From the IMG/VR virus record IMGVR_UViG_3300027822_000483, positions 1 through 33,559 of that record: DNA of 33,559 nucleotides; one strand, given 5' to 3'. The notes under the pieces are model-generated. The model made no database searches. It had not been told where the DNA came from and saw nothing but the letters and a program-made list of their open reading frames with translations. Every line of letters begins with the position of its first letter. Positions within the stretch are counted from its first letter, which is position 1. The translations under genes were made by a program, and so were the position numbers. Shown here piece by piece: positions 1-33,559 of this stretch. The stretch comes from a virus.

Positions 1-234
1 ATGAAAAGGTTATTTCAAAAAAAAGAAAAAAGAACTTTTAGTAAACTTAGGTTCAACTTTGATGCATTTCTTTATGATCATAGATTATCTATTTTTACTT
101 TATCAATTGATTCTGGAATTTCACGCTCTACATTACATAAAGTCAAAAAAGAAAAGATGGTTACCGTCGGTTTATTTAATAGGCTAAAAGAAAAAATCAA
201 TAATGACCTAGAAAAATATATAATTGATAAATAA
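1..234 (+). CDS. small HTH-type DNA-binding protein
   Basis: This 77-residue basic protein has a predicted helix-turn-helix of the Cro/CI (XRE-like) kind at about residues 29-66 (DSGISRSTLHKVKKEK). That places a turn before a recognition helix rich in S/T/K. It is likely a phage or host transcription regulator that binds DNA in the cytoplasm. The ATG is the first base of the window, so any upstream ribosome binding site is unseen and the protein could extend further upstream. A 15-bp palindrome lies 7 bp after its stop and could be its operator, but that link is inference. The class call is moderate; the exact role (repressor, antirepressor or Cro analogue) cannot be told. Confidence 0.55.
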   Translation: MKRLFQKKEKRTFSKLRFNFDAFLYDHRLSIFTLSIDSGISRSTLHKVKKEKMVTVGLFNRLKEKINNDLEKYIIDK

Positions 235-241
235 AATTACT

Positions 242-256
242 TTATACAATGTATAA
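242..256. promoter_or_regulatory. perfect 15-bp palindrome, candidate operator
   Basis: TTATACA-A-TGTATAA is a perfect inverted repeat of 7-bp arms around one central base. It lies between the small HTH gene and the 305-1526 cassette. Its right arm overlaps TATAAT (252-257), which looks like a -10 box, but no convincing -35 sits 17 bp upstream. A dimeric repressor site covering the promoter of the next genes is the natural reading. Function is inferred from position and symmetry only. Confidence 0.4.
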
Positions 257-304
257 TGTAAATAACTACAAGTAATAATATTAACTAATCAGTAAGGAGA
301 AAAA

Positions 305-586
305 TTGGAAAAGAGAAATCACAAAATTAGTTTGCAGCAAAAAAAAGAATTTGCAAGTGAGTTTAAAACAAAAAGAACATTTTCTGAAGAAATGCCATTT
401 ATGTTCAGGTTTGATAATGAACAGGTCAAAGAGCTGGTAGAGCTTGAAGGTGCTGTTGAGTTTAGAATAACAAAAGGTTTGGAAAAAGGGAAGGAGAATG
501 TTTGTTTAACTGTTGTTGACGATAAGGGGGAAGATCTTGAATTTGCGTTAGAAATGAGTGAACCATGTCCACCAGATTGTCCATAA
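305..586 (+). CDS. small uncharacterised protein with CPPDCP tail
   Basis: This is a 93-residue protein with a TTG start chosen because AAGGAG (295-300) sits just upstream and no ATG fits. It has no signal peptide or membrane segment. The N-terminus (HKISLQQKKEFASEF) and the Cys/Pro-rich C-terminus (EPCPPDCP) resemble, from memory, a family of small uncharacterised Bacteroidota proteins that begin with an H-x-ISL stretch and end in CPPxCP. The middle has a predicted alpha/beta pattern ending in DDKGEDL. It is the first gene of a three-gene cassette with a 7-TM protein and a membrane LuxR-type protein, so a signalling role is possible. The terminal cysteines could bind metal, form a disulfide or be modified. 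No function is assigned. Confidence 0.6.
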   Translation: MEKRNHKISLQQKKEFASEFKTKRTFSEEMPFMFRFDNEQVKELVELEGAVEFRITKGLEKGKENVCLTVVDDKGEDLEFALEMSEPCPPDCP

Positions 587-616
587 TATAGCGAATTGGT
601 CAATTAAGGAGATAAA

Positions 617-1234
617 TTGGAACTAAATGATATATTAAAATATGCTATCCGTACCCTCAATGTGATAATCGTATTGGGGGCGTTAAAATACTTGGCTTCT
701 AAGATGAATGAGCTAAAATTTATTAGTGCATATTTTGTTATTGCATTTTTGTTTCAGACAGCGCAAACTTTAATAGGACTTAAGGGTTTTCATAATATCT
801 TTCTATATCATTGGTTTACGCCAATTGAATTCGTAGTGCTTTCAATCAACTATTTTACATGGGAGAGAGAATATTCAAAATTATATATACCTATTATTAC
901 AGGTGGAGCGGTAGCAATAGCTTTGTTCTGTTATCATACATATCCTAAAGACATATTTAATTCTTCACCAAATGATATTCCGATAGTTGCAATAACTTTA
1001 ACATGCATTTTTCTACTTATTTTTACTATAAGAGCATCTATAGTTGGCGCAAAAAATTACAGATTGTTTTTTATATATGGTATGATGTTATATTATTCTC
1101 AGAATGCTCCATTGCTTTATATGTATCAGGCTGAAAATTTTTTAGTACCACTGGTTTACCATAAAGTATTAGTTGTCATCTGTTATTCACTATATATTGC
1201 AGGATATTTTTATGCTTTTTACAGAAGGAAGTAG
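617..1234 (+). CDS. seven-TM membrane protein, putative sensor
   Basis: This 205-residue integral membrane protein has about seven hydrophobic segments (near residues 13-28, 36-55, 64-82, 91-107, 121-141, 150-170, 178-200). The TTG start is supported by AAGGAG at 606-611. The stretch FLYHWFTPIEFVVLS resembles a conserved H-x-x-TPIEF-like motif that I recall in uncharacterised Bacteroidota 7-TM proteins. There is no cytoplasmic kinase or cyclase domain. The next gene overlaps its 3' end and encodes a membrane-tethered LuxR-type HTH protein, so the pair could form a membrane signal receptor and transcription effector. This is inference; a transporter-like or lysis-related role is less likely but not excluded. 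Confidence 0.6.
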   Translation: MELNDILKYAIRTLNVIIVLGALKYLASKMNELKFISAYFVIAFLFQTAQTLIGLKGFHNIFLYHWFTPIEFVVLSINYFTWEREYSKLYIPIITGGAVAIALFCYHTYPKDIFNSSPNDIPIVAITLTCIFLLIFTIRASIVGAKNYRLFFIYGMMLYYSQNAPLLYMYQAENFLVPLVYHKVLVVICYSLYIAGYFYAFYRRK

Positions 1235-1526
1235 CATAGTATATCAACTTATAATTCTTTTTCTGATAATGGGCTTAATTTATCAGAAATTTTTGTGTGA
1301 CAACTATAAAATTAAGAACAAAATTAAAAGTTTTTGTAAGGAGCATGAATTAACTGAGCAAGAATGTCAGATAGTAAGTTTCATCATGATGGGATACACA
1401 AGTAAAAAGATGGCTGAAATTATTAACAGATCAGAAGACACCGTTAAAAAACACAGAGCAAATATTCACAAAAAAGTTGAAGTATCAACCGTAATTGAAT
1501 TGATATTGAAGATCATTAATCATTAA
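1212..1526 (+). CDS. membrane-anchored LuxR-type HTH regulator
   Basis: This 104-residue protein has one N-terminal membrane segment (about residues 9-27) followed by a GerE/LuxR-type helix-turn-helix (about 46-100): LTEQE, GYTSKKMAEII, then SEDTVKKHRANIHKKV. It should sit in the inner membrane with its DNA-binding domain in the cytoplasm. I chose ATG 1212 because AGGA (1201-1204) lies 7 bp upstream. A longer TTG start at 1173 has no such site. It overlaps the upstream 7-TM gene by 23 bp, which suggests translational coupling and a joint role. There is no response-regulator receiver domain, so activity is likely controlled through the membrane. The target promoter is unknown; the palindrome at 242-256 is one candidate. 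Confidence 0.75.
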   Translation: MLFTEGSSIVYQLIILFLIMGLIYQKFLCDNYKIKNKIKSFCKEHELTEQECQIVSFIMMGYTSKKMAEIINRSEDTVKKHRANIHKKVEVSTVIELILKIINH

Positions 1527-1534
1527 TTAAACTA

Positions 1535-1561
1535 GGTGCTCCGATTCGCACTCGAAGCACC
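1535..1561. other. strong hairpin after the signalling cassette
   Basis: GGTGCT pairs with AGCACC, and after one C/A mismatch CGA pairs with TCG, leaving a 7-nt loop (TTCGCAC). It follows the LuxR-type gene by 8 bp and is unusually GC-rich for this window. No T-tract follows on either strand, so a simple intrinsic terminator is unlikely, although a transcript-end or recombination-site role is possible. The rest of the 1527-1729 gap holds no ORF I can support. Confidence 0.45.
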
Positions 1562-1729
1562 CAGAAGTTTGTCAATATAATTTTGGGAATCATAAAGACA
1601 TGGGAAAAATACCTCTATATTTCCTCAAATTCAATTCAATATTAAAATCATCTTTTAACACACCTAGAAGACAAATTCTTAAAGAATTTTCCATTCAAGA
1701 ACCTAATAATTATAAAACCGGGGCTTTAT

Positions 1730-2269
1730 ATGAATAGCATTGAACAAGATGCAATTATTGAGGTCGGTTTTATTTACAAGTCTATTCTTGATGAAGCGGA
1801 TTTATCGTTTCCTATTGAGAGTGAAGATCCGGCAGAGTTAAAGATAAATAACAGCAACAAACAATTGTTTATAAATGCTCACTTAAAGAATCAACTGGAA
1901 GATGCTTACCGGCAATTATTTTTTGCTCAAAGAAAAGTGGCTAAGGCTAGTGAGGAAGTAATAAAAGAACGTAATGAGGAAATATTATTCCTTGCATTGA
2001 AAGGTTATTCTCAAAAAGATTTAGAAAAGAAATACGGTTTAAGGCAACCATCAATAAATAAAATTTTGAAAAAAACAATAAATGTAATTACCGGCAATGA
2101 ATATGATATGCCGGTACTACAGTTAATTAGGTTTAACAAAGATACTCTTGATAAATATTTTATTCACAATAAATTAAAGGCTAGGCATGAAGCTAGGATT
2201 AATAATAACAGCAAGTCTTCTGTTACTATTGGCGATAGTGGCAATATTGGTAATGGGACATTTGGTTAA
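1730..2269 (+). CDS. HTH protein, sigma-region-4-like
   Basis: This is a 179-residue protein. A helical, charged first half (coiled-coil-like around residues 48-90) leads into a helix-turn-helix at about 91-115 (GYSQKDLEKKYGLRQPSINKILKK), which resembles sigma-70 region 4 or phage HTH domains. The C-terminal tail is low complexity and rich in N, S and G. It probably binds DNA as an early phage regulator or replication accessory protein. The last 83 bp encode a second gene in another frame (2187-2498). The ATG start has only a weak GGGG upstream. Family placement beyond the HTH is not possible by eye. Confidence 0.55.
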   Translation: MNSIEQDAIIEVGFIYKSILDEADLSFPIESEDPAELKINNSNKQLFINAHLKNQLEDAYRQLFFAQRKVAKASEEVIKERNEEILFLALKGYSQKDLEKKYGLRQPSINKILKKTINVITGNEYDMPVLQLIRFNKDTLDKYFIHNKLKARHEARINNNSKSSVTIGDSGNIGNGTFG

Positions 2270-2498
2270 GAAGTTTTATAAAACTTCACAAGATGCATTA
2301 AGAGAGCAGTCGGTTTTGCGGAAAAGGAATCTACGGCTAGAGTATACTTTAGAGAGTGCATACCATGAATTGGGATTGTCTAGTAAAGTAATAGCTGATA
2401 TAAAAACCGAATTAATTGAGAAAAAGGTAAAGGATAAAAATATGTTCAAGGCCGGATTTGTGGCTTGCCAAGAGCAATTTAAAGTAATAAGCAATTAA
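2187..2498 (+). CDS. small membrane protein with coiled coil
   Basis: This 103-residue protein has an N-terminal signal-anchor/TM segment (about residues 3-27, LIITASLLLLLAIVAILV) followed by a charged helical region, probably coiled coil (about 28-85). Its architecture is like spanin, Rz-like or other small phage inner-membrane proteins. It begins inside the upstream HTH gene in another frame, overlapping 83 bp. A diverged copy of its last ~18 codons recurs at about 3472-3532, joined to a different gene head. Function is unknown; a lysis role would be unusual this far from the lysis end. Confidence 0.5.
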   Translation: MKLGLIITASLLLLLAIVAILVMGHLVKKFYKTSQDALREQSVLRKRNLRLEYTLESAYHELGLSSKVIADIKTELIEKKVKDKNMFKAGFVACQEQFKVISN

Positions 2499-2527
2499 CC
2501 CGAAATCGATTCAGCGAAGGAGGCTTT

Positions 2528-3379
2528 ATGAAAGGAATAAAAGCATTTAATAAGGGACTGAAATGTAGAGACTTTCAGTATGAGGAAGGAAAGGAGTATA
2601 AAATAAGCAGCAAACCTATGTTGTGTGAAAGAGGATTCCATTTTTGTGAAAATCCATTAGATGTGCTAGACTACTATGATCTTTGTGAAAGTGAATTTGC
2701 TGAGGTCGAAAGTATAGGGGAACTTCAGAAAGAGGAAGATAACAGTAAAGTTGTAACAAATAATATAAAAATTAAAGCAAAAATATCGTTAGCTGGATTC
2801 ATTAAGGCATCCGTTGATTATGTGCAAAAAATATGCAAAATAACTAATAGTAGTGATTCGGGAGATTACAGCAAGTTAGCATCTTCGGGATATTCCAGCC
2901 AGTTAGCATCTTCGGGATATTCCAGCCAGTTAGCATCTTCGGGATATTCCAGCCAGTTAGCATCTTCGGGAGATTCCAGCAAGTTAGCATCTTCGGGAGA
3001 TTCCAGCAAGTTAGCATCTTCGGGAGATTACAGCCAGTTAGCATCTTCGGGAGATTCCAGCAAGTTAGCATCTTCGGGAGATTCCAGCAAGTTAGCATCT
3101 TCGGGATATTCCAGCAAGTTAGCATCTTCGGGAGATTCCAGCCAGTTAGCATCTTCGGGATATTCCAGCAAGTTAGAAATCTCAGGAAAAGATTCAGTAG
3201 GAGCAAATATAGGATACGAAGGAAAAATTAAAGGTGTTTTAGGCTCTTGGATAACTCTTGCTGAATATGATGATGATGGTATTATAAAATGTGTGAAATC
3301 TGCAAAAATTACCGGGCGAAAACTAAAGCCTGATACCTGGTATCAATTAATTGATGGGAAGTTTACGGAGGTGAAATGA
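2528..3379 (+). CDS. DUF7666-like repeat protein
   Basis: This 283-residue protein has an N-terminal domain (about 1-105; MKGIKAFNKGLKCRDFQYEE, ERGFHFCENPLDVLDYY) matching my recollection of the DUF7666 domain common in phages. Then come twelve near-identical 9-residue repeats (about 111-218, consensus SG[DY][SY]S[KQ]LAS), and a short C-terminal domain (about 220-283; GVLGSWITLAEYDDDG, GRKLKPDTWYQLIDGKF). The repeats are predicted to stack as a narrow beta-solenoid. No enzymatic motif is visible. A good GAAGGAGG site precedes the ATG. Its stop overlaps the start of a broken SbcD-like gene (ATGA). The role in the phage cycle is unknown. Confidence 0.75.
   Translation: MKGIKAFNKGLKCRDFQYEEGKEYKISSKPMLCERGFHFCENPLDVLDYYDLCESEFAEVESIGELQKEEDNSKVVTNNIKIKAKISLAGFIKASVDYVQKICKITNSSDSGDYSKLASSGYSSQLASSGYSSQLASSGYSSQLASSGDSSKLASSGDSSKLASSGDYSQLASSGDSSKLASSGDSSKLASSGYSSKLASSGDSSQLASSGYSSKLEISGKDSVGANIGYEGKIKGVLGSWITLAEYDDDGIIKCVKSAKITGRKLKPDTWYQLIDGKFTEVK
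2858..3181 (+). repeat. twelve in-frame 27-bp tandem repeats
   Basis: Twelve 27-bp units encode S-G-[DY]-[SY]-S-[KQ]-L-A-S. Across units 1-11 only three bases vary: G/T in the third codon, C/A in the fourth and A/C in the sixth. All third-codon positions are invariant, and unit 12 ends differently (LEI). Such uniformity points to recent expansion or gene conversion. The antisense open frame across it is a by-product of the repeat. Confidence 0.95.
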
Positions 3380-3528
3380 AAACTTTAAAATTTATCCATA
3401 CTGCAGATTGACGCTCGGATTCTGAACCTAAAAAATTAGGGAAGTTGGAAAAGTCGCTAAAACAAATGCTAGAATATGTTCAAGGCTGGATTTGTGGCTT
3501 GTCAAGAGCAATTAAAAGTAATAAGTAA
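3376..3528 (+). pseudogene. broken SbcD/Mre11-like start fused to duplicated tail
   Basis: The ATG at 3376 overlaps the previous stop (ATGA) and follows GGAGGTG. It reads MKTLKFIHTAD and then TGA at 3409. The SbcD/Mre11 nuclease family has HTADWHL at this point, with the Asp and His as metal ligands, so the Trp codon and neighbouring bases appear damaged. The same frame continues open (RSDSEPKKLGKLEKSLKQM), as expected of an Mre11-like N-terminus. At about 3472 it runs into a near-copy of the 3' end of the 2187-2498 gene, but in a different frame, and stops at 3526. This is a relic of a recombination-nuclease gene lost by deletion between short similar sequences. A functional 11-residue peptide is unlikely. 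Confidence 0.7.
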
Positions 3529-3567
3529 TTAACAGGGTAAGTAAAAAGGTAAAAGTAGAAAATATAA

Positions 3568-3792
3568 ATGACGTTCAAAGAAGATTTAAATAAAATGATG
3601 CAGAGGTTTCCGGAAGGTAATTTTAGAATATTCAAAGTGAGGCATTATAACGAGAAAGGGCATAGGCAAACCATTGTTGAGCTTGGCGGATATTTTGTAG
3701 TAAATAAGAATACCAATATTAATCAACGTGAGGGTAATAAAATATTTTCTGCAATTAAAAAACTACTAAAAAATTATAAGGTGCTTCAATGA
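3568..3792 (+). CDS. hypothetical protein
   Basis: This 74-residue basic protein has a predicted beta-rich middle (FRIFKVRHYNEKGHRQTIVELGGYFVV) and a helical C-terminus (IFSAIKKLLKNYKVL). It has no membrane segment or recognisable motif. Its stop overlaps the next start by 4 bp (ATGA), so it heads a coupled run of small early genes (3568-4428). The upstream ribosome binding site is weak. It could be a small nucleic-acid-binding protein from its charge, but no family is recognised. Confidence 0.6.
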   Translation: MTFKEDLNKMMQRFPEGNFRIFKVRHYNEKGHRQTIVELGGYFVVNKNTNINQREGNKIFSAIKKLLKNYKVLQ

Positions 3793-3980
3793 AAGAAGGC
3801 GATAAATGTTTTTACTATGGTGATCCTTGCAGAATAACAATTGTTTATGGCGATACTTTAACTCTGCAAAGTGAATCAGATCCTAAAATTACTTACGATG
3901 TAAGTAAAACCAGTAGGTTTTTAGAGTTGGAAGACGGACTTAAAAAACATGCACAAAAAACAAACTTGGTGGTAAGATGA
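3789..3980 (+). CDS. hypothetical protein, small beta-rich
   Basis: This 63-residue protein opens with MKEGDKCFYYGDPCRITIV followed by alternating beta-like strands (GDTLTLQSE, KITYDVS), a pattern like a small SH3-like or Tudor-like barrel. There is no catalytic motif. It overlaps both neighbours by 4 bp, so translation is coupled along the run. Function unknown. Confidence 0.6.
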   Translation: MKEGDKCFYYGDPCRITIVYGDTLTLQSESDPKITYDVSKTSRFLELEDGLKKHAQKTNLVVR

Positions 3981-4237
3981 GTTTATTAAAAAGGCTTAAG
4001 TATATCTGGAGTATTAAGAGTACGGTTGATGATTTAAAATTTCAAGTGTTAGATGTAGCCGAATGTAGAAGGTGCAGATGTTTGGTGCATAAGATAGATG
4101 AGAATAAGGGAAAATCAACAGTAGAGAAAAGACGAATATCTTGTGCACTGTACTATCCACCGAGATATAAAGAGGTACTTCAAACAAATTACTACTGTAA
4201 AAAATGCATGCCTAAAAAGGGAAAGGTGAAGAAATGA
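3977..4237 (+). CDS. small zinc-ribbon-like protein
   Basis: This 86-residue, strongly basic protein has two Cys pairs, C30-x2-C33 (plus C35) and C74-x2-C77, spaced as in a zinc ribbon or treble-clef finger with a long loop between knuckles. The N-terminus is helical (residues 1-25). It probably binds zinc and possibly nucleic acid. It is coupled to both neighbours by ATGA overlaps. A regulator or DNA-metabolism accessory role is likely but unproven. Confidence 0.6.
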   Translation: MSLLKRLKYIWSIKSTVDDLKFQVLDVAECRRCRCLVHKIDENKGKSTVEKRRISCALYYPPRYKEVLQTNYYCKKCMPKKGKVKK

Positions 4238-4428
4238 AAGAACCTAAAGCAACATGGGGTAAAATTAAAGATTGGGATGAATTAGCTCCGGAACATAGAG
4301 AGTTGTTAAACAAAGAACTTAATCCCAATTACAGACCGGTAAAAGATTGCAAGATACAGAAAATACCAATAGTTGAAGCTAATAATGCTATTAGGTTGAC
4401 TAAAGAAGAACCTAATATTTGGACTTAA
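4234..4428 (+). CDS. hypothetical protein
   Basis: This 64-residue protein is mostly polar (KIKDWDELAPEHRELLNKEL) with no cysteine pair, membrane segment or known motif. It starts within the previous stop (ATGA) and ends 1 bp before the next gene. Conservation of this tight packing is the main support for it being real. Function unknown. Confidence 0.55.
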   Translation: MKEPKATWGKIKDWDELAPEHRELLNKELNPNYRPVKDCKIQKIPIVEANNAIRLTKEEPNIWT

Positions 4429-4429
4429 T

Positions 4430-4912
4430 ATGGATGCTCAACTGATTAAATGTTTTGTTACAGCTAATGATGCACTTTACTTGGATAAACAATATTTCTA
4501 TGACCTTAAAGAAGATCTATTAAAGGTATATGGTTGTTATGATGGATTTGAAATTGAACATAGAAAAATTTGGGATGCATCAACCCAACGATTCAATAAA
4601 ATAGCAATAAACTACAAACGCTATTTGCTAAGAAATCAATTATTTCATGTTCCAAGTACAACAATGCCCGCTGCTCCTTTAAGAGGCAAATATAAAAAGA
4701 GAGAAAAATTAAACAATTATTTTTCTCCGGCGGATAGCTATAAGGCTTTAATAATACTTCTTAGAAAGTACCGGCCAAGCTTACTAAATGATCTGATAAA
4801 CTGTAATTACCAAATTAGCAGATATTGGAGCATGCACAGAGATGAAATTTCCTTAATGATAAATAAAGAATTAAAAAGTACAGGTGAGTTGAGCAATGTA
4901 CAGTTTGTATGA
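4430..4912 (+). CDS. hypothetical early protein
   Basis: This 160-residue soluble protein is rich in Tyr, Lys and Leu, and mainly helical in its last third (ALIILLRKYRPSLLNDLINC). A basic stretch near residues 84-92 (LRGKYKKREK) could contact nucleic acid. There is no recognised domain. It lies in the early operon just after four coupled small genes and overlaps the next start by 17 bp. Function unknown. Confidence 0.55.
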   Translation: MDAQLIKCFVTANDALYLDKQYFYDLKEDLLKVYGCYDGFEIEHRKIWDASTQRFNKIAINYKRYLLRNQLFHVPSTTMPAAPLRGKYKKREKLNNYFSPADSYKALIILLRKYRPSLLNDLINCNYQISRYWSMHRDEISLMINKELKSTGELSNVQFV

Positions 4913-5096
4913 AATATTATTAGAAGCTGAAAATGACAGCACCTTTAAACCGGGTGAAGTATTGCCGGCCCGGCAAATAACAGCAAGAGCAAGGCAAAGG
5001 GGATTTGTAGCTGAAGTTAATTCCGATATTGGTCAAGTAGAAGTTTATGATAATGACCTTAACAGAATTGCTGAAGCAGTAAGGATCTATGTATGA
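4896..5096 (+). CDS. hypothetical protein
   Basis: This 66-residue protein has a small mixed alpha/beta pattern (LPARQITARARQRGFVAEV, GQVEVYDNDLNRIAEAVRIY), which looks like a compact globular domain. It starts inside the preceding gene and overlaps the next by 4 bp. No family recognised. Confidence 0.55.
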   Translation: MYSLYEILLEAENDSTFKPGEVLPARQITARARQRGFVAEVNSDIGQVEVYDNDLNRIAEAVRIYV

Positions 5097-5275
5097 ATTA
5101 TGAGGATTTTAGAACAGGATTAACATTTAAGGATGTTAGGAATATTCTTAAAAGAGAGGTAAAACGGAAATATGAAATTGGTGAATACATGTTTGTTACA
5201 AGACATACAGTATTAGGCCGGTGGAGAGAAATTAAGCTGGCAATGTTTAATACAGAATTAGAGTTTCCAAAATAA
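5093..5275 (+). CDS. small phage protein (TVLGxWxxIK type)
   Basis: This 60-residue protein has the sequence GLTFKDVRNILKREVKR followed by FVTRHTVLGRWREIKLAMF. From memory, small phage early proteins often share this layout, a GLT-x-x-V start and a TVLGxWxxIK end. It probably folds as a helical bundle; function is unknown. A second, truncated copy of its C-terminal half lies at 5948-6061 behind the head of another gene. It overlaps the previous stop by 4 bp. Confidence 0.65.
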   Translation: MNYEDFRTGLTFKDVRNILKREVKRKYEIGEYMFVTRHTVLGRWREIKLAMFNTELEFPK

Positions 5276-5289
5276 AATTAGGTAATAAA

Positions 5290-5649
5290 ATGACAGAGAA
5301 AAAAGCAATAGAAATTATTGATAGTGAAATCGACTTTAAAAAAAATGATACTAGTGGGCAGAGAGAAACACTAATATACCTACTTTGCCAATATGGATAT
5401 GATGAACAACTTGAGACATTAAGAAACGAATTAAGAGCATTCGCTTATTTAATGGAAGATAAGCTTAAATATAATGATGATAAAGGTGGATGGGATGATT
5501 GTAGTTCAGGTTATTTATACAAACAAATAACAAAACAGCATGAATTATTGGCTGAAGCAATTTTAGATGATAATATTCAAGAAATACAAAAAAGGAGTAT
5601 AAATATTGCAAATTATTCTATGATGATTCAGCTCAATAGTAGAAGTTAA
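5290..5649 (+). CDS. small protein with MazG-like GWDD...N-x-AN pattern
   Basis: This 119-residue helical, acidic protein has the second-half sequence MEDKLKYNDDKGGWDDCSSGY followed by a helix and NIANYSMMI. The order resembles short phage proteins related to MazG-type or dATP/dGTP pyrophosphohydrolases (GWxD, then D-x-AN-x-x-MM). The protein at 12279-12527 shows the same pattern. If related, it could act on nucleotides, but the full set of metal-binding acidic residues is not evident. The family link is tentative. Confidence 0.5.
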   Translation: MTEKKAIEIIDSEIDFKKNDTSGQRETLIYLLCQYGYDEQLETLRNELRAFAYLMEDKLKYNDDKGGWDDCSSGYLYKQITKQHELLAEAILDDNIQEIQKRSINIANYSMMIQLNSRS

Positions 5650-5712
5650 AATTCTGGTAAGTATAACGTAGTGGCAAATAAGCGGTTTTCGTAAAATATA
5701 GGGATACAAACA

Positions 5713-5922
5713 ATGACTGGATTATTAACAAAGAAAGAAGCAGAGAACTGGACGCTGGAAGATGATTTTATGTTTTGGTTTAAGATGAAGTTAACTTCAC
5801 ATGATTATTTTGCTAAACGATCACCGGAAAATTTCAAGAGTTTAGATAAAGAAATAAGAGAATTATTAGCCGAATACTACAAACATAAAAGTAAATCCGC
5901 TTTGGGCGGAACAAAGGAGTGA
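5713..5922 (+). CDS. hypothetical protein
   Basis: This 69-residue helical, Lys/Glu-rich protein (KKEAENWTLEDDFMFWFKMK, SLDKEIRELLAEYYKHK) has no membrane segment. AGGGA lies upstream of its ATG. It is followed after 2 bp by a gene head with a strong GGAG site that has been fused to foreign sequence. Function unknown. Confidence 0.55.
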   Translation: MTGLLTKKEAENWTLEDDFMFWFKMKLTSHDYFAKRSPENFKSLDKEIRELLAEYYKHKSKSALGGTKE

Positions 5923-5924
5923 AA

Positions 5925-6061
5925 ATGGGACAGTGTGGATGTGGGGATATGAGAGAGGCCAATATATGTTTGTTACAAGGCATACAGTATTGGGCCGGTG
6001 GAGAGAAATAAAAATAGAAATGTTTAATACAGAAATAGAATTGGTAAGAATAAATAGTTGA
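5925..6061 (+). pseudogene. chimeric relic: MGQCGCGD head plus tail of 5093-5275 gene
   Basis: A strong GGAG site (5915-5918) precedes ATG 5925, which reads MGQCGCGDMREAN and stops at 6009 after 28 codons. From about 5948, another frame encodes YERGQYMFVTRHTVLGRWRE to a stop at 6059. This is a close copy of residues 27-58 of the 5093-5275 gene (which has KYEIGEYMFVTRHTVLGRWR). The head of a Cys-rich small gene was therefore joined out of frame to the duplicated tail of a neighbour. The 28-residue peptide, or a 31-residue one from ATG 5966, might still be made, but a relic is more likely. Confidence 0.65.
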
Positions 6062-6069
6062 GGCATTCA

Positions 6070-6396
6070 ATGGGAAAAACGATCCAGTGCGTAGATAATA
6101 TAAATAATGATAACCTCTATTATGAAATTGTTTTGGAAAATAGAATTGGTAGGTTTTCGGTAACCGAAGCTTTATTAACTGCTAGTCTTGCTACTATACA
6201 AAAATTGGTTTTTAACAAAACGTTTATTGTAAGGGCAGAACGTCTATATAGTTCAGGCGGTTCAATTGAGTATGTAGCATTTTCTGAATTATTCGAAAAA
6301 AGACCATTGAACCAAGTAATACCGGAATATCAATTCATTTTTAAGACAGCCAATGACGGAAATGTAATGCTTGATAAAGTTGAAGAAATAAAATAG
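6070..6396 (+). CDS. hypothetical protein
   Basis: This 108-residue protein starts at ATG 6070 (MGKTIQCVDNINND), with a GAGG-like site at about 6060-6063; an in-frame TTG at 6058 is the alternative. It has an alternating beta pattern (YYEIVLENRIGRFSVTEALL, FIVRAERLYSSGGSIEYVAF) with no membrane segment. It lies in a run of small early genes before the primase. No family recognised. Confidence 0.55.
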   Translation: MGKTIQCVDNINNDNLYYEIVLENRIGRFSVTEALLTASLATIQKLVFNKTFIVRAERLYSSGGSIEYVAFSELFEKRPLNQVIPEYQFIFKTANDGNVMLDKVEEIK

Positions 6397-6407
6397 GAGA
6401 AAAACAA

Positions 6408-6656
6408 ATGGCAAAATTTACAATTGAATTGGGCGCAAAAGTTAAAAGTAACATTTCTGGTTATGGCGGAATTGTTACAAGTAGATCTGAGCATTTGAAT
6501 GGATGTAATAGGTATTGGGTATCCCCAAAAGTATCTAAGGATGGAACATTGCATGAAGGGTATTGGTTTGATGAAGCTGAATTAGAGGTTATGCAAAAAC
6601 CGAAACTAAAGAAAACCAATGATGAGCGTGGTGGCTTTCCAAGTAGGAGTAAATAA
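6408..6656 (+). CDS. small phage protein with HLNGCNRYWV motif
   Basis: This 82-residue protein starts after AGGAG. It has SGYGGIVTSRSEHLNGCNRYWV followed by DGTLHEGYWFDEAELEVM. From memory this matches a widespread small phage/bacterial protein with an SH3-like pattern (G-x-x-G-x-V-T-x-R, then NGC-x-x-Y, then WFDE-x-x-L). It is likely a small beta-barrel of unknown role. It has a compact charged tail (KPKLKKTNDERGG). Confidence 0.65.
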   Translation: MAKFTIELGAKVKSNISGYGGIVTSRSEHLNGCNRYWVSPKVSKDGTLHEGYWFDEAELEVMQKPKLKKTNDERGGFPSRSK

Positions 6657-6677
6657 TTAAGCAAAAATGGAGTTTGT

Positions 6678-6881
6678 ATGCTCGATCTAATTATTAAAGT
6701 ACCATGTGCTATAATAGCAGACATTGCAACTGGTTGCGGCATGGCAAATGGGAGTAACATTGATGGACACACTTATACAACTAGGGTTATTAAAGATAAA
6801 ATCAACGAATTGAACCGTAAAAAGGCGATGAGAGAAACAAAAGAATTATTAGAATTATTGAAAAAAGTAAAAGAGATTTAA
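6678..6881 (+). CDS. hypothetical protein
   Basis: This 67-residue protein has a moderately hydrophobic N-terminal part (LIIKVPCAIIADIATGCG) and a charged helical C-terminus (KELLELLKKVKEI). GGAG sits just upstream of the ATG. It ends 3 bp before the primase gene, so the two are probably co-expressed. Whether the hydrophobic stretch spans the membrane is uncertain. Function unknown. Confidence 0.5.
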   Translation: MLDLIIKVPCAIIADIATGCGMANGSNIDGHTYTTRVIKDKINELNRKKAMRETKELLELLKKVKEI

Positions 6882-6884
6882 CAA

Positions 6885-8060
6885 TTGGATACAATTGCAG
6901 AAATAAAAAGTAGAATGAGCATAACCGGGTTAATCAGTAAGCTTGGGTTAGAAATGAATGCAGCCGGTTTTGTTCCTTCTATTTATAAAGTAAAGGACAA
7001 AGTGCCAAGCATGATGATTTATCCGGATCAGAACAGATATTGGTGTTATGCAACAAGCAACGGTGGAGATGTAATTAATCTGTACCAAGATTATTATAAA
7101 CTGGATGCTGCTACTGCAAGAAAGGAATTAGCTCAAATGTGTGGTGTAGATGTTGAAACGGAAAACGTTAAACGTGAACAGCCAGTTGAAAAAAGTTTTT
7201 CTGAGCAAATAGGCGATCTTAACAGAGAGAGAGAATTATTATTTAAGTGCTTTAGTAAACATGAAAAATATGTATATGATGAATTTAGGGGAAAATCTGA
7301 ATTTGATACAGAAAACGAAGCTCATAGAGCGGCTCTAAGGGAAGTTATTAAAACAAGACTACATACTAATCAAGAAATATTCAAGGATTTATACAACTAC
7401 TGTCAGCAATACAAAAGCAAAGAGATTTTCCATTACTTAACGGAAGTTAGAAAATTACCGATCGAGACTTTAGACAAATTTAAAACTTTTACGATCAACA
7501 ATGTATTCCAAGTTAGAAACCACTTAAAGAAAAAGTTTGAGATGGGTGATCTCAAGAGATCCGGACTGTTCAATAAAAAAGGAAATTTCATTTTTTATAA
7601 TCACAGATTGATTATACCATATTTATTTAAGAACGAACCGATTTATTTACGTGGCCGTTATTTTGATCAACAGAACAATTATAGTTCGGAAGGCTTTAAG
7701 TATTTGGGATTGGTTAATGATGCATTAGATCTAAACCGCACTAAAAGATTTTTTAATAATGATATTGTAAGAGATTTGTTCACGGGTGAAAGGCTTTATA
7801 TAACCGAAGGTGAATTTGATGCAATGGCTATTGATGCCATGAACAGAAATGCAATTGCTGTACCGGGAGCAGGTAACTTACCGGGAGATAAATATTTTAT
7901 TCCGTTGCTTCATTTGGAAGTTTCTCTTTGTATGGATAGTGATGAAGCCGGTAATTTACTGAAAGATAGGCTTTTACAAATATTTAGTGGTTACAATAAA
8001 TATCCGGGCATCAAAAAAATACCAACTAAAGATGCTAATGAATTTTTGATGTCTGCATGA
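6885..8060 (+). CDS. DnaG-like primase with TOPRIM domain
   Basis: This 391-residue protein would make RNA primers for phage DNA replication. The N-terminal domain (about 1-75) aligns with the DnaG/CHC2 zinc domain around VPSMMIYPDQNRYWCYATSNGGDVINL, but only one of the usual four Cys/His ligands (C54) remains. A TOPRIM domain follows, with LYITEGEFDAMAID (catalytic Glu near 307) and CMDSDEAGN (near 348). The TTG start is accepted because the alignment begins there and no earlier ATG fits. The stop overlaps the VapE-like gene (ATGA), so the two are coupled. Loss of zinc ligands suggests altered template recognition or recruitment by a partner. Primase family confidence is high. Confidence 0.85.
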   Translation: MDTIAEIKSRMSITGLISKLGLEMNAAGFVPSIYKVKDKVPSMMIYPDQNRYWCYATSNGGDVINLYQDYYKLDAATARKELAQMCGVDVETENVKREQPVEKSFSEQIGDLNRERELLFKCFSKHEKYVYDEFRGKSEFDTENEAHRAALREVIKTRLHTNQEIFKDLYNYCQQYKSKEIFHYLTEVRKLPIETLDKFKTFTINNVFQVRNHLKKKFEMGDLKRSGLFNKKGNFIFYNHRLIIPYLFKNEPIYLRGRYFDQQNNYSSEGFKYLGLVNDALDLNRTKRFFNNDIVRDLFTGERLYITEGEFDAMAIDAMNRNAIAVPGAGNLPGDKYFIPLLHLEVSLCMDSDEAGNLLKDRLLQIFSGYNKYPGIKKIPTKDANEFLMSA

Positions 8061-9403
8061 GTGATAATATATCAAATGAATTTGATGATTTACCGGAAGA
8101 AAGTTCCGGGCAATTGGAATTGCTAGAGTGGGAAAAAGATTATAACAAAAAGGCATATCCGGTTGCGAAAGTTTTTAATTACTTGGTTGATAATTTCGAT
8201 TTTAGAAATAATATAGTGGCAATGGAAGTAGAATATAAAAGAAAGGATGAAACGGAATATGTTTTTTTTGATGATCTGGCTTACAGAGATCTGGATCAAG
8301 AAATAACATTAAAGGTTGATGATATATCGGAACGGCACTTAAAGAACTGGATATTTGGGAGTAAACTATCTATGAAATATGATCCAATTAAAGAGTATTT
8401 GTTTGATTTGCCAAAGTGGGATAGTAAAACCGACTGGATAAGGCTTTTTCTTAATCAAATAATACTGGATAATGAAAAAGATAGAGCAACATTTGTTTGG
8501 GCTTTTAGGAAATGGATTACTGCAACTGTTGGTTCTTTAATACAAGATGATATTGTTAATCAAACTTGTTTTGTTCTGGTTAGTGCTCAAGGTCGGTACA
8601 AAACTACTTTCTTAAATTCATTGGTGCCTAAAAAGTATCAATTGGATTATTTATACAGCTCAACTTTTATTGCTCATAATAAGGATCATGAAAAGTATTT
8701 ATTTACTAAGTGGTTAATCAATTTGGACGAAATGCAAGCCTTTAATCGTTCCGATATCGAATCCATTAAAAGTAAAATTACACAGGATAGAATTGCGATC
8801 AGGTTGCCGTATGCAAAGGCAGATACTAAAGCTTGGCGAAAGGCTTCATTTTGTGGTTCAGTAAATAAAGATAAATTCCTTAATGATGCTACCGGAACGA
8901 GAAGATTTTTACCTTTTAAGATTGATGACATAAAAATAGATCAATCATTTAATATTGGTAATATTTATGCTCAGGCATTAGAGTTGTTCAGGACTAAAAA
9001 GTTTGAAGGGACGGAGTTTTTGCATTATTTCAACAGGGAAGATATTGAACGACTTGAATTACATAATGATAGATATAAGGATAGACAGTTTGAAGAAGAA
9101 CTTTTGTTGTTGCACTTTGTTACTCCAACAAAAGAGCAGCTAGATAATAAATCCAATGCTATTGAATACTGGAATGCAACTCAGATAATGGACTGGCTTT
9201 TTAAAAAATATGAGAATTACAATAAAAATAACACAGTACGGCGGAATATTGGTGTTACTTTGCAGGCTAATGGATTTACTCAGGTTAAGAAAAAGGTAAA
9301 TGGTAAACCAAGGGATGTTTATCCAGTGATATTAGTTGTTAATCCGGAAATAACTAATGAAGATGGTAGTGTTATGGCAGAACAATTTGAACACGTATTC
9401 TAA
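8057..9403 (+). CDS. VapE-like helicase / replication ATPase
   Basis: This 448-residue protein is of the virulence-associated E (VapE)/SF3-like ATPase type, which pairs with phage and satellite primases to open and copy DNA. The visible core is a P-loop region (VLVSAQGRYKTTFLNSL, about 172-188), a Walker B-like KWLINLDEM (about 216-224), a following SDIESIKSKITQD helix, and a sensor/arginine element GTRRFLPFKI (about 278-287). The P-loop lacks the first and last Gly of GxxxxGK[ST], so ATP use may be weakened or unusual. The C-terminal ~130 residues are helical with a winged-helix-like end. It is coupled to the primase by a 4-bp overlap. The repeat-rich candidate origin begins right after its stop. 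Confidence 0.85.
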   Translation: MSDNISNEFDDLPEESSGQLELLEWEKDYNKKAYPVAKVFNYLVDNFDFRNNIVAMEVEYKRKDETEYVFFDDLAYRDLDQEITLKVDDISERHLKNWIFGSKLSMKYDPIKEYLFDLPKWDSKTDWIRLFLNQIILDNEKDRATFVWAFRKWITATVGSLIQDDIVNQTCFVLVSAQGRYKTTFLNSLVPKKYQLDYLYSSTFIAHNKDHEKYLFTKWLINLDEMQAFNRSDIESIKSKITQDRIAIRLPYAKADTKAWRKASFCGSVNKDKFLNDATGTRRFLPFKIDDIKIDQSFNIGNIYAQALELFRTKKFEGTEFLHYFNREDIERLELHNDRYKDRQFEEELLLLHFVTPTKEQLDNKSNAIEYWNATQIMDWLFKKYENYNKNNTVRRNIGVTLQANGFTQVKKKVNGKPRDVYPVILVVNPEITNEDGSVMAEQFEHVF

Positions 9404-9660
9404 AAGGCAGTAGGTAGTAAGAGAGCAAAAACTCTTACTACCAATGTTACTACCAAGATAAATTATTACAAATAAATAACTTAGGGTGAAAAGTAGTAGG
9501 TAGTAGGAGTAAAAACGGTTTTCAAACTTAGAATGGTTCATAAATATTTTAGAATATCTCTTACTACTCTTACTACCTACTACTATCTACGAAATCGGAT
9601 TAAAAACAAAAGATTTGAGGTAGTAGGAGAAAATTAGTTCCTACTACCTTCTTACTACCT
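9404..9660. repeat. GTAGTA-type direct and inverted repeats, candidate origin
   Basis: This 257-bp noncoding stretch is built from variants of GGTAGTAAGAG / GTAGTAGGAG in both directions. A perfect 11-bp stem with 8-nt loop lies at 9413-9442. An 18-bp inverted repeat with one G-T pair lies at 9492-9509 and 9567-9584. A perfect 10-bp stem lies at 9618-9627 and 9640-9649. Extra half-sites lie near 9448-9454, 9558-9567 and 9651-9659. It directly follows the primase and helicase genes, which is where many phages carry iteron-like origins. No T-tract suits a terminator. Origin function is inference; an operator array is the alternative. Confidence 0.6.
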
Positions 9661-9825
9661 ATGAGCAGATATATTGTTAAATACAGAAATAAATCCGGTA
9701 AGCGGATAATACTGTTAGACGTTAATGCTAATAGTAATGAGGATGCAGAAAAAGAGGCCAAAGTAAGAAAAGGAACTGATATTGAAACAATTATTAGAAT
9801 ATGGAAGGTGGTAAATGACAAATAA
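9661..9825 (+). CDS. small hypothetical protein
   Basis: This 54-residue basic protein starts MSRYIVKYRNKSGKRIILL and ends EAKVRKGTDIETIIRIWKVV. It has a beta-hairpin-then-helix pattern like short phage proteins that bind nucleic acid. Its ATG lies at the very end of the repeat region. Its stop overlaps the next gene start by 11 bp, supporting it as a translated unit. Function unknown. Confidence 0.55.
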   Translation: MSRYIVKYRNKSGKRIILLDVNANSNEDAEKEAKVRKGTDIETIIRIWKVVNDK

Positions 9826-10066
9826 TGAAAAAATACCAGAGGGAAAAGTAAGAGTAAGTTCTGGTGAAATTATTGATCGGGTAAATGTTTGTTTTAGATT
9901 ACTACAATTGCCTAATAGTAATAATCTATACTCTAGTTCTGATGGTACGATTTACATTAAAGGAAAAGATGGAACGCTGAGACGATATCCACCGAAGGAA
10001 AAAATAAGTAAGAAAGAGAGAAGAAAAATAAGAGCGGCAAAAAATGAAACTAATCAAAATCATTAA
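9815..10066 (+). CDS. hypothetical protein
   Basis: This 83-residue protein has a strong GGAAGGTGG upstream of its ATG. The body is beta-like (LYSSSDGTIYIKGKDGTLRRY) and the tail is very basic (KEKISKKERRKIRAAKN). It overlaps small genes on both sides. A nucleic-acid-binding role is plausible from charge. No family recognised. Confidence 0.55.
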   Translation: MTNNEKIPEGKVRVSSGEIIDRVNVCFRLLQLPNSNNLYSSSDGTIYIKGKDGTLRRYPPKEKISKKERRKIRAAKNETNQNH

Positions 10067-10142
10067 CAACTGGCTTGAAATAGCATTTGTTCTCTGCTAC
10101 TTAGCTATAATACTTTATTTATTATACAATGGGAAGATCTGA
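10044..10142 (+). CDS. tiny single-TM peptide
   Basis: This 32-codon ORF (MKLIKIINNWLEIAFVLCYL then AIILYLLYNGKI) forms one hydrophobic segment of about 20 residues. It begins within the previous gene and its TGA overlaps the gpZ-like ATG (TGATG), the usual mark of coupled translation. It could be a small membrane peptide (holin-like or regulatory) or serve only to couple translation. Support is its position and composition. Confidence 0.4.
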   Translation: MKLIKIINNWLEIAFVLCYLAIILYLLYNGKI

Positions 10143-10663
10143 TGGGGATAAATCCAGTTAGGCAGGTAAGGAACGTATTTAAGAGTATTGATCGAGACAT
10201 AAAGAAGGCCACTGCTTCGGCATTAAACAAAACTGCTAAGTCTGCCTTGAGTCATACACTGAAAGAGTTCAAAGGTAAGTATAATATTAAATTGAAGGAT
10301 TTGAGATCAATAACAACAATATCAAAAGTTGATAGAAGTAATTTCACAATTACCATAAAGTTTGAAGATAAGAGATTTGGATTGGAGAAGTTCCAACCAA
10401 CCCAGAGAAAAAAAGGAATAGCGGCAACAGTTAAGAAGGGCAACAGACATGTATATAAGGGTTCATTCTTTGTTAATATTAAAAGTAATAAGACGTTGGT
10501 GTTCAAACGTGAGACAAAAAGTAGACTCCCAATTAAAAGAATGGTTGGGATGAGTCCAGCTAGAATCCTAACAACGGATGAGTCTATAGATAAGATGTCG
10601 GATGATTTCTATGCTATGTATCAAACAAATTTCAGTAGAGCATTAGAATACTATCTGAAATAA
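10142..10663 (+). CDS. Z-like: gpZ-like minor tail protein
   Basis: This 173-residue protein resembles the prophage minor tail protein Z (GPZ) family, which completes the tail for joining to the head. Visible features are an N-terminal helix with ATASALNKTAKSALSHTLKE, then YNIKLKDLRSITTISKVDR, a strand-rich middle, and KSRLPIKRMVGMSPARIL near the end, the usual layout of that family. In lambda, Z lies between FII and U; here it sits upstream of the terminase genes, and nothing Z-like occurs between the connector at 20220 and the U-like gene. The start is coupled to the preceding small ORF. Family confidence is fair, from pattern only. Confidence 0.7.
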   Translation: MGINPVRQVRNVFKSIDRDIKKATASALNKTAKSALSHTLKEFKGKYNIKLKDLRSITTISKVDRSNFTITIKFEDKRFGLEKFQPTQRKKGIAATVKKGNRHVYKGSFFVNIKSNKTLVFKRETKSRLPIKRMVGMSPARILTTDESIDKMSDDFYAMYQTNFSRALEYYLK

Positions 10664-10697
10664 AAGTAGGTTCTTTCTAGCGTTTTCTCAGTACGGG

Positions 10698-10714
10698 TTC
10701 TGGAACTTCCAGAA
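10698..10714. other. hairpin after gpZ-like gene
   Basis: TTCTGGA pairs perfectly with TCCAGAA across a 3-nt loop (ACT), 34 bp after the gpZ-like stop. An AAAATTTTT stretch follows 5-6 bp later, so weak termination is possible. It may divide the early block from the packaging operon. The remainder of the 10664-10854 gap has no supported ORF. Confidence 0.4.
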
Positions 10715-10854
10715 AGCGTAAAATTTTTAGACATATTGTATGTGGTTTCGTTTCGTAAAGTATTATATTAAAAGGAGTTAGGCGTTTTGAAAAGCCAATT
10801 AAAATTATAAAATCCGCTATTTCAAAGCCTTTAATAAAAAATGAAAAGAAAAAT

Positions 10855-11376
10855 ATGAACACCGGTATAGTCGATGGACATATATTAGCAGAATTTTGGG
10901 AAGTTAGTATTAGAACTATCCAAAATTATTCTAATGAAAAAAAATTTAATCCGCCGTTGCCAAAAGTTGATACTAATAAATATGATTTGATTACTGCATG
11001 TAAATGGATTTACAACATGCAGAAAGAAAAAATACATAAACTAAAAACAGCCGGAGATGAAAAATTATCAGATCTAAAAAAGGAAAAACAGATAATAGAT
11101 AATAAGAAAGCTGAACTTGCTTTAAAAAGAGAAATGAGAAAAATAGTAGATGCAAAATCTGTTTTAATTGCGTGGACTAACTTGCAGAAAGTAATTAAAA
11201 ATAATGATACTCAGCTTGAATATGACTTAATACGAGATCTTGAAGGGGTAACAGATGAAAAGAAAAAAGCTGAAATTATCAGCAAGGGATTTGCTGAAAA
11301 AGATAGACAACTAGAAAGAAATGATATAGTTAAATATATCGTTGATGAAGAAAGTTTCTTAAGAGAGGCGATATAA
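10855..11376 (+). CDS. terS: terminase small subunit (Nu1-like)
   Basis: This 173-residue protein is the probable DNA-recognition subunit of the packaging motor. The N-terminal winged helix-turn-helix (about 1-35; GHILAEFWEVSIRTIQNYSNE) matches the Nu1/terminase small subunit layout. A long charged helix follows (about 60-100; DLKKEKQIIDNKKAELALKR), typical of the oligomerisation region, and then a helical C-terminus that would contact the large subunit. The large subunit lies 1.3 kb downstream, separated by three accessory ORFs, which is an unusual gap. The reading frame is open upstream for about 30 codons but has no usable start, so ATG 10855 is chosen. Confidence 0.8.
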   Translation: MNTGIVDGHILAEFWEVSIRTIQNYSNEKKFNPPLPKVDTNKYDLITACKWIYNMQKEKIHKLKTAGDEKLSDLKKEKQIIDNKKAELALKREMRKIVDAKSVLIAWTNLQKVIKNNDTQLEYDLIRDLEGVTDEKKKAEIISKGFAEKDRQLERNDIVKYIVDEESFLREAI

Positions 11377-11406
11377 CGGATCAACTAAACCGTGAGGGGG
11401 AAAATA

Positions 11407-12063
11407 ATGGCAAAATATAAAGAAGAAATATATTATGTTCCAGGGGCTAGTGGGGTAGTTGAAAAGTTTGTTGTATATCTTACAAAAAAAGATAACACAT
11501 TTTTTGTAAAGGTTGCGGAAAAATTTCTTCCAAGTGTTGTTGATGAAAAAATAAAAATCATGAAAGTTATTTCGTCTACAGCCTACGATACTGTTGTTCT
11601 TGAATATAAGGCTTTAATTTTGAGATTTTACGAATCGGATGTTACTTCTAAAAAAGTAATTAAGTATGCCTTTAATTATCATGTTGCTGATCCAAAAAAG
11701 GGGTCTTTTGAAAATATTCAATCTGATAGTATGAGTAATTTTAGTAGTTTTAATAAACTAGAGCAACATATACAATTCGAATATTCAATTAAATATCTAG
11801 TTACCATGGGCGAAAATAAATTTTTATCTCCTAGGGTGTGGACTGTTGAGGATAAGGCTATTTGTAGTGGGCAAGGTTTCGAGTCGATAGATAGACTTCC
11901 AGAGAAATACCGGATAATCGATCATACCGAAGACCTTGAGAAATGGTTTGCTGACTTTCATAAACATCTATATACGTTGGCTAAGGGTATTAAGGGGATT
12001 GTTGGCAACGATAACAATGATTTTTTGAATTCTTTATCAACAGGAATGAAATTTTTAGAATAA
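11407..12063 (+). CDS. hypothetical protein between terminase genes
   Basis: This 218-residue soluble protein starts at ATG 11407 because GAGGGGG sits 6 bp upstream; the GTG at 11392 is less likely. It has beta-rich opening strands (VVEKFVVYLTKKDNTFFVKV), a middle region around IQFEYSIKYLVTMGE, and a helical end (DLEKWFADFHKHLYTLAKGI). No domain is recognised. Its place between the small and large terminase subunits and its single CCGG suggest an accessory (moron-like) insertion. Defence or anti-defence cargo is a guess without motif support. Confidence 0.6.
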   Translation: MAKYKEEIYYVPGASGVVEKFVVYLTKKDNTFFVKVAEKFLPSVVDEKIKIMKVISSTAYDTVVLEYKALILRFYESDVTSKKVIKYAFNYHVADPKKGSFENIQSDSMSNFSSFNKLEQHIQFEYSIKYLVTMGENKFLSPRVWTVEDKAICSGQGFESIDRLPEKYRIIDHTEDLEKWFADFHKHLYTLAKGIKGIVGNDNNDFLNSLSTGMKFLE

Positions 12064-12108
12064 ATAAGCGACAAACATTAAAACAAAAAATTTAATTGGG
12101 GCGAAACA

Positions 12109-12237
12109 ATGAGAGCAGTAAGAATTATTAAAAACTCTAACGGTAGTTATAGCGCATATATTTATAACCATTGTATTTATACAGGGACGTATCAAGAATG
12201 CGTTAGGCAGCTAAGTTACCACAATGAACATGTGTGA
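12109..12237 (+). CDS. small hypothetical protein
   Basis: This 42-residue ORF (MRAVRIIKNSNGSYSAYIYN then HCIYTGTYQECVRQL) has a GGGGCG stretch just upstream of its ATG. Its beta-hairpin-then-helix pattern looks coding rather than random. It sits in the accessory block between the terminase genes. Function unknown. Confidence 0.45.
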   Translation: MRAVRIIKNSNGSYSAYIYNHCIYTGTYQECVRQLSYHNEHV

Positions 12238-12278
12238 TTTTTTTTAATGATTTCACAAGAAAATTAAAGGATAAATAA

Positions 12279-12527
12279 ATGAGCCAATCATTAACACAAG
12301 AAATAGAAAACTTAAACAATGCAGTTTATTGCTTTTCTGAAAAAATGAGAAACAAATTAAAAATAAAAGCTAGACAAGGATATAAAGGATGGGACGACAA
12401 AACATATGAACCGGAATTAAAAAAACAATTAGAATCACATTATAATAACCTAAAAGAAGGCGACTATTCTCAAGCTGTAGACGTCGCAAATATAGTATTG
12501 ATGCTTGATAGAATGCACAACGAATGA
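12279..12527 (+). CDS. small MazG-like/nucleotide-hydrolase-like protein
   Basis: This 82-residue helical protein contains MRNKLKIKARQGYKGWDD, a following acidic helix, then AVDVANIVLMLDRM. This order (GWxD, then VDVAN-x-x-MM) recalls short phage proteins related to MazG/dATP-dGTP pyrophosphohydrolases. The 5290-5649 protein shows the same pattern, so the two may be distant paralogues. A nucleotide-pool role is possible but not shown. AAAGGATAAATAA precedes the ATG. Confidence 0.55.
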   Translation: MSQSLTQEIENLNNAVYCFSEKMRNKLKIKARQGYKGWDDKTYEPELKKQLESHYNNLKEGDYSQAVDVANIVLMLDRMHNE

Positions 12528-12645
12528 AAGCAATATTTCGACATAATTACCTTTTATAAGCGAAGTAAATATAAGTGCTTAAAATAACTATGATCAAAAT
12601 AATCTTAAAAAGAAAACTGGTAAAATACATAGGATCGCTTCATAA

Positions 12646-14715
12646 TTGATTATTAAGTTAAAACGATATTGGGATGAACTTGAAAGAGAGATTATGTTTA
12701 GCAATCTTACCGAGATTGTTATGGAAGGATTGCGTCTGCTGATTCCACCAAAACTTCAACAGATATGGGAGTGGGGAGAAGAAAATATTGAACTCGATTC
12801 CACTACGGCAATACCGGGACCATTTCGTATAATAAACTCACCTCACATAAAAAGATTGTTTTTTGCATGTTTAGATCCAAGAGTTAGACAAATCACAATT
12901 GTTGGTTCAGTCCAGATTGGTAAAACTCTTTTCATGCTAATCGATTGGGCATTTACCGTATGTAACATTCCTATGGGGATGATGATGATGCAACCCACTA
13001 AAAAAGATGCTACTACTTTTATTAAAACAAAGTTAGATCCTTTTATCGATAACAACGAAATTGTTAGGAAGAAGGTTCGATCAAAAAAGAAGAAAGGAAC
13101 TAACGACACTGTTGATAGTACAGCAGATCTCAAAATGTTTAGTGGGGGATGGACGGAAATAATTCATGGCGGATCAAAAGGTGCAACAAGGGGTCGTTCA
13201 CCTCAAAAAACCTATGGTGATGATATTACGGCCATTCAAACGGATATCCGCTCTGAAGGTGATCCGGCAAAAAGGTTGGAGAACAGAACAAAGGCTTACA
13301 AAAACACATCAAAAAATATTAATATATCTCAACCCGGACTTGTAGATAGCTGTAATATCACATCTCGCTACGAACTAGGTTCTCAAGAAGAATATCATGT
13401 AAAATGTTTGGAGTGTGGCGAATACCAGGTACTGGATGATGATCTTGTTGTATGGGATCAAGATAAAGATGTTTTCGGGAAAGTAATAAAAGATTATCCG
13501 GAAACGGCTAAAATACCATGTAAATTTTGTGGTACTTTATTTAGTGAATCAGATAGAATAAAAATGCTTCAAAATGCAATGGATAATTGTGAAGAAGGAT
13601 TCATTTTTGGGTATAAGGCAAAATATCCGGAAATGGTTACGCATATTTCAGTGCAGATAGGGCAGGCAAGTTCTACTCTCTCGAATCTTGAAAAAATAGT
13701 AAACGAACGCATTGCAATGGAAAAAGCGGGAACTGATGAAGCGAAACAAGATTATTGGAACACAGTTAAAGGGAGAGCGTATAGAAGGGGAATAACGAAA
13801 GAAACAGATCCACTTGTCCTTATCGATCGCAATAGAAGTAATTATATTGATCTGAAGGATTATAAAATACCAAATGATGTGTTGCTAATAACTTGTGCAA
13901 TAGATGTCCAGAAAGGTAGTGAGAAAAAAACGGAGAATGAAAAGCCGGAAAACTCTTTTAATATAAAGGAAGCAAGAATTGAATATGAATATTGGGGATG
14001 GGGAATAGGTGAACAAGGTTGGATTCTTGATAAAGGAACTTTTCCCGGAAATATAACTGACCTTAAAGATGTATGGAAAAAGTTTGATGATTACTATGAA
14101 AAGAAGAAATTTGTTCGTGAGGATGGGATAGAGTTAAAAGTGACTAGAGTTTTTGTTGATTCCGGTCATGAATCAGATACTGTATATAAATATGTTGAAG
14201 ATAAACAACATTTTGGTTTTTTTGCCATTAAAGGATCTAATCAGTATGATGCTGAAATGCTTAGTAGAAACGTTAAACCGGTAGAAGGAGATACTGTTTT
14301 TAAAATTACTCTTGGAACTCAAAAAATAAAACATACAATATATACTAGATTAAATGATATAATAGATAAAGGTGATAAATTCCTTAACTTTGCAGATGTT
14401 TACTGTAATAGAGACTATTTTGATCAGTTAACAGCAGAAAGAATGCATGTAAAAATTGTTGGAAACAACACCTATTTCTATTACAAGAAAAAGAAAGATA
14501 AATTACCAAATGAAGCATTGGATTTATTGGTCTATAACTTTGCTGCTTTGAAACACTGTTTACCCAAATTCAATGCTATTAAAGAGGATCTTGAAAAGAT
14601 TAAAAAAGAAAGAGAAGTTAAAAGTGAAGAAGCTGAACAAGAAGAAACACAAAATATAAATTATACACCAAGAAAACCAAAAGACAATTACACCGTAGAT
14701 GGTTGGAATAATTAA
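12646..14715 (+). CDS. terL: terminase large subunit, GpA family
   Basis: This 689-residue packaging motor ATPase-nuclease of the lambda gpA type is the subunit that translocates and cuts phage DNA. Visible parts: Walker A GSVQIGKT (about 87-94), a PTKKDATTFIKTKLDPFI stretch, GSKGATRGRSPQKTYGDDI, a zinc-knuckle-like pair (CLECG near 255 and CKFCG near 293), the nuclease-region Asp in TCAIDVQKGSE, and VFVDSGHESDTVYKY. The TTG start at 12646 has AGGA about 11 bp upstream. ATG 12694 with AAGAGAG just before it is an alternative and would remove 16 residues. Length fits the family. Confidence 0.95.
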   Translation: MIIKLKRYWDELEREIMFSNLTEIVMEGLRLLIPPKLQQIWEWGEENIELDSTTAIPGPFRIINSPHIKRLFFACLDPRVRQITIVGSVQIGKTLFMLIDWAFTVCNIPMGMMMMQPTKKDATTFIKTKLDPFIDNNEIVRKKVRSKKKKGTNDTVDSTADLKMFSGGWTEIIHGGSKGATRGRSPQKTYGDDITAIQTDIRSEGDPAKRLENRTKAYKNTSKNINISQPGLVDSCNITSRYELGSQEEYHVKCLECGEYQVLDDDLVVWDQDKDVFGKVIKDYPETAKIPCKFCGTLFSESDRIKMLQNAMDNCEEGFIFGYKAKYPEMVTHISVQIGQASSTLSNLEKIVNERIAMEKAGTDEAKQDYWNTVKGRAYRRGITKETDPLVLIDRNRSNYIDLKDYKIPNDVLLITCAIDVQKGSEKKTENEKPENSFNIKEARIEYEYWGWGIGEQGWILDKGTFPGNITDLKDVWKKFDDYYEKKKFVREDGIELKVTRVFVDSGHESDTVYKYVEDKQHFGFFAIKGSNQYDAEMLSRNVKPVEGDTVFKITLGTQKIKHTIYTRLNDIIDKGDKFLNFADVYCNRDYFDQLTAERMHVKIVGNNTYFYYKKKKDKLPNEALDLLVYNFAALKHCLPKFNAIKEDLEKIKKEREVKSEEAEQEETQNINYTPRKPKDNYTVDGWNN

Positions 14716-14739
14716 ACCTTTGTTGGAGATACAAAAACT

Positions 14740-14961
14740 ATGAGCAAAGCAATACGTCCTTACATTGATAAAAAGAATCAAGTAAAATTAGATGCTATAG
14801 GAAAGGTTGTTGATAGAAAAACAACATACCTTGTAAATATGATTCTTGATAATTTTTTTGAAAGTGGCGATGGTTTAGAAAAGGCAAAAATTATATTAAA
14901 TAATAATTATGATAAGTTAAACTTCAATAATAAAATAAACTTACCCAAGGGAAAACAGTAG
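14740..14961 (+). CDS. ribbon-helix-helix-like DNA-binding protein
   Basis: This 73-residue protein has a short strand (IRPYIDKK), helix (NQVKLDAIGKVVD), loop, and second helix (YLVNMILDNFFES), the order of Arc/CopG-type ribbon-helix-helix domains, followed by a polar tail. Such proteins bind DNA repeats as dimers. A 10-bp tandem repeat lies about 280 bp downstream and is an obvious candidate target. It could be a late-gene or partition regulator. Which one is not determinable from sequence. Confidence 0.6.
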   Translation: MSKAIRPYIDKKNQVKLDAIGKVVDRKTTYLVNMILDNFFESGDGLEKAKIILNNNYDKLNFNNKINLPKGKQ

Positions 14962-15179
14962 TTTTTGGATAATCAACAAAAAGTCATGTAAATATACTGG
15001 GTTCTAAATAATGTGCGAATTTAAACTATATTTAAACTTTTCTAAAATAAGAAAGTTGCTTAAATCGCCTTATTTAAGGTTTTGGCAATATATATTTAAA
15101 CCTATATTAATTAATTTTATTTAAATAGAACCTCGATATAAATATAAACTCATAAGAAAAGAATAATTATTAACTTGCC

Positions 15180-15204
15180 ATTCCCGAATGTTGGTATCGG
15201 GAAT
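15180..15204. other. perfect 8-bp stem hairpin
   Basis: ATTCCCGA (15180-15187) pairs perfectly with TCGGGAAT (15197-15204) across a 9-nt loop. No T-tract follows. It lies 40 bp before the 10-bp tandem repeat and may be part of the same control or packaging site. Confidence 0.55.
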
Positions 15205-15243
15205 CTAAAATAAAGAAGCATTTATGTTCATAGATATTTATTT

Positions 15244-15300
15244 TTAGTACTGCTTAGTACTGCTTAGTACTGCTTAGTACTGCTTAGTACTGCTTAGTAC
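15244..15300. repeat. 10-bp tandem repeat TTAGTACTGC, 5.7 copies
   Basis: Five exact copies of TTAGTACTGC plus TTAGTAC, with no mismatch. Each unit contains the palindrome AGTACT. The 10-bp period is close to one helical turn, so a protein bound to each unit would sit on the same DNA face. This suits a cooperative binding array for the RHH protein encoded at 14740-14961 or for the small terminase. Function is inferred. Confidence 0.9.
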
Positions 15301-15333
15301 GTTCCCCAATTTATTAATCATCCTTACATTACT

Positions 15334-15355
15334 ACCCAAAGCAAAAACTTTGGGT
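15334..15355. promoter_or_regulatory. hairpin at the gpW-like start
   Basis: ACCCAAAG pairs perfectly with CTTTGGGT across a 6-nt loop (CAAAAA). The right arm ends 4 bp before the ATG at 15360, where the ribosome binding site should be, and no better Shine-Dalgarno sequence is present. It may lower or control translation initiation of the head operon. Confidence 0.45.
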
Positions 15356-15359
15356 GCTC

Positions 15360-15893
15360 ATGTCCGATATCACAGATCAAAAACTTTATGCCGGCGATAC
15401 AATTGATTGGGAAGAAAGCAATTCCGATTACCCGGTTACTACCCACACAATAAAATATTTATTACAAAGAACAAATGAAGCACCCAAAGAAACAGCTCAT
15501 TCCGTATCCGGAAGCAACCATAAATTTACAGTAACCCTACCAACAACCGGCGGTACTTATAGATTCCAGAAAAAAGCTATTCTAACATCCGATAGCTCGC
15601 AAAAAACTATTGATGATGGATTTGTTGAGATTGAAGCAACATTGGCCGACGGCACTGATAATAGATCCTATAATAAACAAGTTCTGGAAGCTCTAAAGGC
15701 TGCGCAATTAGGTTATGCCACTAGAGAACAAATTAAAATTGAAGTATCCGGGAGAGCAATTGAATATTACTCTCCAAAAGAAAGAGAAGATTTAATTGAT
15801 ACTTATGAGGCAAAAGTAAAACAAGAGGAAAGAATAGAGAATGGTTTGTCTGGCATTCCGCAAGTAGTTCAAGAAATTGGAGTTATTACATGA
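15360..15893 (+). CDS. gpW-like head-tail joining protein
   Basis: This 177-residue protein starts at ATG 15360 (MSDITDQKLYAGDTIDWEES); GTG 15354 is the alternative. The first ~90 residues are beta-rich (TIKYLLQR, HKFTVTLPTTGGTYRF). The C-terminal half (VLEALKAAQLGYATREQIKIEVSGRAIEYYSPKEREDLIDTY) has the helix, strand-loop-strand (g-x-x-v-x-y), helix pattern of gpW, the small connector protein encoded just before the portal in lambda-like phages. It overlaps the portal start by 4 bp. The extra N-terminal domain is not part of the usual ~68-residue gpW. The functional call rests on position and pattern. Confidence 0.55.
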   Translation: MSDITDQKLYAGDTIDWEESNSDYPVTTHTIKYLLQRTNEAPKETAHSVSGSNHKFTVTLPTTGGTYRFQKKAILTSDSSQKTIDDGFVEIEATLADGTDNRSYNKQVLEALKAAQLGYATREQIKIEVSGRAIEYYSPKEREDLIDTYEAKVKQEERIENGLSGIPQVVQEIGVIT

Positions 15894-17437
15894 GTCAACT
15901 AGGTCAATTTTTTGAATATACAGTGTTAAAAGCTTTAAGTAAAATCATGCCTAATACATATGCCAGGGCATTTGAAGCAGCTCAAGTAAACCGGCTTACA
16001 TCTGATTGGAACAACTTTGCAAAGACCCTTAATTCTGATATTAGAATGAGTTTACCGCATGTACAAAAAAGATGTTTAGATCTATATCAAAATGATCCAT
16101 ACGCAAGAAAAGTAATTACCATGATTGGGAATGGTGCAGTTGGAGCAAAAGGATTTACACTCCGTAATAAAGCTAAAATGGAAATAAAAGAAGATGGAAT
16201 AACCAAAACTGTTCTCGATACCGAAACAAACCAAAAAGTACAGGATATATTCAAAGAGTTCTGCAAAAAAGAGTTTTGCACAATTACCGGCGATATACCA
16301 AAACGTGAATGCGACAAAATAATGATTCAGCAAGTTGGGTTGGCCGGTGAAATCTTCAAAATCAAAATCACCGGAAAAGGTGTTAATAAATTTGGCTTAA
16401 CATATCAGTATTTAGAAAGTGATTTGTGCGATATCAATTACAATGATGTTTCTCCAGAGGGCAGAAAAATTGTAATGGGTATTGAATATGACGAATACAG
16501 AAGGCCGGTAAACTACTATTTCAAAAAAGTTAATATTGTTATGGATGTGTTCGGTGTTCCATATTCCAATGATTATTACAAAATACCGGCAAATAGAGTA
16601 ACTCATTTATTTGTAAGAGAATCTTTTAACCAATTCCGAGGCATTCCTTGGTTGGCTCCAAGTGCCTTACGCTTAAAAATGTTGAAAGGTTTTGAAGATG
16701 CAAGTCTGGTAAATGCAAGAGTATCTGCTATGAAAACGAATATTTGGGAACCGGTAGACGCTAAGTCGGGTGGATTAACAACTGCTGATGTTGCCGGCGG
16801 TAAAGAGGATTCCAAAGGCATAACTAAAGAAAACGTTCAACCGGGGCAAACTCAAATTGTTCCCAAAGGTTATAAGCATGTTTCACATGATCCTAAATTT
16901 CCACATGAACAGCATGATCCATTCCGCAAATCAATATTAAAAGGCGTGGCATCAAATATTGGTGTAAGCTTTATTAAGCTCGCTAATAGTTATGAAGATG
17001 CTAACTACACTTCAACACGTGGATCATTTTTAGATGAACAAGACTTATGGATGGAACTGCATACTTGGATAACGGATCATGATCTAATTGATACATTCGA
17101 AACAGTTTTAACTCATGCGTTGCTTGCTGATTTAGTCGATTTGGATATTCTCAACTTTGATCAGTTCAACAAACCACACTTCCAGGGCAGAACATGGAAA
17201 ATGGTTAATCCGAAAGATGAAGTAAAAGCAAATTACGATGCTTGGAAAGCAAAACAAAAAACACTTTCTGTAATACTTGCCGAACAAGGGATGGACTTTG
17301 AAGAAACTATTGATCAGTTCGCATATGAAAAAGAGTATATGGAAAAGAAAGGTGTAACAATAGAAGATATAAAGAAAAATAATAATATAGAAAAAGGTGA
17401 AGGAAATGAATCGAAAGGACTTAAACAAGCAATATAA
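15890..17437 (+). CDS. portal protein, lambda family
   Basis: This 515-residue portal is the ring protein at one capsid vertex through which DNA enters. Supporting features are NRLTSDWNNFAKTLNSDIRM near the N-terminus, ALVRAR-like RCLDLYQNDPYARKVITMIGNGAVGAKGF, RVTHLFVRESFNQFRGIPWLAP in the middle, and SQTNYSS-like SYEDANYTSTRGSFLDEQD further on, the landmark order of the lambda portal family. Length fits. It overlaps the gpW-like gene by 4 bp and the protease-capsid gene by 32 bp, so the three are probably translated together. Confidence 0.92.
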   Translation: MSQLGQFFEYTVLKALSKIMPNTYARAFEAAQVNRLTSDWNNFAKTLNSDIRMSLPHVQKRCLDLYQNDPYARKVITMIGNGAVGAKGFTLRNKAKMEIKEDGITKTVLDTETNQKVQDIFKEFCKKEFCTITGDIPKRECDKIMIQQVGLAGEIFKIKITGKGVNKFGLTYQYLESDLCDINYNDVSPEGRKIVMGIEYDEYRRPVNYYFKKVNIVMDVFGVPYSNDYYKIPANRVTHLFVRESFNQFRGIPWLAPSALRLKMLKGFEDASLVNARVSAMKTNIWEPVDAKSGGLTTADVAGGKEDSKGITKENVQPGQTQIVPKGYKHVSHDPKFPHEQHDPFRKSILKGVASNIGVSFIKLANSYEDANYTSTRGSFLDEQDLWMELHTWITDHDLIDTFETVLTHALLADLVDLDILNFDQFNKPHFQGRTWKMVNPKDEVKANYDAWKAKQKTLSVILAEQGMDFEETIDQFAYEKEYMEKKGVTIEDIKKNNNIEKGEGNESKGLKQAI

Positions 17438-19433
17438 AGATTGGTTTAGCCGGTCAGCTACTATTAGAACTGAGTCTGTTAAAGCTGAAGACATGATTAT
17501 TGAAAAGGGAGTTCTTGCAACCGAACAGCCGGTCATTGTTTTTGATTGGTACAGATGGGAACCGGTAAGAGAAATATTATTGATGAAAGGTTGCCGGATT
17601 CCGGAAAACGGCCAAGTCCCTTTGCTCGATTCTCATTCCAGATATTCAACCGAAGAAATAAAGGGTTCTGTTAGAAATATAGTTGACGGTGTTGATGAAA
17701 AAGGCGAACCAATAATATTAGGTGATTACCATTTTGAGCGAGAAGCAAAACGAGAGTTTAACATGGTGCAAGATGAGCACCTAACAGATACATCCATTGG
17801 TTATAAAACATATGATGAACATACAATTGTTGTAGCTCCAAAAGAAAGAACTGAAATAGACGGTAAAGAATACCGTAATGATTATGGTGATGATTTTACA
17901 TTATTGATTAGGGAAGTGTGGGATCTTAAAGAAGATTCACTTGTTGCTATTGGCGCAGATGATAGAGCAAAGTTCAGGAGCGAATTTATAGACCTAAATA
18001 ACTTTCCGGTTAAAAACCTAAATAATGTTGATCCAAAAGAGATAGATGGAATTAAAAACAGCATTAAAGAATTAAATAATAGTGTGACAAAAATAATTTC
18101 AATAAAGGGAGATGGTCCAATGACTGAAGAAGAAAAAAAGAAATTTGCCGATGAAGCAATAGGAAAGAACAGGATTAGAGAAGAAAAAATCAATGATTTT
18201 GCTGGCAAATTCAAAGGCCAATTCAAAGATGAAAAGGCGGCAACTGAAAGAGCTATAAATGAGAACTGGGATGTAAATAAATTCAGAGATTATGTGCTCG
18301 ATAACCTTAACAATGGTGGCGCAGTTGAAACGCCAGCCACCGAAATTGGTATGACCAACCAAGAAGCGATTGATTTCTCAATTACAAAAGCATTGGATGC
18401 TGTTCTCAATAAAGATTGGTCAAAAGCCGGGAAAGAAAAAGAAGCACTTGATACAGTACACAAAAAGGTTGAACCAAAGAACGGTGGTATAGTATTGCCA
18501 AGAGAAGTTCAATTGGTTGGAGCAAATACAGCTAATAACTTAAATGCTAATTTCCGTTTGGCATTAGCACTTAATAATCGTGAGATGATGGAAAGAGCTT
18601 TGCAAGTTGCCACAGACTCTGCCGGTGGGTATTTGGTCGGAACAGAAAACAAAGGGGATGCTTTTATTGAAATGTTGCGAAACAAATCCGTATTAGGACA
18701 AGCCAGAATAACAATATTGTCTGGTCAGAAAGAAGATCTGGACATTCCAAAACAAGTTGGTTCTGCAACATTTAGTATGGTTGGAGAAGGTGGTGCAGCA
18801 AATCAAAGCTTCTTAACGCTTGGCCATGTAACTAGTACTCCAAAGACCGGAACAATAACTACAGAATATACAAGAAGATTATTGAGTAGATCTAACCCGG
18901 CAATTGATGGATTAGTATTATCAGATATTCTCGCATTAAACAGAAATGGATTAGACAACAAAGGCCTACATGGAACCGGCGTTGGGAATGATCCGGAAGG
19001 CATTGCAAATGTAACCGGCGTTGGAACGGTTGATATGTCAACTCCTAGTTGGCCTAAAATTGTTGAATTTGAAACAGATGTTGAAGATGCAAATGCAGAT
19101 ATTAATTCAATGGGCTGGATAACTAATCCATTGGTCAAAGGGAAAATGAAAACTGTTTTAAGGGAAACCGGAACTGGTAATTATTTAATGAATGATAGCG
19201 GTTTGATGAATAATTATCCATCACACATTACTAAGAATGCAAATTCTCAGCATTTATTCTTCGGTGTATGGAATCAGTTAATCTTAGTTGAGTATGGAAT
19301 ATTAGAGTTATTAGTAAATCCTTACGGTGAAAACTCAAGAGCCGGTAATGTTGAAGTAACAAGCTTTATTGATTTTGATTATATCTGCCGACATGCGGCT
19401 GCTTTTTCAATTTCAAGCAATGTTGGCTTATAG
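17406..19433 (+). CDS. fused prohead protease and major capsid protein
   Basis: This 675-residue polyprotein starts at ATG 17406, supported by AAGGTGAAGGA (GTG 17397 is possible). Residues ~1-200 form a prohead protease with catalytic His in VPLLDSHSR (H77) and a Ser in DTSIGYKT near 130. A charged helical delta/scaffold-like stretch (~225-330; MTEEEKKKFADEAI) follows. An HK97-fold capsid protein runs from ~385 on (GGYLVGTENKGDAFIEMLRN, then FSMVGEGGAANQSFLTLGHV and PSWPKIVEFETDVE). The protease probably cuts itself and the linker out during head maturation. Such fusions are known in some phages. A hairpin follows the stop. Confidence 0.92.
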   Translation: MNRKDLNKQYKDWFSRSATIRTESVKAEDMIIEKGVLATEQPVIVFDWYRWEPVREILLMKGCRIPENGQVPLLDSHSRYSTEEIKGSVRNIVDGVDEKGEPIILGDYHFEREAKREFNMVQDEHLTDTSIGYKTYDEHTIVVAPKERTEIDGKEYRNDYGDDFTLLIREVWDLKEDSLVAIGADDRAKFRSEFIDLNNFPVKNLNNVDPKEIDGIKNSIKELNNSVTKIISIKGDGPMTEEEKKKFADEAIGKNRIREEKINDFAGKFKGQFKDEKAATERAINENWDVNKFRDYVLDNLNNGGAVETPATEIGMTNQEAIDFSITKALDAVLNKDWSKAGKEKEALDTVHKKVEPKNGGIVLPREVQLVGANTANNLNANFRLALALNNREMMERALQVATDSAGGYLVGTENKGDAFIEMLRNKSVLGQARITILSGQKEDLDIPKQVGSATFSMVGEGGAANQSFLTLGHVTSTPKTGTITTEYTRRLLSRSNPAIDGLVLSDILALNRNGLDNKGLHGTGVGNDPEGIANVTGVGTVDMSTPSWPKIVEFETDVEDANADINSMGWITNPLVKGKMKTVLRETGTGNYLMNDSGLMNNYPSHITKNANSQHLFFGVWNQLILVEYGILELLVNPYGENSRAGNVEVTSFIDFDYICRHAAAFSISSNVGL

Positions 19434-19452
19434 GTTTAAGATAAAAATTAAA

Positions 19453-19474
19453 ACGGCACGTAAAAACGTCCCGT
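19453..19474. other. hairpin after the capsid gene
   Basis: ACGG pairs with CCGT, and after a C/C mismatch ACGT pairs with ACGT around an AAAA loop. It sits 19 bp after the capsid stop. No clear T-tract follows, so partial termination or 3'-end protection of the capsid mRNA is more likely than full termination. A similar hairpin follows the tail tube gene. Confidence 0.45.
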
Positions 19475-19507
19475 AAATATTAAAATATTTTGAAGGAGTT
19501 AAAAATA

Positions 19508-19726
19508 ATGGCACTATCAACAAAAGACTTTACGGCAGAAAGAATTAGAAAAGTTGAAAAGGTAAAGCTAAATAAAAAATGCAGAGTTAAAGAACATAAT
19601 TCTGATAAAGCCGTACCTAAGAAAGCCGGAGATATTGTTAATGTTTCTGGCCTCAGTAAGATGGAATTGTTGTTCAGACCAATTGATGAAAATACAAAAC
19701 TTGGCGAATTAGTGGCCAAGAAATAG
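19508..19726 (+). CDS. small head-region protein
   Basis: This 72-residue protein starts at ATG 19508 because AAGGAG lies at 19492-19497. Basic N-terminus (FTAERIRKVEKVKLNKKCRV) is followed by KAVPKKAGDIVNVSGLSKME and an acidic end. Many phages carry a small protein after the capsid gene (decoration or FI-like); this could be that, but no family is recognised. It lies between the capsid and the signal-peptide protein in the head operon. Confidence 0.55.
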   Translation: MALSTKDFTAERIRKVEKVKLNKKCRVKEHNSDKAVPKKAGDIVNVSGLSKMELLFRPIDENTKLGELVAKK

Positions 19727-19752
19727 TTTAATTATAAAAAGGTAGGTGCAAA

Positions 19753-20220
19753 ATGAAAATATTATTTGGAATTATTATGGTGTTGTTACTGTTTGGAGCA
19801 CAGTTAACGGCGCAAGTCAATTCAGTTGTAAAAATTGATAGTATTGCAAATTCCGGCACAGAAATATATTACTGTGATCTGGAAAACCTTGCTCCGTTTG
19901 ATTCAATTGTTTACAGCGTTTATGCAATGGGTGAAATTGATATTGACTCATTAGATGTTCAAGGTGGGTTCGATTTTCATCCGGTTACATATAAGGGAAG
20001 CGATGTAACCGGCATAAACATTTATGAAGCACTTGAAGGTGCAACTTTAACAATAAATAATGCTGATGGAACAGCAACTTATGTTGAAGGAGCGACCACA
20101 ATAACTAAGGCAGAGGCTAAAGGCTACAATAGACTTAAGGTAACAATTACAGCCGGCAGTTCAGGTAACGATGCAACGGATACTTATCAAAAAGTAATAA
20201 TAGTGCAAACGGTTTACTAA
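19753..20220 (+). CDS. signal-peptide protein in head gene block
   Basis: This 155-residue protein has a clear Sec signal peptide (MKILFGIIMVLLLFGAQLTA|QV, cut expected after residue 20). The mature part is beta-rich and Thr-rich with an Ig-like look (VTYKGSDVTGINIYEALEGATLTINN, then YNRLKVTITAGSSGND). Its position after the capsid suggests a head or decoration protein, yet export would keep it from cytoplasmic heads. It could instead be a secreted accessory protein or an uncleaved virion protein. The next gene starts at its stop (TAATG). Function unknown. Confidence 0.65.
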   Translation: MKILFGIIMVLLLFGAQLTAQVNSVVKIDSIANSGTEIYYCDLENLAPFDSIVYSVYAMGEIDIDSLDVQGGFDFHPVTYKGSDVTGINIYEALEGATLTINNADGTATYVEGATTITKAEAKGYNRLKVTITAGSSGNDATDTYQKVIIVQTVY

Positions 20221-20522
20221 TGTCAATTATTCCAATAGATGAATTTGTTAATACTGGTCTGGAAGATTCAATGACACCATTCGAATCTTCCAGTTCTATA
20301 AAAGGTCATTTTCATAATGAATACGACACACTTGGTTTACAACAAAGTTTTGATAGTTCAGATCCTTGGTATGAATGCAGATCCACCGACGTTGAAAGTT
20401 TACAAGAAGATTCAAAGGTAACAATTAATGTTTTGGCAACATCAGAGACGTTAAGTCTGAAAATTAAAAAAATATTACCGGATGGCATCGGACTTAGTAT
20501 AGTCCAATTATATAAATATTAA
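20220..20522 (+). CDS. FII-like head-tail connector
   Basis: This 100-residue beta-rich protein has a central SIKGHFHNEYDTLGLQQSFDSS, then WYECRSTDVESLQEDSKVTI, and an end KKILPDGIGLSIVQL. The order (G-x-F-x-N, C-R-x-x-D-V, then PDG-x-G) fits lambda FII-type head-tail joining proteins. Its place between the head genes and the U-like gene also matches. It is coupled to the upstream gene (TAATG). Family call is by pattern and position. Confidence 0.65.
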   Translation: MSIIPIDEFVNTGLEDSMTPFESSSSIKGHFHNEYDTLGLQQSFDSSDPWYECRSTDVESLQEDSKVTINVLATSETLSLKIKKILPDGIGLSIVQLYKY

Positions 20523-20560
20523 AATAGATTCCGGACAAACCGGGATTACAAGAAAAGAAT

Positions 20561-21043
20561 ATGACAAGAAGACAATCCATAGCAAACGATTTTATTACTA
20601 AAGCAAAAACAATAGTTACAGCCAATGGTTATTTAACTGATTTTGCGGAAAGTGAAATATCTCATTGGTTAGAAAGAGCATTAGGAAAAGATGATAAAAG
20701 ATATTTGAATATAAAAGATATGGATGGGGAAGGTACTGCAAGTAATGGATTTTATGAAGCAATAAAAATTAGAATTGAAATTGGTGGAATACCTAAAAAT
20801 ATAAATGATGGAAAAGATGTTCATACAATGATTACAAACATGATACATGATGTGAAAAAGATGGTTCATTCAAACATATCCTTCTTTGAAAACAAATATG
20901 GCTATTGGGTAATTGTTGCATTTGATGAAGATATTGAACCCAACTTTGATAAATCGACAGAAATGGCCGAAGGATGGGTAGAGTTTACAATTACTCATAG
21001 AGTAAACAATAAATGGACACCAGACAACAAAACAGATTATTAG
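20561..21043 (+). CDS. gpU-like tail terminator
   Basis: This 160-residue protein starts MTRRQSIANDFITKAKTIVT, like tail terminator (lambda U) proteins, followed by a tail region GWVEFTITHRVNNKWTP with the strand pattern of that family. It would cap the tail tube and meet the FII-like connector. It follows the connector by 38 bp and precedes the tube gene. No CCGG occurs in it, unlike most neighbours. The U assignment is tentative but fits the gene order. Confidence 0.65.
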   Translation: MTRRQSIANDFITKAKTIVTANGYLTDFAESEISHWLERALGKDDKRYLNIKDMDGEGTASNGFYEAIKIRIEIGGIPKNINDGKDVHTMITNMIHDVKKMVHSNISFFENKYGYWVIVAFDEDIEPNFDKSTEMAEGWVEFTITHRVNNKWTPDNKTDY

Positions 21044-21061
21044 AATGCCACTGGAGCATAT

Positions 21062-21589
21062 ATGCTAATCGGACAACATTTAAGCAAAATAAAAGATCGT
21101 CCTAGTAGGGAGATAAAAGAGGTCAAATCACCGGAAGATTTTGTTAGAGCTTATTTCTATGATGCTTTTAAGAGTAAGATATTAACCGGCGTACCGGTAT
21201 TGGTTACTCTAGCTCAAGGAGCTTTAGAAAGCGGATGGGGAAAATATGCAAAAGGTAACAACTTCTTTGGTGTTAAAGCTTTTAAGAGTTGGAAGGGTAA
21301 AAAGCAGTCATTAAAAACACATGAATATATAAAGGGAAAAAGAGTGAAAGTTGATGCTTGGTTTAGAGTTTATAAAACGCCAGCCGCTAGTTTCACGGAT
21401 CATGGGAAAGTGATAAAAAAGAATTGGCCTCATGCATTTCTATATACAGATCCTTTGGACTTTATAATAGCATTACAAAGTAACGGAAAGAAGAATTACG
21501 CTACAGACATAAAGTATGTAGAAAAAATGGGAAAGATTATACGGCGAATTAAGCAATTGATATTAGAGATAGAGAATATAAACATTTAA
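21062..21589 (+). CDS. glucosaminidase (GH73-like) lytic enzyme
   Basis: This 175-residue peptidoglycan hydrolase of the FlgJ/GH73 type cuts between GlcNAc and MurNAc. The core is VPVLVTLAQGALESGWGKYA with catalytic Glu at E56, then GNNFFGVKAFKSWKGKKQ, VYKTPAASFTDHGKVI and a conserved-looking Y near 148 (KNYATDIKYVEKMG). There is no signal peptide, so it needs a holin or acts as part of the virion. It sits between tail terminator and tube genes rather than at the lysis end, so a virion-associated cell-wall-opening role is a real option. GGAG precedes the ATG. Confidence 0.85.
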   Translation: MLIGQHLSKIKDRPSREIKEVKSPEDFVRAYFYDAFKSKILTGVPVLVTLAQGALESGWGKYAKGNNFFGVKAFKSWKGKKQSLKTHEYIKGKRVKVDAWFRVYKTPAASFTDHGKVIKKNWPHAFLYTDPLDFIIALQSNGKKNYATDIKYVEKMGKIIRRIKQLILEIENINI

Positions 21590-21604
21590 TAAGGAGAAAA
21601 TAAA

Positions 21605-22006
21605 ATGGCCTTAAACGATCCGGTTAGTGGTTTAGAGGGAAAGGCGCATTATGGCGCAACACCTACAGAAATTGATATAACTAAATGGGATTTTGAAAGA
21701 TCAACGGGTACAATTGACACAACAAGATCTAGTAATGCTTCAGCTGGATATCGCTCTAAAATTCCTAATGGTTTTATTGAGGGGAGCGGGAACATTGAAG
21801 GATTGGTTCTGCAGGGGGTTGATCTTCCAGCTATGGGTACTGTATTAACGATCAAATTAAGTTCTACACCAACAAGATTCTGGAGTGGCCCCGCAATAAT
21901 AACTAGGGTAGGCGAATCTTTAGATGTCCCAGGTGAAAATGCACAAGTAATTACCTTTGATTTTGTAACAACAGGTTTGTGGGAATTAACAGATACAACT
22001 ACTTAA
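21605..22006 (+). CDS. major tail tube protein
   Basis: This 133-residue protein is the subunit that stacks into the tail tube. The sequence MALNDPVSGLEGKAHYGATP, then VDLPAMGTVLTIKLSS and VITFDFVTTGLWEL shows the beta-barrel pattern common to siphovirus tube proteins. Strong AAGGAG precedes the ATG, as expected for a highly made protein. A strong hairpin follows (22024-22055). It sits right before the G/G-T chaperones and tape measure, as in lambda. Confidence 0.85.
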   Translation: MALNDPVSGLEGKAHYGATPTEIDITKWDFERSTGTIDTTRSSNASAGYRSKIPNGFIEGSGNIEGLVLQGVDLPAMGTVLTIKLSSTPTRFWSGPAIITRVGESLDVPGENAQVITFDFVTTGLWELTDTTT

Positions 22007-22023
22007 AGAATAATAGAGGTTAT

Positions 22024-22055
22024 AGACGTGGAGATGTATAAACGTTTCTACGTCT
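22024..22055. other. hairpin after the tail tube gene
   Basis: AGACGTGGAGA (22024-22034) pairs with TTTCTACGTCT (22045-22055) with two G-T pairs over a 10-nt loop, followed by TAAAATTATT. It lies between the tube gene and its downstream chaperone and may terminate some transcripts, raising tube levels above those of chaperone and tape measure. Confidence 0.5.
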
Positions 22056-22065
22056 TAAAATTATT

Positions 22066-22581
22066 ATGGACAGAAAAAGTATAAAAATAAAAATTAAATC
22101 AGGTGATTTTTCCTTTGCTGAACGCAACAAAAGGGATGTTGATTTTGTCACTTTACAAGAAAAGTTAAAAGACAAAAACTTTGCGTATATCCAGAAACAT
22201 GTTAATGATCAGGACGTACAGACAACTTTGTTAATGAGCGAAGTAGGTAAGGTTTACAGTTCACAAGAGATAATTGCATTTGTAGTAAGTGATAAAAGTC
22301 ATCAATTGAAATTTATTTATGATTCTTTCAAAATAAATAATCCGGATACATCTTTTGAGGATTTCCAAGATCTTATTTCTGAGGATGAAGTTCAAAAAGT
22401 ATTGGACTTGATATTAGAAATGGAAGGGGAGACCGAAGCAGAAATAAATAACTCTTATAAAGAATATTTAAAAACAAATAATGAAATATCATTGGTTGAT
22501 TTTTCAGAAAAATTACCAATGGCCGATCAGCACAAATTGGCTGAAATAATCCACCGGCAAGTAAAAAAAAAGAAGGATTAG
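22066..22581 (+). CDS. tail assembly chaperone (gpG-like)
   Basis: This 171-residue acidic, helical protein stops at 22579-22581 after a poly-Lys tail (QVKKKKD). It occupies the lambda gpG position between tube and tape measure and probably binds tube protein and tape measure during assembly. A slippery A AAA AAG lies 7 codons or fewer before its stop, and an extension frame continues without a stop into 22802, the hallmark of G/G-T chaperones. Sequence identity to known chaperones is low, as usual; the call rests on position plus the frameshift signal. Confidence 0.8.
   Translation: MDRKSIKIKIKSGDFSFAERNKRDVDFVTLQEKLKDKNFAYIQKHVNDQDVQTTLLMSEVGKVYSSQEIIAFVVSDKSHQLKFIYDSFKINNPDTSFEDFQDLISEDEVQKVLDLILEMEGETEAEINNSYKEYLKTNNEISLVDFSEKLPMADQHKLAEIIHRQVKKKKD
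22566..22572 (+). promoter_or_regulatory. -1 frameshift slippery site A AAA AAG
   Basis: In the gpG frame the codons are AAA (67-69) and AAG (70-72) preceded by A66, giving X XXY YYZ as A AAA AAG, the heptamer known from E. coli dnaX. A -1 slip moves reading into GAA GGA TTA GAA and stays open to 22802. The zero-frame stop is 7-9 bases later. No clear pseudoknot was seen downstream by eye. Confidence 0.85.
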
Positions 22582-22802
22582 AAGTATCTGCCGAAGTAGC
22601 AGATGCCTTATTGCTTGAAACTTATTCAGGATTAAAACCGGACGATTTACGCAATCTGACACAACGGCAATATAATTCACTGCTTAACCAGGTATCTAAT
22701 ATTTGTAATTATAAGTCCGGTGGTAAACTGGAAATGGAAACACCAAAAGATAGAATGTTGAGATTAAAAAAAATGGTTAATAATAAATTAAACAATGGCT
22801 AA
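22572..22802 (+). CDS. chaperone extension (gpT part of G-T fusion)
   Basis: This 76-residue extension (EGLEVSAEVADALLLETYSG, then LKPDDLRNLTQRQYNSLLNQ) joins gpG residue ~169 by the -1 frameshift to give a ~245-residue G-T protein, the minor form that recruits tape measure. A separate TTG start at 22611 has no ribosome binding site, so independent translation is unlikely. It overlaps the tape measure start by 8 bp. The charged end (METPKDRMLRLKKMVNNKL) fits a partner-binding region. Confidence 0.75.
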   Translation, partial: EGLEVSAEVADALLLETYSGLKPDDLRNLTQRQYNSLLNQVSNICNYKSGGKLEMETPKDRMLRLKKMVNNKLNNG

Positions 22803-25128
22803 AAAAAACACTATTGATATTACCTTTAATGCTAGGCTCGCTAAACTTGAGAGAAGAGTCGCTACGGCGGAAAAACGTGTAATATCTTCAACTGCCAGAA
22901 TGCAAAGGTCTGCAAATATGTTGGCTAATGCGACGCAACGTTTGCCTATGGCATTTGGCGGAGTAGCCGGTGCCGGTTTGGCGATGGGTCTTGTTATTAA
23001 AAAAGGAGTTGATTCTTTTATAAATCTTGAAGATGGAATGAGAAATGTTAATACCATTCTGAAACTATCCGAAAAAGAATTAGCCAGCTACACAAAACAA
23101 GTTGAAGCTTTACAATCTGAACTTGGTGTATCAACAGAAGATTTAACCAATGGATTGTATCAAACCGTTTCTGCCGGTGTTTCTGCCGGTGATGCTATAG
23201 AATTTTTAGGCATAGCTACAAAAGCTTCAATTGCGGGTATTAGCTCTGTAGAAACAGCAGTTGACGGACTAACCACCGTTTTGAATGCATTCCATTTAGA
23301 GACATCCGAGGCTACAAAAATATCCGATATTATGTTCCAAACAGTAAAATTAGGTAAAACTAATTTTGAGCAACTTGCATCTTCTATTTCAGAGTTTGCC
23401 CCAATGGCTTATTCGTTGGGTTTAAGTTTTGAACAAACAGCCGGTGCATTAGCAACAATAACAAAACAAGGTGTTTCTACAAGTCAAGCAGCTACACAGT
23501 TAAATGCAGTATTTACTGGTGTATTAAAAGGGCAGGAGCGTGCTCGTGGAATGAGTGAACAAGTTGCTGAAGCATTTTCCATACAAGCATTAAAAGCAAA
23601 GGGATTACAGAAATTCTTAGTGGATCTGGAATTTGCTCTTAATGGTGATCAAGAAGCGATGGTAAAATTATTTGGTAGAGCTGAAGCAGTTAAAGGAATG
23701 TTACAGTTAACAGGCGGAAATGCAAAAATGGCTGCCAAGGATTTAGACTCCATGAAGAACTCATCAAATGCTATGGGTGAAGCTTTTGCTGAGCAAGAGA
23801 AAAAAACTTCACGTAATGCAAGCAAGCTAAGCGAAAACGTAAACAAATTAGTCCAAACCTTTGCTAAGTTGGCAAAAACGCCAGTAACGAATGCAATATC
23901 CGGATTGGATGCATATTTAAAATATTACCTTAATTTATATGATGGAGTGACTGAAGTAATAGATAAAATATCGGAGAGTTTACCGAAACTGAAAGCTCAA
24001 TTGATAGAGGCCGGGCAAATTATGACTGGGAGCAGATCAAATCAATGGTATAGCAAAGGTTTAGATTTTAACGCTGGGCAATTTAGTAAAGATGATTTAG
24101 AAAACTTAAGAACTGGGAAAAGATTTATTCCCAGCCTTGGCATGGTAACTAATGATGATTTTGTGAAAGAGACAAACAATGATGCTAAAAGTTTAGTTAA
24201 AACATTCAATATGTATTCTGCAACTCAAGACGAAATAAATGATAAAATTACTGAGTTGAGGGATTTAAGAAAAGAATTAGTTGTGTGGTCTGGTAAGTAT
24301 ATACAGAATTTAGAGCAAGAAAAAAAACTAAGTAATTATTTAACCAGCAAACCGGTTAAATACTCTCCAATTGGGAATGTGTCCGGAATTATGATGCAAG
24401 ATCAAAATATAACTGCTGATAATGCGGATGTTTGGTTGAAAAAAATAATGCGTACGCCGGATATAAGGTTTACTCAAAGGAATGAAGAAAACACAGGTTC
24501 AAGGAAAGCATTAGTTCTTGATTGGATAGAGCAGAGTTTTGCAGAACAAGATCGTTTGTTTAATCGTATGTATAATAATGCCAGTGAACTTGGGTTTGCT
24601 TTAGAAGATGCATTTTCCGGGCATGGAAAAACTCTATTATCAAGTATGAATCAAGCATTGCAAATTGCATTAAGAATTAGCGATGCGCTAAGAAAAGACG
24701 ATGGAACCTTTGCCGGTGGTTTGGGCACTGCGGCCTCGATTGTTCCGGGTGCTAGTTTCATATGGGATTTATTCGGTGGTGGAAAAGCCGGCGGCGGCCA
24801 TACTTCTCCTATGAAATTTTATGAAGTAAATGAAAAGGGAATTGAGGGTCTTTCCGTAAATGGTCATGACTATTTAATGATGGGTGCAAATAGTGGATAT
24901 ATAACACCAAACGAAAGGATAAGTATGTCTGGCTTCGGTAGTAAGGCTAATAACGATATGAAAGAAACAAACGAAATGTTGGAAGTGCAAAATATGTTAT
25001 TGCAAAATTTAAGCGAAGCTTTTGATAGAGGTATAAACAGCACTACACTAAATGCAAGAGTGACTAACCGACAGATATATTTTAGTAATAAGAAAGGTTC
25101 AAATATTTATAAGAGATATCACGGATAA
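22795..25128 (+). CDS. tail tape measure protein
   Basis: This 777-residue protein sets tail length and travels with DNA. It has a charged N-terminal coiled coil (about 5-50), then a TP901-type core with hydrophobic helices (AFGGVAGAGLAMGLVIKKG) and FEQLASSISEFAPMAYSLGL, ALATITKQGVSTSQAATQLN, KLFGRAEAVKGMLQLTGGNA. A Gly-rich stretch near 640-665 (DLFGGGKAGGGHTSP) leads to the C-terminal part. The order and motifs match TP901-family tape measures. At the usual ~0.15 nm per residue the tail would be roughly 115-120 nm. It follows the G-T gene with an 8-bp overlap. Confidence 0.92.
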   Translation: MAKKNTIDITFNARLAKLERRVATAEKRVISSTARMQRSANMLANATQRLPMAFGGVAGAGLAMGLVIKKGVDSFINLEDGMRNVNTILKLSEKELASYTKQVEALQSELGVSTEDLTNGLYQTVSAGVSAGDAIEFLGIATKASIAGISSVETAVDGLTTVLNAFHLETSEATKISDIMFQTVKLGKTNFEQLASSISEFAPMAYSLGLSFEQTAGALATITKQGVSTSQAATQLNAVFTGVLKGQERARGMSEQVAEAFSIQALKAKGLQKFLVDLEFALNGDQEAMVKLFGRAEAVKGMLQLTGGNAKMAAKDLDSMKNSSNAMGEAFAEQEKKTSRNASKLSENVNKLVQTFAKLAKTPVTNAISGLDAYLKYYLNLYDGVTEVIDKISESLPKLKAQLIEAGQIMTGSRSNQWYSKGLDFNAGQFSKDDLENLRTGKRFIPSLGMVTNDDFVKETNNDAKSLVKTFNMYSATQDEINDKITELRDLRKELVVWSGKYIQNLEQEKKLSNYLTSKPVKYSPIGNVSGIMMQDQNITADNADVWLKKIMRTPDIRFTQRNEENTGSRKALVLDWIEQSFAEQDRLFNRMYNNASELGFALEDAFSGHGKTLLSSMNQALQIALRISDALRKDDGTFAGGLGTAASIVPGASFIWDLFGGGKAGGGHTSPMKFYEVNEKGIEGLSVNGHDYLMMGANSGYITPNERISMSGFGSKANNDMKETNEMLEVQNMLLQNLSEAFDRGINSTTLNARVTNRQIYFSNKKGSNIYKRYHG

Positions 25129-26361
25129 ATGGAACAATCTGTTAAAATAATATTTGGCGAAAAAGTTGTTGGTGATGATACAATTGAAATTCAGTTGATT
25201 TTTGAATACAACAACGGATCTAGCATTGTTGAAAAAACCGCCGAAGACGTTCGGGTGAAAATTACGAATTACGGAAATTTGGAATTGCAATTTGACATGA
25301 ATGATTATTTGTTGGTGCCAAGTTCTTACCACTTGCAAATTGGAGATCTTGATAATTATTTAGAGAACAAAGTGTTTTCTCCAAATGAATATAACTTAGA
25401 AATTACTTGTAAGGTATTTATAAACAGTGAGCTAGAATTTGAAGGTAAACATACGGAAGAATCTATACTATACGATGATAAACACTTAGATTTAGAATTT
25501 ACAAGCAATACCAACATACTTTTTGAGACCATGTTGTTTGATTCATCCGGTGGAAGTAAAAACCCTATTGGGTTAGGTAGTGGCGTTGGTAATTCGTCTT
25601 CATTAAATGAAGCTATTCATGATTGTTATAGGCTAATTAATTCCAACATTGTTTTTGAAGTAAACCATGATTGGAATTATTACGGTATTACGCATTATGT
25701 AACCGGTACACAAAAAACACTTTATGATGGAACTTGGAGCGAACTTTATACTAACTATGATGAATTTTACAATGGAGAAAGTTTAGGTGATACACTAATA
25801 GCTTTAGCTAAAAGAAAATTTGCATTTACCGGAGTTGTTAATAACAGCAATGCCTTCTTTCAAAAACTATACTACTATAACGAAAACAATCTGCAATCGC
25901 TAAATATTAAAAAATGTATTAGAGGGATTGGTTATCCAAAACTTTTATATGTAGCTACGAAAAACGCTGATGGTTCGGTTTTATTTGAACTGCCAGACAA
26001 AGAGTCTTATATAAATGTATCTGATAAATCACTGGAGATTCCAATTACTTGGATTCCGGGGCAAGTTACAAATGATTGGATATTTAGAAACGGCGATTAT
26101 TACTACACCGAACAAATGAAGGACAATATTCTTGGATCAACGTTTTATCCGCCATATGAGATTCAGCCAAGATTACATTATCACCATAGGAATACAAACG
26201 TTAAAAATTGGTTAGACACTCTTATCCATAAAGGGTTAAGTGTAAACTATTTGAAAAACTTCCATTATGAAAATAGAAAATATCAAATCCTCAGTCTTAA
26301 CAAGTTGATAGAGGCCGGTACAACTAATATTGAAGCATTGTATTTGGGTGAGGTGACTTAA
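25129..26361 (+). CDS. distal tail protein, hypothetical
   Basis: This 410-residue beta-rich protein lies directly after the tape measure (1 bp after its stop), where distal tail and hub proteins are encoded. Early strands (VKIIFGEKVVGDDTIEIQLI) and DVRVKITNYGNLELQFDMND look like a compact beta-sandwich; later parts are mixed. No specific family is recognised. It is coupled to the next gene (TAATG) and is probably a tail-tip structural protein that joins tube to the fibres. Confidence 0.6.
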   Translation: MEQSVKIIFGEKVVGDDTIEIQLIFEYNNGSSIVEKTAEDVRVKITNYGNLELQFDMNDYLLVPSSYHLQIGDLDNYLENKVFSPNEYNLEITCKVFINSELEFEGKHTEESILYDDKHLDLEFTSNTNILFETMLFDSSGGSKNPIGLGSGVGNSSSLNEAIHDCYRLINSNIVFEVNHDWNYYGITHYVTGTQKTLYDGTWSELYTNYDEFYNGESLGDTLIALAKRKFAFTGVVNNSNAFFQKLYYYNENNLQSLNIKKCIRGIGYPKLLYVATKNADGSVLFELPDKESYINVSDKSLEIPITWIPGQVTNDWIFRNGDYYYTEQMKDNILGSTFYPPYEIQPRLHYHHRNTNVKNWLDTLIHKGLSVNYLKNFHYENRKYQILSLNKLIEAGTTNIEALYLGEVT

Positions 26362-26861
26362 TGAGTGTTTTTGGGACATCAGGGAATACAAGGTTTGAAT
26401 ATAATTCTACTGAACAAATAATTATCAATAATGTTATCACAAGGTTTGAACCGGTAATTATTGAAAGGCGAATTGAGGATAACTTGGATGGATCAATTGA
26501 TATAGACCATATTGGCGAAAGATACATATTTGAATGCAAAAGTTATGTGGGTGAAGAAAAACAATATATTGATGAGTTTAATAGACTCTACCAATTCAAC
26601 CACAAAAAAGTTTATTGTGCGCCATTTTCTGAAGGAGAATATTTCCAAAACTTAAATGGTGAAAAAGTTCTTTGTTTGCTAAAGATAAAATGGGGTTGGT
26701 TAAAAACAAGGAAATATTACGACATATTAACTTTCTCATTCGAGACGTTAAAGGTAGTTGATTTAAGCAAAATGGTATTGTCAAATAAAGTTAGAGTAGA
26801 TCCAGTTAGCGGAATGGTAAGAATAAATCCGAATACCGGTAAAGCAAGAGTCGCACCATAA
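26361..26861 (+). CDS. tail-tip protein, hypothetical
   Basis: This 166-residue protein is coupled to the preceding gene and has a mixed alpha/beta body (VITRFEPVIIERRIEDNLDG, GERYIFECKSYVGEEK). It ends in three short similar pieces (KVRVDPVSG, MVRINPNTG, KARVAP), a repeat-like tail that could wrap or bind neighbours. There is no signal peptide. By position it is a tail-tip component; no family is recognised. Confidence 0.5.
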   Translation: MSVFGTSGNTRFEYNSTEQIIINNVITRFEPVIIERRIEDNLDGSIDIDHIGERYIFECKSYVGEEKQYIDEFNRLYQFNHKKVYCAPFSEGEYFQNLNGEKVLCLLKIKWGWLKTRKYYDILTFSFETLKVVDLSKMVLSNKVRVDPVSGMVRINPNTGKARVAP

Positions 26862-26876
26862 AACAAGGAATATGAT

Positions 26877-28184
26877 ATGTGGAATATTAAAATTATAACT
26901 ATAATAATATTTTTATCATCTTTGCTGATAAACGCACAAAGCTATCCCGGTGATCCTTCTGAATACACTAAGTTAACCAATGAACCGGCCGATAAGCAGA
27001 AAACATACATTGAGGTTTATGATTATAGTGATCCTAACAATCCTAAGATTTACATTTATTCTTATGAGAAATTTGCTGAATTATTGGGTGTTAGTGGGGA
27101 TCAATCAATTGATGGTACATATAGTTTCTTAAATGCAATCCAATTGGCAGAACTAGCAAGTACAACGACAAACAACGGAATATTCATTAACACATCAACC
27201 GGTCAAATTGCTCAATATAAAAACGGTGCAATAATAAACTATGCAACTACAAATGATCTTGTTCAGCATGGGCTTGTTGATAGTAATCATGTTGTTTATG
27301 ATAATGCAAACGACACACTTTTTGCAACATACTTAGTAACCGGTATTTTTGATATAAGAAACGGTGTTTGGTATATGCCATATTCGTCCTCTTTGCTATC
27401 TGATTCTTTAAGTGGGAATATGAGATTTTACTTTTCAGACCAAGATTCTTTGTTACACCTTAATGCAAAGAATTCTGATAATGACAAATATAGAGTTGAT
27501 TTTGTAACAAAGGCTTGGATAGATAAACAAGGATTCGGATCTGCAAATCTATCCTATTGGTTAGCTAATGGCGATCAAAGCGGATTGCAAGGTGAAAAGA
27601 AAATATCTACCGGGAAAATTAGGTATACAAGTTCAGCAACTGGATTTAGTAGTAGTAATGCAAGATCTGGAATTGTTTCGGTAACTAGTTTGCCAAATAT
27701 AACGGATGCGGATGTTTATGTTGGAGATGTCTTTAGTCTTGGTGGTCAAAATGATACTGACGGTAGTGGATTGCAATTAAACTCATTATATGTTGTTGGT
27801 CTTGATCAAGATTACAATAAATTTTGGATTAAATTTATTGATGAAGAAAAAGTTAAGAGGCTCGATGCAAAAATACTTAGTTCAAATGCACCCACAACTT
27901 TCTCACAGTCTACTGACACGCTAGACTTTTCAAATAAAAACTACATAGCCGGGATCTATGGTGCTCAGGGTGCTCAGACGATTGACGTTATAAACTATAG
28001 CTCAGGTTGGGTTTCGTTTACTATTTATAGTCAGGATGCAGTAACAATAAATATTCCCGGTGTAACAATTGATTGGGTAGGTGATCCTAATGAAAATAAT
28101 CCAAATTTTGGAGTTGGTGAATATGTAGAAGTAGTTTTGAAATATATTACTTCCACAGTTGCTAAAGGGAGTTATTCATGGTAA
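26877..28184 (+). CDS. signal-peptide tail fibre-like protein
   Basis: This 435-residue protein begins with a Sec signal peptide (MWNIKIITIIIFLSSLLINA|QS, cut after 20). The mature part has a helical segment (LLGVSGDQSIDGTYSFLNA), then a long beta-rich region (SGIVSVTSLPNITDADVYVG) and a beta-sandwich-like end (QTIDVINYSSGWVSFTIYSQ). It overlaps the big spike start by 7 bp. Likely a fibre or fibre base; whether it is exported before assembly, or the leader stays on, cannot be told. No enzymatic motif found. Confidence 0.6.
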   Translation: MWNIKIITIIIFLSSLLINAQSYPGDPSEYTKLTNEPADKQKTYIEVYDYSDPNNPKIYIYSYEKFAELLGVSGDQSIDGTYSFLNAIQLAELASTTTNNGIFINTSTGQIAQYKNGAIINYATTNDLVQHGLVDSNHVVYDNANDTLFATYLVTGIFDIRNGVWYMPYSSSLLSDSLSGNMRFYFSDQDSLLHLNAKNSDNDKYRVDFVTKAWIDKQGFGSANLSYWLANGDQSGLQGEKKISTGKIRYTSSATGFSSSNARSGIVSVTSLPNITDADVYVGDVFSLGGQNDTDGSGLQLNSLYVVGLDQDYNKFWIKFIDEEKVKRLDAKILSSNAPTTFSQSTDTLDFSNKNYIAGIYGAQGAQTIDVINYSSGWVSFTIYSQDAVTINIPGVTIDWVGDPNENNPNFGVGEYVEVVLKYITSTVAKGSYSW

Positions 28185-31100
28185 AGAAAATATTTTTACT
28201 GCTATTACTTTCTTTTAGTCTGTACGGACAACCTCATTTGCTTTTACCGCAGATAAGAAAAGCAAATATCTACACGCTAACACCAACGGTTAATATAAAT
28301 TATGGCGATAGTGATTCTTTGATTTCTATTATGTTTACTCACTCAATGGGCTTTAATCCTTTTATAATTGAGGGAATAGATCTTTCAGACACAAACGTAA
28401 TTGCTCTGTTGCCTAATACTGAATTGGTTGCTGATTCTAATGGAATTTTTTCTGATACAACGACGATTGGGGATTGGGGAACAGAGGGCGGTGCATCGCT
28501 TACGAATAATTCAGATAGTACAGCAACTTTTAGCAACGTGGCTGCTAATAAGGATAGTGCAAAAATAGTTCTTGCGACTGAAGGTATGCAAAAAAATCAA
28601 TTCTATAATTTGAGTGTTGATGTGAAAGAGGGGGAGTCCATATTTTATGAAAGTGATTTTAGCTTAGGTACGGACGGTTTTTCTAATTCAAATAATTCCG
28701 TAGTAGATGGTAATATTGATAAAGTTACAGATGGATCAACCTCTTATGATAATGTGCTTGCTATATCTATTTATGATCAAACAAACACAACACATAGAGC
28801 CCAAAAAGATTTATCTCAAACAGTTAATAAGTGGTATTATTTTGAAATAGAATATCTTTTTCCGTCTTCAAATTCTCACGCAAATGGTTTTTCCTTAGCA
28901 AATAGTGCATGGGGTATATCACACAATCCTGCTAATGGTTCTGTTATTGGCACATGGACAAAGTTTACAGCAAAAGTGAAAGCGGAAGATGTTTACACAA
29001 CAAGAATATATTTAACTGATGATGCAGTTTCTACTTTTACTGATGATGCTAATCTTGATACGTTATATATAGCTAATTTTAAATTATACGAATTAGAAGA
29101 TAGTTCTCAAACAATAAAGGAAGGAAAATTAATTTGGCAATATTATTCAGAAGATCTAGTATTTGAAGAAGATTCTACAGATCAGTTAACATCTACAGAT
29201 TCAACTTATAGCTTTTCTATTCTTGGCAAAGAAGCAGATAATCATTATAGTTTTGATGGAGATGACTATATAACATTTAATCCTTTTAATTATGATAGTA
29301 CAGATGCTTATTCACTAAGAATTGTATTTTCCTATGACTTAGAAAACAACACAACAAATTCGTATTATTTAATGGGTAGAAATGGTTATAAAGATTTTAT
29401 AAAATTTGTTGAGCGACCTAGTGATAGTGATTATATCCAATTTGAAAATTGGACAGATGAAACAACAACAGGGTATAGTGAAATAAGTGGTTTACATGAA
29501 AATAAATTAGAATATGTTTATGTATACAATGGTAATGGTACTGTAAAATGGTATTACAATGGAGATAGCATAGGTGTTGCAACGAATTATGATGGAAAAA
29601 TTCAAGGAGTTGAAGAAATAGGCAGGGGATATGGAGGTGGAAGTGATCACAGAGGAAATATTTATATTTTTAATAGATATAACAGAGCATTGTCAAATAC
29701 AGAAGTAAGTAATCTTTATTTAAAAATTGATATATCTACAGATAGCTTAAAAATAGACTTTAACGGAACAAGTGGTAATGTTTCATTCTCTCAATGGACA
29801 GATGATACAGGAAATAATCATGGAACAGTTAATGGAGCAACGGCAGAAAAGTATCCCCGATTTTCATTAAGCTTAACTGAGAATGCAAAAGCAACAATGG
29901 ATAATTTCTCTGTAAAAGAGAATTACTATAAGGTTGTTGTTGAGCATGGCGACACAATTTCAAGGGGTGTTATAGTAAAGGGTGATGTTTTAGGAAGTCA
30001 TTCCGTTAACTTGATTGTTAATAATACAACTCAAAAGGGTGAGGATACTTTAGCAGTTAGTGTCAATGTTGAAAATCTTAACAGTTTGGTTGCAGATGCT
30101 ATTGATTTTGATACTGTTACAACAGCAACTGTTATTTTCCCTTGGATAAAAAACTTATCAGCTAGCACATTAAATATCACAAGCTATTCTGGATTAAATG
30201 CCCCTTTTTATTCCAACTCTGCAAGGCATGTGAGTTCATTAGCTCCGGGAGATTCTACTCAATTAGAAATATATTTCAATCCAATATCGGCAAATGGTGC
30301 ATTTATTGATACTTTTATTATTACTCATAATGGTAATGGAAGTCCGATGGAATGGACTATTCAAGGTGTAGCTAACTTGCCGCTTGAAAATTTATTGTCA
30401 GCACCAACAGAACTCACTGCTTCAAATGGTGATGGTTCTATAGATCTTTCTTGGAGTGATCCTAATATTCCAGATACATTAGAATATATTAGTTATGATT
30501 TTACAAATCAATCTGATACAATAGATTGGAAACCACGTCATGGTGAACCAAAAGAAAGAGTTATTGAAAATGGAAAAATGAAAACTTTTGATGATAATTT
30601 AGGTACTGCTTGGCCTTCAACTGTTTTAATGGTATCTGTAAATTCAACAGATACATATAGATTTTCAGTTGATGCTGAAGTTGGTACAGCCAATTCAGTA
30701 TGGTTTGTTATAATCAATAAAAATACAAGAGAATATTATGTTAATTATCAATCAACAAAAGATACTGTATATACAGCAACATTAAGTAATATTTCAGGCA
30801 CTGATTCATTAGAGATATATTTACAGTGTGTCACAGATAATGGAGAATATTCATATTTCGATAATTTTTTAATAGAAAAAACTTATCCTAGTTATGACGG
30901 ATATGAAATTTATGCACAGAAATTTTTGAACGGATCAGTTGATATTCCTTATTATCTTTTAGAATATGTATTAGGCGGTGGTTTATCATATTCGCATTCT
31001 GTTAGTGATGGTGATGAATATAGCTATAAAGTAAGATATAAAAATAATACTGACTATTCTCCATTTTCTAATGAAGATACCCTTTTGTATTCTGCTCCTA

Positions 31101-33037
31101 GTATATATGCTGATTATTACGTCAAAGCAACAGGTACTAATACTACTTTTTCAACAGCGACAGAAATTGGTAGCGAAATGGATATGGCAACTTTTGAAGC
31201 CGGTTGGGTGGCAAATCTTTCTGTAAATGATTTAGTACATTTTTCTGGTGATTTCGAAAAAGAATATGTATACGGAGTAACAGCAGTAAATTCCACAGCA
31301 TGGGATTTTATCAATCTTCCAAATGGTGTAAAATTCTTTTCTACAGATAAGGCTAAATTCACTGTTTACCAAGAACTTTATGGATGGGATAATACTAGTC
31401 ATTGGGTATTGGATAATACTACCTACAGTGATGGTACAACATTCTGGACATATGATTTTAGTGATTTTGGTTATTATGACCTTGAAGAAACTGGATGTTC
31501 AAGACTTTGGTTTGATGATAAAGAAACGCCAATGTGGTTAAGCCCGGACATTTCTGCTGAAGGATCTACGGTAGCTGCTACTGGGGCAGCAAAAGATTCA
31601 ACATTTGGTAGGCCTAATGCAAACTATAGATTTACAATTAACAAATATGATATGGCGGCAGTACGAGAAGTTCATGTTTGGGATTCGGCAGGTATAAACC
31701 CCGCTACTAAATATAATTCAATTAAACATATAGGTGGTTTTAAGCAATTAATCAATTTCGAAAATACAGATAATTTAACTGTAGACGGATTAGTATTTGA
31801 AGGTTCTGATTTCTTTACAGTTACCTTTAAGAATTGTGATAATGTTACTTTTTCTAATAGCTACATCACAAAATTTGAGTATATGGCAATAAGATTTAAT
31901 GATTGTGCAACTGTAACTATGTTTGGAGATTCTATTTATTCTGGATATGCTGATGTAAGTGGTACTGGTCATATTTACTATGAATATTTTTCAGCAAACA
32001 ATGGTTTAGATGTACAAAACTCTACTTCAAATATCGATATATATGATTCTTGGCTTATGGATATTACAACAATGCCTTTCCGAGTAATATCATCAACAGG
32101 TAATACGACCAATGTTCGCTTCCATAATAATGTAATAGGAACAAATATCACGATGGATTATGCCCGACCTTATCAGATTGGTGAAAGTACAGCTGGTGCA
32201 TCTTATTATCCTAGCAATATTCATATCTATAATAATCTCATGAAAAATGGGACTATGCGGACAAAAAATATTGCACAGTATACTTACACCTATTTTAACA
32301 CTTTTGTAGACTGGACAAATTTCAAAGATTCGATAAGTCATCATTTTAATTCAACTGGTGGATGGGATAAACCAGCTCCCGCTGGAATGGGAAATAGCTT
32401 TCAATTTGGACATACAAGCGGAACTGCATTAAGTGCGGTAGCTAATGAACATTGGTTTTTTAATAACACTTATCTTAATTTTAATGCAACTCCAATCAGT
32501 TATGAAAGTAAATATCAAAGAGCAATCCCGTTGTACTGGATTAACAACGCATTTATAAATATGAGTAGGAAGCACGTTAAGAAAGGTACTGGTCATCCAA
32601 GTTTTACCAATGCTACCGGTGATATAGATTTTCTAATCAGTGAACAAGGAAATTCACCTTTTATACTAAGAAATAATTATATCTGGAATGATCAGACAGT
32701 TGATACTTATGATTCAACTATAGTGTACGGTCAATACAATGGATCTACTTTTACTCCGAATTATTATTCTTTAAGTGGTTTTGAATCAGCCTTAGTAGCT
32801 AATGACACCGCTACTAACAATATAAAAGAAACTAATGTTGCTAAAACTTTAAGCAATATAATAAACACAACTACTTATGAAATGCAAACTACCTCAGCAC
32901 AAGATAACGGTTATATGGATTCACGAATATTAACTATCCTTGGTCCCAATTTCTTTGATCGGTTTGGAAACAGAGTAACAAATGCTGACGGAACTCTTTA
33001 TAATTCTCAAATAAATAGAGGTTCAAATAATAAGTGA
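28178..33037 (+). CDS. 1619-residue multidomain receptor-binding spike
   Basis: Signal peptide MVKKIFLLLLLSFSLYG|QP (1-17). Then a jelly-roll/CBM-like domain whose ends (~85-153 and ~562-580, closing with ATMDNFSVKEN) flank an inserted block (~154-561) that includes a LamG-like lectin (~358-520; HYSFDGDDYITF, YIFNRYNRALS). Next come an Ig-like choice-of-anchor-D domain (~630-738; LAPGDSTQLEIYFNP), an FN3 (starts ~740, SAPTELTASNGDGSIDLSWS) interrupted by a CBM-like insert (~768-905), FN3 end (YDGYEIYAQ to ~970), and a right-handed beta-helix spike (~975-1619). It probably binds surface glycans or proteins and may cut them. The CCGG-free 28.06-30.24 kb suggests transferred DNA. Function is inferred from domains. 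Confidence 0.8.
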   Translation: MVKKIFLLLLLSFSLYGQPHLLLPQIRKANIYTLTPTVNINYGDSDSLISIMFTHSMGFNPFIIEGIDLSDTNVIALLPNTELVADSNGIFSDTTTIGDWGTEGGASLTNNSDSTATFSNVAANKDSAKIVLATEGMQKNQFYNLSVDVKEGESIFYESDFSLGTDGFSNSNNSVVDGNIDKVTDGSTSYDNVLAISIYDQTNTTHRAQKDLSQTVNKWYYFEIEYLFPSSNSHANGFSLANSAWGISHNPANGSVIGTWTKFTAKVKAEDVYTTRIYLTDDAVSTFTDDANLDTLYIANFKLYELEDSSQTIKEGKLIWQYYSEDLVFEEDSTDQLTSTDSTYSFSILGKEADNHYSFDGDDYITFNPFNYDSTDAYSLRIVFSYDLENNTTNSYYLMGRNGYKDFIKFVERPSDSDYIQFENWTDETTTGYSEISGLHENKLEYVYVYNGNGTVKWYYNGDSIGVATNYDGKIQGVEEIGRGYGGGSDHRGNIYIFNRYNRALSNTEVSNLYLKIDISTDSLKIDFNGTSGNVSFSQWTDDTGNNHGTVNGATAEKYPRFSLSLTENAKATMDNFSVKENYYKVVVEHGDTISRGVIVKGDVLGSHSVNLIVNNTTQKGEDTLAVSVNVENLNSLVADAIDFDTVTTATVIFPWIKNLSASTLNITSYSGLNAPFYSNSARHVSSLAPGDSTQLEIYFNPISANGAFIDTFIITHNGNGSPMEWTIQGVANLPLENLLSAPTELTASNGDGSIDLSWSDPNIPDTLEYISYDFTNQSDTIDWKPRHGEPKERVIENGKMKTFDDNLGTAWPSTVLMVSVNSTDTYRFSVDAEVGTANSVWFVIINKNTREYYVNYQSTKDTVYTATLSNISGTDSLEIYLQCVTDNGEYSYFDNFLIEKTYPSYDGYEIYAQKFLNGSVDIPYYLLEYVLGGGLSYSHSVSDGDEYSYKVRYKNNTDYSPFSNEDTLLYSAPSIYADYYVKATGTNTTFSTATEIGSEMDMATFEAGWVANLSVNDLVHFSGDFEKEYVYGVTAVNSTAWDFINLPNGVKFFSTDKAKFTVYQELYGWDNTSHWVLDNTTYSDGTTFWTYDFSDFGYYDLEETGCSRLWFDDKETPMWLSPDISAEGSTVAATGAAKDSTFGRPNANYRFTINKYDMAAVREVHVWDSAGINPATKYNSIKHIGGFKQLINFENTDNLTVDGLVFEGSDFFTVTFKNCDNVTFSNSYITKFEYMAIRFNDCATVTMFGDSIYSGYADVSGTGHIYYEYFSANNGLDVQNSTSNIDIYDSWLMDITTMPFRVISSTGNTTNVRFHNNVIGTNITMDYARPYQIGESTAGASYYPSNIHIYNNLMKNGTMRTKNIAQYTYTYFNTFVDWTNFKDSISHHFNSTGGWDKPAPAGMGNSFQFGHTSGTALSAVANEHWFFNNTYLNFNATPISYESKYQRAIPLYWINNAFINMSRKHVKKGTGHPSFTNATGDIDFLISEQGNSPFILRNNYIWNDQTVDTYDSTIVYGQYNGSTFTPNYYSLSGFESALVANDTATNNIKETNVAKTLSNIINTTTYEMQTTSAQDNGYMDSRILTILGPNFFDRFGNRVTNADGTLYNSQINRGSNNK

Positions 33038-33049
33038 GAAGGGGAATAT

Positions 33050-33271
33050 TTAATACTGCATCCCAGCTTTTAATCTTAACTGATCTAATTGCCTTAGGAT
33101 ATTTTCAATTTTCTCGACTTCTTCACGAGCGAATTGAATGTCGAACTGAACGTTTGTTTTCTCCACTTCGAAATAGTTCGAAACGTAAAGTCTGTGAAAT
33201 TCGAGTAGTTCAGGCTCTCTTTCTGTTAATTGTTTTATTTCAGCTCTATCGCCGAGTGTTAATTGTTTCAT
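33050..33271 (-). CDS. small coiled-coil protein on the minus strand
   Basis: This 73-residue protein is acidic and helical (MKQLTLGDRAEIKQLTEREP, then FDIQFAREEVEKIENILRQL) with a coiled-coil pattern at about 40-68. The composition looks coding, unlike the basic, Arg/Leu-rich frame on the + strand at 33034-33345, which is its shadow. It is the only convincing minus-strand gene. No ribosome binding site was found upstream on that strand. It is convergent with the spike gene. A tail-fibre chaperone or lysis-control role is possible but not shown. Confidence 0.5.
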   Translation of the reverse strand: MKQLTLGDRAEIKQLTEREPELLEFHRLYVSNYFEVEKTNVQFDIQFAREEVEKIENILRQLDQLRLKAGMQY

Positions 33272-33310
33272 GGTTAATCAAAATATTGTATTGCGAAAAT
33301 AAGGAAAAAT

Positions 33311-33559
33311 ATGGAATTTCTGAAAGAGTGGTGGTTTATAATTAGTCCGATAGGAATAGGGATCATGATAGGATTAAAATATTTTTTTAGTCAAATGATA
33401 TTCAAGCCAATAAAAGAAAATAAGGATGCTATTGAACATCAAAACCGGAATTACAATAAAAAGTTTGATGAAACCCATGAAAAACTGGATGGAATAACTA
33501 AAGAAACTGCTAACAATGCAGGAAAATTAGATGCAATTATTGAGTTAATAAAAAAATAG
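33311..33559 (+). CDS. holin-like single-TM protein
   Basis: This 82-residue protein has one N-terminal hydrophobic segment (about 7-30; WWFIISPIGIGIMIGLKYFF) followed by a polar coiled coil (DAIEHQNRNYNKKFDETHEK). AAGGAA precedes the ATG. The layout fits small phage holins or hemolysin-XhlA-like proteins, and its position after the fibre genes fits a lysis role. No spanin or endolysin follows in the window; the GH73 enzyme at 21062 could be its partner. It ends exactly at the window edge with TAG. Confidence 0.55.
   Translation: MEFLKEWWFIISPIGIGIMIGLKYFFSQMIFKPIKENKDAIEHQNRNYNKKFDETHEKLDGITKETANNAGKLDAIIELIKK

Follow-up and report, generated by a model that had tools for sequence, protein, structure and literature searches.

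A perfect AGTACT decamer array between the terminase and head genes of a viral contig: possible repeated operator or slippage repeat

Gene order around the terminase-head gap

The sequence analyzed here is a virus contig of 33,559 bases, and this whole stretch is referred to as the window; its first base opens an ATG (position 1) and its last base closes a stop codon (position 33559), as though it had been trimmed at gene borders. On the plus strand, a small terminase subunit gene (10855-11376; phrog_57, E 3.7e-06) is followed by further ORFs, by the gene for a large terminase subunit of the GpA family (12646-14715; profile match), and, directly 3' of the latter, by a 73-aa ORF (14740-14961). 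A gap then leads to the genes for a head-tail joining protein (15360-15893; phrog_5774), the portal (15890-17437), and a protease-plus-capsid protein (17397-19433), all on the same strand. This gap (14962-15359, unstranded) spans 398 bp, is AT-rich (27% GC), and contains no ORF of at least 50 aa. The gene list made for this analysis has eight gaps of at least 90 bp, of which this is the longest. A 37-aa AT-rich ORF inside it (15011-15124) gave no family match. The Bacteroidota-type promoter consensus was not matched within the gap, sigma-70-like matches in the region 14600-15500 were weak (9 versus 4.5 in shuffles), and no Rfam family was matched in the window.

The stop codon of the large terminase gene and the start of the portal gene are 1174 bp apart in this contig, versus about 249-666 bp in 60 of the 63 distant loci that have both genes (from 80 terminase loci among the matches listed). 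The three exceptions were loci with distances of 780 bp (L067) and 1367 bp (L072) and one with the portal match elsewhere (L047), and a single gene lies between terminase and portal in the annotated phages Alexa, Lagaffe, Alux-21, and Lelie. On the basis of these distances, the ORF at 14740-14961 together with the gap looks like an insertion relative to the distant relatives. The terminase relatives obtained by the alignment scan were 24-28% identical in all 80 loci, among the matches listed. Close relatives were sought by scanning viral_contigs with the terminase and the portal, and none was confirmed; such single-protein scans need exact 8-residue peptides, and moderately diverged relatives can be missed. 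The L067 locus contains a small cysteine-rich ORF (2572-2751) between terminase and portal, which presumably recalls the Com zinc protein of Mu. Small regulators may commonly be located at the terminase-portal junction.

The decamer array and comparable arrays

The array (15244-15300, unstranded) consists of 5.7 perfect copies of TTAGTACTGC with a 10-bp period, namely five full units and the 7-base partial unit TTAGTAC, with 100% matches and a TRF score of 114. The first-pass annotation had described five exact units and one partial unit, each with an AGTACT palindrome, lying 280 bp after a ribbon-helix-helix gene. The units and their position were borne out: the palindrome is present in every full unit, and the array begins 282 bp past the stop codon of the ORF at 14740-14961. 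The first head gene is about 60 bp away. By TRF-type score, the array ranks second in the window, behind a 27-bp coding repeat at 2857-3176; the coding repeat comprises 11.9 copies within a 283-aa ORF. AGTACT occurs once elsewhere in the window versus 5.0 expected from overlapping words, counts that are too few for use. Perfect arrays with a period of 8-12 bp and at least three copies were absent from the 80 terminase loci (among the matches listed; 595,033 bases). Because no such array was found in these loci, the window array is more than base-composition chance, a result that leaves room for replication slippage. Arrays of this kind are uncommon, and the 595-kb survey does not separate selection from slippage. 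Literature searches on the decamer repeat yielded no useful text. Overall, the array is real but small, and it may be a protein-binding switch or mere copying slippage.

Three AGTACT palindromes at 10-bp spacing, with free spacers, were found at 22 viral loci, and the control palindrome ACTAGT gave 19. Runs of at least four were present at 9 of the 22 AGTACT loci (five distinct arrays) versus 1 of the 19 ACTAGT loci. In another phage group, an array of AGTACTTAAG occupies one site with matching flanks and has 3, 4, 4, 6, and 6 copies in L112, L097, L101, L104, and L111, respectively; such arrays therefore change length, and this spread in copy number favors slippage. The AGTACTTAAG array resembles that of the window in placing AGTACT every 10 bp between genes, but it has another spacer, unrelated genes (ribonucleotide reductase upstream), and a variable copy number. 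Two viral contigs with common genes and a common array (L005 and L006) contain the exact two-unit 20-mer of TTAGTACTGC. Their array comprises six consecutive AGTACT; the upstream gene has a weak match to an endonuclease, and the downstream gene is that for a 5' nucleotidase. We rejected these contigs as linked relatives of the window, as their flanks were not alike beyond chance (the best of eight comparisons was matched by 12 of 300 shuffles). The same 20-mer occurred in three bacterial contigs, each carrying two or three units, and a control 20-mer built from the reversed unit was found in one viral contig. A host element was also rejected: a 26-base AGTACT pattern was present in none of the 296 genomes from the Hymenobacter phylum and in 1 of 150 from the Pseudonocardia family, the single match being the genome on which that search was centered, so that the pattern is not a common bacterial repeat. 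In that central genome, the Pseudonocardia genome G002, contig C43 carries two different AGTACT decamer arrays (22903-22928 and 32183-32208), 9 kb apart, one of which closely follows the end of a gene. A run of twelve AGTACT spaced by 10 bp, with the unit AGTACTGGAT, was observed at 6217-6332 of a 371-kb viral contig (L113), which has a few scattered AGTACTNNNNAGTACT pairs elsewhere.

A sequence close to the partial unit recurs in the window. The element TTACTACC, which over its first seven bases has a single difference from TTAGTAC, was counted 8 times versus 0.83 expected; five of these sites lie in a gap at 9404-9660 behind a VapE-type helicase gene, and two lie round the start of the head-tail joining gene (15329 and 15436). 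Elements of the GTAGTAGG/CCTACTAC and TTACTACC types crowd the gap at 9404-9660 in both orientations, and the structures found there include inverted repeats of 20 and 15 bp and a hairpin whose loop is AGCAAAAA. This region is origin-like or operator-like, and, as a second control or origin-like region, it may share a protein with the array region.

Predicted folds and the 73-residue ORF

The hairpin that had been noted at 15180-15204 was found on the plus strand as ATTCCCGA-N9-TCGGGAAT, with an 8-bp stem, a 9-nt loop, and no T-run behind it. Its predicted stability was modest and unremarkable (z -1.91; 9 of 200 shuffles at least as stable). A second plus-strand hairpin, absent from the first-pass annotation, is predicted at 15328-15363, where a stem with a ACCCAAAG/CTTTGGGT core surrounds the loop CAAAAA and an outer ACAU/AUGU pairing covers the ATG of the head-tail joining gene at 15360. 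None of 200 shuffles was as stable as this predicted fold (z -4.14), and the head-tail joining start had the second most stable fold among 44 chosen start regions. By eye, a purine-rich stretch precedes many other starts; at 15360, none lies outside the stem. The sequence AGCAAAAACT is common to this hairpin (15340-15349) and to the hairpin in the 9404-9660 gap (9424-9433), with 2 occurrences seen versus 0.16 expected. When the array was folded as RNA, it formed one long stem of -20.9 kcal/mol (z -3.11), a stability matched by 2 of 200 shuffles.

The ORF at 14740-14961 had been taken for a ribbon-helix-helix (RHH) gene, an assignment that the profile searches did not uphold. Pfam, PHROG, and NCBIfam profiles gave nothing credible for this ORF up to E = 10, and the Pfam models RHH_1, RHH_3, and RHH_5 gave no match up to E = 10 in the 33.5-kb record, whereas the same models matched in 14, 11, and 13 of 14 control genomes, respectively. 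The sole sequence support was 37% identity (17 of 46 residues) to a plasmid CopG-family protein at E = 2 (tblastn, plasmid collection); the gene for the matched protein adjoins a RelE/ParE toxin gene. An AlphaFold single-sequence model was poor (pLDDT 52), with helices at residues 11-23, 26-40, and 45-60 and no strand, and Foldseek gave no meaningful match with it. Two of the helices in this low-confidence model lie at the places expected for an RHH protein, so the modeled helix order would suit that fold, and the ORF product is a possible RHH DNA-binding protein. Relatives of the ORF were not found in viral_contigs with six exact 8-residue patterns, in the 80 terminase relatives (among the matches listed) by tblastn, or in 148 genomes in the phylum of Hymenobacter, the last being a homolog search run without a positive control.

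Readings of the array

The proximity of the array to the large terminase gene would suit a packaging start (cos or pac), one of the functions first suggested for it. The small terminase subunit recognizes the packaging site, and in GpA/lambda-type phages cos lies beside the small-terminase gene. The array is neither adjacent to nor inside that gene, and arrays of its kind are absent from the terminase loci surveyed. We consider a packaging start very unlikely because the small terminase gene and a palindrome-bearing gap lie 4.4 kb upstream of the array: the 191-bp gap before the small terminase gene (10664-10854) contains an inverted repeat of 14 bp around a single central base, with the core TTCTGGAA-c-TTCCAGAA, and is a candidate cos region that is more likely than the array. 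Least probable of all is the partition-like site also proposed at first, in which the array would be the centromere of a plasmid-like prophage and the small protein encoded at 14740-14961 would bind it as a ParR-like or ParG-like adaptor. A cluster of direct repeats, a feature of partition loci, is present (5.7 copies of 10 bp), direct repeats of 10 bp in pB171 and 11 bp in R1 are ParR sites according to the excerpt of PMC9426499, and the record has no tyrosine-integrase match, so that an extrachromosomal prophage is possible. Partition is disfavored because no ParA-type ATPase was found; the AAA_31 search gave no match in the record while all 14 controls matched. A ParM-type model matched neither the record nor any control. 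The gene order is also unlike a par operon, with the ORF at 14740-14961 lying in the head module. If the gap is instead transcribed, the array and the hairpins could act in the mRNA, the array forming a long stem and the last hairpin hiding the start codon of the head-tail joining gene; the head genes would then be translated only once a protein or a refolding had intervened. The folding of the array, the stability of the start-codon hairpin, and the position of the ATG within its outer pairing are consistent with such an RNA leader, but good folding is expected of any tandem palindrome array, Rfam gave no match, and the hairpins, which lie apart from the array, may have no connection with it. 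We regard this leader as unlikely.

Two further readings remain to be weighed. In the one that we favor, though tentatively, the gap is an inserted regulatory leader with a small ORF, and its 10-bp array is a multi-copy operator. Almost level with it we place the possibility that a chance decamer with the self-complementary AGTACT was expanded by polymerase slippage and has no function, the length of the gap being immaterial. The perfect copies suggest a recent expansion, the AGTACTTAAG array has between 3 and 6 copies at a single site whose flanks match, the same decamer occurs in an unrelated virus (L005/L006) with no detectable flank homology, and even the reversed-unit control was found once in viral contigs. 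Against such a functionless repeat stand the excess of runs of at least four AGTACT over the control palindrome, the lack of any such array in the 595 kb of related loci (among the matches listed), and the location of the array where control would be expected. These points also argue for the operator, as do the perfect 10-bp repetition with a palindrome in each full unit, the position shortly before the first head gene within the longest gap, and the long terminase-portal distance relative to the loci listed. The operator is opposed by the absence of RHH profile matches to the neighboring ORF, by three-copy AGTACT decamers being hardly commoner than those of the control palindrome in viral contigs, by the variable copy number of the comparable array among related phages, and by the lack of a Bacteroidota-type promoter in the gap, where sigma-70-like matches are weak. 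In addition, one AT-hook motif was the sole DNA-binding match among ten ORFs near four comparable arrays.

RHH dimers of MetJ bind side by side on arrays of tandem palindromic 8-bp met-boxes, and the unit of the Omega iterons is 7 bp ("heptad repeats"). The window array shares with the met-boxes the tandem palindromic boxes, on which dimers could sit side by side, but differs from them in box length, sequence, and spacing, with no sequence link. ParR proteins, typically RHH, bind direct repeats of 11 bp in R1 and 10 bp in pB171 (excerpt of PMC9426499), and Omega binds promoter-overlapping sites of 7, 9, and 10 iterons with an affinity that depends on their number (excerpt of PMC5016525); both are precedents for a repeated operator. 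The window resembles the ParR-parC systems of R1 and pB171 in having several 10-11 bp direct repeats near a small-protein gene, but here no motor protein was found, the ORF is only a candidate RHH gene, and the location is a phage head operon. As with the Omega repressor of pSM19035, short tandem repeats lie in a putative control region and copy number would tune affinity, whereas the unit here is 10 bp with a different sequence and the binder is putative. By analogy with ParR and Omega, the location, the palindrome in each full unit, and the 10-bp phase are compatible with a repeated operator to which a dimeric protein binds.

In the operator that we favor, a regulatory leader and a small ORF would have been inserted between the terminase gene and the head genes. 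We infer that one dimeric DNA-binding protein would occupy each AGTACT, that adjacent dimers, held by units on nearly the same helix face, would touch and bind together, and that occupancy of the array would set transcription of the head-tail joining, portal, and capsid genes. Slippage probably generated the present copy number, which was then presumably retained because more sites would mean tighter binding. The nearest candidate binder is the product of the ORF at 14740-14961, and helix-turn-helix proteins encoded at 1-2269 are alternative candidates. The late-operon switch envisaged in the first-pass annotation thus stands in part: the longest gap, its place at the head-tail joining start, and the additional start-codon hairpin fit a control region, but the link between an RHH protein and the array stays conjectural, since no RHH model matches the ORF. 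A broader proposal, which we regard as a long shot, makes AGTACT repeated every 10 bp a control element that recurs among phages: it would have arisen separately in unrelated phages, a small dimeric protein of the phage would bind it, and slippage in copy number would alter its strength. In this contig, it would act as the switch within an inserted control cassette of the head operon that includes a start-codon hairpin.

If slippage is the only explanation, the locus is an example of decamer arrays arising in phage gaps and warns against calling such arrays binding sites. If the array is an operator, it would be a dedicated control point within an otherwise tightly packed block of terminase and head genes, with a candidate for its regulator encoded by the neighboring ORF, and the number of repeats could alter its strength.

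What the first reader, a model, noticed from the sequence alone, without database searches (positions are those of the whole stretch)
19753..33037. Three virion-locus proteins with Sec signal peptides ending before Gln
The proteins at 19753, 26877 and 28178 each open with a basic n-region, a hydrophobic core and A|Q or G|Q cut site. Q at +1 is a trait reported for secreted Bacteroidota proteins. Phage structural proteins normally assemble in the cytoplasm and lack leaders. Possible meanings: spike and fibre are exported and bind virions outside or at lysis; they act as surface adhesins of the lysogen; or the leader inserts as a membrane anchor.
Basis: partly seen in the sequence, partly recalled or inferred. 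Interest (0 to 1): 0.65.

Follow-up and report, generated by a model that had tools for sequence, protein, structure and literature searches.

The report
Phage tail proteins with export signals
Three proteins encoded among this phage's particle-building genes really do carry the export tag of bacterial secreted proteins, and similar tags sit on tail proteins that public records list as detected in the particles of cultured marine phages, so some phages may finish their tails outside the cell interior.

Summary
Of 43 window proteins, exactly three (19753, 26877, 28178) score as Sec signal peptides, cut before Gln (A|Q, A|Q, G|Q). Shuffled proteins predict 0.0025 such cases. The related contig L008 has a homologue of the 19753 protein with its own A|Q leader. 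More distant viruses and prophages have a leader-bearing 142-161 aa protein near the capsid genes. The premise that virion proteins lack leaders does not hold for flavophages: four cultured Cellulophaga phages, siphoviruses and a podovirus, encode 13 leader-bearing tail-end proteins (12 with Gln at +1) that their records list as found in virions by MS/MS. The same pectate-lyase domain occurs with a leader in some phages and with a leaderless N-terminus in others, so the leader is an interchangeable, maintained module. None has a type IX sorting tail. Best reading: fibre and spike are exported to the periplasm, cleaved, and join virions at lysis. Virion presence in this phage, cleavage and timing are inferred. 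Leaders on flavophage genes had been noticed before; the link with virion proteomics was not found in the papers searched.

The parts
19753..20220 (+). 155-aa leader-bearing protein encoded just after the capsid gene; mature part about 135 aa, no named family
   Evidence: translation and scorer; homologue with leader in L008, mature-to-mature blastp E 1e-4
19753..19812 (+). Sec leader, 20 aa, predicted cut A|Q
26877..28184 (+). 435-aa leader-bearing protein, probable tail fibre (by position after the tape-measure block)
   Evidence: no family hit
26877..26936 (+). Sec leader, 20 aa, predicted cut A|Q
28178..33037 (+). 1619-aa leader-bearing protein, probable tailspike or adhesin: Ig-like domain near residues 657-730, weak right-handed beta-helix at 1177-1324
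28178..28228 (+). Sec leader, 17 aa, predicted cut G|Q
28178..28184 (+). 7-base overlap of the 28178 start with the 26877 stop, tying both leader genes into one operon
   Evidence: coordinates; sequence
12646..14715 (+). terminase large subunit (GpA type), used to find relatives
   Evidence: Pfam GpA_ATPase E 4e-47
15890..17437 (+). portal protein
   Evidence: Pfam Phage_portal_2 E 5e-66
17397..19433 (+). protease-capsid fusion (major head protein)
   Evidence: phrog_617 E 9e-68
22795..25128 (+). tail tape measure protein
   Evidence: phrog_991 E 2e-45
33034..33559 (+). two small membrane proteins directly after the spike gene, possible lysis genes
   Evidence: hydrophobicity scan; no family hit

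Best explanation
The three proteins are made late with the virion genes, sent through the host Sec translocon, and cut by signal peptidase I before a Gln, which host glutaminyl cyclase would turn into pyroglutamate. They fold in the periplasm while heads and tails assemble in the cytoplasm. When the inner membrane fails at lysis, the 26877 fibre and the 28178 spike bind the tail tip and complete the virion. The small 19753 protein is exported the same way and most likely either decorates the particle or guards the envelope; its role is open. Shown: the leaders, the Gln at +1, conservation of the leader on a homologue, and the annotation of comparable leader-bearing tail proteins as virion components in other phages. 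Inferred: cleavage, periplasmic folding, attachment at lysis, and virion presence in this phage.
For: Leaders far above chance. The homologue of 19753 in L008 keeps an A|Q leader although TerL is only 35-37% identical. A sequence family of five 142-161 aa proteins next to capsid or portal genes in a viral contig and prophages all have leaders, four with Gln at +1. Prophage G247 (L159) has the window's double arrangement: a head-locus A|Q protein and, after the tape measure, a leader-bearing (S|Q) protein with tail-fibre similarity. In Cellulophaga phages phi10:1, phi19:1, phi39:1 and phi18:3, 13 leader-bearing tail-end proteins (12 with Gln) are recorded as detected in virions by MS/MS. Related mature segments follow different leaders, and a leader cassette is 95-100% alike in sipho- and podoviruses. 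No T9SS tail, so export would end in the periplasm.
Against: No mature-sequence homology between window 26877 and the Cellulophaga fibres; only the leader aligns. The MS/MS evidence is taken from record notes; the source paper is not held, so co-purified periplasmic protein cannot be excluded. The relative L103 has a fibre-like gene without a leader and no head-locus leader gene. Many phages of this host group have no leader on tail proteins: phi18:1, phi38:1, 11b, B124-14, P12002S, RAP44 and others. How an exported fibre would find the tail is unknown.
Confidence: 0.55

Rival explanations
1. The proteins are exported but are not virion parts. They act in the periplasm or envelope during the late phase: they shield or occupy the receptor so that progeny are not wasted on debris, exclude other phages, or degrade surface polysaccharide to free progeny.
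For: Phages do export such proteins: lambda's Lom, encoded beside the tail fibre genes, and Bor were found by the same scorer, and T5's Llp lipoprotein blocks FhuA (PMC9586334). The head-locus leader gene is movable and absent from L103, which fits an accessory gene. Fits 19753 best.
Against: Comparable leader-bearing fibres and lyases are recorded in virions. A multi-domain 1619-aa protein is unlike known exclusion proteins. No lipobox, no T9SS tail, so reaching the outer surface before lysis is unexplained.
Confidence: 0.27
2. The leader is not used for export. The proteins assemble into tails in the cytoplasm and the hydrophobic N-terminus stays on the protein, as an assembly or membrane-docking segment.
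For: Would fit normal cytoplasmic tail assembly and the MS/MS records.
Against: Gln at +1 recurs in the window (3 of 3) and in the MS-recorded proteins (12 of 13), which has meaning only if the leader is cut. Different leader sequences precede related mature segments, so what is kept is export function rather than a docking sequence.
Confidence: 0.11
3. The two large proteins are surface adhesins of the lysogen, or captured bacterial secreted proteins with a bacterial function.
For: Ig-like and beta-helix domains are common in secreted proteins of this host group (general knowledge; weak hits).
Against: No T9SS sorting domain while a neighbouring-genome control has one at E 1e-11; the genes overlap and lie between the tape-measure block and small membrane proteins on the same strand; no integrase recognised among the proteins scanned.
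Confidence: 0.05

Closest known systems
Leader-bearing tail-end cassettes of Cellulophaga phages phi10:1, phi19:1, phi39:1, phi18:3, phi46:3, Nekkels and Ingeline
   Same: Consecutive large tail-end genes, each with a short Sec leader and Gln at +1; four of these phages have MS/MS virion annotation
   Different: Mature sequences are not homologous to the window's; the window also has a leader gene in the head module
Bacteroidetes Q-rule signal peptidase I substrates (Bochtler 2018, PMC5837995)
   Same: Cut site, Gln at +1; mean Q-value 71% in Bacteroidetes and 77% in Ignavibacterium album
   Different: Described for cellular proteins; the text held has no mention of phage
Q-rule genes of Porphyromonas gingivalis Nixviridae phages (PMC10367356)
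   Same: Phage genes with leaders predicted to obey the Q-rule
   Different: Five genes of unknown function, read there as likely to modify the host outer membrane; not linked to virion fibres
Nekkels and Ingeline lyases (PMC8776804)
   Same: Lyase-domain tail proteins noted as carrying signal peptides
   Different: Mentioned in one clause, without Gln at +1, virion proteomics or a mechanism
Lambda Lom and T5 Llp
   Same: Phage-encoded exported envelope proteins
   Different: Lom is an outer membrane protein and Llp a lipoprotein; neither is a virion fibre

Membership tests
Q-rule signal peptidase I substrate | Basic n-region, hydrophobic core, small residue at -1 | tested here: met
Q-rule signal peptidase I substrate | Gln at +1 | tested here: met
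   3 of 3; chance expectation 0.0025 proteins
Q-rule signal peptidase I substrate | Mature N-terminus is pyroglutamate | not testable with these tools
   needs proteomics
Q-rule signal peptidase I substrate | Host belongs to a Q-rule lineage | tested here: inconclusive
   TerL relatives lie in an Ignavibacteriales MAG and in other genomes of its phylum; 4 of 5 leaders in about 70 kb of that MAG have Gln; the window's own host is not known
Phage tail fibre or tailspike (26877, 28178) | Position after tape measure and distal tail genes, before lysis genes | tested here: met
Phage tail fibre or tailspike (26877, 28178) | Recognisable fibre or beta-helix domain | tested here: inconclusive
   28178: Beta_helix E 0.007, below the curated cut-off; 26877: none; AlphaFold model of the 28178 C-terminal part unusable, pLDDT 35
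Phage tail fibre or tailspike (26877, 28178) | Present in virions | not testable with these tools
   uncultured phage
Cellulophaga leader-bearing fibre cassette | Homologous mature proteins | tested here: not met
   only the leader aligns; tblastn of 26877 and 28178 against phages gives nothing
T9SS cargo or surface adhesin | C-terminal sorting domain (TIGR04183) | tested here: not met
   no hit for the window proteins; positive control hits at 1e-11
Llp-type exclusion lipoprotein | Lipobox with Cys at +1 | tested here: not met
   Gln at +1, no lipobox
Head-locus leader protein family (L102, G377, G247, G220) | Sequence homology of the mature part | tested here: not met
   window mature part E 0.62 against the profile; the window pairs only with L008, E 1e-4

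The most novel reading that the evidence does not exclude
A group of phages of Bacteroidota and Ignavibacteriota does not finish its virions in the cytoplasm. Adhesive fibres and depolymerases are exported through Sec, matured in the periplasm with pyroglutamate N-termini, and added to tails of unrelated types at or after lysis. The fibres could then be shared between virions of different phages released from the same cell.
Probability: 0.4. Interest if true: 0.85.

Novelty: new variant of a known kind. Interest (0 to 1): 0.62.

Why it matters
Tail fibres decide which hosts a phage can bind, and textbook tail assembly takes place in the cytoplasm. If fibres are exported and join particles at lysis, then tail completion, fibre folding (oxidising periplasm, host proteases) and fibre exchange between phages follow different rules in a major host group of gut, marine and soil phages. 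It also gives a simple sequence mark, a Sec leader with Gln at +1 next to tail genes, for finding receptor-binding proteins where homology fails, as it does here for 26877.

Tried and rejected
Direct relatives: tblastn of the three proteins against phage records and pattern scans of IMG/VR gave nothing, nor did single-sequence TerL and portal scans; alignments of TerL were needed. AlphaFold models of 19753 (pLDDT 42) and of the C-terminal part of 28178 (pLDDT 35) were too poor to use or to search by fold. PDB sequence searches: none. NCBIfam and Pfam: nothing informative for 19753 and 26877. Considered and rejected: chance leaders; wrong start codons; T9SS cargo; lipoprotein. A claim that 19753 belongs to the L102/G377 sequence family was tested and dropped. 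The source paper of the Cellulophaga virion proteomics could not be read.

Full report
WHAT WAS CHECKED. The three leaders are there as described: 19753 MKILFGIIMVLLLFGAQLTA|Q, 26877 MWNIKIITIIIFLSSLLINA|Q, 28178 MVKKIFLLLLLSFSLYG|Q. SignalP is not among the tools, so I wrote a simple scorer (hydrophobic core, basic n-region, -3/-1 residues). It names exactly these three among 43 window proteins as strong leaders, and it puts the cut at the same site when the bonus for Gln is switched off. Shuffling the residues of each protein gives 0.19 proteins above the cut-off and 0.0025 with Gln at +1. On lambda the same scorer finds Lom, Rz and Bor on annotated genes, a few stray opposite-strand frames, and no tail fibre.

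CONTEXT. The window is part of a tailed phage, by its tape measure a long-tailed one: primase and helicase, terminase, portal, a protease-capsid fusion, endolysin, tape measure. Leader gene 19753 follows the capsid gene. Leader genes 26877 and 28178 follow the tape-measure block, overlap by 7 bases, and are followed by two small membrane proteins. The 28178 protein has an Ig-like and a weak beta-helix match; the other two match nothing. No integrase was recognised among the proteins scanned.

RELATIVES OF THIS PHAGE. No close relative is held. Terminase alignments led to IMG/VR contigs L008, L101 and L102 and to an Ignavibacteriales MAG, L103, at 34-44% identity. L008 has, between a head-tail joining gene and the portal, a 170-aa protein with an A|Q leader; its mature part matches that of 19753 (blastp E 1e-4). 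L102 has a 161-aa A|Q protein in the same place. A terminase search of 395 genomes of the MAG's phylum gave prophages; one, in G377, has a 150-aa A|Q protein next to the capsid gene. That protein led to three more, in G247, in a second prophage of G377 with contractile-tail-like genes, and in G220. L102 and these four form one sequence family, all with leaders, four with Gln and one with Ala at +1 by the scorer. The window and L008 pair with each other but not significantly with that family (window E 0.62), so the link is by size, place and leader only. L103 lacks the gene, so it is accessory.

THE SAME DOUBLE PATTERN ELSEWHERE. Prophage G247 (L159) has the head-locus leader protein and, downstream of its tape measure, a second leader-bearing gene (MKRIIIFLLLFGPTILLS|Q) cut by the contig end, with weak to moderate matches to tail and tail-fibre families (best named: phrog_9574 tail protein 6.5e-5, phrog_7389 tail fibre 2.8e-4).

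VIRION EVIDENCE FROM CULTURED PHAGES. Cellulophaga phage phi10:1 has five consecutive tail-end genes, gp091 to gp095, all with leaders and Gln at +1; the record states that gp091 to gp094 were found by MS/MS. The same holds for phi19:1 gp101 to gp103, with gp104 having Lys at +1, phi39:1 gp25 and gp26, and phi18:3 gp085 to gp087. That is 13 leader-bearing proteins, 12 with Gln, in three siphoviruses and one podovirus. The names include pectate lyase and tail fibre. Phages phi46:3, Nekkels and Ingeline carry similar cassettes. These are annotations in records; the source paper is not held, and co-purification of periplasmic protein is possible.

THE LEADER IS A MODULE. The pectate-lyase domain of phi19:1 gp102 recurs at 44-49% identity in phi17:2 and phi14:2, where the protein begins with a different N-terminal segment and no leader. 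The leader-bearing N-terminal part of gp102 is 95-100% alike in some siphoviruses and podoviruses. Related mature segments follow different leaders (phi10:1 gp092 against phi19:1 gp101). So leaders are kept for function, and phages switch between two ways of presenting the same enzyme. The trait is not universal: phi18:1, phi38:1, phi17:2, phi14:2, 11b, B124-14, P12002S, RAP44, P2559S and P12024S have no leader with Gln on annotated tail genes in the stretches scanned.

WHERE EXPORT WOULD END. NCBIfam finds no T9SS sorting domain in the window proteins or in the Cellulophaga proteins tested, while a secreted amylase-like protein beside one of the hits has it at E 1.4e-11. Without it, and without a lipobox, the expected destination is the periplasm, where the protein would wait until lysis. 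This is inference.

HOST. The nearest terminases in genomes are in Ignavibacteriales and other genomes of that phylum. Ignavibacterium album has a Q-value of 77%, Bacteroidetes average 71% (PMC5837995); 4 of 5 strong leaders in about 70 kb of the MAG have Gln at +1. A Q-rule host is likely; the exact host is unknown.

KNOWN BEFORE. The Q-rule is known (PMC5837995). Q-rule leaders on P. gingivalis phage genes of unknown function were reported in 2023 (PMC10367356). Nekkels and Ingeline lyases were noted as carrying signal peptides (PMC8776804). In contrast, a study of Bacteroides phage DGR target proteins found no leaders (PMC6199706). I found no paper in the library that joins leaders, Gln at +1 and virion proteomics, but subscription papers are largely missing from it.

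VERDICT. Observation confirmed; the export-then-attach reading is favoured at 0.55, mainly by analogy with Cellulophaga phages whose mature proteins are not homologous to these.

Noticed in passing
window 2528-3379: DUF7666 protein (E 9e-32) with a run of near-identical SSGDSSKLA / SSGYSSQLA repeats in its middle.
   Followed up: no
window 21062-21589: Endolysin gene (phrog_3513 E 4e-40) lies between head-closure-like and major-tail-like genes, far from the small membrane proteins at the end of the window.
   Followed up: no
window 10142-10663: Neck1 / tail completion type gene (phrog_27 E 1e-21) lies upstream of the terminase genes rather than after the capsid; L101, L102 and L103 show a similar gene at this place.
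   Followed up: partly
window 617-1234: 205-aa protein with several hydrophobic stretches near the left end, no Pfam or PHROG match.
   Followed up: no
L160/L161 (G377:C4): A prophage with contractile-tail-like genes carries the same head-locus A|Q protein family as prophages with other tail genes, so the family crosses tail types.
   Followed up: partly
L088 23531-23845, L092 973-1332: Small proteins outside the virion block of phi10:1 and phi19:1 also have leaders with Gln at +1.
   Followed up: no
L129 45363-45806 (Flavobacterium phage FCL-2 gp71): Leader with Gln at +1 on a small protein whose mature start reads VGIATTTPTETLDVNG, away from the annotated tail genes.
   Followed up: no
L104 (rest of the L102 contig), reverse strand, 333-848 of the reversed locus: A 171-aa protein between major-tail-like and tape-measure genes opens with a hydrophobic stretch followed by TYPQTSTGW; leader status unclear because Pro precedes Gln.
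   Followed up: no
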